From assembly GCA_014360655.1 (NCBI GenBank), contig JACIXC010000006.1:62001-126000 (forward strand): a stretch of DNA of 64,000 nucleotides. Reading direction: 5' to 3'. The notes beneath the pieces are model-generated. The model was not told where the DNA came from, ran no database searches, and saw nothing but the letters and a program-made list of their open reading frames with translations. This DNA comes from Actinomycetota bacterium (lineage in GTDB: Bacteria > Actinomycetota > Geothermincolia > Geothermincolales > RBG-13-55-18). The translations under genes and the position numbers were made by a program. Within the stretch, counting starts at the first letter, position 1, and the number at the start of each line of letters is the position of its first letter. Positions 1-64,000 of this stretch are shown here, in pieces.

Positions 1-1091
1 CCCTCTATATCCGCCTGTTCTATCACGTAGGCTTGGTTGCCGGCCACCACCACGCTCTTGGCGTTATCGAGCTGGCATACGCCTATATTCTCGGGGTTGG
101 AGGGATCGCTCACGTCCAGCACCACAAGCCCCCCTTTGCCGTTGGCCAGGTAAGCCGTGTCGCCGCTGACGTATATGTCGGAAGCTGTCCAGGGGGTCTT
201 CCATTCACCAACCTTATAGAAGGCCACCTCCTCTTTCGCCGTGGCAGGTGCTTGTCCCACCCCCACCAGCATCGCTGGCGGGATGAACCAAAGAGTGGTG
301 ACGACGATCCCTGCCGTGAGCATGTTTATAGCTCTGTAACGGCTGTTCGGGCTGTGTTTCCTCCAGGATATGAGTCCCCCCAGGAGACCCAGCGACGCGG
401 GCAGCAGCCACCACCAGCTTCTTACCGGGGGTTCGAGACGCCCGCGTACCATGTCGCTGGAAAGACCGCGCCTCAGGCATAGGAGGCCTAGGACAAGCAA
501 CGGCAGGGTGAGAAGGAGGAAGAGCAGAAGCCTTGCAAGGCGGGAATCGCCGGGAACCACGAAGAGCGCCGTTATCTGCCACCCCAACCACAGCGAGAGG
601 AGTACCACCCCCGTCCACAGCATCGCCGGCCTTACGAGGAGCTCTTTGGACGGGAGGTATGGGGGCGGCGCCTCCTCCGCTTCCTTCGATAGGATGACCT
701 GGACTATTTCCGCCAGCTTATGCAGGTGCTTCTCCAGGGGAGGGGTGATGGCGTCGAGCCAGTGGGTGGCGCTCAGGAGGTATTCCATGTCTTTGCTGGG
801 AGGGAAATCCTCGATCCGGAAAGGGATTATGGGGATCCCCAGATGAACCGCCCGCTCGACCTCCCTGAGTACTTGGGGTGACCTGTTGGAATCGTTGGAG
901 AAGACGAGCACGAAGACGCGGCTGTTGTTGATGGCCTCCACTATAGCGCCGGGAAAGGAGGTGCCGGGCTGTATATCCCTAGGCGCGATCCAGCAGCGTA
1001 TCCTGTTCTTCTCCAGCTCTGCGCAAATGGCGTCGGCGATGAGCTTGTTCCTCCCGTAGGAGGAATGGCTAATGAAGACATCGTGAGCCAC
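1..1091 (-). CDS. TIR-domain protein with four membrane helices and an LVIVD-type repeat domain (3' end outside window)
   Basis: Reading the minus strand from a GTG at 1091 gives an open frame to the window edge, at least 363 residues. There is no ATG at its start, so an ATG-only search misses it. An in-frame TAG lies 27 nt upstream, leaving GTG as the only reasonable start; GGGGAAGG sits a little upstream. The N-terminus (about residues 3-130) is a bacterial TIR domain: HDVFISHSS, then RCWIAPRDIQPG, FVLVFSNDSN, and SPQVLREVERA, which carries the Glu that is catalytic in TIR NADases. About four hydrophobic segments follow (LLSLWLGWQITALFV, LLLFLLLTLPLLVLGLL, WWWLLPASLGLLGGL, LTAGIVVTTLWFIPP). 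A repeat region with GLVVLDVSDPSNPENIG and VVVAGNQAYVIE then begins, typical of LVIVD beta-propeller repeats. A membrane-anchored sensor/effector is an inference; the partner genes lie off the left edge. Confidence 0.85.
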   Translation of the reverse strand, partial: MAHDVFISHSSYGRNKLIADAICAELEKNRIRCWIAPRDIQPGTSFPGAIVEAINNSRVFVLVFSNDSNRSPQVLREVERAVHLGIPIIPFRIEDFPPSKDMEYLLSATHWLDAITPPLEKHLHKLAEIVQVILSKEAEEAPPPYLPSKELLVRPAMLWTGVVLLSLWLGWQITALFVVPGDSRLARLLLFLLLTLPLLVLGLLCLRRGLSSDMVRGRLEPPVRSWWWLLPASLGLLGGLISWRKHSPNSRYRAINMLTAGIVVTTLWFIPPAMLVGVGQAPATAKEEVAFYKVGEWKTPWTASDIYVSGDTAYLANGKGGLVVLDVSDPSNPENIGVCQLDNAKSVVVAGNQAYVIEQADIE

Positions 1092-1587
1092 GCGTCCGCT
1101 ACCTTCCCCTCGTTCACCCTACCCCGGTTGTTCGTGCGTCGAGAGAGCGAAAAGCACACGGGATACCGATCCGTCCTGGTCCAGCTGTCGCCCGTTGGTG
1201 GACAATACCACGTATCCTTAGCCGCTTCGAAGTGATTATACCATGGATTGGGTTGTTTGCACGGACACGGGGCTCGCCATGGGGGATGAGGAGCCTTCTC
1301 GCTGCCCGTCACGACCCGGGAGCGCCTGCCGGGATGACGAGGTTGCCCTGGCCGTGTTCCCGATGCCAGATGTTCAAAGCCGTATCTCCTAACGCCGCGA
1401 AGCTACGTCAAGGCAGGGAAAGAATGTTCCTATCGCCCCTGGACCCGTGAAAGGTCGCCGAGACGGAAGGGCCTCGCCCGGGACGCTTTTCGGCCTGCGG
1501 GTCATGGGCCTCCTGCCGATTATGAAGGTTTGAGCGCTGGCTTGTGTGATAATGGGCTCGTGGTCGGCGAAGAGGAGAGGAGGAGCG
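1092..1587. other. intergenic stretch, no gene recognised
   Basis: This is the roughly 500-bp gap between the minus-strand TIR gene and the plus-strand thioesterase. The frames open here have compositions unlike real proteins and no good ribosome binding sites. It should hold the promoters of both divergent genes, but I see no convincing -35/-10 pair. Confidence 0.5.
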
Positions 1588-2034
1588 GTGTCCAGGCCAT
1601 TCCCGGAAGATGGAAAGGGGTTCAACCCCTTCGACGACCTCATAGGGCTGCGGTTCACGGAGCTGGGAGAAGGGCGCAGCCGCTGCGAGCTGGAGACGAG
1701 GAATGACCTTCTCAACCCCCACGGCGTGCTTCATGGAGGGGCCCTCTATGCCATGGTGGATACGGGGATGGGGGGAGCCCTCTACACCCTTCTCGGCGAG
1801 GACGAGCTCTGCGCCACGGTGGAGGTGAAGATAGCCTACTTCAGGGTGGTCAAAGAGGGCAGGCTGGTCTGCGAGACCAGGGTCATCGACCGCCGGCGCC
1901 ACATCGCCATACTGGAATGCGAGGTTTGGAGCGGCGGGGAGCTGGTGGCCAAGGCGCTGGGCACTTTCTACATCTACGGGAGACCGGCCGGCGCGCGGTC
2001 AGGACCGCCCGAGGATCCTCTTGGCCAGGGCTAG
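1588..2034 (+). CDS. PaaI-family hotdog thioesterase
   Basis: A 148-residue single-domain hotdog protein. The family hydrolyses acyl-CoA thioesters in the cytoplasm, often aryl- or short-chain acyl-CoAs. The signature LNPHGVLHGGALYAMVDTGMG contains the HGG motif and the following Asp typical of PaaI/YdiI enzymes. I chose the GTG at 1588 because AGGAGAGGAGG lies just upstream; an ATG at 1546 is in frame but adds a low-complexity tail. The 3' end overlaps the convergent flavoprotein gene by 36 bp. The substrate cannot be read from sequence. Confidence 0.85.
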   Translation: MSRPFPEDGKGFNPFDDLIGLRFTELGEGRSRCELETRNDLLNPHGVLHGGALYAMVDTGMGGALYTLLGEDELCATVEVKIAYFRVVKEGRLVCETRVIDRRRHIAILECEVWSGGELVAKALGTFYIYGRPAGARSGPPEDPLGQG

Positions 2035-3471
2035 CAGGGCGACGGCGCCTCCCACCCTTGCCGCGGGCCGGATGAGGGGGATGAACCCGCTCCTGGGCTT
2101 CCATTCCACGTTGAGGGTGTGCGCCTTGCCCAGCCTGTCCAGGGCGATGATCTCCGCGCAGCGGTTGGCGGTCCAGATAGCCGCCTCCATGCCGCCCGAG
2201 GACACGGGGGTGCTGGTGTAATCCCCGGCCAGGTAGAGGTTGTCCAGGGGGGAACGCTGGTATGGCCGGTGCCTCTCCATGCCCGGCCAGGCGCGGTATA
2301 CTCCCTGGCGCTCCCGTACCACCCTGTACTTGCGCACCTCGGCCTCACGTGCGGTCGGAAAGAGGGAGCGTATCTGCCGCAGGGCGATGTCGAAGATGAT
2401 CTCGTCCGGCAGTCCCTCGATGTCGTCCGCGGGGGCGAGCACCATCTCGAACATGGAGCCGCCGCCGAAGAGGTGCGGCAGCACGTTGGAGAGGTCCGCG
2501 AAGGTGTTGAAGATGCAGTTGTTGGAAAATATTGTCACGTCGATGTCGGTGAGCCTGCGGTCGAACCACACCTGCAGCGAGAGGGAAGGGGCGCGGTGGA
2601 AGTGCCAGAGATCGCGGAAATAGGCGTAGCGGAAGGCCTCGCCGGGAAGCACCCTGCGCAGGGCGAAGGGGGTGAGGCAGGAGACGTAGAGGTCCGCCGC
2701 TCGTTCCTCCTCGCCGTTTACGGTCACGCTCCTCACCCTTGTTCCCTCCAGGTTGATGGAGGTCACCGCCCTGCGCGGCTCGGCGGCACCGCCCTTCTCG
2801 CGGATGTATTCCAGGCAGGTGTCCACCCAGATGTCCCCCAGCCCCCCGTTGGCGAAGCCCACGCGGGCGCTGTCGGGGTCGGCGGAGACCTTGCGGAACC
2901 AGTTGAGCATGACCTTCGCGGAGACCATCCAGGAAGGGGTGAAGGTGAGGCCGTTGATGCCCGGCTCAAGGGGCAGGAATGCCTGCGCGGGCGCGAGCCT
3001 GTAGGCCCACTGCCCGAAGGTCATATCGTCCAGCCTTTCCATTCTATGCTGCGAGTAAGTCACCGCCCGTCCCATGCCGGCGGCGGCGCAGAGCAACCTC
3101 CACCTGGGCACGGCCCGGTATGACCTGAGCAGCGCGAAGTAGGCGGCCGCGGCGTGCAGGGGTGCGGGCAGGGCCGGGAAGCGCAGCGCCGCCTCCCTAC
3201 CGCCCTCCTGCATGTAGTAGAACTCGCTCTGCTTCCATATGATGTTTTCCTCGATGCCCAGCTTGCGGAAGAACTGGAGTACGTTGGCATAATATGGAAA
3301 GAAGACGTGGAGGGCGTTGTCGATCAAGTCGCCGTCCTCGTCCCTCCACGAGCTGGCGCGCCCCCCGAAGATCCCCTCCGCCTCCACCAGCTCGACCTCC
3401 AGCCCCAGGTCCAGCAGGTTGACGGCCGTGGCCAGGCCGGACATCCCTCCCCCCATGACCAGAGCTTTCAT
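1999..3471 (-). CDS. FAD-dependent amine-oxidase/carotenoid-desaturase-like oxidoreductase
   Basis: A 490-residue protein opening with a Rossmann FAD site (MKALVMGGGMSGLATAVNLL), then the extended dinucleotide-binding segment ending FGGRASSW. The C-terminal FAD contact NLYLAGDYTSTPVSSGGMEAA is typical of the phytoene/zeta-carotene desaturase and HpnE (hydroxysqualene dehydroxylase) group. A hydrophobic stretch near the end (VGGAVALLALAKRIL) may touch the membrane. The ATG at 3471 follows GGAAAGGGG; the frame is open further upstream but looks non-coding. No phytoene synthase or squalene synthase gene is adjacent, so the isoprenoid substrate is a guess from family. Confidence 0.8.
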   Translation of the reverse strand: MKALVMGGGMSGLATAVNLLDLGLEVELVEAEGIFGGRASSWRDEDGDLIDNALHVFFPYYANVLQFFRKLGIEENIIWKQSEFYYMQEGGREAALRFPALPAPLHAAAAYFALLRSYRAVPRWRLLCAAAGMGRAVTYSQHRMERLDDMTFGQWAYRLAPAQAFLPLEPGINGLTFTPSWMVSAKVMLNWFRKVSADPDSARVGFANGGLGDIWVDTCLEYIREKGGAAEPRRAVTSINLEGTRVRSVTVNGEEERAADLYVSCLTPFALRRVLPGEAFRYAYFRDLWHFHRAPSLSLQVWFDRRLTDIDVTIFSNNCIFNTFADLSNVLPHLFGGGSMFEMVLAPADDIEGLPDEIIFDIALRQIRSLFPTAREAEVRKYRVVRERQGVYRAWPGMERHRPYQRSPLDNLYLAGDYTSTPVSSGGMEAAIWTANRCAEIIALDRLGKAHTLNVEWKPRSGFIPLIRPAARVGGAVALLALAKRILGRS

Positions 3472-3667
3472 GCTCCAACACCCCTTTCCGCGCCTCGTTC
3501 CCTTGCTCCTCCGCATGCCGTCCGGGAACCGCCTCGCCGGGAAAAGCGACGCGGCGCCTCTCTCCCCTCCCCGGGAACCAGGAGGGTCCCTTCGTGATAA
3601 TATTATCCGAAAGGGGTCAGGTCGGTGCACCCCGCCGCAGGAGTCACTCGGGGAGGGAGGTATGGCC
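3472..3667. promoter_or_regulatory. divergent promoter region with a 12-bp palindrome
   Basis: This gap separates the minus-strand flavoprotein from the plus-strand epimerase. It contains a perfect AT-rich palindrome GATAATATTATC at 3596-3607, which could serve as a -10-like element on either strand or as a repressor site. A GGGGTCAGGT element at about 3615-3624 resembles the dispersed TGACCCC motifs seen elsewhere in the window. Confidence 0.45.
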
Positions 3668-4612
3668 ATGTCCGTCGTCGCCGTCACCGGTTGCTCGGGT
3701 TACATCGGGTCCAGGTTGCTCCACTACATGGACGGGAGCGACAGGGTCTCAAGGATACTGGGGATCGACCTGAACCCCCCGCGGTACCAGACCCCGAAGA
3801 TGGACTTCCATCGCCTGGACGTGCGGGATCCCCGCCTGGCCGACCTCTTCGTGCGCAACGAGGTGGAGAAGGTTGTCCACCTGGCCTTCATCGTCAATCC
3901 ACTGCACGACGACGGGCTCATGCACGATATCGACGTGAACGGCACCCGCAACGTGCTCGCCGCCACGGCCGCCTGTGGCGCCGGGCACCTGGTCATCGCC
4001 TCCTCCAGCTCCGCCTTCGGGGCCTTTCCGGACAACCCGGAGTGGCTGACGGAGAAGGATCACCCCCGGCGCATGACCAACTACACGTACGCCTCGGACA
4101 AGTACGAGGTGGAGATGATCTGCCGCCTGTTCAAGGACGATCACCCCGGGGTGAAGGTGGCCCTGGTGCGGCCGTGCATCGTCTACGGGCCCAACGTGGA
4201 CAACTACCTCTCCCGCTTCATTGTCCGGTTGCCCTTCTTGCCCGCCGTGGGGGATGACCGCCCGGAGATGCAGTTCGTGCACGAGGACGACGCCGCCGAG
4301 GTCTTCATGCGCGTGCTGGAGCTGGAGGAGGAGGGGTTCTTCCACGCCTGCGGTGAGGGGACCGTCAACGTGAAGGAGATAGCGGAGCTGGCGGGAAAGC
4401 GCATCATCCCCCTGCCGCCCGCGGTCGCCTACCCGGCCGTCGACCTCCTGTGGAAGCTGCGCGCCCCGCTCATCGAGGGGCCATCGGGCATGCTGGACTT
4501 CATCCGCTACCGCTGGACCATATCCGATACGCTGACCCGCGAGGTTCTGGGGCTGGGGCCCCGCAGGAGCAGCCGCGACGTGGTCAGGCTGATGATAGAG
4601 ACCCACCGTTAG
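3668..4612 (+). CDS. NAD-dependent epimerase/dehydratase (extended SDR)
   Basis: A 314-residue extended short-chain dehydrogenase. The cofactor site VTGCSGYIGSR is at the N-terminus, an IASSSSAFG strand supplies the catalytic Ser region, and YASDK (Tyr-x-x-x-Lys) completes the catalytic pair. RPCIVYGPNVDNY is the usual extended-SDR substrate-side motif. The ATG at 3668 is preferred over the ATG at 3662, because GGGAGGGAGG ends at 3660 and gives better spacing. It is divergent from the flavoprotein. It could act on a nucleotide sugar or another polar substrate; the sequence does not decide. Confidence 0.8.
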   Translation: MSVVAVTGCSGYIGSRLLHYMDGSDRVSRILGIDLNPPRYQTPKMDFHRLDVRDPRLADLFVRNEVEKVVHLAFIVNPLHDDGLMHDIDVNGTRNVLAATAACGAGHLVIASSSSAFGAFPDNPEWLTEKDHPRRMTNYTYASDKYEVEMICRLFKDDHPGVKVALVRPCIVYGPNVDNYLSRFIVRLPFLPAVGDDRPEMQFVHEDDAAEVFMRVLELEEEGFFHACGEGTVNVKEIAELAGKRIIPLPPAVAYPAVDLLWKLRAPLIEGPSGMLDFIRYRWTISDTLTREVLGLGPRRSSRDVVRLMIETHR

Positions 4613-4976
4613 CGCAAAGGGGTCGCTCCCCGGCGTAAAGTGGATGGTAAAATATGGATGGAGACGGTGGGCCTCCATGGCATGATAGCGGTTGACGCCG
4701 TGTTTGTCCTGCACGGAAGCGGGCGGTTCTCCGGGATGCGGCAGCCGCGGTCCGCCGGGAGGGCGGGAAACGCGCATACCGGGATCGTTTCCGGGGGAAA
4801 ATATCTTGATTGTTGCCGGGGTCTTCCATGGCGGCGGCGTCTTGGACAGCGGCGGCGTACTTGGCGGCCTTCCAGCTTCGCGATGAGGGCAGCGTGCGTC
4901 GCGGGGAGCGGGGCCCCCGGCGGCGCGCCGGTCGCGTCGTCCGTCTGGGGATGGAGAGCGGGCCGAGAGGCTCGGC
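4613..4976. other. intergenic stretch, no gene recognised
   Basis: About 360 bp between the epimerase and the small DUF2007-like gene. Frames crossing it are GC-driven and lack ribosome binding sites. No clear terminator or promoter was found. Confidence 0.45.
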
Positions 4977-5369
4977 ATGCGGGAGGTGGGTACCTTGGGA
5001 TTTTTCGGTTCGTTTCGTCGCAGGCCGCCGGAGGAGGTGGTCTTCGCCGGGGAGAGGATGGAGGCGGAGTTCGTTGTGAACCTCCTGCGGGATGAGGGGT
5101 TCCACCCCCTGCTGTGGGCCGACCTCCCCGCTCCCGCATACGCGGGACCGCTGGGCATGGCCCGGGTGGTCGTTCCAGCAGAGGAAGCCAGGGCGGCGGT
5201 GAGCTTTCTCTCGGGACTGGAGGAGGCGGGGAGGCGGGAAGGTGAGGACCTCGCTTGGGAGTCCGGCGGGGAGCCGCGGGAAGGGCCGGAGGGAAACGCC
5301 GAGCACCCCGCCGGGGAGCCTGGTAAAAAATGCCTGGATGAACACATGGGAGAAACGGGGGAGGATTGA
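4977..5369 (+). CDS. small DUF2007-like (putative signal-transducing) protein
   Basis: A 130-residue protein whose first 90 residues resemble the DUF2007/GlnB-like fold: EVVFAGERMEAEFVVNLLRDEGF, a central LWAD, then MARVVVPAEEARAAVSFL. These small proteins are thought to be regulatory but have no settled function. The tail after about residue 85 is Gly/Glu-rich and likely disordered. An alternative start is the TTG at 4995, which has GGGAGGT 7 nt upstream and would remove six residues. Confidence 0.6.
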   Translation: MREVGTLGFFGSFRRRPPEEVVFAGERMEAEFVVNLLRDEGFHPLLWADLPAPAYAGPLGMARVVVPAEEARAAVSFLSGLEEAGRREGEDLAWESGGEPREGPEGNAEHPAGEPGKKCLDEHMGETGED

Positions 5370-5707
5370 GGCTCGCGCGGCGCACACCTCGCCCCTTTCC
5401 CGCCGGGGGCGGGTATGCCTCCCCTCCACGGCGCAAGGTAATATCACGGGGCACTGCCGGGGAGGCAAGCTGGCAGTTTTACTTGCCGCGATACGATGCC
5501 CTGGATTGATCGCCCCCCGCTTCCACCGGAAAGCACTTCCGCGCCTCCGCCACTGATGGTCTCCGGCTGCCAACGCCATTGACCGATGTTATCCACCCCT
5601 CTTCCGGATAAGGTAAAATCCAGTTATGGGAGGCAAGCGGGTGCGGAAGAGAAAGGCACGGGAAAAATGACGTGGCGGGCGAAGGCGAGGGAGGAGACGT
5701 AAGATCG
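5370..5707. other. intergenic stretch upstream of the MoxR operon
   Basis: About 340 bp without a credible gene. A dyad TTATCC...GGATAA (5589-5594 and 5605-5610) followed by GGTAAAAT just upstream of the MoxR gene may mark the operon promoter, but the match is weak. Confidence 0.35.
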
Positions 5708-7192
5708 ATGAGCGAGTTGAGCCGCAAGCTGCGGGAGATCTACCGGGCCATCGAGGACAGCGGGCTGTACATCAACCTCAACCACGACGTGCGCTTTCAC
5801 GAGCAGAGGGAGGTGCCCCTCAACCTCAACGAGACGGAGGCCATCGTGCTGGCGGAGGAGAGCTACAACTCTCCCCTCCTCTTCGCCCTGCTCACCGCGG
5901 TGCTGCGCAACGGGACCATGATCCTCTACGGCTCGCCGGGCTCGGGGAAGACAACCTCGGCGGAGTTCGTGGGGGCCTTCGTGCACGGCACCCTCCTGGA
6001 GGAGACCTTCGGAGACGGGCGCGAGGGCTTCAAGGTCATGGAGGCCATACACGAGGCCACCATCCACGGGCACCACGAGCTCACCGAGGAGAAGATGATA
6101 GGCCGTCCCCACCTGGGCAAGCTCATGCGGGACGGCGAGGAGGAGGTCATCCCCCGCAAGTTCATGCTCTCGCCCTTCCGCATGGTGGACGAGGTGAACC
6201 GCCTCACCCCCGGGCGCACCAACAACCTCCTGGAGATGATGGACCGCGGCTTCTCCGTCTACGGCGACTGCAAGATCTACGCCGCGGAGGGCGCCACCTT
6301 CCTCACCGCCAACTTCCGCGACGTGGCCTCCTCCGACCTCACGCCGCCCTTCCTGGACCGCATAGACGTGGGAGTCTTCGCGCCCACCCTCAACCCCTAC
6401 TTCCTGGAGATGGCGGGGGGAGGCGAGGACCGCAAGCTCACCGGCGACGAGGAGGCGCTGGTGGCGCGGCTGCGCCGGGAGATGGGGGTGGAGCTCACCA
6501 GGGAGGACTTCGAGGCCATACGCGGTGAGATCGCCGCGGTGGAGATAGACCCCGAGGCCCTGTACATCCTCTACAACTTCATCTCCGAGCTGAACGGTTG
6601 CGCCCTGGCCTCCCCGGACATAGAGCGCAAGAGCAAGGGATTCGCCTGGTTCGTAAAGCCTCCCGTGCTCTGCGCCCAGGTGGACGACGGCGGGCCGCCG
6701 GGAGGAGGGCACCTGGGGGGTTGCCATTACCACAACACGGAGAACATCTGCTACAAGACGGAGAACGAGGTGAGCGTGCGGGCGGGCAAGACCATCGAGC
6801 GCTACACCAAGGCCCTGGCCTGGTTCCGGGGAAGGGATAAGGCCGGCCTGGAGGACGTGGAGGCGGTGGTCCCCTACGTACTCTGGTTCAAGCTCATCCC
6901 CACCGACCGCGCCTGGGCGGAGCGCCCCGAGTTCATGAACGACCGCATCGCCCTGGTCAAGGACCTCTTCGCCACCTCGCGCAACCACTACCTGAAGAGC
7001 CGGCGCATGGTGAAGACGCTGGACGGCGTGCTCGACCTTTACGAGCGCGCCTTGCGCGGCGAGCGGGTGGACGCGGGGCTGGTCATGGAGGCCCTGCACT
7101 CGCTCAAGAACTACGATTCGCCGGCCAAGTACCCCATCGCCACCATGCTACGCCAGGTCTACCGGGAGCTGGCTGGCGGCGCGGGGAGGTGA
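5708..7192 (+). CDS. MoxR-type AAA+ ATPase
   Basis: A 494-residue AAA+ ATPase of the MoxR group, chaperone-like ATPases that usually work with a VWA-domain partner to insert cofactors or activate complexes. Walker A is GSPGSGKT (about residues 75-82) and the Walker B-like segment is VDEVNR (about 160-165). Sensor-type TANFRD follows, and FLDRIDVGVF is typical of MoxR. The C-terminal half is longer than usual (MoxR is often 300-350 residues) and has an odd His/Cys-rich patch CHYHNTENICYK. The ATG at 5708 has GGGAGGAG upstream; an in-frame GTG at 5672 is less likely. The VWA gene starts 73 bp downstream. Confidence 0.85.
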   Translation: MSELSRKLREIYRAIEDSGLYINLNHDVRFHEQREVPLNLNETEAIVLAEESYNSPLLFALLTAVLRNGTMILYGSPGSGKTTSAEFVGAFVHGTLLEETFGDGREGFKVMEAIHEATIHGHHELTEEKMIGRPHLGKLMRDGEEEVIPRKFMLSPFRMVDEVNRLTPGRTNNLLEMMDRGFSVYGDCKIYAAEGATFLTANFRDVASSDLTPPFLDRIDVGVFAPTLNPYFLEMAGGGEDRKLTGDEEALVARLRREMGVELTREDFEAIRGEIAAVEIDPEALYILYNFISELNGCALASPDIERKSKGFAWFVKPPVLCAQVDDGGPPGGGHLGGCHYHNTENICYKTENEVSVRAGKTIERYTKALAWFRGRDKAGLEDVEAVVPYVLWFKLIPTDRAWAERPEFMNDRIALVKDLFATSRNHYLKSRRMVKTLDGVLDLYERALRGERVDAGLVMEALHSLKNYDSPAKYPIATMLRQVYRELAGGAGR

Positions 7193-7265
7193 GGCGGACG
7201 CCATGCCGCGGCGTTCACGCCGTTCGCGTTGTTCACGAACCGTCACGGCGGCGGGGTGAGGACAC

Positions 7266-8855
7266 ATGCGCATCATGGGAGTGGACCTGGACGAGGCGGT
7301 AGAGAGGGCGCGCGCCTTCTGCGGGTACCCGCGCATCATGGACCCCGAGCTGGTGCTCAACCCCGCCTCGCACCCGCACGGCCCCAGGCTGAAGGACGAG
7401 TTCGGCATCTGGGAGCCCTCCGAGAACCGCGTGTACATCAACGTCCCCGAGGTCCTGGAAAAGGTCGGCATACAGAACCTGGAAGGCATCCTCGTCTACC
7501 AGTTGCTCCATTACGCCCTGGCCCCCTTCGACATGCGCACGGCCCTGCGCCTCACCGCCTCCGCAAAGCTGGCCCTGGAGGAGGTGAAGGACCGCGGGCG
7601 CCCCGTCACCTTCCAGGAGGCCATGTCCATCCAGCGGCTCTTCTGCGACATGGTCAACGTGACCTACGCCGCCCGCAACGGCATGCGCGAGGAGATGATA
7701 TCCCTCTACCGCTCCCTGGACCGTGCCAAGGGCTGGAAGCAGACCAGGATATGGAAATTCCTGCTCTGCTGCTTCGAGGAGATGTGGGAGGCGCCCGGCG
7801 CGCTCATCGGGAAGGTGCCCGAGGAGATGCGCGAGGATGCCCGCCGCCTGGCCGCGCGGGTGCTGGACCGCCCCTTTGCCGCCGCGGGATGGGAACAGAA
7901 GGTGCGCCTGCTGGTAGGATACCTTCACAGGTACTACGAGCGGCCGTCGGAGATGGACGACAGCCGCCTCATGGAGCACGGCATCGACGAGCTGCGTTCC
8001 CGCTCGCCGGAGGAGGTCTTCCGCTCCCTGGCCCTGGAGATGGGGATGCAGGACTTCAAGGAGCTAGTGGGCGGGCTGGGCGCGGGCAGCGAGACGCAGG
8101 CCCTGGTGTGGTACTACCGCGATCTCTCCCGCCGCTACGAGGTGCGTTTCCAGCCCGTGAAGAGCGAGGCGGGCGAGGAGGTGCCCCACGCCCCCCTCTC
8201 CTGGGGCATGGGCGACCCCTTCGAGCGCCTGGACCTGCCCTACACCCTCTACACGGCGGGGAAGGCGGTCCCCACCCTGACCACCAAGCAGTGGGAGAAG
8301 GTGCGCATGGACGTGGTCGCCCGGCGCAGGACGCCGCCGGACGTGATCATCATCATGGACGCCTCGGGCTCCATGACCAACCCCTCCACGGAGGTGTCCA
8401 ACGCCGTGCTCGCCGGCTTCGTCATGGCCCGCAGCGCCGGCAACCTGGGAGCCAAGGTGGGGCTGGTGGTCTATTCGGACCAGCAGCGCTCGCTGGTGGT
8501 GGACCCGGTATGGGACATACGCAGGGTGGAGGAGGGGCTGGTGACCTATTACGGGGGAGGCACGGTCTTCCCGGTGCAGGAATTCCGGCGCCTGGCGTCG
8601 CTGGAGCCCCACCGCCCCAAGCACTTCTGCCTCATCTCGGACACCGAGATCACCAACATCGTGGAGGCCTCTTTCTACCTGGGGGAGGCCTTGCAGGCGC
8701 ACCCCGAGAACTCCGGCTCCGTCTTCCTCATCGACCAGGAGCAGAGCGAGAAGGCGGAGCTGATCCGCCGGGTCGGCTACGACGTCTTCCCGGTGTCGCG
8801 CGGCGAGGACCTGGTGCGCATCGTGGCCGGCAAGGCGCAGGAGCTCTACGCCTGA
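7266..8855 (+). CDS. VWA-domain protein with degenerate metallopeptidase-like N-terminus
   Basis: A 529-residue protein. The C-terminal von Willebrand A domain has a full MIDAS start DASGSM (residues 365-370), a later GGGTVF that can supply the threonine, and an ISDTE strand. The N-terminal 200 residues resemble the DUF2201 putative-metallopeptidase module, but where HExxH is expected the sequence is YQLLH (78-82), so zinc catalysis looks lost. GGGGTGAGG precedes the ATG. Adjacency to the MoxR ATPase indicates a two-component MoxR-VWA machine that remodels or metallates an unidentified target. Confidence 0.8.
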   Translation: MRIMGVDLDEAVERARAFCGYPRIMDPELVLNPASHPHGPRLKDEFGIWEPSENRVYINVPEVLEKVGIQNLEGILVYQLLHYALAPFDMRTALRLTASAKLALEEVKDRGRPVTFQEAMSIQRLFCDMVNVTYAARNGMREEMISLYRSLDRAKGWKQTRIWKFLLCCFEEMWEAPGALIGKVPEEMREDARRLAARVLDRPFAAAGWEQKVRLLVGYLHRYYERPSEMDDSRLMEHGIDELRSRSPEEVFRSLALEMGMQDFKELVGGLGAGSETQALVWYYRDLSRRYEVRFQPVKSEAGEEVPHAPLSWGMGDPFERLDLPYTLYTAGKAVPTLTTKQWEKVRMDVVARRRTPPDVIIIMDASGSMTNPSTEVSNAVLAGFVMARSAGNLGAKVGLVVYSDQQRSLVVDPVWDIRRVEEGLVTYYGGGTVFPVQEFRRLASLEPHRPKHFCLISDTEITNIVEASFYLGEALQAHPENSGSVFLIDQEQSEKAELIRRVGYDVFPVSRGEDLVRIVAGKAQELYA

Positions 8856-9198
8856 AGGCAACAACCCGGGGTCGGGCCCCGTTGCCGCCTTTTGAATCAT
8901 CCCGGTGCCCCTTTCGAACGTGGACGGCACCCCACGAACCTGGACGGGGTCCGGCTCCACGCGTGCCCTGACCCCGTTCATGCCTTGACCCCACGCGTGC
9001 CCTGACTCGCTTGTTGTGATCACGACGGAGCCGGGTCCCGGCGATTGCCGGCATGCGGCGGTTGGCTGGCGGGCACGGTGCGTGCCCGCCCCGTGAGAGC
9101 CGTTCCCGGAAGGGGACGCTGGCGCGTGCCCCTTCGTCCCTCCGCCTTCAAGCACGATCTCAACGGAGCATCTCTTTCAAGGGGACTCTTGCGGAGGG
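8856..9198. repeat. intergenic region with dispersed CCTGACCCC-type repeats
   Basis: No gene is apparent. The stretch contains CCTGACCCCGTTCATG followed closely by CCTTGACCCC (8967-8992), almost the same as the element at 21329-21355 and related to 50220-50244. Neighbouring GAACGTGGACGG and GAACCTGGACGG segments are also repetitive. Confidence 0.5.
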
Positions 9199-9226
9199 TT
9201 GACAGGAGAAGAGGGGGGGATATAAT
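9199..9226 (+). promoter_or_regulatory. consensus sigma-70-type promoter of the TetR operon
   Basis: TTGACA (9199-9204), a 16-bp spacer and TATAAT (9221-9226) match the housekeeping consensus exactly. It points toward the TetR gene, with transcription expected to begin near 9233. The mRNA would carry an unusually long leader of about 350 nt before the ATG at 9586. Confidence 0.85.
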
Positions 9227-9240
9227 TATCAACATTGGTG

Positions 9241-9254
9241 AGTGAGCGCTCACT
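9241..9254. promoter_or_regulatory. 14-bp palindromic operator AGTGAGCGCTCACT
   Basis: A perfect 14-bp palindrome just downstream of the consensus -10 box, where a bound repressor would block initiation or early elongation. Such TGAGCGCTCA-centred sites are typical TetR-family operators, and a TetR gene is the first gene downstream, so autoregulation is the simplest reading. Confidence 0.75.
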
Positions 9255-9585
9255 TTCATGAATCGGGGAAGCGCGCGAGGCTGTGGCCGGTTGCCCGTAC
9301 GGGGCGTATGTAAACGTTGTTTTCCGCCCGTGGACGCATCATTGACGCATCGTTCAGGGTGAGGGCATCCCGGGTCGGCGGGGGTGCGGGAGAAGGTGTG
9401 CGGGTGCGCGAAGCGGAAGCTGCGGGTAAACGGCAAAGGCGGGTCGAGCGGCAAGGGGAGGTTCGGCGGGAAGTGCCGCTTCCGGGACCGCGCAGCATGG
9501 TCTCGCGCACGGTACGGGAAAGGAACGCAGAGGGAGAAGCGGCGCTTGTGATCGGGGAGTCAGGGGAGCAAGGGGGAGAACGATC
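9255..9585 (+). other. long untranslated leader of the TetR operon
   Basis: About 330 nt between the operator and the TetR start codon. One frame (9317-9592) is open, but its Arg/Gly/Glu composition looks like random high-GC coding. No riboswitch class was recognised. Confidence 0.4.
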
Positions 9586-10254
9586 ATGGTGAAAGCGAAA
9601 GGAACGGGGAGGGAGACGGGTTTGGCGGAGGAGCACACGGACGTCATGGACGTGCGCGACGAGGGGCCGAGGGAGGAGAAGGCGTCCAGGGAAGGCCGCG
9701 TCCGGGAGATCATCCTGGCCTCCATCGACGTCTTCTCCCGCACCAATTACGAGAAGGCCACCACGGCCATGCTGGCCAGGGAGGCGGGAGTGGCGGAGGG
9801 CACCCTCTACAAGTATTTTCCGAGCAAGAAGGAGCTCTTCCTGGCCTGTTGCCGTTACATCGAGGACATGCTCATGGAGCGCTACAACGCCATCTACCGC
9901 GAGTGCCGCGACCGGCCCCTGGAATCCCTGAAGCGGGTGGGGCAGAGCTACCTCGATTTCATACGGGAGAACCCGAGCATGCGCAAGTTCCTGGCCTTCG
10001 TGCTCAACAACACCTACGACGAGGATTTCATGAAGGAACTGGAGTCCTTCTTCACCCTCAACCGGGAGGCGGTGGAGGACCTCATCCGCAGGGCGAAGGA
10101 GAGCGGGGAGTTGAAGGCGAACATCGACCCCCACATCGGGTCCTGGTTTTTCGTTGGGGGATATTTCACCCTCATACTCATGGCGGAGATGGACGAGGAG
10201 GCGGTGCAGGACCCCGCCTTCATGGAGAAATACATGGCGCCCATGTTTTCCTGA
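9586..10254 (+). CDS. TetR-family transcriptional regulator
   Basis: A 222-residue regulator. A charged N-terminal extension of about 45 residues precedes the TetR helix-turn-helix (ILASIDVFSRTNYEKATTAMLAREAGVAEGTLYKYFPSKKELF). The C-terminal half is the helical ligand-binding and dimerisation domain. It sits first in a run of acyl-CoA metabolism genes behind the promoter/operator at 9199-9254. By analogy with FadR/PsrA/KstR-type TetR proteins its ligand is probably an acyl-CoA made or used by the neighbours; this is inference. Confidence 0.88.
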   Translation: MVKAKGTGRETGLAEEHTDVMDVRDEGPREEKASREGRVREIILASIDVFSRTNYEKATTAMLAREAGVAEGTLYKYFPSKKELFLACCRYIEDMLMERYNAIYRECRDRPLESLKRVGQSYLDFIRENPSMRKFLAFVLNNTYDEDFMKELESFFTLNREAVEDLIRRAKESGELKANIDPHIGSWFFVGGYFTLILMAEMDEEAVQDPAFMEKYMAPMFS

Positions 10255-10339
10255 GTGCGGGGAACTCGGCGGAGCCCCGCGAACCTCGCCGCGGCCGCAT
10301 GCCTCGCGGGGAGGAAGAGGTGATGAAAGAGGTGGTGCT

Positions 10340-12061
10340 ATGACTTCCGAGGAGAGGAAGATGTACCTGCGCAGGGCCTGGGTCGCCTGGCGGCTTCTCC
10401 GCTCCCTCGCCCTGTTCCTGGCGGACGAGTACCGGCGGGGGACCCTGCGTGATAACCTGCGCAGCATCGCCAGGGCGCGGGGCCTGTCGCTGGCCCGCGA
10501 CATGTCCCACGCCGACCTGCTGGAGGAGAAGGCTGCCAGGTTCGGGGACCGGCCCTTCCTGCACTTCCGTGACCGCGTCTTCACCTACCGGGAGATGGAC
10601 CTCAACGCCAACCGCGTGGCCAATTTCCTGCATCGCCTCGGCGGTGGTCCCGGAACGGGGCTGGCCATCATCATGAAGAACTCGCCCCGCTGGCTGGACG
10701 TGTTCTTTGGCCTGGAAAAGATCGGCATGTACGCCGTGCCGGTGAACGTCGCCCTGCGCGGGGACCAGCTGGCCTACGTGCTGGACAATTCCGACGCGTC
10801 GATGGTGGTCATAGACCACGACCTCCTGCCGTATTACCGGGCGGTGGCCGGCCGCCTGGACAAGGTGAGGAGAGTCATCGTCAACCGCGAGGGTGCGCCG
10901 GAAGACTTCGTGCTTGCAGGCGACGCGGTGGACCTGGAAGAAGCCTACGGGCCCGCTTCCGATCCCTCCCGCCCCGCGGTTAGCTACAACCCCGAGGATC
11001 TCTGCGTGATCATGTACACCTCTGGTACCACCGGCCTTCCCAAGGGGGTCGTCTACCGCTACAACACCTCCAACGTGAAGGCCATCTCCATCGTCGGACG
11101 GCTGCTCACCGGGCCCAGGGACATCGCCTACACCTGTTACCCGCTCTTTCACGCCAACGCCCTTTTCCTCACCGTGACGCCCGCCATGCACTGCGGCGGC
11201 CAGGTGGCGCTGGGCGTGAAGTTCAGCGCCAGCCGCTTCTGGGACGAGGTGAGGAGGTACAACGCGACCACCTTCAACGGGCTGGGGGCGGTGATGCCCA
11301 TCCTCATGAAACAGCCCGAGAGACCGGAGGATCGCGACAACCGGGTGCGCTTCGTGCTCTCCGCGGGATGCCCGGCGGACATGTGGGAGGCTTTCGAGAA
11401 GCGCTTCGACCTGAAGATATTCGAGGGCTACGGCGCCGTGGACGGTGGCGGCGTGCTCATCACCAACTTCGGGACAGCCCCCGTGGGTTCCATGGGCAAG
11501 CCCCTGGGGGCCAGGTGCCGCGTCATAGACGCCGACGGTAACGACGTGCCGCCGGGAACCCCGGGAGAGCTCATATGCTACGTGGGGGAGCGCAAGGGTT
11601 CGGTGGAATACTACAAGAACCCCGACGCCACCAGCGACAAGGTGAGAAACGGCTGGCTCTATACCGGCGACCTGGTCTACACGGACGAGAAAGGATATTA
11701 CTACTTCGTGGGCCGCAACACGGAGTCCATGCGCGTCAAGGGGGAGAACGTCTCCGCCTACGAGGTGGAGCAGGCCATCCTCAAGCACCCCGACGTCCTG
11801 GAGTGCGCCGTTTTCGCGGTGCCCTCCGAGCTGGCGGAGGACGAGATCATGGCCGTAGTGGTCCCCGTCGAGGGCAGGAAGCTGGATCCCGCGGAACTGC
11901 GCTCCTTCCTCTCCGACAAGCTGGCCAGGTTCGCCGTGCCGCGCTACTGGCGCGTCCTGGAAGAACTTCCCAAGACGGAGACGCACCGCGTGATCAAGAG
12001 GGAGCTGGAGAGGCAGGGAGTGACCCCGGATACCTACGACGCGCAGGCCGTCGGGCGGTGA
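10340..12061 (+). CDS. long-chain acyl-CoA synthetase, FATP/FadD6-like
   Basis: A 573-residue ANL-superfamily ligase that would activate a carboxylic acid to its CoA thioester with ATP. The phosphate-binding motif YTSGTTGLPKG, the EGYGAVDGG adenine segment, the hinge YTGDLVYTDEKGYYYFVGR and the C-terminal TETHRVIKREL lysine region are all present. The N-terminal hydrophobic segment (LLRSLALFLADEY) is typical of fatty-acid transport protein-type synthetases and may be membrane-associated. The ATG at 10340 follows AGAGGTGGT. It lies 85 bp after the TetR gene. Confidence 0.85.
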   Translation: MTSEERKMYLRRAWVAWRLLRSLALFLADEYRRGTLRDNLRSIARARGLSLARDMSHADLLEEKAARFGDRPFLHFRDRVFTYREMDLNANRVANFLHRLGGGPGTGLAIIMKNSPRWLDVFFGLEKIGMYAVPVNVALRGDQLAYVLDNSDASMVVIDHDLLPYYRAVAGRLDKVRRVIVNREGAPEDFVLAGDAVDLEEAYGPASDPSRPAVSYNPEDLCVIMYTSGTTGLPKGVVYRYNTSNVKAISIVGRLLTGPRDIAYTCYPLFHANALFLTVTPAMHCGGQVALGVKFSASRFWDEVRRYNATTFNGLGAVMPILMKQPERPEDRDNRVRFVLSAGCPADMWEAFEKRFDLKIFEGYGAVDGGGVLITNFGTAPVGSMGKPLGARCRVIDADGNDVPPGTPGELICYVGERKGSVEYYKNPDATSDKVRNGWLYTGDLVYTDEKGYYYFVGRNTESMRVKGENVSAYEVEQAILKHPDVLECAVFAVPSELAEDEIMAVVVPVEGRKLDPAELRSFLSDKLARFAVPRYWRVLEELPKTETHRVIKRELERQGVTPDTYDAQAVGR

Positions 12062-12112
12062 AACCACCCGCGGGGGGTTCAAGGCGCGATGGCCGCGAGG
12101 AGGGCGCCGGCC

Positions 12113-12174
12113 GGGCGCGGGCGGCGGATGCGGGCGGCGGACAGGGCGCGGGCGGCGGATGCGGGCGGCGGATG
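12113..12174. repeat. 31-bp tandem duplication in an intergenic gap
   Basis: Two adjacent 31-bp copies (12113-12143 and 12144-12174), built on GGGCGCGGGCGGCGGATG, match at 29 of 31 positions and differ only in the last triplet. The 237-bp gap also ends with a short GATGAAACGATGA repeat. No function is evident. Confidence 0.8.
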
Positions 12175-12298
12175 CGGCGAAACGCCGCGGCGCCGCGAGC
12201 GAGGACGGGGATGTCCCGCCGGGGAGCAAGAGGGCGAGGTATCTCGCGGCGATGAAACGATGAGATGAAACGATGAAGGGAAGAGAAAGGGAGGACCG

Positions 12299-13549
12299 AT
12301 GGGCAACGATGTCTATATCCTGGGCGTGGGCATGATCCGTTTCGGCAAGTTCGCCGAAAAGGGCGTCAAGCAGCTGGTGGCCGAGGCGATGGCGGCGCTC
12401 TTCGATGACGTGCCGGTGAGGAAGGAGGACATCCAGGCGGCCTGGTTCTCCAATTCCGGGTGGGGCATGTACACCGGCCAGCACTGCATCCGGGGCCAGG
12501 TGGCCCTGGCCCCCCTGGGCATCCAGGGCATCCCCATCGTCAACGTGGAGAACGCCTGCGCCGGCGGCTCCACCGCCCTGCGCGAGGCCTGGCTGAGCGT
12601 CAAGGCGGAGCAGTTCGACCTGGTGCTGGCGGTGGGGGTGGAGAAGATGTGGTTCCCCGAGGACAAAGCCAAGGTCTTCGAGGGCTTCATCTCCGGGATG
12701 GACGTGGAGTTCGCCCGCAACATCATCGCTGCCTTCCAGGCCGACGCCGCGCGCAAGGCCAGGGAGGCCAAGGCGGAGGGCAGGGAAAAGAAAGGCGGTC
12801 ATTCCGCCTTCATGGACGTCTACGGCATGGGGGCCCGCATGCACATGAAGGCCCACGGCACCACGCAGCGGCAGCTGGCGGTGATCGCCGCCAAGAACCA
12901 CCACCACGGCTCCCTCAACCCGCTGGCGCAGTACCAGAGGGACATGAGCGTGGAGGAGGTGCTGGAGGACGTCCTGGTGGCCTATCCCCTGACGAGGTCC
13001 ATGTGCGCGCCCATAGGGGACGGGGCCGCCGCCGCCCTGCTCTGCTCGCGGCGGGCCCTCGCGAAGTATCCGGAGGCGCGGCCGGTGCGCATCCTGGCCT
13101 CTACCCTGGCCTCCGGCGCTCTCCCCGACAGCGGGCTGGAATCGATAGGCAAGCGACTGAGCAGGGTGGCCTACGAGATGGCGGGCCTGGGGCCGCAGGA
13201 CATCGACGTGGCCGAGGTGCACGACGCCACCGCCTTCGGGGAGCTCCTGCAGTACGAGGAGCTGGGTTTCTGCCCCGAGGGCGAAGGGGGCCCCTTCGCC
13301 GAATCCGGGGCCACCGCCCTGGGAGGGAAGCTCCCCGTGAACACGTCCGGGGGGCTGGAATGCCGGGGGCACCCCATCGGGGCCTCGGGCCTCGCCCAGG
13401 TGCACGAGCTGGTGACGCAGCTACGGTGGGAGGCGGGGCCCCGCCAGGTGGAGGGGGCGCGCGTCGCCCTGGCGGAGAACGGGGGCGGCTTCATCGGCAT
13501 GGGGGAGGCCGCCATGTGCATCCATATTCTGGAAAGAGTAGACCGATGA
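12299..13549 (+). CDS. thiolase of the SCP2/non-specific lipid-transfer type
   Basis: A 416-residue thiolase that would cleave beta-ketoacyl-CoA or condense acyl-CoAs. The nucleophilic Cys is in NVENACAGGST (Cys87), HDATAFGEL gives a His of the active site, and GHPIGASG supplies the other catalytic His. The C-terminal CxG motif of classical degradative thiolases is replaced by ENGGGFIG, the usual state in SCP2-type and archaeal thiolases. It is in the same direction as the synthetase and the acyl-CoA dehydrogenases, consistent with a beta-oxidation-like pathway. Confidence 0.85.
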   Translation: MGNDVYILGVGMIRFGKFAEKGVKQLVAEAMAALFDDVPVRKEDIQAAWFSNSGWGMYTGQHCIRGQVALAPLGIQGIPIVNVENACAGGSTALREAWLSVKAEQFDLVLAVGVEKMWFPEDKAKVFEGFISGMDVEFARNIIAAFQADAARKAREAKAEGREKKGGHSAFMDVYGMGARMHMKAHGTTQRQLAVIAAKNHHHGSLNPLAQYQRDMSVEEVLEDVLVAYPLTRSMCAPIGDGAAAALLCSRRALAKYPEARPVRILASTLASGALPDSGLESIGKRLSRVAYEMAGLGPQDIDVAEVHDATAFGELLQYEELGFCPEGEGGPFAESGATALGGKLPVNTSGGLECRGHPIGASGLAQVHELVTQLRWEAGPRQVEGARVALAENGGGFIGMGEAAMCIHILERVDR

Positions 13550-13605
13550 CCTGGGGCGGGCCGTGAAGCGAGGCGCGCCGCGCGTCGAGGCGGCGCCGCG
13601 CGGGG

Positions 13606-13641
13606 CACGGCTTAAGGCACGGCATAAGGAACGGCATAAGG
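13606..13641. repeat. three tandem 12-bp repeats upstream of the first acyl-CoA dehydrogenase
   Basis: CACGGCTTAAGG, CACGGCATAAGG and AACGGCATAAGG lie head to tail in the leader of the next gene, about 30 bp before its ribosome binding site. They could be an accidental slippage product or a short regulatory repeat. Confidence 0.7.
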
Positions 13642-13674
13642 ATGGAGAGGCTGGAATAGAGAGGGGTGATAGGC

Positions 13675-14814
13675 ATGAAGGCAGGCTTGAGCGAGGAACT
13701 GCGGCTGCTCGACGGCATGGCCCGGGACTTCGCCCTTAAGGAGCTGGTGGAGGAGAGGGAGGAGAGGGACCACTACCCCTTCGCTCCCCCCTGGGAAGGA
13801 GTGCTGGAGAAGGCGCGGCAGGTGGGCTTCTTCTCCATCCTCCTTCCCGAGGAGTTGGGAGGGGCGGCGGAGCCGGTGGGAGCCCTCTGCCTGGTCCTGG
13901 AGGAGGTATGCCGGGAGGACGCCAGCCTGGGAGGCGCCGTCTTCACCGTGGCCCTGGCGCAGGAGCTCATGCGGCTGGCGGGCGCCTCGCAGAGGCTGCG
14001 GGAGATCTTCTCCGGGGCGGGATCCCTCCGCGACGCCCTGCTCGCCTTCCCTTCCTTCCACAACCCCGGGGACACCCCGCCCTCCCTCGCGGCCGCAAGA
14101 GGGCGGGACGGGTGGCTCCTTTCCGGAAAGGTGGAGTACGTGGTGCTGGGAAACCTGGCCTCCCGCGCCCTGCTTCCCGCCCGCGTTGAGGGAGAGGAGG
14201 GTTTCTCCCTCTTCCTGGTGGACCTCGCCGCTGACGGCGTGGAGGCGGGCGAACCCGTCCTCAGCCTGGGTCTGCATGCCTGCCCGGCGGTGGACCTCGC
14301 CCTCTCCGGGGCAGCCGGCGAGCAGGTCGGGGAGACGGGCAGGGGAGAGGAGTACTTCGAGCGCGCCGCGGACCGCCTGAGCGTCGCCGCCGCGGCCGCC
14401 TCCTGCGGGGTCATCAAGGGCTCCTTCCAGACGGCCCTGGACTACGCGCGGCAGAGGATGCAGGGGGGAAGGGAGATCGTCAACTGGTCGGAGGTGCGCA
14501 TGATCCTCTCCTCCATGGCCGTTCGCGGAAAGACGGCGGAGATGCTGGTGCGGCAAGCCGCCCGTGCCGTGGACGGGGAGGAGCCGGGATGGGAGCTGGC
14601 CTCCCGCGCCGCCGCCCTCGCGGTGCAGGAGGAGGCCGCGGAGGTCACCTGCGACGGCATCCAGCTCCTGGGAGGCAACGGCTACATGCAGGACTACGGG
14701 CAGGAGAAGCGCTTCCGCGATGCCAAGCACTTGCAGGCCCTGCTGGGAATGGTGCCGCTGCGCCGCCTGCGCTACATACGCCGCATCGTGGAAGGGGAAT
14801 CTCCCTGGGATTAA
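13675..14814 (+). CDS. acyl-CoA dehydrogenase family protein lacking the catalytic Glu
   Basis: A 379-residue acyl-CoA dehydrogenase fold: N-terminal helical domain with FFSILLPEELGGAAEP, central beta domain, and C-terminal DGIQLLGGNGYMQDYGQEKRFRDAK. In the family the segment after RDAK normally reads IYEG, where Glu is the base. Here it reads HLQALLGMV (352-360), with Leu at the expected Glu position. The protein is also short of the usual FAD-contacting motifs in its middle. The next gene, 14 bp downstream, is a complete dehydrogenase, so this is probably the non-catalytic partner of a heteromeric enzyme. The ATG at 13675 with GAGAGGGG upstream is chosen over the GTG at 13666. Confidence 0.8.
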   Translation: MKAGLSEELRLLDGMARDFALKELVEEREERDHYPFAPPWEGVLEKARQVGFFSILLPEELGGAAEPVGALCLVLEEVCREDASLGGAVFTVALAQELMRLAGASQRLREIFSGAGSLRDALLAFPSFHNPGDTPPSLAAARGRDGWLLSGKVEYVVLGNLASRALLPARVEGEEGFSLFLVDLAADGVEAGEPVLSLGLHACPAVDLALSGAAGEQVGETGRGEEYFERAADRLSVAAAAASCGVIKGSFQTALDYARQRMQGGREIVNWSEVRMILSSMAVRGKTAEMLVRQAARAVDGEEPGWELASRAAALAVQEEAAEVTCDGIQLLGGNGYMQDYGQEKRFRDAKHLQALLGMVPLRRLRYIRRIVEGESPWD

Positions 14815-14828
14815 AGGAGGTGCAGGCG

Positions 14829-16331
14829 ATGTTGAGGAGAAACGGTTCCGCGCGGCTCCTGGAGGAGCAGCCCCGCTTCATAGACGTCATGAACGGCCTG
14901 GTGGCCATGGAAAAGCTTCCCAGAGGAGTGGTCAGGGAATGCCGCGAGGCCATGGCCCTGGCACGGCGCTTCAACCGAGAGGTGGCGCGACACTATACCC
15001 TGGAACTGGACCGCAAGATGCAGGAGGACCCCGCCTACCTCCCCTGGGAGTTCGTGGAGGAGGCCAACCGCTGGGGCTTTTTCACCATGTGGATCCCCAA
15101 GCTCTTCGGCGGCAAGGGGTGGAGCCTCACCAGCATATCCCCCTTCGTGGAGGAGCTGGCCTCGGAATGCCTGGCCATCACCAACCTCATCGGGGTACAT
15201 TACTTCGGCTTCTCCATCCTCGCCGCCACCTGGAACATCCGGCTCATCGACAAGATCAGCCGCGAGGTGGCGGAAGGGGAGAGGACCGGGAAGCCGTGCC
15301 TGGTTTCCGGGGCGGTGACGGAGCCGGAGGCGGGCACGGACGCCGAGGAGGTCGAGCTGCTGGCGCGGGCCAGGGTGCGCTGTCATGCCCGCAAGGTGGA
15401 GGGAGGCTACGTGGTCAACGGGCGCAAGATATTCATCTCCAACGGGCACCTCTCCACCTGGCACATGCTCCTTGCCTACGAGGACCTGGAGAGGCCGGAC
15501 GAGACCATGATCGCCTTCGCCGTAAAGAACGGCACGCCGGGATTCTCCTTCGGGCGCATGGAGAAGAAGATGGGGCAGAAGGCATGCCCGGCCAGCGAGC
15601 TGGTCTTCGAGGACTGCTTCATACCGGACGAGAACCTCCTCGTCTCGGCTTCCGACGCCAGGGGGAGGAAGCGGACCCCCAGGGAGCTGGGCATGCAGCT
15701 CATCGACTTCGTGGTCTCCGCCACACGCCCCGGCGTGGGCGCCATGGGGGCCGGGGTGGCGCGGGGGGCCTACGAGCTGGCCCTGCAGTTCGCGCGGGAG
15801 ACGGAAGTGGGAGGAAAGCCGCTCATCAACCACGAGTGGGTGCAGTGCCTGCTTGCGGAGATGTACAAGAACGCCTCCCTGGCCCGACTCTCCTACATGG
15901 AGGCCAATCTCTCCAACAGCATGTACGGCATGGCAAGGTTGCTCAGCTTCAAGCCCCTCTATTACTACCATCACGCCATGCCCGCCGCCGTGTTCGACCG
16001 CGTCATGCCAGCGGCCAACGAGCGGGACGTGACCACCAGGGTGTACCGCAAGCTGATCGTGGACGGCCAGAGCGAAGAGGAAGCCCAGCGCGCCTCGGGC
16101 TGGGCGTCCCTGGCCAAGGTAGCCGGCACGGACCTGGGCATCAGGAACTGCCAGCTGGCCCTGGAACTCATGGGGCAGGCGGGCCTGCGGCAGGACCGCC
16201 GGGCGGAGAAATGCCTGCGGGATTCCAAGCTGCTGCAGATCTATGAGGGCACCAACCAGCTCAACCGCCTGAACGTCTTCAAGTGCCTGGTCGCCCCGGC
16301 GGCTCCCGAGGCCAGGGCGTTCGAGGACTGA
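14829..16331 (+). CDS. acyl-CoA dehydrogenase, catalytically complete, long form
   Basis: A 500-residue enzyme, longer than the usual 380-400. It keeps the family motifs: FFTMWIPKLFGGKGWS near the N-terminus, SGAVTEPEAGTDA for FAD/substrate binding, YVVNGRKIFISNG, and RDSKLLQIYEGTNQ with the catalytic Glu near residue 473. It would introduce a trans-2,3 double bond into an acyl-CoA and pass electrons to an ETF. A near-perfect AAAGGAGGTG precedes the ATG. It is tightly coupled (14 bp) to the Glu-less paralogue, which argues for an alpha/beta pair. Confidence 0.88.
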   Translation: MLRRNGSARLLEEQPRFIDVMNGLVAMEKLPRGVVRECREAMALARRFNREVARHYTLELDRKMQEDPAYLPWEFVEEANRWGFFTMWIPKLFGGKGWSLTSISPFVEELASECLAITNLIGVHYFGFSILAATWNIRLIDKISREVAEGERTGKPCLVSGAVTEPEAGTDAEEVELLARARVRCHARKVEGGYVVNGRKIFISNGHLSTWHMLLAYEDLERPDETMIAFAVKNGTPGFSFGRMEKKMGQKACPASELVFEDCFIPDENLLVSASDARGRKRTPRELGMQLIDFVVSATRPGVGAMGAGVARGAYELALQFARETEVGGKPLINHEWVQCLLAEMYKNASLARLSYMEANLSNSMYGMARLLSFKPLYYYHHAMPAAVFDRVMPAANERDVTTRVYRKLIVDGQSEEEAQRASGWASLAKVAGTDLGIRNCQLALELMGQAGLRQDRRAEKCLRDSKLLQIYEGTNQLNRLNVFKCLVAPAAPEARAFED

Positions 16332-16559
16332 GTGAGGGCGGGTTCCCGTTCCCGGCGCGGAAAGTGGGACGGGGGGGCGGCGCGGCGAAGTCAGTGCCCA
16401 CGAAAGCGGCCGCCCGGCCGGCGCCGGGCTTGGGGGGCGCACGGGAAGGGTATGATCTAACGTATCGTTCGGAGTAAGAGTCCCGCCGCGGCGGGCCCGG
16501 CGGGCGCGGGGTCGCGCCTCGCGGCGGGTGGAAGGCGGCAAAGGGGGAAAGGAGGTAAG

Positions 16560-17318
16560 ATGGCGGAACCGGCTACCAAGGAAGAGGAGAAGAGGGAGAA
16601 GGCTCCATACGGCGAGATGTACACCTGGCGCGAGGGGATGCCGTGGAACCCCGTGGAGAAGGTGATCCTGGAGCGCCGCAGCGTGCGCAGGTACAAGGAC
16701 CAGCAGGTGCCGGAAAAACTGGTGCGCCGCGTCCTGGAGGCGGGCAGGTTCGCCCCCTCGGCGGGCAACTCGCAGCCCTGGAGGTTCATCGTCGTCCGCG
16801 ACAAGAAGATGCTGGAGGACATGGAAAAATATGTTAGGAGACGCTGCCGCTTCTTCAGCTTCCTCCTCAACTGGCAGAACAGCCCGCTGGGCAAGCTGGC
16901 CTGGATGAATTCCCAGGTATACATCCGGCTCATGCCCAACGAGCTGCACCCCATCCCCTTCGGGGCCATGCAGCTCATCGCGGATGGGAAGCTCCGGCTC
17001 TTCCACGGGGCCCCCACGGTCATCCTCATCCTCATGGATAAGCGCGGGGTCTCCAAGCCCCAGGTGGACATCGGCATCTGCGGCCAGAACATGGTCCTGG
17101 CCGCGCATTCGCTCGGCCTGGGTACCTGCTGGGTGGGGTTCGTGGAGATGTTCAAGTTCGGCTTCAAGTGGAAGAGGAAGCTGGGGATCCGCTGGCCCTA
17201 CCGCCTCATCGAGGCCATAACCCTGGGATATCCCGTGGGAGAACCGGACGGCATGGTGGAGCGGGAGCTGCACGAGATCGACTGGTGGGAGAACGGCGCC
17301 AAGAGGACGGTTTTCTGA
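16560..17318 (+). CDS. nitroreductase-family flavoprotein
   Basis: A 252-residue FMN-dependent nitroreductase-fold protein. ILERRSVRRYKDQQVP and GRFAPSAGNSQPWRFIVV form the FMN phosphate site, and DIGICGQNMVLAAHSLGLGTCWVG is the second FMN/dimer motif. The start follows AAAGGAGGTAAG. It ends 13 bp before a two-cluster ferredoxin gene, suggesting a ferredoxin-linked reductase acting on an enone, quinone or similar conjugated substrate of the neighbouring catabolic genes. The substrate is unknown. Confidence 0.85.
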   Translation: MAEPATKEEEKREKAPYGEMYTWREGMPWNPVEKVILERRSVRRYKDQQVPEKLVRRVLEAGRFAPSAGNSQPWRFIVVRDKKMLEDMEKYVRRRCRFFSFLLNWQNSPLGKLAWMNSQVYIRLMPNELHPIPFGAMQLIADGKLRLFHGAPTVILILMDKRGVSKPQVDIGICGQNMVLAAHSLGLGTCWVGFVEMFKFGFKWKRKLGIRWPYRLIEAITLGYPVGEPDGMVERELHEIDWWENGAKRTVF

Positions 17319-17331
17319 GGGGGGATGCGAC

Positions 17332-17664
17332 ATGGCTCACCTGACCTTGAAGGAGATGCTCGTCATACCCACCTACGACAACCCGGAGCAGTGCCGCGTG
17401 GGGCGGGTGGTCGTCGACGAGGAGAAGTGCAACGGTTGCGGCAACTGCGTCCTCATCTGCCCCGGCGCCTGCCTCTACCTGGCGGACACGGGCAAGGGGA
17501 AGAAGGCGCGCATGGTGGAGAAGACGGTGCCCGACTGCATGTCCTGCAACGACTGCGCGGCCATCTGCAAGCGCGGGGCCGTCAGTGCGGCCTACGGCTA
17601 CGATTTCGGCTACTTCTACAAGGCGCTGCATCGCGGGGACATGGTCCCCCCGAGGAACTTCTGA
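17332..17664 (+). CDS. 2[4Fe-4S] ferredoxin
   Basis: A 110-residue ferredoxin with two complete CxxCxxCxxxC motifs: Cys33, 36, 39, 43 (CNGCGNCVLIC) and Cys69, 72, 75, 79 (CMSCNDCAAIC). The gap between motifs is longer than in the minimal clostridial type, and N- and C-terminal extensions of about 30 residues may bind a partner. It lies 13 bp after the nitroreductase gene and is probably its electron carrier. Confidence 0.9.
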   Translation: MAHLTLKEMLVIPTYDNPEQCRVGRVVVDEEKCNGCGNCVLICPGACLYLADTGKGKKARMVEKTVPDCMSCNDCAAICKRGAVSAAYGYDFGYFYKALHRGDMVPPRNF

Positions 17665-17885
17665 GCGGTTTCCGCCGGGGAAGGCGGAGGAAGCGCGGCA
17701 CGGGAACGGTCCCGCATGATGCCGGGGCCCGCGCGGGTTTGGGCTTCCCGCTTCCCGGCGCGTCACGATGCCGCCTGGCGTTTATTGCCGGGTACGCAGG
17801 CCCTTCCCGCAGGCGGTATCCGTCGGAAACGCCGCATCCGCGCCGGCTCGAGGCGGGGAAGAGGTTCTTGGAGGAGGGAGGAGAG

Positions 17886-19238
17886 ATGGAAGAGGAACGT
17901 CCCTACTGGAACATGGAGATGGAGCCCATCCTCAACACGCCCGGGATGAGGGAGATCCAGCTGTCCAAGCTGAAAAAGCTCCTGCGGCGCCTATACGACA
18001 ACGCGCCCTTCTACACCAGGCAGTTCGACGAGCTGGGCCTCAAGCCGGAAAAGGTCGGGAGCTTCGAGGATTTCTCCCGCGCCGTGCCCCTCTTCGACAA
18101 GGAGAGGCTGCGGGCCATGGTGGTGGAGTTCGGGGGGGACATCCTCAAGGTCATCGACCAGATCATCCCCGTCTCCGTGGACGACCTCATGATCATGGCC
18201 ACCACCACGGGAACCACCGGCGTCCCCACCCCCTATCCCATGACGCGGCGGGACATGGAGGACGTGTGGGGTGAGGCCATGGTGCGGGGGGCCTGGCGGG
18301 CGGGCATGCGCTCCCGCGACCGCGTCCTCTTCTGTTTCGCCCTCTCCATGGTCATCGCCGGCATCCCCACCATGATGGGCATGCACAAGCTGGGGGCCAT
18401 GGCCATCCCCGTGGGGGCGGAGGCGGGCACCGACCGCATCCTGCTCATGCAGACCCTCTTCCGGGGGACGGTCTATTCGGGAACCCCTTCCCTGGCCGAG
18501 TACCTGGTCGAGAAATGCCGGGAACAGGGCAGGGACCCCAGGGACCTGGGCTTCCGCATGCTCATGTGCGGCGGAGAGCCGGGGGCGGGCATACCCGAGG
18601 TGCGGGAGAAGCTGGAGTCGGCCTACGGATGCCGCATCTTCGACGCCGGCGCGGGCTTCGGGTTTTCCTGCGACCACGAGGAATACCAGGGGATGCACTG
18701 GACGGCCGACGACCTGGCCTACTACGAGCTGGTGGACCCGGAGAGCAAGGAGCCCGTGCCCCTGGAGGACGGGGCGCAGGGCGAGGCCATCTTCACCGTG
18801 CTCGAGGGCGACGGCATGGCCTGGTTGCGCACCAGCCTGGGAGATATCCACCAGGTCTTCGTATCGCCCTGCCCGTGCGGTAGGACCGGTTTCCGCTACA
18901 AGGTGATGGGGCGCACCGACGACATGCTCAAGGTCAAGGGGGTCATCGTCTATCCCGCCATGGTGGAGGGGGTGGTCACCTCCTTCGCTCCCCGGGTCAC
19001 CGGGCAGTTCCGAATCGTGCTCACCGAGAAACCTCCCCGCGTGGCACCGCCCCTGAAGATAAGGGTCGAGAGGGCCGAGGATTTTCCCGCCGAGAAGCTC
19101 CCGGAGCTGGAGGCGGAGATGAAGGAGGCCTTCCACGTCAAGGCCAAGTTCACCCCGGAGATCATCTGGGCCGAGCCGGGGGAGCTGGAGCGCTCCACCT
19201 ACAAGGGGCAGGTCTTCGAGAAACGTTACGAACAGTGA
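17886..19238 (+). CDS. phenylacetate-CoA ligase-like (PaaK family) adenylate-forming enzyme
   Basis: A 450-residue PaaK-type ligase. LKKLLRRLYDNAPFYTRQFDELGL is the family's N-terminal signature. ATTTGTTGVPTPYPMT is the phosphate-binding loop, FDAGAGFGFSCDHEEYQG the adenine/substrate segment, and GRTDDMLKVKGVIVYPAMVE the C-terminal hinge. It would activate an aryl or other bulky acid to its CoA ester. GGAGGAGGGAGGAGAG directly precedes the ATG. With the synthetase at 10340, the cluster has two acid-activating enzymes of different types. Confidence 0.85.
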   Translation: MEEERPYWNMEMEPILNTPGMREIQLSKLKKLLRRLYDNAPFYTRQFDELGLKPEKVGSFEDFSRAVPLFDKERLRAMVVEFGGDILKVIDQIIPVSVDDLMIMATTTGTTGVPTPYPMTRRDMEDVWGEAMVRGAWRAGMRSRDRVLFCFALSMVIAGIPTMMGMHKLGAMAIPVGAEAGTDRILLMQTLFRGTVYSGTPSLAEYLVEKCREQGRDPRDLGFRMLMCGGEPGAGIPEVREKLESAYGCRIFDAGAGFGFSCDHEEYQGMHWTADDLAYYELVDPESKEPVPLEDGAQGEAIFTVLEGDGMAWLRTSLGDIHQVFVSPCPCGRTGFRYKVMGRTDDMLKVKGVIVYPAMVEGVVTSFAPRVTGQFRIVLTEKPPRVAPPLKIRVERAEDFPAEKLPELEAEMKEAFHVKAKFTPEIIWAEPGELERSTYKGQVFEKRYEQ

Positions 19239-19441
19239 CGGGAGGCGGGTGGTGTCGGCGGCCGGGAAGCGTGCGGTGACGGCCGGTTTCTCTTGCGGGG
19301 AGAGCGGGCGGGCCGAGCCGGAGGCGGCGGTGGCCGGCCGGGCGGCGGCGCGGTGAGGCGGTCGCGTTCCTGTGCGTCATGGTCGGCGTGCGGGTTTCGA
19401 AGAGCCCGCCGCGGTGAGAGAGAAAGGGGGATGAAAGGGGA

Positions 19442-20299
19442 ATGCGCGCGTACAGGCTGGACGGGAAAAGGGTGGTCATCACGGGAGCGGGGTCCGGGCT
19501 GGGGCGGGCGCTTGCGCTGGCCCTGGCTTCCAGGGGTTGTCGCGTAGGCGTGGCGGACATCAACGAGGAAACGGCGCGCGAGACCCTGGAGATGGTGCGG
19601 AGGAAGGGCGGGGACGGCGAGGTCTACCGCCTCGACGTGAGCAGTCCGCGAGAGGTGGAGGCCATGGCGGAGCACTTCTTCCGGGAATGGGGCGGGGTGG
19701 ACGTCCTGGTGAACAACGCCGGCGTGGTCTCCGTGGGTTTCGTGGGGGACATCCCGCTCGAGGACTGGGAGTGGGCCTTCGGGGTGAACTTCTGGGGCAT
19801 GCTCTACGGCTGCCATTCCTTCATACCCCGCATGAAGGAGCAGGGGGGAGGCTACATCGTCAACGTGGCCTCGGCGGCGGGCCTGCTCACCCTGCTGGAG
19901 ATGGGCCCCTACAACACCACCAAGGCGGCGGTCATCGCCCTCTCGGAGACCCTGCGCAGCGAGCTGGCCCCCTGCGGGATAGGGGTCACCGTGGTCTGCC
20001 CCATGTTCTTCAACACCCACCTCCTGGACAACATGCGCTACACGGACGAATTCGAGGTGGAGTTCTCGCGGACCACCTTCCGCTACGCGAGGATGACCGC
20101 CGACGAGGTGGCCGAGGCGGTGGTCAGGGGCGTGGAAAGGAAGCGCCTCTACGTGGTGCCCCAGTTCTCCGGCAAGCTGTTCTGGTTCCTGAAGCGCATG
20201 CGCCCCGGCATGTACCACGGCACCCTGGCCTTCTTCAACCGGGACGACATCGGCAGGCGCATGCTCCTCTGGATGGCCCGCAAGGGGCTCATCCAGTGA
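19442..20299 (+). CDS. short-chain dehydrogenase/reductase (classical SDR)
   Basis: A 285-residue classical SDR with VVITGAGSGLGRALALAL (NAD(P) TGxxxGxG site), VDVLVNNAGVVS (NNAG), the Ser in NVASAAGLLT, and YNTTK as the Tyr-x-x-x-Lys pair. Asp after the second beta strand (VADIN) suggests NAD(H) preference. A C-terminal extension of about 40 residues is rich in Phe/Met/Arg. It is followed 64 bp later by a second SDR of about 30-40 percent visible similarity, so the two may be an old duplication with different substrates. Confidence 0.88.
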   Translation: MRAYRLDGKRVVITGAGSGLGRALALALASRGCRVGVADINEETARETLEMVRRKGGDGEVYRLDVSSPREVEAMAEHFFREWGGVDVLVNNAGVVSVGFVGDIPLEDWEWAFGVNFWGMLYGCHSFIPRMKEQGGGYIVNVASAAGLLTLLEMGPYNTTKAAVIALSETLRSELAPCGIGVTVVCPMFFNTHLLDNMRYTDEFEVEFSRTTFRYARMTADEVAEAVVRGVERKRLYVVPQFSGKLFWFLKRMRPGMYHGTLAFFNRDDIGRRMLLWMARKGLIQ

Positions 20300-20363
20300 G
20301 GTCGCGGGAAGACGGTGGCCGGTTCGGAAGCGAGATGCGGGAAGGGAAGGGGAGGTGAGCCGC

Positions 20364-21221
20364 ATGTCGGGAAGGAAGCTGCCGCGCAGGAAGGGAATGG
20401 AGTGGTTCCGCGGCAAGGTGGCCTTGGTCACCGGGGCGGCATCGGGGCTGGGAAGGGGGATCGCCCTGAGCTGCGTGCGCGCCGGCTGCGACCTGGTCGC
20501 CGTGGATATCGACACGGAGGGTTTGCGCGGGCTCGCCGCGGAGGTGGAGGGCATGGGCGGGTCTTGCCTTGCCCGGGAGGCGGACGTGTCCCGGCGCGAC
20601 CAGGTGGAAGAACTTGCCAGGGAGGTGATCCTGCTGAAGGGCGGGGTGGACCTCCTGGTGAACAACGCCGGCGTGGCCGTGGGCGGCGAGCTGGACCTCA
20701 TACCGCCGGAGGACCTGGACTGGATCGTGGGCGTGAATCTCATGGGGGAGATCTACGGGTGCCGCTTCTTCCTCCCCCACATGATCGAGCGGGGCGGCGG
20801 TCACATCGTGAACATCGCTTCCGTGTCGGGGTTCGCGGCCCTTCCGCTGCACATCGCCTACACCGCCACCAAGTTCGGGATCGTGGGGTTCTCGGAGGTG
20901 CTGTGGACGGAGGCCAGGAACCACGGCGTGGGGGTCACCGTGGTCTGCCCCGGGGCCGTGAGCACCTCCATCGGCGAGCGCGGGCGCACCTATTACCGCA
21001 CGGAGAAGCAGCGCGTGAGCGAGGAGAAGTACGCCGAGGCGCTGCAGAGAAAGGGCATGGATCCCGAGGTCGCCGGCAGGAAGATACTGGAAGCCGTGGC
21101 CGCGAACCGGTTCCTGTGCCTCCTGGGCAGGGAGGCCCACGCCCTCTATTACCTCAAGCGCCTCTGTCCCATGCTCATGCTGCGGACGGTTTCCGCGGTC
21201 ACCCGTTACGTCACGCGGTGA
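20364..21221 (+). CDS. short-chain dehydrogenase/reductase (classical SDR), second copy
   Basis: A 285-residue classical SDR: VALVTGAASGLGRGIALS cofactor site, VDLLVNNAGVAVGG, ASVSGFAALPLHIAYTATK with the catalytic Ser, Tyr and Lys. VAVDID again suggests NAD(H). The ATG at 20364 is chosen because GGGGAGGTGAG sits just upstream; an in-frame GTG at 20355 is part of that ribosome binding site. It probably ends the catabolic gene run, since a long repetitive gap follows. Confidence 0.87.
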   Translation: MSGRKLPRRKGMEWFRGKVALVTGAASGLGRGIALSCVRAGCDLVAVDIDTEGLRGLAAEVEGMGGSCLAREADVSRRDQVEELAREVILLKGGVDLLVNNAGVAVGGELDLIPPEDLDWIVGVNLMGEIYGCRFFLPHMIERGGGHIVNIASVSGFAALPLHIAYTATKFGIVGFSEVLWTEARNHGVGVTVVCPGAVSTSIGERGRTYYRTEKQRVSEEKYAEALQRKGMDPEVAGRKILEAVAANRFLCLLGREAHALYYLKRLCPMLMLRTVSAVTRYVTR

Positions 21222-21611
21222 GCCGCGACGCCCCGTGGCCAGGCCTCGTCGGTCGCCCCTGGCAACGCCCGACGTCTTCGTCGCACGTGGACTGGTCCTG
21301 GCATGGATGGGGCCGGAAGTGGAAAGGTCCTGACCCCGTGCATGCCTGCGACCCCGTGCTCGTCTGCGGTCCCGTACGTTCCCGCGAACCCGTACGTTCC
21401 CGTGAACCCGTGCGCGCCCGTCCTTCCCGCCGTGCCCGGCGAGTGGAATAATGGAGGTGGTCGGTTGGAAGGATGAGAGGAAAGGACGCGGGAAAAACGC
21501 GGGAGGTGTCGTGAGGGAAGGGGGCGCGTCGCCGGGAAACGGGCCACGGCCCGCCGCGATCGCGGAGGGACACTCCCGCGGGCAGCGCGTCCGGACGAGG
21601 AGAGTGAAAGG
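21222..21611. repeat. intergenic region with TGACCCC and CCCGTACGTTCCCG repeats
   Basis: A 390-bp gap without a gene. CCTGACCCCGTGCATG followed by CCTGCGACCCC (21329-21355) matches the element at 8967-8992. Downstream, GTACGTTCCCGCGAACCC and GTACGTTCCCGTGAACCC form a direct repeat at about 21376-21410. This looks like a dispersed intergenic repeat family rather than coding DNA. Confidence 0.55.
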
Positions 21612-22457
21612 ATGAGGTTCCCCAAGCCCGTTTACGGGGACGGGCCGGGATCGCTGCAGGAGATCCTCGAGGCGAACAGGCGGGAGGACGAGGCGCGCAG
21701 GCAGCGTTTCCTCGCCTTCTCCCTGGACGATTTCTTCCTCAACCTGCGCTCGCGTGACCGCCTGAGCAAGGCGCGGGTACGCCGGGCCCTCCCCACGCGG
21801 GACGACCGCGAGATAGTGGAACTGGCCATGCGCCTCATGCGCGAGGCCTCCGGGGATTACCTGAGGCTGCGCATGCAGTGGCAGCGGGAGGCGGTGGGTT
21901 ATCTTTCCAGCCTTGGCATGGAAGCATTTTCTAGGTTACACGAGGGGGAGTTCACCGTCCCGGACGGCCTCGACTACGTGGGCATGCAGGCCGAGGGGAC
22001 GCCCGAGAGGCCGCTGCGGGTCTGGGGGGGAAGGATGGGCAACTTCGCCGGCTTGAAGGCCAGGCACCTTCATATCATGGCGGAGGCGGTGGGGGACTAC
22101 TGTTTCCGGCGCGCGGCGCACTGCCGCATCGAGGTGGCGACGGCGGGTAAGTGCCTGGGCGAGGAGGGAGAGGACCTCTGGATCAAGGCCCGGGAGGCGG
22201 GCGACTGGCTCATGCTCAAGTCCCGGCGTTGCCGGGCGGAGGTGCACAGGGTGGGAAGGCTGGCGGGGCTGGATTCGCACCGCCTGGAGCTGCGCTGCCA
22301 TTATGCCGGTGCCGAGCTGGGGGCGCGGGCGAAGGAGGCGACGGTGTACGTCTTCCAGGAGGCCAAGAGCCTTGGCCTGCGCGGCAGCGGGGTCATCTAC
22401 CTGCGCCACGGCTCGCCCCCCTGGCGCACCTCCTTCCGCGTGGAGAGGCTCCCCTGA
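21612..22457 (+). CDS. unrecognised 281-residue protein
   Basis: I do not recognise this protein. It starts with ATG after AGGAGAGTGAAAGG and has ordinary high-GC codon usage. Residues 1-110 are highly charged and probably helical (EANRREDEARRQRFLAF; RDDREIVELAMRLMREAS; LRLRMQWQREAVGYLSSLG). The C-terminal half has small beta-like segments and several Cys (HCRIEVATAGKCLG, SRRCRAEVHRVG, LELRCHYAGAELG), with a repeated feel of a basic strand followed by AGxxxG. No signal peptide or membrane helix. It follows the SDR genes but is separated by a 390-bp repetitive gap, so it need not belong to that operon. Confidence 0.7.
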   Translation: MRFPKPVYGDGPGSLQEILEANRREDEARRQRFLAFSLDDFFLNLRSRDRLSKARVRRALPTRDDREIVELAMRLMREASGDYLRLRMQWQREAVGYLSSLGMEAFSRLHEGEFTVPDGLDYVGMQAEGTPERPLRVWGGRMGNFAGLKARHLHIMAEAVGDYCFRRAAHCRIEVATAGKCLGEEGEDLWIKAREAGDWLMLKSRRCRAEVHRVGRLAGLDSHRLELRCHYAGAELGARAKEATVYVFQEAKSLGLRGSGVIYLRHGSPPWRTSFRVERLP

Positions 22458-22964
22458 CGCGCCTCGTGGAAGCAGGGTAGTCCAGTCCAAGGGACCTTCC
22501 GGTGCCCGTTTTTGTGTTCACCCCTTGCGGCCACGAGTTTCCCGCGGCCGGTTGATGACGCCGGCTGATCTCCCCTTGCTTAATAAGGGGCATCATGTTA
22601 TAAATATACGGGGAATATGGTTTCTGTTCAGGTGAAGTTACGGCGTGCACGGGAAGAGGGCATGCCGGTCGTGAGGCAAAGGGCACGCAAAACGGTCGGT
22701 AAACGGGGGACGGAAATGGGGGTGGAAAAGGAATCCGGGCGCATAGGGCACCCCACGGTGAGGATCTCCTCCCCGCTTCCACCACCCGCTTGGTTCTCTC
22801 CGAGGCGTCAGGCACGCCACATGCTCTGACGTACCGTGAGGCGTTGCGTCTCCCTCGCAGGGCGTGGCGCTGGAAGAGGGCGAAGGGTTTTTCTTCCAGG
22901 AAGGGGAACCCGCCGTTTCGGTGTTCGTCGTCGATGTAGAGCGTTGAGAAAGGAGTGAGAGGGG
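22458..22964. other. intergenic region with a CCCCTT/AAGGGG hairpin
   Basis: About 500 bp without a convincing gene. CCCCTTGCTTAATAAGGGG (22572-22590) forms a 6-bp stem with a 7-nt loop. TTGCTT (22577-22582), 17 bp, then TATAAA (22600-22605) could be a plus-strand promoter for the secreted protein gene, overlapping that hairpin. Confidence 0.4.
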
Positions 22965-25337
22965 ATGTGGGGAAGAGCCAGGGAGTCAATGGTAATCCTG
23001 CTCGTCTGCGCCTGCGCGCTGCTGCTGGCGCTGCTTCCGGGAACGGCGCCTGTGCCGCTCCTTGCGCCGAGCGAGGCGTGCGCCTCCCCGGGCACGGGCT
23101 GGGTGAAGCAGGACGTAGTGTGCGCGGATTGCATGTTCTTTGACATCACCGCCGTCGACCAGAATACCGTTTGGTGTGTCGGGAGCAACTTTGCCACTTC
23201 CGGCAGCCTGGTCATGAAGACGACGGATGGCGGGGCTCACTGGCAGCGGCAGGAAACGGGCACAAGCAAGAGCCTTTTCGCCATCGATGCGGTGGACGAG
23301 CGTACCGCCTGGACGGTGGGCAATGGAATCATCCTCAAGACCACCGACGGGGGCTCGACCTGGGTCTCGCAGGGCTCGGTGAGCAACATTTACTTGTTGG
23401 GGATCTCGGCGGTCAGCGACCAGGTTGCGTGGGCGGCAGGCCTGGAGGGGGAAACACCCTCCTCATTTACCTACCACGGCGTCGTCCTCAGGACCACCGA
23501 TGGAGGAAGTACATGGAAGTGTGTAAAAACGGGCGCAGGCGCTTCTGAATGCTATTACGACGTGGACGCCGTCGACAAGGATAAAGCCTGGGTGTCCGCC
23601 ACGGGAGGAGCCCTCAAGACCACCGACGGCGGCGGTTCCTGGAGTTTCCATAACATTGCTGCCGGCGGCCAGTTCAGGAAGATATCCAGTCTCGGGGATG
23701 GCAAGGTATGGGTGCTGGGAAACGTGATGAGTACCGGAAAAGCGTTGTCCGTTTACGTTTCCGGCGATGGCGGCGGTTCCTGGAGCGGCTACCATTTCCC
23801 CATCGGCTACACTCCCATGATCACGGCGGGCATCTCCGTGGTGGACGGGAACAACGCCTGGGTGGCCGCGATGCCAAATGAGACGGCGGGGATGTTCAAC
23901 ATCGAGGGCTACGTGTTCAGGACCACCGACGGCGGCGCGAGTTGGGGGCGGCTCCAACCCTGTGGCGACGTTATTCCGACGGCGGTGTGCACGGCCGGCG
24001 CGGACACGGCATGGGTGGCCGGCATGGGGAGCATAGCGAGGACCACTGACGGCGGCGCCACCTGGACCTCCCAGCTACCCGCGCGATACGATTTCCACGC
24101 CGTGGACGCCAGGGCCGGGTCGGGGGTTATGGCCGTCGCGTCGGGGGGTATGCAGGTCACCTACGCGCACCTCTTCAATCCCGCGCTCCCTGAGAACCTG
24201 TGGCTTGGAGGGCCCGTGGATGCAAGCGGGCAGGTAGACGAGGACCTCCTTGGGGTGACCGTGGAGCAGGACTGGTACTGGGCCGTGGGCGTGGACGGTA
24301 CGGTGATCAAGGCCCCCACGCCGGCGAGTACGGGAGCCATGGCCAACCAGTCGCTCGGGATTACCAACGACATCCACGCCGTCTCCTCCGCCGGCGCCGA
24401 CACCGTCTGGATCGCGGGGGAGAACGGCATCATGAAGACCACGAACGGCGGGGATACCTGGACGCCGCAGGTGGTCATCCCCCAGACCGTCTATGCCATC
24501 TGCGCCGTGGACACCCAGACGGTGTGGGCTGCGGGCCAGGGTGGACTGCTGGGAAAGACCACCAACGGCGGCGCCACCTGGGTTACCCAGGACTCCGGCA
24601 CCACCGCCGACCTCCACGGCATCGCCGCCGTGAACGCCCAGACGGCCTGGGCGGTGGGAGCGGGCGGCACCATCCTCAAGACCACCAACGGCGGCGCCAC
24701 CTGGGTTCCCCAGACCTCCGGCACCACCGCCGACCTCCACGGCATCGCCGCCGTGAACGCCCAGACGGCCTGGGCGGTGGGAGCGGGCGGCACCATCCTC
24801 AAGACCACCAACGGCGGCGCCACCTGGGTTCCCCAGACCTCCGGCACCACCGTGACCCTTCGCGGAGTGGCCGCCCTGGACGCGCTGAACGCCTTCGCGG
24901 TGGGGGATGACGGCACCATCCTCAGGACCGAGGACGGGGGAGGCACCGGTGTGGAGCTGTCCGTCACCGCCGTGGCCCCCAACCAGGCCACGCAGCTCAC
25001 CTACAGGATCAACCTCACCGTGTCGGGAACCGGTTTCGAGCCCGGGGCCAAGGTGAGGCTGGAGAAGGGATCCACGGTCATCAAGGCCTTCAACGCCAAG
25101 GTGGTCTCGGATACCCAGATCACCTGCAGCGCGGACATCCTGGGGGCCAGCCCGGGAGCCTACGACGTGGTGGTGGCGAACCCGGGAGGCGGGGAGGCGC
25201 GCCTGGAGAAAGGCTTCACCGTTACCTCCCCTTGCGGCACGGGAGGCGGCACCGCCGTGCTCATGCTGGGCCTCTCCCTCGGCCTGCTCTCCCTGGCGGG
25301 CTGCGCGAGACGCCGGGGACGCAGGAGGCGGGCATAA
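22965..25337 (+). CDS. secreted Asp-box/YCF48-type beta-propeller protein with IPT domain and C-terminal anchor-like tail
   Basis: A 790-residue exported protein. The N-terminus is a signal peptide (MVILLVCACALLLALLPG after two Arg). Most of the chain is repeats carrying the Asp-box-like KTTDGGxTW / KTTNGGATW motif with a preceding AVDxxxAWxVG strand, as in YCF48 and sialidase-like beta-propellers. An IPT/TIG domain (VTAVAPNQATQLTYRINLTVSGTGFEPGA...) follows at about residues 670-755. The last 35 residues are CGTGGG, a hydrophobic stretch and RRRGRRRR, resembling a tripartite C-terminal sorting or anchoring signal. Start 22965 has AAAGGAG upstream; ATG 22989 is an alternative. Function is probably extracellular binding. 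Confidence 0.82.
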   Translation: MWGRARESMVILLVCACALLLALLPGTAPVPLLAPSEACASPGTGWVKQDVVCADCMFFDITAVDQNTVWCVGSNFATSGSLVMKTTDGGAHWQRQETGTSKSLFAIDAVDERTAWTVGNGIILKTTDGGSTWVSQGSVSNIYLLGISAVSDQVAWAAGLEGETPSSFTYHGVVLRTTDGGSTWKCVKTGAGASECYYDVDAVDKDKAWVSATGGALKTTDGGGSWSFHNIAAGGQFRKISSLGDGKVWVLGNVMSTGKALSVYVSGDGGGSWSGYHFPIGYTPMITAGISVVDGNNAWVAAMPNETAGMFNIEGYVFRTTDGGASWGRLQPCGDVIPTAVCTAGADTAWVAGMGSIARTTDGGATWTSQLPARYDFHAVDARAGSGVMAVASGGMQVTYAHLFNPALPENLWLGGPVDASGQVDEDLLGVTVEQDWYWAVGVDGTVIKAPTPASTGAMANQSLGITNDIHAVSSAGADTVWIAGENGIMKTTNGGDTWTPQVVIPQTVYAICAVDTQTVWAAGQGGLLGKTTNGGATWVTQDSGTTADLHGIAAVNAQTAWAVGAGGTILKTTNGGATWVPQTSGTTADLHGIAAVNAQTAWAVGAGGTILKTTNGGATWVPQTSGTTVTLRGVAALDALNAFAVGDDGTILRTEDGGGTGVELSVTAVAPNQATQLTYRINLTVSGTGFEPGAKVRLEKGSTVIKAFNAKVVSDTQITCSADILGASPGAYDVVVANPGGGEARLEKGFTVTSPCGTGGGTAVLMLGLSLGLLSLAGCARRRGRRRRA
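24594..24839 (+). repeat. perfect 123-bp tandem duplication inside the beta-propeller gene
   Basis: 24594-24716 and 24717-24839 appear identical over 123 bp and encode one 41-residue propeller blade twice. The next blade has diverged. Identity at the DNA level means a recent duplication or ongoing homogenisation. Confidence 0.85.
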
Positions 25338-25396
25338 GAGCAGGCGGCAGGTTAGGTTCTCCGGCTTGCCCGCCGACTTGGTGAGGAGCGAGGCGA

Positions 25397-25430
25397 CATC
25401 CCCTTCCCGGCCCGTGCCGGGAAGGGGATG
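25397..25430. terminator. perfect 15-bp-stem hairpin between the propeller gene and the CRISPR array
   Basis: CATCCCCTTCCCGGC (25397-25411) and its exact complement (25416-25430) enclose the 4-nt loop CCGT. No T-run follows on either strand, so it is not a textbook intrinsic terminator. It lies exactly where plus-strand transcription of the propeller gene and minus-strand transcription of the CRISPR array would collide. A short CGCATT...AATGCG dyad follows. Confidence 0.6.
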
Positions 25431-25828
25431 CGCATTACGCATGCACAATGCGGTAGAAGTTTCAATCCGCGCCCCACGCGCGGGGGGCGACAGTCCATCA
25501 TAAGATTCCCTTAAATAAGAAAGGGTTTCAATCCGCGCCCCACGCGCGGGGGGCGACACGGTTGGAGGCGATATGAGGGTGTTGGTGGTGTAGTTTCAAT
25601 CCGCGCCCCACGCGCGGGGGGCGACATGAGAGGCGTCGGGACGGTCGTCGCATTATCGGAGTTTCAATCCGCGCCCCACGCGCGGGGGGCGACCCCTTGC
25701 GAAAGCGTTGTTCGATTATCTGAGCCTGTTTCAATCCGCGCCCCACGCGCGGGGGGCGACGTACTTGCCGCCTGGATATGGTGGCGGGACAGGAAGTTTC
25801 AATCCGCGCCCCACGCGCGGGGGGCGAC

Positions 25829-25863
25829 CCGTGGAGTTTCATGGCAATATGCCAGTCACGGTG
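25829..25863 (-). repeat. duplicated CRISPR spacer A, first copy
   Basis: A 35-bp spacer beginning CCGTGGAGTTTCATGGCAAT on the plus strand. An identical spacer occurs at 26164-26198, five units closer to the leader. The flanking spacers differ, so this is not a block duplication. Confidence 0.95.
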
Positions 25864-26163
25864 GTTTCAATCCGCGCCCCACGCGCGGGGGGCGACAGTT
25901 CAATTATCCCACGGGCGTGGCCTGTGACGGGTTTCAATCCGCGCCCCACGCGCGGGGGGCGACCCCATTCCCTCGGCCCGCCAGCCTGGGATCATGTTTC
26001 AATCCGCGCCCCACGCGCGGGGGGCGACTGCCTCTGCGGATGGCCTGCGCCACGAGGGCACAGGTTTCAATCCGCGCCCCACGCGCGGGGGGCGACGCGT
26101 GTGATCATCATGGCCTGGGAAGACACATCGGTTTCAATCCGCGCCCCACGCGCGGGGGGCGAC

Positions 26164-26198
26164 CCGTGGAGTTTCATGGCAATATGCCAGTCACGGTG
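26164..26198 (-). repeat. duplicated CRISPR spacer A, second copy
   Basis: Identical over 35 bp to the spacer at 25829-25863. Confidence 0.95.
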
Positions 26199-26939
26199 GT
26201 TTCAATCCGCGCCCCACGCGCGGGGGGCGACATTATCAGGGTTTAATCCTTGGTGATCCTTTATTGGTTTCAATCCGCGCCCCACGCGCGGGGGGCGACC
26301 CGGCGTCCTACCCACTTACTCTATTTGATTGTCGTTTCAATCCGCGCCCCACGCGCGGGGGGCGACCCGAGCCGGATGGGGAGGCCGGCGCGGACGAACT
26401 GGTTTCAATCCGCGCCCCACGCGCGGGGGGCGACATGCCCAGGGGACTGATTTAGTATCCATTTACTGTTTCAATCCGCGCCCCACGCGCGGGGGGCGAC
26501 GGTTTACCTGAATCTTGGGTGCAAAGGCTCCAATAGTTTCAATCCGCGCCCCACGCGCGGGGGGCGACGGTGATCCACCCCACCCGGCTTATAGGCCTCA
26601 ATGTTTCAATCCGCGCCCCACGCGCGGGGGGCGACCGCCGCCATGGTGCGCCTGGTCGATCCCACCAAGGTTTCAATCCGCGCCCCACGCGCGGGGGGCG
26701 ACGCTTGCGTTCCGTGGCCCGCGAGATGGCCACGCAGTTTCAATCCGCGCCCCACGCGCGGGGGGCGACCAGGCCGACCAGCTGTACGCCACCATGAGTG
26801 AATTGTTTCAATCCGCGCCCCACGCGCGGGGGGCGACGCCATTGAAGCGCTGGGCGTACCACAAGCTGGGGGTTTCAATCCGCGCCCCACGCGCGGGGGG
26901 CGACTTAAAGGAGGTGAAAGACATGCCCTTCGACAAGGA

Positions 26940-26972
26940 GTTTCAATCCGCGCCCCACGCGCGGGGGGGGAC
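26940..26972 (-). repeat. variant CRISPR repeat (position 30 C to G)
   Basis: On the plus strand the repeat ends GGGGGGGGAC instead of GGGGGGCGAC. It is one of only two repeat variants noticed, both in the leader-distal fifth of the array. Confidence 0.9.
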
Positions 26973-27951
26973 TCCACTGCCTGCTCGTAGGTTATGTTCT
27001 CCTTCTGGTTTCAATCCGCGCCCCACGCGCGGGGGGCGACTGATTGTCAAGGTTCATGGTGTAATCCCCATCGCATGTTTCAATCCGCGCCCCACGCGCG
27101 GGGGGCGACGTTGCTATAGTCGGCGACGTAGATATAGGTTCCGTGTTTCAATCCGCGCCCCACGCGCGGGGGGCGACTTATAACCATTAACAAAAAGTCG
27201 CCAATTTGAGTTGTTTCAATCCGCGCCCCACGCGCGGGGGGCGACGTTAATTTGTCGCGCTTTTGAAAAATTTTTCGGAGTTTCAATCCGCGCCCCACGC
27301 GCGGGGGGCGACTTGCAATTATCTCCGCAAGCTCCTGCCGTCGCTGGTTTCAATCCGCGCCCCACGCGCGGGGGGCGACATTCGATACCGCCCCTTCCCC
27401 TGCCAAAAGTCAGGGTTTCAATCCGCGCCCCACGCGCGGGGGGCGACCTATTTTGTGGTTGGTGGAGGCGGGAGGAATCGGTTTCAATCCGCGCCCCACG
27501 CGCGGGGGGCGACATGGCTGTAGGGTGGGTTCCCACGCCGTTTATTGTGTTTCAATCCGCGCCCCACGCGCGGGGGGCGACACTCTTCCACCTCGGAGAT
27601 GGGAAGTCTGTAAATGTTTCAATCCGCGCCCCACGCGCGGGGGGCGACCAATACGCCGATGTTTCCTGCTACTTCCATTATCTGTTTCAATCCGCGCCCC
27701 ACGCGCGGGGGGCGACGCGATCCCTCATCTTCTTCCCCTGTTTCGCAGGTTTCAATCCGCGCCCCACGCGCGGGGGGCGACTAGTGACTCGGAGAACTAG
27801 CTGCTTGATCTTGTTGTTTCAATCCGCGCCCCACGCGCGGGGGGCGACACCCAAGCCCCTGCGCGGCCGGGCAGGCGAGGAGAGTTTCAATCCGCGCCCC
27901 ACGCGCGGGGGGCGACTCTCTGGCGGGTACATCTGAATTGCTGGCACCTTA

Positions 27952-27984
27952 GTTTCAACCCGCGCCCCACGCGCGGGGGGCGAC
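27952..27984 (-). repeat. variant CRISPR repeat (position 8 T to C)
   Basis: The plus strand reads GTTTCAACCC instead of GTTTCAATCC. The change lies in the part that becomes the crRNA 8-nt 5' handle, so this unit's crRNA would have an altered handle. Confidence 0.9.
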
Positions 27985-30900
27985 TTGCCTTGGATTCAAT
28001 TTCATCTATCATGAGAAAGTTTCAATCCGCGCCCCACGCGCGGGGGGCGACCTGTCTCAGGAGGAAGCCTTCCAATGGGCCCAAGGTTTCAATCCGCGCC
28101 CCACGCGCGGGGGGCGACGATGGTGCCCCAGCTGATATACACGCGCCCGCCGGTTTCAATCCGCGCCCCACGCGCGGGGGGCGACGCGCCTGGGATTGCC
28201 GGGCAGGATATCTTTCCAGGTTTCAATCCGCGCCCCACGCGCGGGGGGCGACAGCCGGAACAGGCGCGGTATGGCATGCGCGTTCATGTTTCAATCCGCG
28301 CCCCACGCGCGGGGGGCGACCCACGGCGGTAAACAGTTCGCAACTGGAATTCCGCGTTTCAATCCGCGCCCCACGCGCGGGGGGCGACCTATGTCGCCCC
28401 TATAGGGGCCACACAGGTAAATGTTTCAATCCGCGCCCCACGCGCGGGGGGCGACCTTAACTTCAAAAAATGTCCCGTCTTCCTCTACCGTTTCAATCCG
28501 CGCCCCACGCGCGGGGGGCGACTTACGGAAGCTCGATGTGTTGCAGATGGGTACAATGTTTCAATCCGCGCCCCACGCGCGGGGGGCGACGCTGGCGACG
28601 GACAGAAAACTACAGGTAAAAATCGTTTCAATCCGCGCCCCACGCGCGGGGGGCGACCAGGTCGGCGTGAGTTCGATGCTGCCCGTACAGATGTTTCAAT
28701 CCGCGCCCCACGCGCGGGGGGCGACCTGAGGATGGTGATGGTCATGTACGTGCTCAAATTGTTTCAATCCGCGCCCCACGCGCGGGGGGCGACTCCGGAT
28801 GTGTCGCCCTGGCCGCGCGCATCATGTAGTTTCAATCCGCGCCCCACGCGCGGGGGGCGACGGATGTATGGGCAACCCCTCTGACATGTAAATGTTTCAA
28901 TCCGCGCCCCACGCGCGGGGGGCGACTTACCCGTTCCGGTCGAGTTTCTAACTGGTCTGAGTTTCAATCCGCGCCCCACGCGCGGGGGGCGACGCTGCCG
29001 CTTCGCCATCCGAGGTCTTCATTGAGGTTTCAATCCGCGCCCCACGCGCGGGGGGCGACCAACGGCCTGTCCACCGATAAAATGCCCCAGCTGGTTGTTT
29101 CAATCCGCGCCCCACGCGCGGGGGGCGACCTTCTCCGCCGTACAACTTTGGCAAGGAATATAGTGTTTCAATCCGCGCCCCACGCGCGGGGGGCGACGGT
29201 GGGTACCAGAATCTGATATCGTGGGCGATAGGTTTCAATCCGCGCCCCACGCGCGGGGGGCGACTCCCTCGCCGTCACAATCTCCGTTGGCAGCCTCAAG
29301 TTTCAATCCGCGCCCCACGCGCGGGGGGCGACCCCAGGTAGTCGGCCACATAGGGCTCCCGCACCGGTGTTTCAATCCGCGCCCCACGCGCGGGGGGCGA
29401 CTGGAGAAGGAGCGAACGTGTTGAGCCAGCCTGATGTTTCAATCCGCGCCCCACGCGCGGGGGGCGACTCCGCTGCCCGTAGCCCAGCAGCCGCAGCCCC
29501 TGTTTCAATCCGCGCCCCACGCGCGGGGGGCGACGGGAGGTGAGTTATGAGCGGCAAGGTGGTCATGTGGTTTCAATCCGCGCCCCACGCGCGGGGGGCG
29601 ACCGCCTGGGCCATTCGGGAGAGTCGGCTAAAAGGCGTTTCAATCCGCGCCCCACGCGCGGGGGGCGACCATCACCACTATCACTTCGCCCGCGACTTCG
29701 TGAAGTTTCAATCCGCGCCCCACGCGCGGGGGGCGACGCGGGGGGGATTGGGAAAATCTGCAAGCACTTTGCAAGTTTCAATCCGCGCCCCACGCGCGGG
29801 GGGCGACTCTACTATAGCCTGTTGGTTGAGGCGGTTTACATGTTTCAATCCGCGCCCCACGCGCGGGGGGCGACGCTCGTGGAATGGGCGGAGGCTGTGG
29901 CGGACTGGCTGTTTCAATCCGCGCCCCACGCGCGGGGGGCGACATTATAGCGTGGTGAAAAAAGGTAACCACTAGGTTGTTTCAATCCGCGCCCCACGCG
30001 CGGGGGGCGACCCCCTCCTCGGTCTTCCTGTGGCAAAATATCGTCCGTTTCAATCCGCGCCCCACGCGCGGGGGGCGACTGGGAAATAAGCACGGCCGAT
30101 TACGAGATACCGGGGTTTCAATCCGCGCCCCACGCGCGGGGGGCGACGTTTTTGGATGTTCTGAAGGTTCAGGGATTAGGGGTTTCAATCCGCGCCCCAC
30201 GCGCGGGGGGCGACTTAACTTATCTGATTTTTCTTAGGATAAAATTCAGGTTTCAATCCGCGCCCCACGCGCGGGGGGCGACGCTAAGGCGGAGGCGGTC
30301 AAGGCTAACCGCGCCTTGTTTCAATCCGCGCCCCACGCGCGGGGGGCGACATAGGCCCATCCTGGCCCTGCCGGCCCTGGATGAGTTTCAATCCGCGCCC
30401 CACGCGCGGGGGGCGACCCGCGGGCAAGGCCATGAGGCTGGCCGCCGTCGATGTTTCAATCCGCGCCCCACGCGCGGGGGGCGACCGCCGTTCGTGCACT
30501 CAACACTGTGGCCGATCACGTTTCAATCCGCGCCCCACGCGCGGGGGGCGACCGCCGCGCTGCTGGAGGAGCTGGAGGAGAGGGAAGTTTCAATCCGCGC
30601 CCCACGCGCGGGGGGCGACTCCCCAGATCGATGAGGTCCATGGTGCCCCAACTGAGTTTCAATCCGCGCCCCACGCGCGGGGGGCGACCTCCGGGATAGC
30701 CTCCAGGCCCTGGAGAAGCGCGCGGTTTCAATCCGCGCCCCACGCGCGGGGGGCGACGCTCCAGGTAACCCCATGGTTTGGGTGCACCCCGGTTTCAATC
30801 CGCGCCCCACGCGCGGGGGGCGACCACGGGCGGGTCAATGCGTATCGCCGGCACCTTCGTTTCAATCCGCGCCCCACGCGCGGGGGGCGACCCCCGTGGC

Positions 30901-33900
30901 GCCAGATGGTACTATTGTTGGCCTGGTTTCAATCCGCGCCCCACGCGCGGGGGGCGACGGGTCGTCCAATCGCCCTTTGCGCCATGACTTATTGTTTCAA
31001 TCCGCGCCCCACGCGCGGGGGGCGACGATCTTGCTCGCGTAAACGTCATCGAATCCCACTCAGTTTCAATCCGCGCCCCACGCGCGGGGGGCGACGCCGA
31101 TAGCCCGTATGCGCAGAAGCAGTTAGGGTTTCAATCCGCGCCCCACGCGCGGGGGGCGACCTGCTGGCCGGGCTGCTTGTTGGCGGCGGAGCGAGGTTTC
31201 AATCCGCGCCCCACGCGCGGGGGGCGACAACCCAGTCAGGAAGCCTATGGTAGGCCACGAGCGTTTCAATCCGCGCCCCACGCGCGGGGGGCGACCCGAC
31301 TACCGGGAGGGTAAATGCCGCAGGGTGATGGTTTCAATCCGCGCCCCACGCGCGGGGGGCGACGCCCGGGGCATGAGGGTCTACCGCGAGATGGCAGTTT
31401 CAATCCGCGCCCCACGCGCGGGGGGCGACGCTGTGCCGCGCCTGTTCAGGCTCAATGGCATGGTTTCAATCCGCGCCCCACGCGCGGGGGGCGACGCCTA
31501 ATGCGGCTGATGGTGTGGGCGGGCCTACGCACGGTTTCAATCCGCGCCCCACGCGCGGGGGGCGACAGGCAAGCCTGGCAGAGCTGGAGGCCGGCCGGAG
31601 AGTTTCAATCCGCGCCCCACGCGCGGGGGGCGACGGTCGGCCATAGTGATCTGAAAGGCGCTTCGCTGGTTTCAATCCGCGCCCCACGCGCGGGGGGCGA
31701 CCTCCAGACGATAGCGTCGACGAAGTGCGGGCCCATGTTTCAATCCGCGCCCCACGCGCGGGGGGCGACGTTGTACCTGGGGCCCTTGGGCCTTACTCGC
31801 CAGGTTTCAATCCGCGCCCCACGCGCGGGGGGCGACGCCGGCGATCTGGATGCGCGGGAACCCTCATCGGAGTTTCAATCCGCGCCCCACGCGCGGGGGG
31901 CGACATCGCTCCATGGGCTAGTTACGCCGCTCCGCGTGTTTCAATCCGCGCCCCACGCGCGGGGGGCGACGTTCGAGATCGAACACCCGGTCCCGGATGT
32001 CCTCGGTTTCAATCCGCGCCCCACGCGCGGGGGGCGACCCCGGGGCAGGGCTCGGGCTCGGGTTGAGGAAAGTTTCAATCCGCGCCCCACGCGCGGGGGG
32101 CGACTCCGCCAGCGATAGACTATGCGCCGTACAGTACAGGTTTCAATCCGCGCCCCACGCGCGGGGGGCGACGACTGGCTTCAGGCCGGCGAAAAACCAC
32201 AGCCCGGTGTTTCAATCCGCGCCCCACGCGCGGGGGGCGACGGTGAGCGAGTAAGCATCTGCATACCATTCCGTGTTTCAATCCGCGCCCCACGCGCGGG
32301 GGGCGACTTGGGAATAAGCGGAAACTATGTAGTAATCGGGATAGTTTCAATCCGCGCCCCACGCGCGGGGGGCGACTTCATACCGAAGCAGGTCACCTCG
32401 TGCCCCGCCTCGTTTCAATCCGCGCCCCACGCGCGGGGGGCGACCGCGAGAACAAGTACCGATAGCTCGATTCACTGGTTTCAATCCGCGCCCCACGCGC
32501 GGGGGGCGACGCAGCTGAGGGTGTGGATCTCCGGCCGTACGAAGTTTCAATCCGCGCCCCACGCGCGGGGGGCGACGCGGTATGGCGCGCGGGGGCTCAT
32601 GTGCCGGGGAGTTTCAATCCGCGCCCCACGCGCGGGGGGCGACGATGATTATCGTCCACTCTACAGCCTAGTTCTGCGTTTCAATCCGCGCCCCACGCGC
32701 GGGGGGCGACTCCCCGCGGGGATGGGATCGGTAAACAAGGTTCTTCTGGTTTCAATCCGCGCCCCACGCGCGGGGGGCGACCCTGGTACTCTCCCAGCCG
32801 CTGGCTCGCTCCCCTGTTTCAATCCGCGCCCCACGCGCGGGGGGCGACCCGTTCTGCTGGGTGGAACCCTGACCGAGTCAGGGTTTCAATCCGCGCCCCA
32901 CGCGCGGGGGGCGACCTCGGTGGGGTCGAGTTGGGCCAGCGACTGCACGTGTTTCAATCCGCGCCCCACGCGCGGGGGGCGACGCGGCTGTGACTGTGGG
33001 CACCACCGTGGTCGAACTGTTTCAATCCGCGCCCCACGCGCGGGGGGCGACGTTGGCGGCTACCGCCTGCGAGTAAGTAATCTCGTTTCAATCCGCGCCC
33101 CACGCGCGGGGGGCGACAACGATCCCGATCGATAAGGCGCTGCTTTTCCGGTTTCAATCCGCGCCCCACGCGCGGGGGGCGACTGAGAAAGGGCGGAGTG
33201 AGCGACAGGAAAAACGTTTCAATCCGCGCCCCACGCGCGGGGGGCGACTCGTGGGCATCGATAAGAAGCCCGGCCCACAGGTGGTTTCAATCCGCGCCCC
33301 ACGCGCGGGGGGCGACTTCTACCTCGCCATGCACCAGGCGTGGCAGCTTGGTTTCAATCCGCGCCCCACGCGCGGGGGGCGACGAATATGGTGTGCCGAT
33401 AACTGCAGCGTATGTCGTTTCAATCCGCGCCCCACGCGCGGGGGGCGACCTGCTGCCACTGAAGTGGGCGAGCTGGGCGAAGTGTTTCAATCCGCGCCCC
33501 ACGCGCGGGGGGCGACTAGAGCGCCAGAACAAGGCCGTTCTCGTATGAGGTTTCAATCCGCGCCCCACGCGCGGGGGGCGACACCAGGCGGTATTGAAAG
33601 GATGCTAGATCGATAAGGTTTCAATCCGCGCCCCACGCGCGGGGGGCGACTATAGGCGAGCACTCGTAAGACCGCTCAACTTGGGTTTCAATCCGCGCCC
33701 CACGCGCGGGGGGCGACGCAGGTAGGCCTCGATTGCCGCTATGCCGGCATTGTTTCAATCCGCGCCCCACGCGCGGGGGGCGACGGCCACATTGCACCAG
33801 TTATTGGCCATGTTCCAGGTTTCAATCCGCGCCCCACGCGCGGGGGGCGACTGTCCAGGTGCGGGTTGTCCTGTAGGCGCGCGGGGTTTCAATCCGCGCC

Positions 33901-35266
33901 CCACGCGCGGGGGGCGACCTCCCCTCCTGCTTCTGGCATTTACCCACCTCCTTGGTTTCAATCCGCGCCCCACGCGCGGGGGGCGACGTTCGAGGCGTGG
34001 CACAATGGCTCGGGCGTACACGTTTCAATCCGCGCCCCACGCGCGGGGGGCGACCAGCTCAGGGCGACGCTTACCTGGCTGTTGCACGCGTTTCAATCCG
34101 CGCCCCACGCGCGGGGGGCGACGGCCAGGGCAGTAAAGTATGTGCCATCCCGCCTTGTGTTTCAATCCGCGCCCCACGCGCGGGGGGCGACGGTGTACGG
34201 GGTAGTGTTGGAGCCGGATACGGTAGTTTCAATCCGCGCCCCACGCGCGGGGGGCGACTGGTGCAGGCCAGGCGATAGACCGCGGCTGGTGGTTTCAATC
34301 CGCGCCCCACGCGCGGGGGGCGACTTAGTGCGACTTATGTCAGTAATCCAGCCATCGGTTTCAATCCGCGCCCCACGCGCGGGGGGCGACACCCCGCGTA
34401 CTCCGGTATCTTGGCGAAAAATGGTTTCAATCCGCGCCCCACGCGCGGGGGGCGACGGCAGAGGATACGATGCGAAGGGTGTTGAAAAAGGTTTCAATCC
34501 GCGCCCCACGCGCGGGGGGCGACCTCAATCAGCGGGTGCATGCCCTAAAGGCTGCACAGTTTCAATCCGCGCCCCACGCGCGGGGGGCGACGGGATACGG
34601 ATACTCGCGGGGATCAACGTAAGGGTTTCAATCCGCGCCCCACGCGCGGGGGGCGACCCGCGGCAACGGGTGCGATGTAGCGCATAGAATAGTTTCAATC
34701 CGCGCCCCACGCGCGGGGGGCGACCCGCGAGTGGGCTACGAAGATGAAACGGTTACTAAGTTTCAATCCGCGCCCCACGCGCGGGGGGCGACTTGCCGAT
34801 GCGCCGAGAACCTGATCATCACGGAAAGTTTCAATCCGCGCCCCACGCGCGGGGGGCGACCCGTGTCGAAGGCCTTCTGAACGGCTTCGGTCACGTTTCA
34901 ATCCGCGCCCCACGCGCGGGGGGCGACTCGGCCAGGCCGCCGTAGATCTCAGTAGTCGTGAGTTTCAATCCGCGCCCCACGCGCGGGGGGCGACGAGCTC
35001 TTCGTGGTGCGTGCGCGTGCCCGCCCAGTTTCAATCCGCGCCCCACGCGCGGGGGGCGACTTGAGGGTACCATCGATGGCACGTGAAGACGATCCGTTTC
35101 AATCCGCGCCCCACGCGCGGGGGGCGACTCGGGCACCTTTCGACCATCGCCTTCGCGGGATCGAAGTTTCAATCCGCGCCCCACGCGCGGGGGGCGACAT
35201 GGATTGCGGCGCCTAACTATTCTGCTTCCTAGTGTTTCAATCCGCGCCCCACGCGCGGGGGGCGAC

Positions 35267-35299
35267 CCCTGTCGGGTATCATCATGCCTTCGTCGAGGT
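35267..35299 (-). repeat. duplicated CRISPR spacer B, older copy
   Basis: A 33-bp spacer beginning CCCTGTCGGGTATCATCATG on the plus strand, identical to 36944-36976, which is 25 units nearer the leader. Confidence 0.95.
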
Positions 35300-36943
35300 G
35301 TTTCAATCCGCGCCCCACGCGCGGGGGGCGACGTCCCGTCGCAGGCTATGCCGTAGGGATAATAGGTTTCAATCCGCGCCCCACGCGCGGGGGGCGACTT
35401 TTTACGCGGTGCCCTCAGCTGGCGAAGCGTGGTTTCAATCCGCGCCCCACGCGCGGGGGGCGACAACCTGGACAGCGTGCAGACGGTAGATGTATATCGG
35501 GTTTCAATCCGCGCCCCACGCGCGGGGGGCGACGTTGCCAGGGCTCGAGTTCGAATCGGCAGCCAGTTTCAATCCGCGCCCCACGCGCGGGGGGCGACCG
35601 TTCAGCGCCGCGATGGCGGCCTGGCAGGCACGGTTTCAATCCGCGCCCCACGCGCGGGGGGCGACTTCGCAGATGCCGCTAAGCGCCTGCTACGGCGCGA
35701 GTTTCAATCCGCGCCCCACGCGCGGGGGGCGACGGCCCGCACCGCCAGCCCCGCAGCCCAAGCAGGGTTTCAATCCGCGCCCCACGCGCGGGGGGCGACC
35801 CAGGCGCTCGATCTCCTCCCAGCGGCGGTCATGTTTCAATCCGCGCCCCACGCGCGGGGGGCGACTCCCGCGGGGCTATACGCGCTCGCGGGGGCTTTCC
35901 CGTTTCAATCCGCGCCCCACGCGCGGGGGGCGACGCTCACAGGCCAAAACCTCCCCCCGCAACACGGGTTTCAATCCGCGCCCCACGCGCGGGGGGCGAC
36001 CCTTATCCCGCCTCCATTCCCGCATAGCCTGTTGGTTTCAATCCGCGCCCCACGCGCGGGGGGCGACCCAGGATAAACAGGCGTAGGCCGGCCAGGTAGG
36101 CCGTTTCAATCCGCGCCCCACGCGCGGGGGGCGACTCAGTACCATCGTAAATACCTCCAATAATCAACTGTTTCAATCCGCGCCCCACGCGCGGGGGGCG
36201 ACCTGCGAGGAGCATGAGCGGCGACGGGCCAAAGAGGTTTCAATCCGCGCCCCACGCGCGGGGGGCGACGGAGCAATACGCTTGTAAAACGGCCCACAGA
36301 CATGTTTCAATCCGCGCCCCACGCGCGGGGGGCGACGTGGAGGAGCCTCGACAATCTACGACTGGCTCGTTTCAATCCGCGCCCCACGCGCGGGGGGCGA
36401 CAGGTTTCCGAGCGGCGCTCCAACAACTTTCCCATGTTTCAATCCGCGCCCCACGCGCGGGGGGCGACTATGTTCCTGCGCCAACTTACGGCGTTTTTCA
36501 CCGTTTCAATCCGCGCCCCACGCGCGGGGGGCGACCTGCCCCTGGGCCGGGGAGTGCACAGCCCCCGAGTTTCAATCCGCGCCCCACGCGCGGGGGGCGA
36601 CTGGGACATGGGCGCAAAGATACAATATCTCAAGCAGTTTCAATCCGCGCCCCACGCGCGGGGGGCGACCGTTTTTCCTCGGTATCTCGATGTAGGCCGT
36701 TCGGTTTCAATCCGCGCCCCACGCGCGGGGGGCGACGGCCTGGCGGTAAGCCTGGTCCAACCAGGCCAGGCTGTTTCAATCCGCGCCCCACGCGCGGGGG
36801 GCGACGCCCGGTGAGGGTGGAGCCGCCGGTGAGGGTGGCGTTGTTTCAATCCGCGCCCCACGCGCGGGGGGCGACCAGCTCGAGCTCTCTGATTTTAGTT
36901 ATCAATCGCTGTTTCAATCCGCGCCCCACGCGCGGGGGGCGAC

Positions 36944-36976
36944 CCCTGTCGGGTATCATCATGCCTTCGTCGAGGT
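36944..36976 (-). repeat. duplicated CRISPR spacer B, newer copy
   Basis: This is the second spacer from the leader end and matches the spacer at 35267-35299 exactly. It appears to record a recent repeat acquisition from the same protospacer. Confidence 0.95.
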
Positions 36977-37076
36977 GTTTCAATCCGCGCCCCACGCGCG
37001 GGGGGCGACACAACCTGATGGGCCGCGTGGACAACGATCCAGCGTTTCAATCCGCGCCCCACGCGCGGGGGGCGAC

Positions 37077-37264
37077 CGCCTTTCTGTCATACCATTATTA
37101 CAACTGCGAAATCGAATGATAAATCGCGAAACCTGTAATAAAATGATACAACGCTATCTTTATTGTCAAGGTGCAACGAGATAAAGTCTTTTCTATAGAG
37201 GAAATCAGGACTACGCGAACCCCCCAACGGGTTTCTGGTCGCTATAGGTTCGCGAGAGGCTATT
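37077..37264 (-). promoter_or_regulatory. CRISPR leader
   Basis: A 188-bp AT-rich non-coding segment between the cas2 stop codon and the first repeat, the standard place of a type I-C leader. It contains an 8-bp inverted repeat, CGCGAACC (37214-37221) and GGTTCGCG (37247-37254), 25 bp apart, which could bind an integration host factor or form a structure. It should hold the promoter for leftward pre-crRNA transcription and the Cas1-Cas2 integration signals. Confidence 0.85.
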
Positions 37265-37558
37265 TCATATAACAAGAGGGCCCTCCGGGTCATAAGACGG
37301 TTTGGCTCCCACATGCTCAACGCGATGACGCCAATTGTTTCCCAAGAAATAAAAGCGCAAGCTGTCTTCTTCTTTATCTATCTCATCTATCAGGCGTTGC
37401 CTGAACGCAGTCCATTGGGTCATATCGACAAGACATTCAAAGACCGATTTTTGAACACGTTGACCCATATTCTCACACTTCTTAGCGACTCGTCGAAGCC
37501 TTTTCCGCCCCTCCGGCGTTTCAGTATTTACATCATAAGTGACAAGCACCATCATCAT
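37265..37558 (-). CDS. cas2: CRISPR-associated endoribonuclease Cas2 (type I-C)
   Basis: A 97-residue Cas2 with the MVLVTYDVNT N-terminal strand bearing the conserved Asp, RVQKSVFECLVD in the middle, and DSLRFYFLG near the end. It forms the adaptation complex with Cas1. It starts 3 bp after the cas1 stop (TGATGG), so translation is coupled. Three ATG codons are in tandem; the third (37552) gives the usual family N-terminus. Confidence 0.95.
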   Translation of the reverse strand: MMMVLVTYDVNTETPEGRKRLRRVAKKCENMGQRVQKSVFECLVDMTQWTAFRQRLIDEIDKEEDSLRFYFLGNNWRHRVEHVGAKPSYDPEGPLVI

Positions 37559-37561
37559 CCA

Positions 37562-38596
37562 TCATCTCCACACGAATGGGGGATAACCTTCAATATCGCC
37601 CCTCAAGAATCTTGCAAACAGCATGGCTTGAACGTGCGGCAGCAGACCTAAGGCAATCCTCTCTCCTAAGAATGGGTGATATATCTCTTCCTGCTTCCTT
37701 TTCTGATAAGCAACCAGAACCGTCTTGCGGGTCTCATCGTCCATCATCACCGCTCCTGACTCCGTCTTTCTAAAACCCTTGCCCTTTATCTGTTGGCGGT
37801 TGACGAGGGACAAAGCGAGACGGTCAGCGAAAAACGGGCGAAGCTCCTCCATAAGGTCTAAAGCCAAGCCCGGTCTACCTGGCCTATCTCTATGAAGAAA
37901 TCCTACTGCTGGATCCAGACCGACTGCCTCAAGTGAAGAGGTGACATCATGCAATACCAAAGCATAAATAAACGAGAGAAGCGCGTTCATGTTGTCAAGT
38001 GGAGGTCTCCGGGTACGCTGTTTGAAGAAAAAATCCTCCTTATTGGCAACAATAAGTTGGTTAAAAACACCGAAATAGGCACGAGCTGCGTCACCTTCAT
38101 ATCCCCTTACCGTATCAAGGGGGAGAAGACCATCCTTCAGATTATGAGATATATGTGTAAGGTATCGCACTGTTTCTTTGAGCTGCGAAACATCGACGCA
38201 ATCTTGATGGTCACGCTGGGCACGTAAAAGCACAACACGGCAATTCGCGACCTTCGCAAGGACAATATTTCGGGCTACCTGAGAAGAAAAGGCAGGGTCA
38301 TCTGCTCGCCGATACTGCTCCCTTCTAAGAAGAACATTTCCTGAAACGGGACCATGTACTCTTGCCCAGAATCTGCCGTATTCACTGAGAAAAGAGATGG
38401 ACACATTTCGTTCACCGCACATCTGCATGAGCGGCGGGCTGCATGAAACCTGACCAAAACAGACAATACCATCAAGGGTATGGACTGGAACCCGTAGCTT
38501 TGTTTCCTGTCCTACACGCACAACTACCGTTTCTCCGTCCCGGGAGAGGTATGCTCCCTGACTGGTTACATACAAAGTGTTAAGAAGCCGTTTCAT
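37562..38596 (-). CDS. cas1: CRISPR integrase Cas1 (type I-C)
   Basis: A 344-residue Cas1, the integrase that inserts new spacers at the leader end. KRLLNTLYVTSQGAYLSRDGETVVV is the family N-terminus. The metal site is visible as YEGDAARAYFG (Glu), GFLHRDRPGRPGLALDLMEE (His and Asp). The ATG at 38596 has GTGAGGAAG immediately upstream; the in-frame GTG at 38605 is possible. It overlaps the cas4 3' end. Confidence 0.95.
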   Translation of the reverse strand: MKRLLNTLYVTSQGAYLSRDGETVVVRVGQETKLRVPVHTLDGIVCFGQVSCSPPLMQMCGERNVSISFLSEYGRFWARVHGPVSGNVLLRREQYRRADDPAFSSQVARNIVLAKVANCRVVLLRAQRDHQDCVDVSQLKETVRYLTHISHNLKDGLLPLDTVRGYEGDAARAYFGVFNQLIVANKEDFFFKQRTRRPPLDNMNALLSFIYALVLHDVTSSLEAVGLDPAVGFLHRDRPGRPGLALDLMEELRPFFADRLALSLVNRQQIKGKGFRKTESGAVMMDDETRKTVLVAYQKRKQEEIYHPFLGERIALGLLPHVQAMLFARFLRGDIEGYPPFVWR

Positions 38597-39299
38597 CTTC
38601 CTCACCCGATTCCAAGATCAGCCTGGATAGGTATGAGTTAACACTACGTTTCCTGCTAGTTGCTTTGGGAAGGCAAACATCTATTAGTGAACATTTTTCA
38701 CACTTCTTTGAATAATATGCTTTAGGTGTGCATGCACGCGCGACCAATTCATGCAACCTTTCAGATGCCACCTCTGTTTTTTTTCGCAATTCTTTATCGA
38801 ATGCCAATTCCAACCGCCGTACTGATTTGCCATAGTAAAGGGCACCCACTGGAATGGTGACCCCGAGCATCTCTTCGAGGCAAAGAGCTTGCGCACAAAG
38901 CTGAACCTCGTAGCCCTCTTCGCGGCGCAAGCTACCACGTTTGTATTCCACCGGGAAAGGTTGCCAAAGGCCCGGTACTCCTTCCAGTGTTGTTCCCTCT
39001 GCGAAAAATTCGCCATCACGAGCCATGATATGGGATTCTGTTAGGCGATGAAACTCCACAACGTCCGCCTTGCCGGTTACACCAAGCCTGAGCGACCTCA
39101 ACGGTAGACCTCGGACTATGCGTATATCCCCACGTGACTCCGTCTCCGAGGCATGCGTTCTTTCGTGGAGAATGCCCCCTTCGATGGTGAAAGGGTTGTC
39201 CTCCCATGCGCCCTCGATGTAGATCAGCGCCGCTCTCCGCTCGCAGAACAATAGATGCTGCAGAGCGGAGAGCGGAATGAGATCATCCTCAGCATACAT
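38580..39299 (-). CDS. cas4: CRISPR exonuclease Cas4 (type I-C)
   Basis: A 239-residue Cas4, the PD-(D/E)xK nuclease that trims prespacers and selects the PAM during adaptation. LIPLSALQHLLFCERRAALI carries the first of the four cluster Cys, PVEYKRGSLRREEGYEVQLCAQALCLEE is the nuclease core, and KKCEKCSLIDVCLP supplies the other three Cys for the Fe-S cluster. It begins 24 bp after cas7. Confidence 0.95.
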   Translation of the reverse strand: MYAEDDLIPLSALQHLLFCERRAALIYIEGAWEDNPFTIEGGILHERTHASETESRGDIRIVRGLPLRSLRLGVTGKADVVEFHRLTESHIMARDGEFFAEGTTLEGVPGLWQPFPVEYKRGSLRREEGYEVQLCAQALCLEEMLGVTIPVGALYYGKSVRRLELAFDKELRKKTEVASERLHELVARACTPKAYYSKKCEKCSLIDVCLPKATSRKRSVNSYLSRLILESGEEDETAS

Positions 39300-39323
39300 C
39301 TTCCAACGGGATAAAGAAAACGC

Positions 39324-40361
39324 TTATACCACCATTACATTTCCCGGGACATCATTCCAGACCAGTTCCGCCTTCCCGCCTTCTCCGGTTACGACGAAAC
39401 CTGCAGATACACCGCTCGGCAAAGCGCTCTTCTTGAAAGAAACCGTGTAATCATCGAAGGAACGGGGAGCATCTACGCCATCTTTTTTCTTGATCTCGAT
39501 GAGTTCAAACAACTTGTGGGCAGGCGCACATCCTAGCATAGCCTGCTTCTCGCGTTGCACCTCATCTGAATCTGTTCCCACATGCTTGAACACAAAGATG
39601 GGCTCGCGAACTGACATCAATCCCTTGCTAGAGGATCGATCATGCTCGAACATCTTGAGCAAGGCTTCCCAGAGAAGGGTTAGATCATCATCTGTGAACC
39701 CAGTACCGGTGTCTTCCTGCGCAAGATAGGCACTGATGAATCCCTTCAAGACGAAGAGACCATAAGGGATCAGCGCTTTCCTTCCCATGGTACGGAGCTC
39801 ATCTTCTGGTTGCATCTTTTCCCATTCTTCGAACTCTTTCGACCCAACGTCTTTGCCTTTAATATCGTTATCCGCGACTGCCATCCTGGTTATCGAGATT
39901 TCTAGTGGTAATATTGGGTCGACAGAGCGAGCAAAAGATAATTGCACTGGACCACGTATTTGTCCTGCATTTGGGCCTGTAGACAGGACGGCGCCAAATG
40001 TTCTAACATCATAAAAATTCTTGCACAGCCATTTTCCTGCAGCTCTTGCCTTATCAAGTGTCGTCTTCCATTTATTATTCTCAAAAGGCGGCATTCCACT
40101 GGTTTCTTCATGGGCTCTTGCTATTTTAGTGTTGAGATTTGTTGCATGCTCTATGAAGATTGCGAAGGGCATCTTATTATCTCTAGCTATTTGTACATAG
40201 TTTCTCACCCTTCTTTTAAGCGCAACATCCGACACTAGTCCACGCATGTCTTGAGGATCGATACGGGGGGCATTTCCTGCATCAGGATCTCCATTGGGAT
40301 TTCCGTTCTCGCAATCGAACAGAAGCACGAATTCATAGCGGTTCTTTATCGGGTTATTCAT
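39324..40361 (-). CDS. cas7: Cascade backbone protein Cas7 (Csd2)
   Basis: A 345-residue Cas7/Csd2 that coats the crRNA spacer in the I-C surveillance complex. The N-terminus [50 protein letters not shown] is diagnostic. AAAAGGAGGT lies 5 nt before the ATG at 40361; the GTG at 40364 is less likely. It overlaps the end of cas8c by 8 bp. Confidence 0.95.
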
Positions 40362-42138
40362 CACTGACCTCCTTTTCCGATTCGAAAGTTTCCTTCTTGT
40401 TTTTTCTCATATCAGCGATTTGCTGATAGTAGCCTAGTGCGAAAAGGCTCTGTTCTTCCAGGCTCAATGTCTTAGGAATACCTGTTTTCAATCCATCCCA
40501 AATTTCCGTTATCTTTTCTTCATACCAGTGAGCCAATCCAGGATCCAGCTTGTTGAGGTGAAACTGGCTTGTGCGTGTAAGGCGCCCCAGAACGAGAGAA
40601 GGCGTAACACTGGCAGCTGCATAATACCTCTGCACAATGCCAGCGCCCACATCTCCTAAGGCACTGCGCTGTAACCTGGCAAGAATCGCCATCAACCTGC
40701 CACATTGATAAGCTGGATTTGGATATCCATCATTCAGGTCCGGTTTAATCAAATCTGCCATTTCATCACCTCCACCTTGTCGATATTGCCTTATAAGATA
40801 AGCTTTGATGAGTCCAATTCGGGCATGGTTAAACGGCTCATCTTTTATAATGTCTATTCTCATTCTTTCAAGAGAATATGCTAAGGCTGATCTGGGTATT
40901 GGTTCATTGTTGACGGCAGAACGCCATAATTTTGCAACCAAGGGTGATGACAAGGGTGATGATTTTGCAACCGAGGGTGGTCGGAGATCGCTAGGATTGC
41001 GCACCATCCCGCCAAGTACCGAGAAGAACTTGGGCGATTTTGCTAAGGCATCCCCACCAGATCTTATTATTGATAAATCATCAAACCATTTCCTTATATT
41101 CTCGACAAGATTTTCAAAGCGGCCTTCCATCCAGTCACGAACCATAACCCTTCCGCTCGCCCCGGATAATGTAATCGCGTAATAGTAGTTATCCTGAAGA
41201 TCCGGTCTTCGCCCTGACCTTATGCTTGCCAGCAGTTCCCTCGCACGCTCCTGAGCTTGTATTTCCTGTTCATCATGTCCTTCCTCCAGCCAGAATAAGG
41301 GATCATCTTCCCTTTCTACCCTCCCCTTGAACCAGTGAACGATTTTCGTTCCGGCAAGTTGTTGGCTATGATGCTCAATCAAGTAGTTAAGGGCTGCCCT
41401 GTAGGCTGAGGCTGCATTCTCTGACACTGCCGCATTTTCAGATTGTTTAAGGCCGTATGACTTAAACGCATCCTTGTCGAAACCAATTAATACATCACCC
41501 TGTTTGCTTCCCCCCACATCTGCTAAGCCTTTTACCTTGGGGTGAGTCATAGCGGGCTCAACGCCCTCACCAGTGACGAGACAGACCATCGTCTTAGTCC
41601 CTTTTTTCTCCATGGTGATGCTCAAGTGGTGTATACGCCACCAATCATGCCACAGATTAGATTCAAGAGGGAAAACCCCAGATATACGAAAGGTGATTTT
41701 ATCGGTTTCCCTTGCTCTATATTCCTCTAGCGCCTTACGTATTGCATCAAGAGAGGTATTATCGGAAATAACTTCCGCTGCCTTGCCCAATTCAGGCATG
41801 GCAGTGCTTGCCTCGCGCAGTAGAGAGACGAAATAGTCATGCTTATCCCTTGTTTTCGGATTGTCAGCCGCTTTCCCGTAGAGCGCCACGACATTCGCGG
41901 TTTCCGCCAGGAAGTGGCTTCTTCTCTCCTTGCCCTGCATAAAAGACGGGTTATATTCAGGACATCTTTCAAAGAGTTGCCCCCGGTTATTTCTCGATCC
42001 CACATCCCCCAACTCGATGACATTCACAAATCTTCCCTCATCGTCGATCACTATTGCCCAACGAATGTACTTAGGTGCAAAACCTGGCTCTGTTACCAGG
42101 TTATGTTCTTGCGCGAATTTCACCAGTTGTTCCAACAT
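40354..42138 (-). CDS. cas8c: Cascade large subunit Cas8c (Csd1)
   Basis: A 594-residue Csd1/Cas8c, which recognises the PAM and recruits Cas3. Family features are [23 protein letters not shown] near the N-terminus, [42 protein letters not shown], and the C-terminal [18 protein letters not shown]. In I-C systems the Cas11 small subunit is made by internal initiation in the 3' part of this gene; I could not pick that start with certainty. It starts at a TAATG overlap with cas5. Confidence 0.95.
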
Positions 42139-42893
42139 TAGATCCTACCTCCGTCTAACTTAAGGACTTCTTCGTCGTTATCATATTCAGGAATCTCCAT
42201 GACGCCGTTCACTACTTTTGCACGGAAAAGGCTGATCTTGGGCGCATCAGTAGAAGAGCCGGGTTTTGACAGGTCAAAGACGTCGTACAGCATCAGACCA
42301 ATATCGATGTTTACAGGCACAGGTTCAGCTTGTATGGAATCAGGTTCCACAAGCTCAAAGTAGGCCGGGAATTCACGACATCCGAGATACGGCTGGTATA
42401 TGCACTTCCCGTTGAGTGCACGCCTGCGAAACTGAGCCTCCATGGCCTTAAGGCGATCTTCATAACCGGGCCAGGGCCTGATCTCAGCATGCAGCCTATA
42501 GCGCACATCCTTCAAAGCCATGGTTTGCCTTTGAGTCCTTCCCTCGTCGTCTCTACCAAGCATTTCTTTGGTGCCGTCAGCAAGTATCGGCTTAGGTTCC
42601 TTTTTACCGGAAATCCAGTCAAGGATTGTTCTTTCGCTCGGTGCCTTGTTCTTTACCTCGTTGCGCCGTAATGCGATGTATTTCGGCTCGGACAGCATCT
42701 CGACTTTCTTTACCTGCCATCGGAACTCAGCCTTTGAAGGGTCCCGGTTCGGTTTACAGTAAATCGCATCGAATATGGCGCGGGCTGCCGATGGGGTGAT
42801 CACCGGATAGCTGAATCGTTCTACCTTTAATTCGGGGCGTGTAAAGCAGGCAAACTCCCCCCATACCTCCAGTATCTGGTTTGTTGGTCGCAT
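42138..42893 (-). CDS. cas5c: Cas5c/Cas5d, crRNA-processing subunit
   Basis: A 251-residue Cas5. In type I-C it replaces Cas6, cuts the pre-crRNA and caps the 5' handle. NQILEVWGEFACFTRPELKVERFSYPVITPSAARAIFDAIYCKP is the conserved N-terminus; LGCREFPAYFE is a second family motif. An in-frame ATG at 42911 is open, but AAAAGGAGG lies between it and the ATG at 42893, so the downstream ATG is the true start. Confidence 0.95.
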   Translation of the reverse strand: MRPTNQILEVWGEFACFTRPELKVERFSYPVITPSAARAIFDAIYCKPNRDPSKAEFRWQVKKVEMLSEPKYIALRRNEVKNKAPSERTILDWISGKKEPKPILADGTKEMLGRDDEGRTQRQTMALKDVRYRLHAEIRPWPGYEDRLKAMEAQFRRRALNGKCIYQPYLGCREFPAYFELVEPDSIQAEPVPVNIDIGLMLYDVFDLSKPGSSTDAPKISLFRAKVVNGVMEIPEYDNDEEVLKLDGGRI

Positions 42894-42915
42894 AAAAGAC
42901 CTCCTTTTCATAAAG

Positions 42916-45249
42916 TCAGCCTATAAGGCATTCCATTCCTTGCGGCGGGTTTAGCCCTGTTTCAAGGCTGTAATGTTCTCCGTTAAGATAAATGAACCAT
43001 TCTTCTGAATAGCTGTCCCTGCCGAGAGGGACGGGCTCGATATAGGATAGTAACGGGTCATCAAACCCGGGCTTGAATAACCCCACAGCGTATGGCCTCG
43101 CTTTCGTTATCCACTTGGCATTCAAGCCGGCCTTTCGCACTTCTTCTTCCAACTCGTTAAATACGGCAGGCTCATAAGGAACGAGTATGTTGATCGCTGG
43201 CTTCTCAATGACATGATAGCTTTCGGATACTTTTACGAAATCACGCAGGTTAATGCCTTCAAGTAGATCTTCCTTCTTCCGTTCCGGCCTCGCGATATCG
43301 TAGAGCTCCCGGTAGTATTCTTCGAATATACGAGGTGAATTAATGTCCAGACCATGATCGCCGTACTTAGCGAGGAGTATCTTCATCACCTCGGTAGCTT
43401 GCCTGTAAGCACCATCCGGGTATATGTTTTCCCCCTCGGTGCTTTCAGGCAAGAACAGCACCACCTCGCCCTCCTCAAGCCGGCCATTCCTGTTGCAACG
43501 ACCAGCAGCCTGGGCAATCGAATCCAAGGGACCCAAAGCTCTGTATACGAGCGGGAAATCAATGTCGACTCCTGCTTCAACACATTGCGTGGAAACAAGG
43601 AGGCAAGGCTCTCCTTTATCAAGGCGCAGACGCACTTCCTTTATGACTTCTTGTCTGTGTGCAGGGCACATGTTAGTGGAGAGGTGAAATACGTCTTCTA
43701 CTCCCATCCTGATGAGCTCATCATAAAGCGTAAGGGCATGCCTTTTTAGATTTACTATACAGAGCACCTGACCATGTGCGTCGTTTGCCAGCTCTTTCGC
43801 CAGATCATTCCAGGATACCGTTTCCCTTATATCCTGCGGCCACCTTGCCCTGTTGCGGCGCGCCCGTTCATATAGCTTCAGTTCTTCAGGAACTATCTCC
43901 CTTGGGTTCCAACCACGCACGTAATGCTTCCTTATGTGCGCATCGAGGTGGGAAAAAGCTGGTTGGGTCGCAGTTGAAAACACTATTGTTGAATTGTATC
44001 TCTCGGACAGGTGTGATAATGTCGCGAGGGTAGGTATCACAAGGCCAATGGGTAATGTCTGCACTTCATCGAATAAGATCACGCTATTAGCCAATCTGTG
44101 TAGCTTACGGCAGGCTGAAGGTCGATTAGAAAAGAGAGACTCGAGGAACTGGACACTCGTGGTCACGATAATCGGTGCATCCCAGTTCTCGGTGAGCAGC
44201 CTTTCTTGCTGATGAAATTCTTGCTCATCATCGGAAGTAACGCCATCAACTGCTCTTTTGCCTCCACGTATGCCGGATAGGCTATGATGCTCAAGGACAT
44301 ATCTTCTGGCGTCGCGGGCATCTATCGCAGATGCCAGTGCTTTGCGATATTCAGAAACCGTCTGATCGATTATGCTCAGATAAGGAATCACCGTGATTAT
44401 CCGTTCCAAGTTATTATGCAAAGCATGCTTGACAGCGAAGGCCAACATGCTCAAGGTCTTTCCCGTTCCCGTTGGGGCCGTGAGAGTGAACAGGCCATGT
44501 TTGTTTTCTGCTGCAGCGAGGCAAGCATGCAGCAGGTCTGATCGCATTTTTCGAACAGAAGGTGAGGCTCCAGACTTCATGGAGAGTTCGCCAAGATATC
44601 CAAGTAGATGTTCCAAAAGCGTGTCTGGGTTAAGCTTCAAGCCGGGTTCACTATAGCTCCTGGCACCCTTTTCTTGTGCATTAAAATGCGCCTCTGTTTC
44701 GATATAATCCGCATCCACAAGGGTGGAGAAGAGCATGCGGATATCGAGCATACCAGCTATTTTGGAATCATCGGAATGTTTGTATATAGATTTACCGATT
44801 TGTTCTTTAGCGGGTAGCTCGAGGCCATCCTTCTCCAGCCTCTCAAGCAGATTTCTCATATCAGGCTCGGATAGAACCAGACCCTCGGTATTATTGATTT
44901 CTAACTTCGCAGGATCAAGGTCGCCCAAGGAGCTCTTCGAGGCCCTTTGAAGGCCTTTATGGTGTCCCTGGATGGAAAGTGCCGCTGCAATGCCCGACAT
45001 TTGATACTTTGATAAGGCTATCCATGCGCCGTTCGACCAGTGGTCGACTCCCCTAATCTCTCCGCGCAACCTTTGCTGAAACTTATCGCCATATTTCCCT
45101 ATATCATGCAATATTCCTGCGATATATGCCTCTAAAGAAGCATCGAACGCTTCAGCATATTTGGAGGCTCTCTCAGCCACTAGCCGAAGATGCGATTTTA
45201 ATGGATCAACTTCACCGACAGAGTTTGAGGTATGTGCTAGATATTCCAT
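42916..45249 (-). CDS. cas3: CRISPR helicase-nuclease Cas3
   Basis: A 777-residue single-chain Cas3 that unwinds and degrades target DNA. The HD nuclease has H20, HDIGK (H48-D49) and downstream His residues (GVDHWSNGAW, GHHKG). The SF2 helicase has Walker A APTGTGKT (258-265), DEVQ (394-397), VFSTATQ and QAAGRCNRNGR. It is the first gene of the operon: 22 bp separate it from cas5, and its upstream DNA is the 144-bp element also found beyond the insertion sequence. Nothing looks broken. Confidence 0.96.
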   Translation of the reverse strand: MEYLAHTSNSVGEVDPLKSHLRLVAERASKYAEAFDASLEAYIAGILHDIGKYGDKFQQRLRGEIRGVDHWSNGAWIALSKYQMSGIAAALSIQGHHKGLQRASKSSLGDLDPAKLEINNTEGLVLSEPDMRNLLERLEKDGLELPAKEQIGKSIYKHSDDSKIAGMLDIRMLFSTLVDADYIETEAHFNAQEKGARSYSEPGLKLNPDTLLEHLLGYLGELSMKSGASPSVRKMRSDLLHACLAAAENKHGLFTLTAPTGTGKTLSMLAFAVKHALHNNLERIITVIPYLSIIDQTVSEYRKALASAIDARDARRYVLEHHSLSGIRGGKRAVDGVTSDDEQEFHQQERLLTENWDAPIIVTTSVQFLESLFSNRPSACRKLHRLANSVILFDEVQTLPIGLVIPTLATLSHLSERYNSTIVFSTATQPAFSHLDAHIRKHYVRGWNPREIVPEELKLYERARRNRARWPQDIRETVSWNDLAKELANDAHGQVLCIVNLKRHALTLYDELIRMGVEDVFHLSTNMCPAHRQEVIKEVRLRLDKGEPCLLVSTQCVEAGVDIDFPLVYRALGPLDSIAQAAGRCNRNGRLEEGEVVLFLPESTEGENIYPDGAYRQATEVMKILLAKYGDHGLDINSPRIFEEYYRELYDIARPERKKEDLLEGINLRDFVKVSESYHVIEKPAINILVPYEPAVFNELEEEVRKAGLNAKWITKARPYAVGLFKPGFDDPLLSYIEPVPLGRDSYSEEWFIYLNGEHYSLETGLNPPQGMECLIG

Positions 45250-45267
45250 CTCCGCACACCCTATCAG

Positions 45268-45411
45268 TCATCCGACAGCCTTATCTTGAAAATGTTCATT
45301 CTGGTATCGTTTAACTTATGATTTTCTTATACATCATGGCAGTGACAACATTATGGCAGTGGCAAGATTGATTTTTCAGAAGGTGAAGTTGCAATTTGCA
45401 GGCCTTTTCTG
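45268..45411. repeat. 144-bp direct repeat, copy 1 (cas3-proximal)
   Basis: It matches 46683-46826 at all but three positions by eye (45313, 45366, 45403). Its right end directly abuts the left end of the IS256-family element. It lies about 18 bp upstream of cas3 and probably contains the cas promoter region. Confidence 0.93.
45332..45365 (-). promoter_or_regulatory. 17-bp tandem motif upstream of cas3
   Basis: On the minus strand TTGCCACTGCCATAATG is followed directly by TTGTCACTGCCATGATG (15 of 17 identical), then TATAAG. Head-to-tail spacing of 17 bp, about 1.6 helical turns, suggests a direct-repeat operator or paired activator sites controlling cas transcription. A second copy lies at 46747-46780 in the other direct repeat. 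Confidence 0.6.
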
Positions 45412-46682
45412 GATAGCGTCAAGGAATTTGTGTCCATTGATCTAGCCTTCCTCTTCTGACACCAAATTGTTGAAACCCCGGAGCCGTCTCTGTTGCAGCT
45501 TTTCGTTCTCGAATTTGAGTATGAGATAGAGCACGGATACGAGGCTCTCCTCCGAGGAGAAGGCCTCGATGGTCTTGCACCTGCGCTTGATCTCCTTGTT
45601 GATCCTCTCCAACTGGTTGGTGGTGTAGATATAGGGGCGCACCTGCTCCGGGTATTTCATGAATGCGGTTAAGTGGGAGAAGTTCTCTCGCCAGTAGCGC
45701 ACCAGGGATGGATAGCGTTTCTTCCAGGTTTCCGCAAAGGAGGCCAGAGCCCGCTCGGCCTTCTTCTGATCATCGGCCCTGTAGATGGTCTTGAGACCCG
45801 AGAGCACATCGGAGCAGTCGGAGCGCCTCACCCTGGTGCGTGCGTTGCGGACCGCGTGCACGCAGCAGAGCTGGTGATCGCAGGAGGGGAATACGGAGCG
45901 CGAGGCCTCCTCGATGCCCGAAAGGTCATCGGAGACCACGATGTCTATGCGCTCCACGCCCCTTTCCTTGAGCTCTCCGAAGATCTCCCGCCAGGCATGC
46001 GCGCTCTCGCCCTCACCTCCCATGAGGAAGAAGCCCAGGATCTCCCGCCGGCCCTCGTGGTCGGTGCCCTGGGCGATGTACACCGGCTCCTTCTCGTAGG
46101 TGCCGCGGCGCAGGGAGAGGAAGACGGCGTCGATCACTACCGAGAAGTAGGCCTGCTTGAGCGGCCGCATCCGCCAGGCCTCTATCTCTGCCTCCGCCAC
46201 CCGGGCCAGCTTGGCTATGGAGGAGTGAGAGTAGAGGGTGCCGTAGATGGCCTCGATAACCTGCTGGATCCGGCGGGTATTGATGCCGCACTGGAACATG
46301 ATGAGGATGAGGTCCCCCAGATCCACCGAGGCCCGCCTCTTGCCCGGTAGTATGGCGGGGTAGAACTCCCCGGAGCGCGTCCTGGGCACCCTCAGGTCCT
46401 CTATGAGCCCTCTTGAGGTGATGAGGGAACGCTCGTAGAAGCCGTTGCCCTTGTCCTCCGGATGCTCCTCCAGGAAGAGCTCCCTTTCCTCGGTCATCAG
46501 TCGCTGCATGATCGCCTTTTCCCTCTGCTTGACCTCTTCCCTTACCTGTGTGACCATTTCCCTTGAGGCATGTTCATTACGTTCAGCCATAGCCTTCCTC
46601 CTTGTTTGGTTGCTCACCTATACAAGAGGAAGGCTATCTATTGTCGCTCTAGGAGTCCAGACACAATTTGTTATACGCTACC
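45412..46682 (-). mobile_element. IS256-family insertion sequence, 1271 bp
   Basis: The element is bounded by imperfect terminal inverted repeats: GATAGCGTCAAGGAATTTGT at the left and, reading inward from the right, GGTAGCGTATAACAAATTGT (17 of 24 positions match over the full arms). It carries one intact transposase. Both ends abut the 144-bp direct repeats, far longer than the 8-9 bp target duplication usual for this family. Confidence 0.88.
45442..46590 (-). CDS. IS256/Mutator-type transposase
   Basis: A 382-residue DDE transposase, apparently intact. The catalytic residues are in SVVIDAVFLS (Asp), IVVSDDLSGIEEA (Asp) and TTNQLERINKEIKRR (Glu). CCVHAVRNARTRVR is the conserved C/H-rich region of the Mutator superfamily. 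The ATG at 46590 is chosen because AAGGAGGAAGG lies just upstream; the in-frame GTG at 46617 would place that site inside the gene. Base composition is GC-rich, like the chromosome and unlike the neighbouring cas genes. Confidence 0.93.
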   Translation of the reverse strand: MAERNEHASREMVTQVREEVKQREKAIMQRLMTEERELFLEEHPEDKGNGFYERSLITSRGLIEDLRVPRTRSGEFYPAILPGKRRASVDLGDLILIMFQCGINTRRIQQVIEAIYGTLYSHSSIAKLARVAEAEIEAWRMRPLKQAYFSVVIDAVFLSLRRGTYEKEPVYIAQGTDHEGRREILGFFLMGGEGESAHAWREIFGELKERGVERIDIVVSDDLSGIEEASRSVFPSCDHQLCCVHAVRNARTRVRRSDCSDVLSGLKTIYRADDQKKAERALASFAETWKKRYPSLVRYWRENFSHLTAFMKYPEQVRPYIYTTNQLERINKEIKRRCKTIEAFSSEESLVSVLYLILKFENEKLQQRRLRGFNNLVSEEEG

Positions 46683-46826
46683 TCATCCGACAGCCTTATC
46701 TTGAAAATGTTCATTCTGGTATCGTTTGACTTATGATTTTCTTATACATCATGGCAGTGACAACATTATGGCAGTGGCAAGGTTGATTTTTCAGAAGGTG
46801 AAGTTGCAATTTGCAGGACTTTTCTG
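46683..46826. repeat. 144-bp direct repeat, copy 2 (IS-distal)
   Basis: Second copy of the element at 45268-45411, starting directly at the right end of the insertion sequence. Past it the sequence diverges into unrelated DNA before the stress-protein gene. Confidence 0.93.
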
Positions 46827-46998
46827 CATTCGGGATCGAGTTTTAGCAGTTCATCCTGGTTAAGACGCAAATATAAACCAATGAAGGGTGAAGTAGCCTG
46901 TGGAAATGTGGTATGTTTCGTTAGGGAAACTCTCTTCGGATGCTGCCGGCTTTGCGGAGAGGATTCCCGAAAAAGATCTTGATGAGGGGAGTAAGGGT

Positions 46999-47454
46999 AT
47001 GTTGAGCAAGGTGCTCATTCCCACGGATGGTTCGGAGACGGCCCGCAAGGCCATGGATTTCGCCGCCCGCCTGCTTGCCGGGAGCTCCTGCGAGGTGGTC
47101 CTCCTCGCGGTGGTTGAGGAGCCGGCGTACGCCACCTTCTGGTCGGACGGCCTCGTCGCCCCGGAGGTCATCCTCCCTCCCACGGAGGAGTTGAAGGAGG
47201 AACTGCGCGGCAAGGCGGAGGAGACCTTGTCCGCCGAGGCGGAATCCCTGCGGGCGGCCGGATTGCGCACGACCGTAAGGCTCCGTTTCGGCAACCCCGC
47301 GACGGAGATACTGCAGGAGGCGGAGGACGGCGGCTACGAGATGATCGTCATGGGCAGTCACGGCCGGGGCGTCCTGGGAGGATTCCTCCTGGGCTCGGTG
47401 AGCAACCGGGTGGTGCACCACGCGAAATGTCCCGTCCTCGTGGTGCGCGGTTGA
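46999..47454 (+). CDS. universal stress protein (UspA family)
   Basis: A 151-residue single-domain Usp. SKVLIPTDGSETARKAMDFAARL is the N-terminal strand-helix with the ATP-contacting Asp, and GSHGRGVLGGFLLGSVSNRVV fits the G-2x-G-9x-G-S/T ATP-binding motif, so it is an ATP-binding type. The frame is open to 46900, but GGGGAGTAAGGGT just before the ATG at 46999 and the family length fix the start. It is the first gene right of the CRISPR/IS island. Confidence 0.9.
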   Translation: MLSKVLIPTDGSETARKAMDFAARLLAGSSCEVVLLAVVEEPAYATFWSDGLVAPEVILPPTEELKEELRGKAEETLSAEAESLRAAGLRTTVRLRFGNPATEILQEAEDGGYEMIVMGSHGRGVLGGFLLGSVSNRVVHHAKCPVLVVRG

Positions 47455-47456
47455 GT

Positions 47457-47485
47457 TTGACAGGGCGGGGCGGCAAGCGTATATT
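47457..47485 (+). promoter_or_regulatory. promoter of the T-box operon
   Basis: TTGACA (47457-47462), a 17-bp spacer and TATATT (47480-47485), starting 2 bp after the stress-protein stop codon. Transcription would begin near 47492 and run into the T-box leader. Confidence 0.8.
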
Positions 47486-47530
47486 ATCCCTATTCCCCGC
47501 GGCTGGGGATTATTGACAATCGCATAGACA

Positions 47531-47795
47531 CCGCGAAAGGCGATGAAGGGGAGGAGTAAGCCCGCGGGTAGCGCTACAGAGAGCCGGGCCGAGGTTGAGA
47601 ACCGGTGCGCGAAGCGGGCCGAAGATGGCCCCGGAGCTGCCCGCTGAAAGCGAGGAGCGAAGAGCGAGGAGCGAGTAGGCGAGGACGGAAGCCCCCGTTA
47701 CCATGGGCGAGGGTATCGCGCCGCGGCGCCGTACCCGGTGCGGGTGATACGGTAGTGCATACCGCCGTGCGCCTTCGCCGGCGGTATTTCTTTTC
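47531..47795 (+). promoter_or_regulatory. T-box leader with apparent Met (AUG) specifier
   Basis: The segment has the ordered hallmarks of a T-box RNA. Stem I opens with a GATGA/GGA kink-turn (47542-47546 with 47632-47634) and a GGGG/CCCC helix. The specifier loop pairs an AGTA on the 5' side (47554-47557) with GAA on the 3' side (47621-47623), and ATG at 47625-47627 is followed by a purine. GCCCGC/GCGGGC closes above it. ACAGAGAGCCGGG and GGTTGAGAACCGGTGCG form the apical AG bulge/T-loop module. Stem III pairs GTATC (47713-47717) with GATAC. A competing CGGTA/TACCG hairpin precedes an intrinsic terminator. Uncharged tRNA-Met would favour read-through into the homocysteine genes downstream. 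The T-box bulge differs from the usual UGGN. Confidence 0.85.
47759..47795 (+). terminator. T-box intrinsic terminator
   Basis: ATACCGCCG (47759-47767) and its exact complement CGGCGGTAT (47779-47787) flank an 11-nt loop, followed by TTCTTTTC. The left arm overlaps the TACCG of the preceding hairpin, so the two structures are mutually exclusive. Confidence 0.88.
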
Positions 47796-47998
47796 GCGGG
47801 AACGGGAGCACGTGCGCATCACCCGGGGCCGGGCCCCCGGGTTTTGCGCGGGGCGTGGTCCAGGAGCCGGCCCCGGGTGTCGGCTCCTGCCGTTGGCCAC
47901 GGATGTAGACAGGGAAAGGAAGGTGATGGCGTTGCTATGGATCATGCGCGGCCTCCCAGGGTGAAATGGTAAATAATGGAATGGGAGGTATCTGCAAA

Positions 47999-49174
47999 AT
48001 GGCGAAGACGATAGAGGAGATCAACGAGCGCATCAGGAGGGGCGAGGCGGTGGTGGTCACCGCCGAGGAGATCATCGACCTCGTGGAGAAGAAGGGCGTG
48101 GAGGAGGTCGCCGCCACGGTGGACGTGGTGACCACGGGCACCTTCGGTCCCATGTGCTCCTCCGGGGCCTTCATCAACCTGGGACACGCCCAGCCGCGCA
48201 TGAAGATCCACCGCGCCTGGCTTAACGAGGTGCCGGCGTACTGCGGCATAGCGGCCGTGGACATCTACATCGGGGCCACGGAGATGGCCGTGCACGACCC
48301 CCTGAACGAGGTCTTCCCGGGCGAGTTCCGCTACGGAGGGGGGCACGTCATCGAGGACCTGGTGGCGGGGCGCAAGGTGCACCTGAGGGCGGAGTCCTAC
48401 GGCACAGACTGCTACCCGCTGCGCCACTGGGAAAGGGACATCACCCTGGCGGACGTCAAGGAGGCCTGGCTCTTCAACCCGCGCAACGCCTACCAGAACT
48501 ACAACGTGGCGGTGAACCTCTCCGACCGGGTCATCTACACCTACATGGGCGTCTTGAGGCCAAACCTGGGGAACGCCAACTACTGCAGCGCGGGGCAGCT
48601 CTCGCCGTTGCTGAACGACCCCCTCTTCAGGACCATCGGCATAGGCACGCGCATATTCCTGGGAGGAGGCACGGGGTACGTCGCCTGGTACGGCACGCAG
48701 CACAACACGGATGTTCCCCGCACGGAGGGGGGAGCGCCCAGGCGCCCCGCCGGCACCCTCTCGGTCATCGGCGACCTCAGGGGCATGAACCCCCGTTACC
48801 TCACGGGATACTCCATCCTCGGATACGGGGCCACCCTCGCCGTGGGGATCGGCATCCCCATACCCGTCCTGGACGAGGACGTGGTGAGGGCCGCGGCGGT
48901 GCGGGACGAGGACCTCGTGGCACCCGTCGTGGACTACTCCACGGATTATCCCCAGGGCACGGGAAGGGTGCTGGGAGAGGTCACCTACGCCCAGTTGCGG
49001 AGCGGGCGCATAGTGCTTGACGGCAAGGAGATACCAACCGCTCCCCTTTCCAGTTACCACCGCGCGCGGGAGATAGCGCTGACCTTGAAGGCGTGGATAG
49101 AGGAAGGACGCTTCCTCCTCTCAAGCCCCGTTGAGCTCTTGCCCTGCGCGCATCGCGATGAGGGGGTGATCTGA
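47999..49174 (+). CDS. homocysteine biosynthesis protein, DUF39 (COG1900)
   Basis: A 391-residue DUF39 protein. The family, with a NIL/ferredoxin partner, is required in methanogens and some anaerobic bacteria to make homocysteine from aspartate semialdehyde and a sulfur donor without O-acylhomoserine. Recognisable segments are VVTTGTFGPMCSSGAFINLGH, YIGATE, GGGHVIEDLVAGRKVHL and GGGTGYVAWYGTQHN, with Cys in MCSSGAF and NANYCSAGQ. GGGAGGT lies 9 nt before the ATG at 47999; an upstream ATG at 47966 lacks a site. The gene sits behind a Met-type T-box, matching its role in methionine supply. Confidence 0.88.
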   Translation: MAKTIEEINERIRRGEAVVVTAEEIIDLVEKKGVEEVAATVDVVTTGTFGPMCSSGAFINLGHAQPRMKIHRAWLNEVPAYCGIAAVDIYIGATEMAVHDPLNEVFPGEFRYGGGHVIEDLVAGRKVHLRAESYGTDCYPLRHWERDITLADVKEAWLFNPRNAYQNYNVAVNLSDRVIYTYMGVLRPNLGNANYCSAGQLSPLLNDPLFRTIGIGTRIFLGGGTGYVAWYGTQHNTDVPRTEGGAPRRPAGTLSVIGDLRGMNPRYLTGYSILGYGATLAVGIGIPIPVLDEDVVRAAAVRDEDLVAPVVDYSTDYPQGTGRVLGEVTYAQLRSGRIVLDGKEIPTAPLSSYHRAREIALTLKAWIEEGRFLLSSPVELLPCAHRDEGVI

Positions 49175-49582
49175 ATGGTAAGGCACAAGGTGGTCCTGCA
49201 CTTTCCCCACGAGCAGGTGGACAAGCCCATCGTCAGCAGGCTGGTGCGGGATTACGGGCTGGACTTCAACATCCTCAAGGCCTCCATCACCCCGCGAGAG
49301 GAGGGGCTGCTGGTCCTGGAGCTCGCGGGCGAGGAGGCCGACTACCTGCGCGGCGTGGAATACCTGAGGTCATGCGGCGTGAGCATCCAGCCACTCTCCC
49401 AGGACATCCGGCGCAACGAGGAGAGGTGCACCCACTGCGGCGCCTGCCTGGCGGTGTGCCCCACGTCCGCCCTCGAAATCGACCCCGCCACCATGCGGGT
49501 GGAGTTCGAAGAGGAGGAGTGCGTGGCCTGCGAGCTCTGCGTCAAGGCCTGTCCTCCGCGGGCCATGGAGATCCATTATTGA
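49175..49582 (+). CDS. NIL-domain 2[4Fe-4S] ferredoxin, partner of the DUF39 protein
   Basis: A 135-residue fusion: an N-terminal NIL domain (residues 1-75, a small ACT-like ligand-binding fold also found on Met ABC transporters), then two clusters, Cys85/88/91/95 (CTHCGACLAVC) and Cys116/119/122/126 (CVACELCVKAC). The start codon touches the DUF39 stop (TGAATG), so the two are co-translated. The pair matches the MA1821/MA1822-type homocysteine system. It likely delivers electrons or sulfur for homocysteine formation; the NIL domain may sense methionine. Confidence 0.9.
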   Translation: MVRHKVVLHFPHEQVDKPIVSRLVRDYGLDFNILKASITPREEGLLVLELAGEEADYLRGVEYLRSCGVSIQPLSQDIRRNEERCTHCGACLAVCPTSALEIDPATMRVEFEEEECVACELCVKACPPRAMEIHY

Positions 49583-49620
49583 CAGGGATCGTCGACCCGT
49601 CGTGTCGGCCGGTTGTCGAC

Positions 49621-49657
49621 CGCCGGCGCGGGAGATCCCCCGCGCCGGCGGTCTTTC
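49621..49657 (+). terminator. intrinsic terminator of the homocysteine operon
   Basis: CCGCCGGCGCGGG (49621-49633) pairs perfectly over 13 bp with CCCGCGCCGGCGG (49640-49652), with a 6-nt loop, followed by TCTTT. It lies 39 bp after the ferredoxin stop codon. Confidence 0.85.
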
Positions 49658-49792
49658 GCGAAGGGGACCGGAAGTGTCGTGGGCGGACCGTGATGCCGTG
49701 ACGTTTTTAGTAGGCGTTCGGGGTTGAAAAGGATCGGGAGAACGCCCCATGCCGGGCTTTACCTTGCGAGCCTATACTGGTAAAAATAAGGT

Positions 49793-50113
49793 ATGGCCAC
49801 GTTGGAGATAGAGGGCGCGGGCGCCCCCGTGAGCCTCGAGGAAAAGGTGGAGTACACCCTGGGCAGGGTGGACCCCGCGAGCCATGCCTTCCCCGACATC
49901 GATCTCACCCCCTACGGGGGCGTGGACGCCGGGGTTTCCCGGAGGCATGCCAAGATAACCCGCCTGGGAGGGGACCGCTACTATATCATGGACCTCTCCA
50001 GCACCAACTTCACGCACGTAAACGGGGAGCGCCTGGCGGCTTTCGAGCCCAGGCCCCTTGCGGACGGAGACGAGATCTTCCTGGGCACCCTGAAGGTGGT
50101 CTTCCGCGCCTGA
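49793..50113 (+). CDS. FHA-domain protein
   Basis: A 106-residue protein that is essentially one forkhead-associated domain, which binds phosphothreonine. YTLGRVDP, GVSRRHAKI and MDLSSTNFTHVNG carry the conserved Gly-Arg, Ser-x-x-His and Thr-Asn-Gly-type positions. AAGGT precedes the ATG. A Ser/Thr kinase gene begins 254 bp downstream, so this is a plausible reader or substrate of that kinase. Confidence 0.88.
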   Translation: MATLEIEGAGAPVSLEEKVEYTLGRVDPASHAFPDIDLTPYGGVDAGVSRRHAKITRLGGDRYYIMDLSSTNFTHVNGERLAAFEPRPLADGDEIFLGTLKVVFRA

Positions 50114-50219
50114 GGGTCAGCGGCCGTCGGTGCGCGCCCGGTACCCGGTTCCTTTCCTCCCTCGCTTTCCTCGAACGTGGGCGGTGTTTGAGCCCATCCG
50201 TGCTTGAGCACAGGCGTTG

Positions 50220-50244
50220 CCTGACCCCATCCATGTTCGACTCC
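50220..50244 (+). repeat. CCTGACCCC-type dispersed element
   Basis: CCTGACCCCATCCATG followed by TTCGACTCC is related to the elements at 8967-8992 and 21329-21355. It sits in the gap between the FHA and kinase genes, next to further CCATCCAT repeats. Confidence 0.5.
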
Positions 50245-50366
50245 ATCCATTTTCAAGGGTGGGAAGTGGAACGAGATTCCGCGGTGTCGCCATATTCAGG
50301 TCGGCGGGCATAATTGTCGATAACCCATTAACGGAAATGTAGTACGGTTATGGCTGTAAACGGTGG

Positions 50367-52061
50367 GTGGTTGAAGACGTGGCGGGAAGATACCGCATCA
50401 TCAGGGAGATCGGCCGCGGAGCGATGGGGCGCGTCTACCTCGCCCGGGACTCAATCCTGGAAAGGGATGTGGCCCTCAAGGAGCTGGCCGTTCCGGACTA
50501 CCTCGGCGAGGATGAGATAAGGGATGTCCGCGAGCGCTTCACCCTGGAGGCCAAGGCGGCGGCGAAACTCGCCCACCCCTACATACTCACCGTGCACGAC
50601 ATCATCAGCTCCGGGGACCGCCAGTTCATCGTCATGGAATACCTGGAGGGGAAGACGCTGCGCGACGTCCTGCGGGAGCGCATGCTCTCCCCCGAGGAGG
50701 TCATGAGCATCGCCCCCATGGTTTGCGAGGCCCTGGGCTACGCCCACGCCCGCGGCGTCATCCACCGGGACGTCAAGCCGGACAACATCTTCGTGCTCCA
50801 GAACGGGAACATCAAGGTGGCCGATTTCGGCATCGCCAAGATGCTCAAGATGAGCGACCGCACCCATACCGACGTGATCATGGGGACCCCCAACTACCTG
50901 GCCCCCGAGCTGGTAAAGGGTCAGCCCTACGACCACCGCGTGGACATCTTCTCCCTGGGGGTTTCCATCTACGAGATGCTTGCCGGTCGCCGTCCCTTCG
51001 AGGCCGAGAACGACTACGCCATCATCTTCAAGGTGGCCTCGGAAGAGCCCGTGCCCCTCGGCGAATTGCGGAAGGACCTGCCCGCCAGGCTGGTGCAGTG
51101 CGTGCATCGTGCCCTGCAGAAGGACCCGGAGCGGAGATACCGGAGCATGGAGGAGTTCAAGCGGGATCTCATGAAGGTGCGCGTCGAACTGGGCATGGCA
51201 ACGGAAGACATGGAAGAGGAGAAGGCTTTCGACAAGGAGAGCGCCCTGCGGAGCGAGCTGGCGGAGGCGCGCAGGATCGACCTGGATGCCGGCGCCGGGG
51301 AGGAGATCGGCGGTTACGACTTCCGCCGGGACAGGGAGTGGAAGGAGCTCATCGCCCGCATATACCGGTCGGAGCCGCCGGAGGGGGAAGCGGGCGGGGA
51401 AGAGGCCGCGGTTGAGGCGGAGGAGGCCGCGGGTGGCCGCGTAAGCCCGTGGCGGGAAACGGGAGGCGTGAAGGCCGCAGGGGTTGGCGCTCCGGCGGGA
51501 AGGGGATACGCGCAGCAAGGCGGCGCCTCGCGTGTCGCCGGGATGGGGTCGGTTCCCGTGGCAGCAGGGGGCACCCTCGCCCAGCCGGCTTACGTCCCCT
51601 TCGGGGTCCCCGCGCGCGGGGAAAAGGCGGGTTCACGGGTCGACACGCGTTACGGCGCGACGGCCGCGGCCCTCGCCCTGCTGCTCGCCTCCACCACCCT
51701 TTTCCCCTGGGTGGGGAAGGGGTTGAACCCCTCGCGCGCCCTCGTGGGCATCTCCTTCCCCGAGGGTATCGTGCTGGCCTGCCTGGCGACCGCGGTCCTC
51801 GGCTGCGACGCCATGCTCTTCCTGGGGGTGGGTTCCGACAGCTGGTGGACGAGGGGCATGAGGGCCTTTTCCCTTCTCTGCGTGGCGACGGCGGCGCTCT
51901 TTTTCGGCCTGCGCGTGTTGGGCGGCTTCGGTTACGAACGGGTGTCCGGCATCTCCCTGGGCGGAGCCCTGGCGGGCACGGGATGGGGATTCTGGCTTGC
52001 CGTCGCGCTGTCCCTCGCCGTTTCCTGGTCTTGTTCCCGTGTAACCGGATCCGTGCGCTGA
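50367..52061 (+). CDS. membrane Ser/Thr protein kinase (PknB-like)
   Basis: A 564-residue eukaryotic-type kinase. The kinase domain (residues 8-275) has the Gly loop IGRGAMGRV, Lys38 in VALKEL, HRDVKPDN (His133-Asp135 catalytic) and DFGIAK (153-158), with GTPNYLAPE, so it should be active. A charged, Gly/Ala-rich linker of about 150 residues follows. The last 130 residues hold four hydrophobic segments (ALALLLASTTLFPWVG, LACLATAVLGCDAMLFLG, LLCVATAALFFGLRVLGG, GFWLAVALSLAVSWSC). There are no PASTA repeats. The start is GTG at 50367 or GTG at 50379; neither has a strong site. Confidence 0.88.
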   Translation: MVEDVAGRYRIIREIGRGAMGRVYLARDSILERDVALKELAVPDYLGEDEIRDVRERFTLEAKAAAKLAHPYILTVHDIISSGDRQFIVMEYLEGKTLRDVLRERMLSPEEVMSIAPMVCEALGYAHARGVIHRDVKPDNIFVLQNGNIKVADFGIAKMLKMSDRTHTDVIMGTPNYLAPELVKGQPYDHRVDIFSLGVSIYEMLAGRRPFEAENDYAIIFKVASEEPVPLGELRKDLPARLVQCVHRALQKDPERRYRSMEEFKRDLMKVRVELGMATEDMEEEKAFDKESALRSELAEARRIDLDAGAGEEIGGYDFRRDREWKELIARIYRSEPPEGEAGGEEAAVEAEEAAGGRVSPWRETGGVKAAGVGAPAGRGYAQQGGASRVAGMGSVPVAAGGTLAQPAYVPFGVPARGEKAGSRVDTRYGATAAALALLLASTTLFPWVGKGLNPSRALVGISFPEGIVLACLATAVLGCDAMLFLGVGSDSWWTRGMRAFSLLCVATAALFFGLRVLGGFGYERVSGISLGGALAGTGWGFWLAVALSLAVSWSCSRVTGSVR

Positions 52062-52114
52062 CGGCTACAGGGACGCCGTTGGGCGCCGGCAAGCGATCGT
52101 CCGGAGCCCGCCCA

Positions 52115-52975
52115 TCAGAATCCGTCGTTTTCCAGGAGCCAGGCGACGTACTCCTCCAGGGGCTCGCTGTAGTGCCTGGCGGCCGGGAACCCCTGCAGGC
52201 GCAGGTTCATGTTGTCCAGGGGCGAGTAAGGGGGGCGGGGGCAGGGCAGGTTGAGGTCGGCGTAGAGTATGGGTTCGACTGGAATATCCTTCCATCCGGC
52301 GATGTCCACGATCTCCCGCGCGAAATCGTAGCGCGAGCAGACACCCCGGTTGGTGGCGTGGTAGAGCCCGTACTTTCCGGAGACGCACACGTCGTGGATG
52401 ATCCCGGCCAGGTCCCCGGTGTAGGTGGGGGTGCCCACCTCGTCGGTGACCACGCGCAGGGCGCCCTTCTCCCTGGCGTTGCGGAGGATGCTCTTAACGA
52501 AGTTGCGCCTGCCCGCCCTGCCGAAGAGCCACTGGGTGCGGAAGATGAAGTGGCGGGGAAGGAGGGAGGCGAGGTAGCGCTCAGAGGCCAGTTTCGCCCT
52601 GCCGTAAACGGACTGCGGGTTGGGGGCGTCGAACTCGTTGTAGGCGGCGCCCTTCCTGCCGTCGAAGACGTAGTCGGAGCTGATGAAGGCCATGGCGCAC
52701 CCGCATTCCAGCGAGGCCAGCGCCAGGTTCTGGTTGCCGGTGAAGTTGACCCTGAGGGAGGGTTCCGGGTCCAGCTCGGCCCGGTCTGCGTCGATGTCTG
52801 CGACGGTGTTTATGAGAAGGTCGGGACGGAGCGGGGGGATCTTCTCCATGACCAGACCGTGGTCGGTGATGTCCAGGTCGAGGTCGAACCCGAACACCTC
52901 GTGTCCCCGCGAGCGGAAGACCTCGACCAGGTCCGAGCCCAGCTGCCCCGCGGCGCCGCAGATGATCACGCGCAT
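52115..52975 (-). CDS. rmlD: dTDP-4-dehydrorhamnose reductase-like SDR (RmlD)
   Basis: A 286-residue RmlD-type reductase: IICGAAGQLGSDLVEVF cofactor site, YVFDGRKGAAYNEFDAPNPQSVYGRAKLASE with the catalytic Tyr-x-x-x-Lys (YGRAK), FRTQWLFG, and VVTDEVGTPTYTGDLA. It would reduce dTDP-4-keto-L-rhamnose to dTDP-L-rhamnose. AGGAGGGG lies 6 nt before the ATG at 52975; a GTG at 52981 is in frame. It follows the epimerase gene by 21 bp in the same direction. RmlA and RmlB are not in the window. Confidence 0.85.
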   Translation of the reverse strand: MRVIICGAAGQLGSDLVEVFRSRGHEVFGFDLDLDITDHGLVMEKIPPLRPDLLINTVADIDADRAELDPEPSLRVNFTGNQNLALASLECGCAMAFISSDYVFDGRKGAAYNEFDAPNPQSVYGRAKLASERYLASLLPRHFIFRTQWLFGRAGRRNFVKSILRNAREKGALRVVTDEVGTPTYTGDLAGIIHDVCVSGKYGLYHATNRGVCSRYDFAREIVDIAGWKDIPVEPILYADLNLPCPRPPYSPLDNMNLRLQGFPAARHYSEPLEEYVAWLLENDGF

Positions 52976-52996
52976 GGACACCCCTCCTTTCCGGGT

Positions 52997-53464
52997 TCAG
53001 GCACCCCAGTCGAAGGCGATGGAAGGGTCGTCGTAGGGGATGCGTTCCTCGTCCGGCTGCGCGGGGTCGTAGGAGAAAGTGGTGTGGTAGAAGAGGCCCA
53101 CCGGCCTGTCGCCGAGCACCTGGTAGCCATGGGCGACGCCGGGGGGGATGACGATGAGGAGCGGCTGGTGTTCCCCCGCGTAGATCACCTGCGTGACGCC
53201 GCGGGTGGGCGAGTCGTCGCGCAGGTCGTAAAGAACCACCTTCGCCTCCCCCGTGGCCACGAACCAGAGGTCGTGCTGCTTGCGGTGCCAGTGGAAGGCC
53301 TTGATCACCCCGGGGTAGGTGAGGGTGAAGGTGGTCTGCCCGAAGCGCTCCAGCAGCCCGTCGTCGTCGCGCAGCACCTCCAGCAGGTAACCCCTCTCGT
53401 CACAGTACCTGGCGAGCGGCTTTACCAGCACTCCCTCGATATCGCCTTCCGTTTTGCCCGTCAT
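52997..53464 (-). CDS. rmlC: dTDP-4-dehydrorhamnose 3,5-epimerase-like cupin (RmlC)
   Basis: A 155-residue RmlC-type cupin. IKAFHWHRKQHDLWFVATGEAKVVLYDLR carries the catalytic His and the cupin core, and IPPGVAHGYQVLGDRPVGLFYHTT the second motif. It is shorter than classical RmlC (about 180 residues) and ends early, so it may belong to a related sugar-epimerase subgroup. With the adjacent RmlD it would supply dTDP-rhamnose or a similar deoxysugar to the surface-polysaccharide genes nearby. Confidence 0.8.
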   Translation of the reverse strand: MTGKTEGDIEGVLVKPLARYCDERGYLLEVLRDDDGLLERFGQTTFTLTYPGVIKAFHWHRKQHDLWFVATGEAKVVLYDLRDDSPTRGVTQVIYAGEHQPLLIVIPPGVAHGYQVLGDRPVGLFYHTTFSYDPAQPDEERIPYDDPSIAFDWGA

Positions 53465-53612
53465 GCCTGACCACCTCGCTTTCCCGGTTTAGGTTATCGG
53501 AGCGGGGAGGGAAAGGCAACCGGGTGCCCCGTTTCATACATCACCGCACTTGGCACTTCCCGTTTGTCCTGGGGGTGAGCGGAGAGTGGCCCGTGGTCCG
53601 GCAGGCAAAGGG

Positions 53613-53641
53613 GGAGAGGGCCCCCTCAGGGAGCCCTCTCC
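53613..53641. terminator. probable terminator downstream of the surface-protein gene
   Basis: GGAGAGGGC (53613-53621) pairs with GCCCTCTCC (53633-53641) around an 11-nt loop. A CCCTTT run follows on the minus strand and CTTTAA on the plus strand. It lies 34 bp past the stop codon of the minus-strand LPATG protein. Confidence 0.7.
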
Positions 53642-53674
53642 TTTAAGCGGTGTGACGTCGCAGAGCGACCGCTG

Positions 53675-56600
53675 TTAGACCGCTTGCCGTCCGTAACGCC
53701 GGCGCAGCCCCAGTGCCAGGAGGACCAGGCCTGCGAGGACGAAGCCCGCCGCCAGCAGGAGCAGGGGAAGCTGCTCCATGCCCGTGGCCGGGAGCGCCGT
53801 GGTGCCGGCGGTGACCGCCGGAGGTTTGGGCGGGGTCACCACCTCGCCTCCCACCGGGACGTCCGCGTTGAGGAAGTCGATGTCGTCCCTGTCCTCCCCC
53901 GGGGCCAGCTCAACGTCCATGCTGGTCTCGAAGACGTTATAGTATTTCGTGGTGTCGAACTCCTCGCTCACCGTGTAATCCCCCGCCTCGAGCAGGGGGA
54001 AGGCGTAGGTGCCGTCATCGGCGGTGGTCTGGGTGAAGCTCACCAACTCGCCGCCAAGGGTCTCCCCCTCCAGCTTGATGGTGACGCCCGCCAGCGGCGT
54101 GTCCGCGTCGTCTATGGCGCCGTTGCGGTTGACGTCCAGCCACTTGGTGCCGGAGATGGAACCGTAAGGGGCGTTGGAGAAGATCACCGATGCCTCGTCG
54201 CCAGGCTCCAGTGTGATGTCCACGCTCACGGGACCGGTGGCGTAATAACCGGTGGGCACCTTCTCGGATACGGTGTAGTCGCCGGGGATGAGGTCCTCGA
54301 AGGCGAAGGTGCCGTCCTCGCCGCTGTAGGCTGTCACCGTGAGGTCATCGGGGCCCGTGAGGGTGATCTCCACGTCCTTGAGGCCCTCCTCGCCCTCGTC
54401 CCGCACCCCGTCCCCGTCCAGGTCCTCGAACTTGAGCCCGTCGATGCGGGAGTAGGGGCAGTTGCCGAAGTCCCTTTCCTCTCCCTCGCCCGGGGAGAGT
54501 TCCACCACGAAGGTGGTCGGGGTGGTCGGGAAATAACCCTCCTCCGCCTCCTCGACCAGGGTATAGGTACCCGCCTCCAGGTTGGGGAAGGCGTAGGAAC
54601 CGTCCAGCCCCGTGTCCATGGTGGCGATGGGATCCCCCAACGGGGAGTCGCCCTCGTAGAGCTTGATGGTCACGCCGGGGATGGTCACCGTCTCTCCGGC
54701 ATCCCACACCCCGTCGAGGTCGGCATCCAGCCACTTATGGCCGGAGATAGAACCGTAGGGGCTGTTGCCGAAGGAGACCGTCTCCGTCTCCCCGGACTCC
54801 AGTCCCACGGGGAGGGAGGTGGGGGTGGTGGGGTAGTAACCGGGCACGGAGGACTCGTCCACGGACACCGTGTAGTCGCCGGGCACGAGGTTCTCGAAGG
54901 AGAACTGGCCCCCGCCGGCGGTGACGGTGGAGAGGCCTCCCGGATCGAGGGTGATGGTCACACCGTCCAACCCCTCCTCGGTGGGATCCATGATCCCGTC
55001 GCCGTCCAGGTCGAGGAACTTGATGCCCCTTATGGAGGCGTACTCGCAGTTGAGGAAGTCGATGTTCTCCACGTCGTCCCCGCTCACCACGATGCCCTCT
55101 TGCGCACCGTCAGCGGGGTTGGTGGGGAACCAGCCGGGGTCGAGCACCTCCTTCACGTCGTAGGTGCCGGGAGGGAGGTCGGTGAAGGAATAGAATCCCC
55201 CCGCCCCCGTGGTGGTCCAGTCCACCATGGTGCTCCCCTGCCAAAGCTCTATCCTCACTCCCTCCAGCGCCGGCTCGCCGGCATCCTTTACCCCGTCCCC
55301 GTCCAGGTCCTCGTACTTGTGCCCGGAGATGGACCCGTACTCGCAGTTGAGGAAGTCGATGTTCTCCACGTCGTCCCCGCTCACCACGATGCCCTCTTGC
55401 GCACCGTCAGCGGGGTTGGTGGGGAACCAGCCGGGGTCGAGCACCTCCTTCACGTCGTAGGTGCCGGGAGGGAGGTCGGTGAAGGAATAGAATCCCCCCG
55501 CCCCCGTGGTGGTCCAGTCCACCATGGTGCTCCCCTGCCAAAGCTCTATCCTCACTCCCTCCAGCGCCGGCTCGCCGGCATCCTTTACCCCGTCCCCGTC
55601 CAGGTCCTCGAACTTGTGTCCGGAGATGGAGCAGTGCTCGCGCTGGTTGAGGAAGTCCAGGTTCTCCACGTTGTCCCCGCAGCCCACCGCGACGTCCTCG
55701 TGCACGCCGTCAGCGGGATTGGTGGGGGACCAGCCGGGGTCGAGCACCTCCTTCACGGTGTAGACGCCGTGCGGGAGATCGTCGAAGAGGTAACTGCCGT
55801 CAGTTCCCGTGGTGGTCCAGTCCACCATGGTGCTTCCCTGCCAGAGCTCGATCCTCACTCCCTCGAGCGCCGGCTCGCCGGGATCATTCACCCCGTCCCC
55901 GTCCAGGTCCTCGTACTTGTGCCCGGAGATGTGGAAGCGGCCTTGAAGCAGGAAATCTCTGCGATACCAGTAGCAGGGGAGCGGACAGTTCCGCAGGGGA
56001 AGATCGTATTCCGTATCACCGACGGCATCATAGCCTTCCGGTACCACCAGTTGCAGCTTGTACCAGGCGAACTGGTCACCGGCATAAGCGCGTGGCAGGT
56101 TTTCCCAGATAACGTGGCCCCCAGTATAGTTCACGGGGATCTTGATTATATAAAATAGCACCTCCCATCCCCAGCCGGGGCCTGTTATCTGGCTGGGGGG
56201 TGTCACCGGGGTGAGTCCACCGTCGTGTTCTATATGGAAAAGCCTCAGGGTTACGCCGTCAAGTGGAGTGTCGCCGCCGTCGAACTTCCCATTGCAGTTG
56301 CTGTCCACACTCACTCTGGCTTCAATTATGCCATCGTTGCAGACAACCGGCTCATGCAGCCGGTTGAGGAAGTCGAGGTCGGTTATGTCCTGCCCTTCGG
56401 CCACCGCTATATCGTCGTGGGAGCCGTCGGCCGGGTTGGTGGCCACCCACTCCGAGGTCAGGATCTCCTTCACCGTGTAGGTGCCGGGGTCGAGGTCGCC
56501 GAAGAAGTAGCTGCCGTCTGCTCCCGTGGTGGTCCAGTCCACCATGGTGCTTCCCTGCCAGAGCTCGATCCTCACTCCCTCCAGCGCCGGCTCGCCGGCG

Positions 56601-57307
56601 TCCAGCACCCCGTCCCCGTCCAGGTCCTCGTACTTGTGCCCGGAGATGGAGCCGGGTTCGGGCGGTTCCACGGGCGTGTTCCCGAAGAAAACGGTCACCG
56701 TGTTGTAAGAACAGGAGGGGGTCGTGCAGGAGATGGAATAGGAACCGTAACAATTCTTGGTGATCTCCACGCGGTACGAGGTGTCGGTGGTGGCGCGGTA
56801 ACCCGCCGGCACCACCTCGCTCACCGTGTACCAGCCCGCTTCCAGGCCGTCGTAGCATACCGTCCCGTCGCTCCCCGTGGTCTTGGGATTACCGCCGTTG
56901 AGCTTGATGGTAACCCCGGGCATCCCGCCCTCGCCGCAGTCCTTCTTGCCGTCCTTGTCCAGGTCGAGGAACTTGACCACGCAGATCTTTCCCTTGGGCT
57001 CCGGCTCCGGCGTAGGCCAGCAGAGGGGGGATAATTCCCCCTGGGTGCTTTCCGTTCCCCCGCCGCCTTCCTCTACCTGCGGCCCAGGTGCCGCCTGCTC
57101 GGCCACCTCACCGCCGTTCCCCGGCTCAGCCGGGGCTTCCTGTGGCAGCAGCGCCGTTCCGTCGCCCGTTTCTCCCGCCGTCGTCTCCTGCACGGGTTCA
57201 GCCGCCTCGCCGTCTCCGGCCAGTGCGTTGACGATGCCCCCCAGAAGGGTCACCAGGAGAAGGACGGCGATGGAGAGGACCACCAGCCATCGCTCTCGCC
57301 TTTTCAC
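53675..57307 (-). CDS. LPATG-anchored surface protein with about ten SdrD/Cna-B-type repeats
   Basis: A 1210-residue wall protein. It begins with a signal anchor (RRERWLVVLSIAVLLLVTLLGG), then an acidic Pro/Glu-rich stalk to about residue 110. About ten SdrD-B/Cna-B domains follow, most opening with SISGHKYEDLDGDGVxDAGEPALEGV, whose DxDxDG loops bind calcium in this family, and closing with YTVxE. The third domain is atypical and larger. The C-terminus is a sortase signal: LPATG, a hydrophobic stretch, then RRRYGRQ. It would stand off the surface as a rigid adhesin or scaffold. It has a long leader containing a terminator (57542-57696). No sortase gene is in the window. Confidence 0.92.
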   Translation of the reverse strand: MKRRERWLVVLSIAVLLLVTLLGGIVNALAGDGEAAEPVQETTAGETGDGTALLPQEAPAEPGNGGEVAEQAAPGPQVEEGGGGTESTQGELSPLCWPTPEPEPKGKICVVKFLDLDKDGKKDCGEGGMPGVTIKLNGGNPKTTGSDGTVCYDGLEAGWYTVSEVVPAGYRATTDTSYRVEITKNCYGSYSISCTTPSCSYNTVTVFFGNTPVEPPEPGSISGHKYEDLDGDGVLDAGEPALEGVRIELWQGSTMVDWTTTGADGSYFFGDLDPGTYTVKEILTSEWVATNPADGSHDDIAVAEGQDITDLDFLNRLHEPVVCNDGIIEARVSVDSNCNGKFDGGDTPLDGVTLRLFHIEHDGGLTPVTPPSQITGPGWGWEVLFYIIKIPVNYTGGHVIWENLPRAYAGDQFAWYKLQLVVPEGYDAVGDTEYDLPLRNCPLPCYWYRRDFLLQGRFHISGHKYEDLDGDGVNDPGEPALEGVRIELWQGSTMVDWTTTGTDGSYLFDDLPHGVYTVKEVLDPGWSPTNPADGVHEDVAVGCGDNVENLDFLNQREHCSISGHKFEDLDGDGVKDAGEPALEGVRIELWQGSTMVDWTTTGAGGFYSFTDLPPGTYDVKEVLDPGWFPTNPADGAQEGIVVSGDDVENIDFLNCEYGSISGHKYEDLDGDGVKDAGEPALEGVRIELWQGSTMVDWTTTGAGGFYSFTDLPPGTYDVKEVLDPGWFPTNPADGAQEGIVVSGDDVENIDFLNCEYASIRGIKFLDLDGDGIMDPTEEGLDGVTITLDPGGLSTVTAGGGQFSFENLVPGDYTVSVDESSVPGYYPTTPTSLPVGLESGETETVSFGNSPYGSISGHKWLDADLDGVWDAGETVTIPGVTIKLYEGDSPLGDPIATMDTGLDGSYAFPNLEAGTYTLVEEAEEGYFPTTPTTFVVELSPGEGEERDFGNCPYSRIDGLKFEDLDGDGVRDEGEEGLKDVEITLTGPDDLTVTAYSGEDGTFAFEDLIPGDYTVSEKVPTGYYATGPVSVDITLEPGDEASVIFSNAPYGSISGTKWLDVNRNGAIDDADTPLAGVTIKLEGETLGGELVSFTQTTADDGTYAFPLLEAGDYTVSEEFDTTKYYNVFETSMDVELAPGEDRDDIDFLNADVPVGGEVVTPPKPPAVTAGTTALPATGMEQLPLLLLAAGFVLAGLVLLALGLRRRYGRQAV
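55041..55634 (-). repeat. 297-bp tandem duplication of one surface-protein domain
   Basis: Two consecutive 297-bp units (55041-55337 and 55338-55634) are nearly identical for about 270 bp and encode successive 99-residue domains. The neighbouring domains also share the GEPALEGVRIELWQGSTMVD block, but with more changes. Confidence 0.85.
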
Positions 57308-57541
57308 GATACGTCACCTCCGCTTAAGACTGCCTTTTGCCGCTCCGTTTCGTCGGCTGCCGGGTATGGACGAAGGAGCCGGGGATGCAGGTAAATCATC
57401 GGGTTAGAGGGGTAGGATGACGATATGCCCTTTACAGCCACGCCGAGTCAGTTCTGGACCAGACCGGAAAACCTGCCCCTTTTCCAGCCCTTGCGATCCT
57501 CTTGCATCCTCCTTTTGCTAACCGGTTCTCAATACCCGTAT

Positions 57542-57569
57542 AAAAAACCCGACCGTTTACACGATCGGG
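57542..57569 (-). terminator. intrinsic terminator inside the surface-protein leader
   Basis: On the minus strand CCCGATCG, a TGTAAA loop, CGGTCGGG, then TTTTTT. It lies about 235 nt upstream of the surface-protein start codon and about 100 nt downstream of the minus-strand promoter at 57668-57696. Confidence 0.88.
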
Positions 57570-57660
57570 CCGGTTTCACCACTCGCTCCCCGCAACCCAG
57601 GCGACCAGCTTGAGGTTACGGATCCTCGCTTTCCCCATCGTACGCTCGCCTATTCGATTG
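57570..57660 (-). ncRNA. candidate structured leader or small RNA, class unknown
   Basis: Between the promoter and the terminator on the minus strand lies about 90 nt with base-pairing potential: CCGTAACC and GGTTGCGG pair over 8 positions around a loop containing AAGCTGGTCGCC, and GGCGA near the 5' end can pair with TCGCC. Either it is a riboswitch-like attenuator for the surface-protein gene or an independent RNA of about 120 nt. I could not match it to a known class. Confidence 0.5.
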
Positions 57661-57667
57661 TATGACA

Positions 57668-57696
57668 ATTATACATGAATATAGGGGTTTTGTGAA
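57668..57696 (-). promoter_or_regulatory. minus-strand promoter upstream of the surface-protein leader
   Basis: Read on the minus strand: TTCACA (57696-57691), a 17-bp spacer, TATAAT (57673-57668). Transcription would start near 57660 and meet the terminator at 57569-57542. Confidence 0.75.
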
Positions 57697-57879
57697 CGTT
57701 TCTCGAAAACGTGACAGCTTTGTCACAACAAGGGCAGGTCATAAGGCAGATCATGGGAAAGGACCAGAAGGGACCGCCGTCATCCGGAACCCCTGCTCGA
57801 GCCGCTGCAAGGTCAAGGTGTGACCGGGTTTTCCGTCGTTTTCCGTGGGAAGAAAAGCCACCTCGGCGCCGCCGCGAGG

Positions 57880-59469
57880 TCAGGGCGTGACCCCCCGGAG
57901 GGAGCCGGGGCCGTGGAGAGAGGACGCGGCCCCGCCGACCGCGAAGAGCGGGGCGGGCCTGGTCGCCGCCTCCTCGCGGTAAAGGTTGTAGAGCACGCTT
58001 CCCATGCCCAGGTAGAACCAGAAGAGGGTGAGCATGGGGATGGCGAAGAGGATCCACGCCCCGAACATGTTGGCCACGGCGTAGCCCACCATGCCGAGGA
58101 TGAAGGCCTCCGCGTGGAAGTAGATATAGGGGTCGTGACGGGACGCAGAACGCGCCCGCAGCAGCGTCCCCCAGTAGATGGCGAAAAGGAGCAGGAAGGC
58201 GGTCAGACCCACCAGGCCATGGGAGACCAGGTAGGTGAGGTAGGCGTTCTCCACCGCCGCCCAGGTCTGGCGGATATTGTTGTCTATGATGCGCTGCCCC
58301 TCCATGCCCATGCCCAGGCCGAAGAGGGGGCGCTCCAGGAAGTAATCGAAGGCTATCCTGTAGGAGTACGTGCGCGCCTCCACCGCCTCCTTGGCGCTCA
58401 GGCCGGAGAACCTCTTCTGCACGAAATCCGGGGGATGCAGCATGACGAAAACGAGGGCGACGATCATGACGACCGTGGCCGCGGCCAGCCACACGCGGCG
58501 GTCCATGAAACCGAAGGCGCCGTAGGCGAGGGCGATGACGCCGAAGGCCACCCAGGCGGCGCGCGAGCCCGTGAGGAAGAGGGCGGCCAGGTTGGCGCCC
58601 AAGCCCAGCAGGAGGAGGAACCAGATGAAGGTCCTGCGACGGCGCCAGTAGAGGCTGAGCAGGCTCACGTAGAAGGGGAGGGCGAAGACAAGGTACCCTC
58701 CCAGGATGTTGGGGTGGAGGAAGGTGGAGTTGATGCGGTAGGCCTGGCCCTCGCTCTCACCCGCCACGTAGTTGACCTGCTGCGGGTAGCCGAGCCTGTT
58801 GAGCACGTGCTCCGCGATCCATTCCGTCTTCGTCTGCCCGATGCCCTTCTGCACCAGGCCGAAGACGGCCACCAGGGTGAAGCAGACGAGCATGATCACC
58901 ACCAGGCGGTGGAAATCCTCGCGCGTGCGCACGATGTTGATCACGGGGAAGAACATGTAGACGAAGACGACGGTGCGCACGAAGCGGAAGGCGAGCACCA
59001 GGCCGTGCGCCCCGTTGATGATGCCTATGAAACTGGCCAGGATGGAGGTGGCGACGTAGAGGGCGATGCCGATTACCATGGGGCTGTAGGTCTTCCACTC
59101 CGCCTTCCCGTTCGCGGCCTTGATCACCCACGCCACGAAGGTCATGGCCATGACTATCTCCTGGAGGTTGAAATGGATGCCGCGCCCCTCCCCCAGCATG
59201 GCTGTCCCGAGGCCCAGGTTCCAGGTGGGTCCAGCCTGGGGGATGACCAGGTTGAAGACGGCGAAGAGGGCTATGCCCACCCACAGGTGGTGGTAGATGA
59301 GCACGAAGAGGGCGCACCCCCCTATCACGGCGCAGGTCGCGATCACCGGGGCGCGGGTGGAGATCAGCCCAGCGAGGACACCGGTGGCCGCGATCGCGGC
59401 GAGCAGCGCCGCCGTCTTGCGGGAAGACGGCAGGCCGCGTGCTTTAACGTCACCGGCAGTCAGCTTCAT
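57880..59469 (-). CDS. O-antigen ligase/polymerase-family membrane protein
   Basis: A 529-residue polytopic membrane protein with about eleven to twelve hydrophobic segments. The large extracytoplasmic loop and RINSTFLHPNILGGYLVFALPF, LFLTGSRAAWVAF and ERPLFGLGMGMEGQ...NAYLTYLVSHGLVG are typical of the Wzy/WaaL (PF04932) family, which polymerise or ligate surface glycans. The ATG at 59469 overlaps the stop of the upstream glycosyltransferase as ATGA, so the two are coupled. Ligase and polymerase cannot be told apart by sequence. Confidence 0.85.
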   Translation of the reverse strand: MKLTAGDVKARGLPSSRKTAALLAAIAATGVLAGLISTRAPVIATCAVIGGCALFVLIYHHLWVGIALFAVFNLVIPQAGPTWNLGLGTAMLGEGRGIHFNLQEIVMAMTFVAWVIKAANGKAEWKTYSPMVIGIALYVATSILASFIGIINGAHGLVLAFRFVRTVVFVYMFFPVINIVRTREDFHRLVVIMLVCFTLVAVFGLVQKGIGQTKTEWIAEHVLNRLGYPQQVNYVAGESEGQAYRINSTFLHPNILGGYLVFALPFYVSLLSLYWRRRRTFIWFLLLLGLGANLAALFLTGSRAAWVAFGVIALAYGAFGFMDRRVWLAAATVVMIVALVFVMLHPPDFVQKRFSGLSAKEAVEARTYSYRIAFDYFLERPLFGLGMGMEGQRIIDNNIRQTWAAVENAYLTYLVSHGLVGLTAFLLLFAIYWGTLLRARSASRHDPYIYFHAEAFILGMVGYAVANMFGAWILFAIPMLTLFWFYLGMGSVLYNLYREEAATRPAPLFAVGGAASSLHGPGSLRGVTP

Positions 59470-60623
59470 GTCGCGCACCACCCCGCCACGCGGCGGTAGA
59501 GGGAGAGCACCTCGAGGGCGGCACGGTCCCAGGTGAAGGAAGCCGCCCTTGCCAGGCCCCTCTCCGCCAGCTCCTCCCGGTACCTGGTATCTTCTACCAA
59601 TTTTAACATGCCCCCGGCGATCCCGTCCGCGTCCGCGGGGTCGACCAGCAGGCCTGCGTCCCCCACCACCTCCGGCAGGGACGAGGTGCGCGAGGCCAGC
59701 ACCGGCGTCCCGCAGGCCATGGCCTCCAGCAGGGGAAGGCCGAAACCCTCGTAGAGGGAGACGCAGATGAAGGCGTCCGCCCCGGAGTAAAGGGCGGGGA
59801 GGTCCTCCTCGGGGAGGAAGCCCGTGAAGACGACCTCCTCTTCCAGTCCCAGCTCCTGCACGAGCCCGTCCAGGTAGGCCTCAAAACCGCGGCGGTCTCC
59901 CGCCATCACCATGCGGTGGGAGGCGCTGTGCGCGAGCAGGAAGCGCTTGAAGGCCAGCAGCATGACGTGCAGGTTCTTGCGCGGGTCGAAGCCGCCCAGG
60001 TAGAGAAAGTACGGGCCTTCCAAGCCGTGGCGTGACAGCACCTCCCGCACCCTCTCCCTCTCGCGCACCGGCGCGTACCGCGGGGACACGCCCTCGTGTA
60101 CCACCGCGATGCGCTCCGGTGGGATCTTCCAGAGGCGCTCCACGTCCCGCGCCGTGTTGCGGGAGACGGCGATCACGCGGCCGGCGCGCCTGGCGGCCGC
60201 GCGGTGGAAGCGCATCCACGCCCAGGCGGTGGGGCCCAGGTAGGGGCCCCGCAGCACCAGCAGTATGAGGTCGTGCACGGTCACCAGGCTGGGACAGGGG
60301 AGGAAGGGGGTGAGGTTGTGGTCGATGCCGTGGAAGACGTCCACGCCGGCCCTGCCTACCGCGCGGGCGTAAAGGAGGTGTTCCGCCAGCATGCCCGGGT
60401 AGGAATACTTTTCCAGGGATGGCAGGGGGCACCAGTGCACGCGCCGCCGCGCCTCCGCGTCCAGCAGGCCGGGATGGGGCCCATCCCCGTAGCCGAAGAG
60501 CAGGAATTCCATTTCTTCCCCGGCGTTCCTCGCCAGGGCCTCCACCAGGCATGCCGTGTAGCGACCTATGCCCCGCAGGCGGTTGGCGTTGCCGAGCCCC
60601 CGCGCGTCTATGCCCACCCTCAA
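59466..60623 (-). CDS. GT4-family glycosyltransferase
   Basis: A 385-residue GT-B fold enzyme. The N-terminal domain starts RVGIDARGLGNANRLRGIGRYT; the C-terminal domain has YFLYLGGFDPRKNLHVMLLAF, VVFTGFLPEEDLPALYSGADAFICVSLYEGFGLPLLEAMACGTPVLAS, and LPEVVGDAGLLVDP, the GT4 nucleotide-sugar motifs. A TTG start at 60623 overlaps the TGA stop of the methyltransferase (TTGA); a GTG at 60617 is the alternative. It probably adds a hexose to a lipid-linked glycan built by this cluster. Confidence 0.88.
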   Translation of the reverse strand: MRVGIDARGLGNANRLRGIGRYTACLVEALARNAGEEMEFLLFGYGDGPHPGLLDAEARRRVHWCPLPSLEKYSYPGMLAEHLLYARAVGRAGVDVFHGIDHNLTPFLPCPSLVTVHDLILLVLRGPYLGPTAWAWMRFHRAAARRAGRVIAVSRNTARDVERLWKIPPERIAVVHEGVSPRYAPVRERERVREVLSRHGLEGPYFLYLGGFDPRKNLHVMLLAFKRFLLAHSASHRMVMAGDRRGFEAYLDGLVQELGLEEEVVFTGFLPEEDLPALYSGADAFICVSLYEGFGLPLLEAMACGTPVLASRTSSLPEVVGDAGLLVDPADADGIAGGMLKLVEDTRYREELAERGLARAASFTWDRAALEVLSLYRRVAGWCAT

Positions 60624-62062
60624 CCCGCCGTCCCCCCTGCGTCGCCGGTCCTGCGTGCCCGCAGGAAAAGGACCCTCCCCCGCTTGGCGAGGAAGGGCCA
60701 TCCCGCCAGGTAGAGGAAGAAGGAGTGGTCGCCGCGGTAGAGGGCGGGGAGCTTGAGGTCCGGGAAGAGGGTCGGGGTCCCTTCCACGTGGAAGCCGCCC
60801 TTTTCCGCCAGCACTCTCAGCTCGCGCGGGGAGAAGGCGAGGCGTGGAGGGGGCACGGGCCTCGTCTCCATTCCGCGGTAGAGGCGGTTGCGCACCGCCA
60901 GCGCCAGGGCGCCCCCCGCCGCGAGAACGCGCCTCCACTCGCGCAGCAGCGCCGCGGGATCATCCGCGCGGTCCAGGGTGAACTGCGAGGCCACGGCGTC
61001 GAAGCTCCCGTCCGCGAAGGGGAGGGAGAGAAGGTCCCCCGTCAGGCGCCTGTACCCGTCCCCCGGCAGCGCCTCCGCGGCGGTATGCGCGCCCCCGCGC
61101 GGCCCAGGTTCCAGCCAGGTCACCTCGACCCCGGCCAGGCGCGCCAGGCGCCTTGCCAGCAGGCCCTCCTCCTCTCCCACCAGCAGCACGCGGGCGCCGC
61201 GGGGAGGGTTCAGGAGCCGCGCCATGTACTCCGCCCGCACCTCCGCCTCGCTCCCCCGGGGACGGGGGGAGGCGACGGCCATGAGGCTGGTGCAGAAGAA
61301 ATAACCCAGGGGGCGGGCGAAGAGCGCCTTCATTACCAGTTTCTCCCAGGGAGCGGGTTGGATGCCGGGAAAGAAACTGCGCGGCCGGATGGAAGCTCGG
61401 TAACCCGCCTTGCGCAGGCCGCGCAGGAGGCTGAGGGGGCTCTGCTCGTTGACGTGCATGACGTCGTCGTACTGGCCGCGCAGGCTCTGCGGGAATTCCC
61501 TCCGCAGGAGCAGCCTCGCCGCCGCCCTCACCAGGGGGTAGCCGAAACGGTAGAACCAGGTGTTGGGCCCGGTGTGCACGATGAGCGACCCTCCCGGACG
61601 CAGCACGCGCCCGATCTCCGCCAGTGTGCTCTCGATCTCGTGGGGATGCAGGTGCTCGTAGACGTCCACGAAGAAGACGACATCGAAGGAGCCGTCGGGG
61701 AAGGCGAGGCCCTTGGCGTCCGAGAGCATGAATTCCACGCGCCGGCGCGCGTCCTCGTCCAGCAGCGCACGGCGTTCCCGCGAGAGTTCCAGGGCCGCCT
61801 CCGCGTAGTCGATGCCCACGGCGTGCGCGCCCCTCCTCGCCGCCTCGCAGGCCAGCTCGCCGCGGCCGCAGCCGATGTCCAGCACCCGTTTCCCGGAGAG
61901 GTCCCCCGCCGCGTCCAGCGCCTCCCGTATGCGTTCGGGGATCTTTTCCAGCCCCGCGGCGAAGATGTCGTAGCCCTCGCAGTCGGTGGTGAAATACTGC
62001 CGCGTGTAGAGGTCCGGGGATACCGGGTCGGGGAGGTTTCTCCCTTCACGGGCCATGGGCAT
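60620..62062 (-). CDS. protein with two tandem SAM-methyltransferase domains
   Basis: A 480-residue protein. The first domain (about residues 50-200) has intact motif I VLDIGCGRGELACEA, VGIDYAEAALELS, and FDVVFFVDVYEHLHPHE. After a linker, a second domain (about 285-400) begins VLLVGEEEGLLARRL, keeps LPFADGSFDAVASQFTLDR, but its motif I has Glu residues instead of the Gly pattern, so cofactor binding there may be lost. It is coupled by overlap to the glycosyltransferase, which suggests methylation of a sugar or lipid carrier in surface-glycan synthesis. Start is ATG 62062 or 62056. Confidence 0.82.
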   Translation of the reverse strand: MPMAREGRNLPDPVSPDLYTRQYFTTDCEGYDIFAAGLEKIPERIREALDAAGDLSGKRVLDIGCGRGELACEAARRGAHAVGIDYAEAALELSRERRALLDEDARRRVEFMLSDAKGLAFPDGSFDVVFFVDVYEHLHPHEIESTLAEIGRVLRPGGSLIVHTGPNTWFYRFGYPLVRAAARLLLRREFPQSLRGQYDDVMHVNEQSPLSLLRGLRKAGYRASIRPRSFFPGIQPAPWEKLVMKALFARPLGYFFCTSLMAVASPRPRGSEAEVRAEYMARLLNPPRGARVLLVGEEEGLLARRLARLAGVEVTWLEPGPRGGAHTAAEALPGDGYRRLTGDLLSLPFADGSFDAVASQFTLDRADDPAALLREWRRVLAAGGALALAVRNRLYRGMETRPVPPPRLAFSPRELRVLAEKGGFHVEGTPTLFPDLKLPALYRGDHSFFLYLAGWPFLAKRGRVLFLRARRTGDAGGTAG

Positions 62063-62140
62063 CACCCCGCGGCAAGGGGAGCCCGCCTGCGGGCCCCCTC
62101 CCGTTCCCGGCAGCCTTCGCGGCGACGCTCACTTCGCCTT

Positions 62141-63190
62141 CTAGAGGTATCTCTCGAACCAGGAGAACATCAGTTGCCATACTTCCTGCCTTCCAAGCGG
62201 GCTGTTCACGCAGTGCGCCTCGTCGGGGTATACCTTCAGTTCCACCGTCTTCCCGGCCGCGCGCAGGGCCTCGTACATGCGGCGGGCCTGGTCGACGGGG
62301 CAGAGGGGGTCCTTTTCGCCGTGCACGAGGAGGACGGCGGCCTGCGTTGCGGAGGCGTAGTTGAGCGCCGAACGCACCGCGTACTCCTCCGGCTTCTCCT
62401 CCGGCGTCCCGCCCACCATGGGCAGGAACTGGTCCTTGAGCGACCTGAGCTGGGGGTCGCCGCTGTTCGCCGCGTTGTAGTAGAGGTCCGCCGCGTCGTA
62501 GAAGCCGGCCTCCGCCACCACCGCCCTGATGCGGGGGTCGCGCTCCGCGGCCAGCATGGAGACGGCGGCGCCGTGGCTCTGCCCGTACATCCCGATGCGC
62601 CCGTCCTCGACCAGTCCCTGCGAGACCAGGTAGTCAATGGCGGCTATGACGTCGTCCACCTCTCCCTTGGCTCCCTCGTGGGAACCCTGCGATTCCCCGC
62701 TCCCCCGGAAATCGGGGTTGAAGACCAGGTAGCCGCGATCACGGATGAGGAGGGCCACGTCGCTGAAGTCCCCGGCCGTCCCGAAGCCGGCGTGGTTCAC
62801 GATGACCGCCGGCCAGGGGCCGTCGCCGTCGGGTGGGCGGAAGAGGAGACCGGATACGGGGAGGCCGTCCAGGCTCGTGTAATGGACGCGCTCCGCCACC
62901 AGCTCCACGTCGTCGAGGAGGCGGTAGGTCTCGTCCACCAGCCTGCCGGCGCGGCCGAAATCACCCTTGTTGTAGGCGTCCAGGGCCTCCATCCACTTGG
63001 CGCGCGCCTCGCGCACGTCGTATCCCTCGTTGGCCTTCCTGCTGATCTCGCCGGCGGCGGCCAGGCCACGCACGGTGACGCCCACCTGGGTGATGATCCT
63101 GGTGAGGGAGCATCCGCAGCCGCCCGCGAGGAGGGCGGTGGACAGTATGAGCAGCGCTACAAGCGCCAGCCTCCAGCCACCCCTTTTCAT
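62141..63190 (-). CDS. lipoprotein alpha/beta hydrolase (S9/dienelactone-hydrolase-like)
   Basis: A 349-residue exported hydrolase. The ATG at 63190 has GGAAAGGAGGGG 6 nt upstream. LALVALLILSTALLAGGC is a lipoprotein signal with Cys in the lipobox. The catalytic triad is visible: GMYGQSHG (Ser), HGEKDPLCP (Asp), DEAHCVN (His); NPDFRGSGES is the family oxyanion region. A short helical segment precedes the hydrolase. Substrate unknown; in this context it could be an acyl or peptide group on the cell surface. Confidence 0.85.
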   Translation of the reverse strand: MKRGGWRLALVALLILSTALLAGGCGCSLTRIITQVGVTVRGLAAAGEISRKANEGYDVREARAKWMEALDAYNKGDFGRAGRLVDETYRLLDDVELVAERVHYTSLDGLPVSGLLFRPPDGDGPWPAVIVNHAGFGTAGDFSDVALLIRDRGYLVFNPDFRGSGESQGSHEGAKGEVDDVIAAIDYLVSQGLVEDGRIGMYGQSHGAAVSMLAAERDPRIRAVVAEAGFYDAADLYYNAANSGDPQLRSLKDQFLPMVGGTPEEKPEEYAVRSALNYASATQAAVLLVHGEKDPLCPVDQARRMYEALRAAGKTVELKVYPDEAHCVNSPLGRQEVWQLMFSWFERYL

Positions 63191-63274
63191 GCCCCTCCTT
63201 TCCGCGCGTTTTCCTCTCGTGCGTCGCCTTTCCATTATCTCATCCTATTATCTCATCCCATTATCTCACCCGTC

Positions 63275-64000
63275 TTACGCGGTGAGCAGCTCGTTCAGCT
63301 CCCGCAGGTCCCTTCTCCTGAACGCGCCCGCCGCGAAGCCCACCAGCAGGTAGACGGCGACCAGGACCAGCGAGACGAGAAGTGCGTGTCGCATGGAGGA
63401 AGCGAAGGATTCCCCTCCCTTGCCCAGCGCGGCGTATAGGACGCCGGAAACACCGTAGAGCGTTCCCGTGACCAGCAGCGGGGCGCCGGCGAGCCTCAGG
63501 AGCCGCGGGCGGTAGGAGAGCTCCCGCGACAGCAGCCAGGCGAGCACCAGGAACACCACGCACTCGCTGACCAGCACGGTGATCGCCGCCCCCGTGTATC
63601 CCCAGAAGGGGATGGTGGCGAAGTCCAGCCCCGCCTTCAGGAGGACGGAGAAGACCACCAGCTTGGAGATCTCCTTCTGGCGGTCGATGACGATGAAGAA
63701 GGGGAAGCATATGGCGGTCATGAAGGTGAAGTTCATGGCCGCCATGGTCAGCCACGCGGCGTGCCAGGCGGTGACGAACTGGTGTTCCTGGAGCACCAGC
63801 ACGGGCCGGGCCAGGACGGGCAGTATGACCACCAGCGGGGCTATGAGGAACAGCGCGTAACGCAGCAGCCGCTCCCATATCTCGCCCAGCCTCTGGGGAT
63901 ATTTTCCAGCCACCCTGGATACCGCCGGCAGGACGGCCATGTTGATGGCCAGGGTGAGGAAGACGAAGGCCTTGGCGAACATGCCGGCGGCCCCGTAGAG
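63275..64000 (-). CDS. polysaccharide flippase (Wzx/MATE-like), C-terminal part; 5' end outside window
   Basis: The frame runs to the right edge without a start, so at least the first half is missing; 241 codons plus stop are present. It has about six hydrophobic helices and the pattern FLTLAINMAVLPAVSRVAGKYPQRL...RYALFLIAPLVVILPVLARPVL of the MOP flippase superfamily (Polysacc_synt_C region). It would move lipid-linked saccharides across the membrane, consistent with the ligase-like protein and transferase that follow. The ATG at 63982 is internal. Confidence 0.85.
   Translation of the reverse strand, partial: LYGAAGMFAKAFVFLTLAINMAVLPAVSRVAGKYPQRLGEIWERLLRYALFLIAPLVVILPVLARPVLVLQEHQFVTAWHAAWLTMAAMNFTFMTAICFPFFIVIDRQKEISKLVVFSVLLKAGLDFATIPFWGYTGAAITVLVSECVVFLVLAWLLSRELSYRPRLLRLAGAPLLVTGTLYGVSGVLYAALGKGGESFASSMRHALLVSLVLVAVYLLVGFAAGAFRRRDLRELNELLTA

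What the first reader, a model, noticed from the sequence alone, without database searches (positions are those of the whole stretch)
25459..37076. Very large, nearly invariant type I-C CRISPR array (173 repeats)
Manual counting gives 173 repeats and 172 spacers over 11.6 kb with only two single-base repeat variants. Most I-C arrays are far shorter. Such length with uniform repeats suggests a very active or strongly selected adaptation module, all seven cas genes being intact. The 172 spacers are a long record of this lineage's mobile elements.
Basis: partly seen in the sequence, partly recalled or inferred. Interest (0 to 1): 0.65.

Follow-up and report, generated by a model that had tools for sequence, protein, structure and literature searches.

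The report
Long type I-C CRISPR array
An environmental actinobacterium carries an unusually long (173-repeat) but otherwise ordinary bacterial immune memory bank of a well-known type; it is in the top few per cent for its kind but not a record, and its one mild oddity is a repeat sequence predicted to fold poorly.

Summary
There are 173 copies of a 33-bp repeat and 172 spacers (170 distinct) at 25459-37076, with only two single-base repeat variants. It is a complete type I-C locus: cas3-cas5c-cas8c-cas7-cas4-cas1-cas2 on the minus strand, then a leader at 37077-37264, then the array. It is the only array with this repeat in a genome that also has III-B-like and I-D-like systems. The length is large but within the known range: published I-C arrays have median 30, third quartile 56 and maximum 318 spacers (PMC5575924). 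No spacer matches its own genome. No exact protospacer was found, so the PAM could not be tested. Homology ties single spacers to a phage large-terminase gene and to a prophage early region in a relative. These weaken the predicted Cas5c hairpin and create a rival one, and both changes are in every repeat, so the surviving array was built on the altered repeat. The two private variants suggest a young, fast-turnover array. Verdict: a real, large, otherwise ordinary member of a known kind.

The parts
25459..37076 (-). CRISPR array: 173 repeats of 33 bp, 172 spacers (170 distinct); read (crRNA sense) on the minus strand, leader end at 37076, trailer end at 25459
   Evidence: direct count; whole-genome pattern search 173 copies, all here
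26940..26972 (-). variant repeat (one substitution, private)
27952..27984 (-). variant repeat (one substitution, private)
37077..37264 (-). leader, 42% G+C, with TTCGCGAAC ... GGTTCGCG ... TTTCGCG motifs shared with the leaders of Actinomycetota relatives and more distant I-C loci
   Evidence: alignment of 10 I-C leaders; composition
37265..37558 (-). cas2 (97 aa)
   Evidence: TIGR01573, PADLOC Cas2c
37562..38605 (-). cas1 of type I-C (347 aa); metal-binding E, H and D motifs present
   Evidence: TIGR03640 512.9 bits; PDB 8d3p/8d3l
38580..39299 (-). cas4 (239 aa)
   Evidence: TIGR00372, PADLOC Cas4c
39324..40364 (-). cas7/csd2 (346 aa)
   Evidence: TIGR02589
40354..42138 (-). cas8c/csd1 (594 aa)
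   Evidence: TIGR01863; PDB 8gaf
40354..40761 (-). probable internal cas11c (135 aa) inside cas8c: ATG at 40761 behind GGAGGTGAT
   Evidence: start and ribosome-binding site; C-terminal part matches Cas11c chains 8g9s_H and 7kha_K; expression inferred
42138..42911 (-). cas5c/cas5d (257 aa), pre-crRNA processing endonuclease
   Evidence: TIGR01876; PDB 8g9t
42916..45249 (-). cas3 (777 aa), HD and helicase motifs intact
   Evidence: PADLOC Cas3c 628 bits; PDB 8zns/8g9u; motifs read
36670..36703 (-). spacer W6: encodes RTAYIEIPRKN, a large-terminase motif
   Evidence: 30 of 33 bases identical to the terminase gene of Streptococcus phage Javan25 (E 0.1); a spacer of the genome's I-D-like array (C27) matches the same gene about 120 bp away
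33919..33954 (-). spacer W47: covers a ribosome-binding site and start codon; near match to a prophage early region in G293:C2, cut off by the contig end, beside a phage integrase
25259..25458 (.). trailer flank; terminal repeat is perfect (no degenerate end repeat); 16-bp G+C-rich stem just beyond it

Best explanation
[quoted passage not shown] Cas4-Cas1-Cas2 adds phage-derived spacers at the leader (37077-37264), copying the first repeat each time, so the repeats stay nearly identical. The array is transcribed on the minus strand and cut by Cas5c into crRNAs. Cas5c, Cas7, Cas8c and Cas11c form the surveillance complex that recruits Cas3. The length reflects acquisition running ahead of deletion in a lineage exposed to many phages. 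Anatomy, gene content and count are shown here; acquisition, processing and interference are inferred from homology to studied I-C systems.
For: Exact count and uniqueness. Full cas set, motifs and PDB relatives. Shared leader motifs. Two private substitutions in 173 x 33 bases give a mean repeat age of about 3.5e-4 substitutions per site, younger than the published median turnover (spacer deletion 374 times the per-site mutation rate, PMC11472070) would predict (about 15 changes expected). No self-targeting spacer in three own-genome searches that scored 28/28, 40/46 and 34/34 candidates, as expected if interference works. Spacer pairs with homologous targets exceed chance: 4 pairs at score 14 or more, a number reached by 0 of 120 simulated sets. 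Terminase and prophage targets.
Against: No full-length protospacer and no PAM. The repeat's canonical hairpin is predicted to be weak. No expression data. Repeat uniformity could also come from recombination or purifying selection.
Confidence: 0.88

Rival explanations
1. The array is long because interference is impaired: the altered repeat folds poorly, crRNAs are made inefficiently, and spacers accumulate without being tested.
For: Two substitutions (G16 to U, U23 to C) relative to the canonical repeat of G262 and L034 lower the predicted canonical hairpin from 0.84 to 0.20 in spacer context; lowest but one of 20 I-C repeats surveyed.
Against: No self-targeting spacers among 172, which untested acquisition should produce; the six basal pairs of the canonical stem can still form; all cas genes are intact.
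Confidence: 0.07
2. The number is partly an assembly product: loops around the two duplicated spacers, or strain variants, expanded or merged the array.
For: Two exact repeat-spacer-repeat duplicates; 35-contig assembly.
Against: No exact repeat longer than 102 bp, 170 distinct spacers, array in the middle of a 166-kb contig; duplicates at about 1% are below the 3.3% of duplication candidates in CRISPRCasdb (PMC11472070).
Confidence: 0.04
3. Repeat uniformity and length reflect recombination (segmental duplication or gene conversion between repeats) rather than rapid acquisition.
For: Two duplicated spacers; a five-spacer block duplication in the I-D-like array of the same genome; perfect terminal repeat.
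Against: 170 of 172 spacers are distinct and no spacer block is repeated in this array, so duplication did not make its length; conversion could still have homogenised the repeats.
Confidence: 0.1

Closest known systems
Type I-C (Dvulg) CRISPR-Cas, Bacillus (Alkalihalobacillus) halodurans and Nitratidesulfovibrio vulgaris
   Same: Seven genes in the same order, Cas5c in place of Cas6, 32-33 bp repeat ending ATTGAAAC or ATTGAAAT, adjacent leader and array
   Different: 173 repeats; repeat has two substitutions that weaken the usual hairpin and change the first base of the presumed 11-nt handle from U to C
I-C locus of Actinomycetota MAG STE_163 (L032 / G112, same family)
   Same: Cas1 78%, Cas7 86%, Cas2 94% identical; same gene order; related leader; cas genes likewise much lower in G+C than flanks
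   Different: 12 repeats before the contig ends (truncated); canonical hairpin repeat
I-C locus of Actinomycetota MAG Ch49 (L033 / G176, same family)
   Same: Cas1 72% and Cas2 93% identical, array of 66 repeats, shared leader motifs
   Different: Cas3, Cas5, Cas7 and Cas8c only about 30-43% identical over partial lengths, so its effector module has a different history; canonical repeat
Very long arrays such as Haliangium ochraceum (587 spacers) and the longest I-C array in the survey PMC5575924
   Same: Single array well above 100 spacers
   Different: This one is shorter than either

Membership tests
Type I-C CRISPR-Cas | cas8c/csd1 signature gene | tested here: met
   TIGR01863 299.5 bits, cut-off 218.7
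Type I-C CRISPR-Cas | cas3-cas5c-cas8c-cas7-cas4-cas1-cas2 order and no cas6 in the operon | tested here: met
   the seven genes fill 37265-45249 with no room for another
Type I-C CRISPR-Cas | I-C specific Cas1 and Cas7 | tested here: met
   TIGR03640 512.9 bits and TIGR02589 311.4 bits, both above cut-off
Type I-C CRISPR-Cas | 32-33 bp repeat ending in GGATTGAAAC with leader next to cas2 | tested here: met
Type I-C CRISPR-Cas | stable repeat hairpin ending 11 nt before the repeat's 3' end | tested here: inconclusive
   six basal pairs possible, but predicted probability 0.16 alone and 0.20 in context; a rival hairpin competes
Type I-C CRISPR-Cas | TTC-type PAM at protospacers | not testable with these tools
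   no full-length protospacer found
Type I-C CRISPR-Cas | Cas5c cleaves pre-crRNA; crRNA-guided interference | not testable with these tools
   needs RNA-seq and interference assays
Exceptional (record) CRISPR array | more spacers than the published I-C range | tested here: not met
   172 against a maximum of 318 for I-C (PMC5575924)

The most novel reading that the evidence does not exclude
The whole 173-repeat array runs on a derived repeat in which the canonical I-C hairpin is replaced, in part or wholly, by one shifted three bases downstream (CCGCGC/GCGCGG). Cas5c would then cut at a different place, for example leaving an 8-nt AUUGAAAC handle instead of 11 nt, giving a processing variant of type I-C linked to unusual array growth.
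Probability: 0.07. Interest if true: 0.45.

Novelty: new member of a known kind. Interest (0 to 1): 0.24.

Why it matters
It is a rich, apparently young record of phage exposure for an uncultured actinobacterial family whose phages are almost absent from databases: 170 distinct guides that can assign future viral contigs to this host. The array-wide derived repeat offers a natural test of how much hairpin stability Cas5c needs.

Tried and rejected
Spacer matches in 50,697 phage records and 72,556 plasmids: the plasmid hits are other I-C arrays matching the repeat, not protospacers. Eight IMG/VR scans, seven of them for single spacers, merged two- or three-spacer patterns or spacer homologies and one with an integrase as bait: no true match; the single pattern hit, L064, was a hybrid of the merged pattern and is chance. 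Prophage terminases (PF03354) in the family: none. Prophage flanks in related genomes fetched and compared with all spacers: nothing beyond W47. Candidate self-target at C15:79061 rejected: it matches repeat plus spacer edge; a 20-base match at C24 is low complexity. The near match of spacer W76 to a Sphingobium phage was not pursued.

Full report
Observation. Counting by script gives 173 copies of GTTTCAATCCGCGCCCCACGCGCGGGGGGCGAC on the + strand, the first starting at 25459 and the last ending at 37076. 171 are perfect, two have one substitution (26940, 27952). The 172 spacers are 32-38 nt long and 170 are distinct. A search of the whole 2.97-Mb genome finds exactly these 173 copies, none on the other strand and none for the control pattern. 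The genome is 99.96% complete in 35 contigs and the array lies inside a 166-kb contig. The longest exact internal repeat is 102 bp.

What it is. On the minus strand lie cas3 (45249-42916), cas5c, cas8c, cas7, cas4, cas1 and cas2 (ending at 37265), then a leader and the array. The type-specific models for Cas8c, Cas7, Cas5c and Cas1c all exceed their curated cut-offs, PADLOC gives Cas3c, and the closest solved proteins are those of characterised I-C systems. Catalytic motifs are present on reading the sequences: Cas3 HD, Walker A, DEVQ and QAAGRCNRNGR; Cas1 E/H/D; Cas4 RecB motif and cysteines. An ATG at 40761 behind GGAGGTGAT probably starts Cas11c. The leader shares TTCGCGAAC...GGTTCGCG...TTCGCG motifs with other I-C loci, most clearly with two genomes of the same family. 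The closest Cas1 relatives are Actinomycetota MAGs that prove to be genomes of the same family, so the host is an uncultured actinobacterium.

How unusual is the length. In a published set of 164 I-C arrays the mean is 43, median 30, third quartile 56 and maximum 318 spacers (PMC5575924). A geometric distribution with that mean puts 1.8% of arrays at 172 or more, about three of 164. The longest array known in complete genomes has 587 spacers (PMC7145573) and a metagenome held 1,131 (PMC8026048). A search of 396 genomes of the phylum for one common I-C repeat form found at most 49 copies elsewhere, but that pattern covers only some repeats, and many neighbours' arrays are cut off at contig ends. 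So 'far longer than most' holds; 'exceptional' does not.

Repeat uniformity and age. Each acquisition copies the leader-proximal repeat, so uniformity is expected. The two private substitutions in 5,709 bases correspond to a mean repeat age of 3.5e-4 substitutions per site (95% range 0.4-12.7e-4); the published median deletion rate would predict about 15 (PMC11472070). This favours rapid turnover, but homogenising recombination or constraint on repeats are not excluded. The terminal repeat at 25459 is perfect, although trailer repeats are often degenerate (PMC8047081); the III-B-like array of the same genome does have a degenerate end repeat.

Targets. No full-length protospacer was found in phages, plasmids, IMG/VR pattern scans or related genomes, so the PAM is untested. 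Indirect evidence points to phages. Spacer W6 (36670-36703; W1 is leader-proximal) encodes RTAYIEIPRKN and resembles the terminase of Streptococcus phage Javan25 (weak by E-value). A spacer of the I-D-like array encodes LTEGKWA and resembles the same gene about 120 bp away, so two independent systems point to one gene. W47 resembles the early region of a prophage beside an integrase at the end of a contig of a relative. Spacer pairs with homologous targets within the array exceed chance, and W10 shares a target with a spacer of relative G176. No spacer matches the host genome.

An unreported feature. In crRNA sense the repeat is GTCGCCCCCCGCGCGTGGGGCGCGGATTGAAAC. A genome of the same class (G262) and L034 hold the canonical GTCGCCCCCCGCGCGGGGGGCGTGGATTGAAAC. 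The two differences break the upper stem and create a rival hairpin; predicted probability of the canonical hairpin in spacer context falls from 0.84 to 0.20. Of 20 distinct I-C repeats surveyed, only one other is as weak, and all 19 others keep the U at the first handle position. Since both changes are in every repeat, the surviving array was built after they arose. Cas5c is reported to recognise the hairpin plus 3' single strand and to cut at the hairpin base (PMC3890593). This could alter crRNA ends, but prediction alone does not show it, the lack of self-targeting argues against loss of interference, and the original Cas5d papers were not held.

Verdict. The finding is real and accurately counted; it is a large, complete and otherwise ordinary type I-C locus.

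Noticed in passing
window 25459-37076 (repeat, crRNA sense): Array-wide repeat differs by two bases from a canonical I-C repeat in the same class; predicted canonical hairpin probability drops from 0.84 to 0.20 in context and a rival hairpin appears.
   Followed up: partly
window 45268-45414 and 46683-46829: A 147-bp direct repeat (97% identical) flanks an IS256-family transposase gene (45442-46617) immediately upstream of cas3, far longer than a usual target duplication; the left copy keeps the presumed cas promoter region.
   Followed up: partly
window 37265-45249: cas genes are 48% G+C against 66% for the flanks; relatives' I-C operons are also low (45-49%), suggesting horizontal acquisition.
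   Followed up: partly
L056 (G000:C25) and L057 (G000:C14): The same genome has III-B-like (with CARF proteins) and I-D-like systems, each with its own cas1 and array; spacers B29 and C3/C8 overlap by 21 bases, so two systems target the same sequence.
   Followed up: partly
L057 array (G000:C14): A block of five spacers is duplicated in tandem (C2-C6 = C7-C11).
   Followed up: no
L033 (Ch49): Cas1 and Cas2 72-93% identical to the window's but effector genes only about 30-43%, indicating exchange between adaptation and effector modules.
   Followed up: no
window 57559-57643 (-): Cyclic di-GMP-II riboswitch (58.6 bits) upstream of a 1210-aa SdrD/SpaA-like surface repeat protein (53675-57307).
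   Followed up: no
L129 near 5970, L128 near 9700, L125 near 6040 (rev.): Solitary I-C-like repeats with no array in other genomes of the class, perhaps remnants of collapsed arrays.
   Followed up: no
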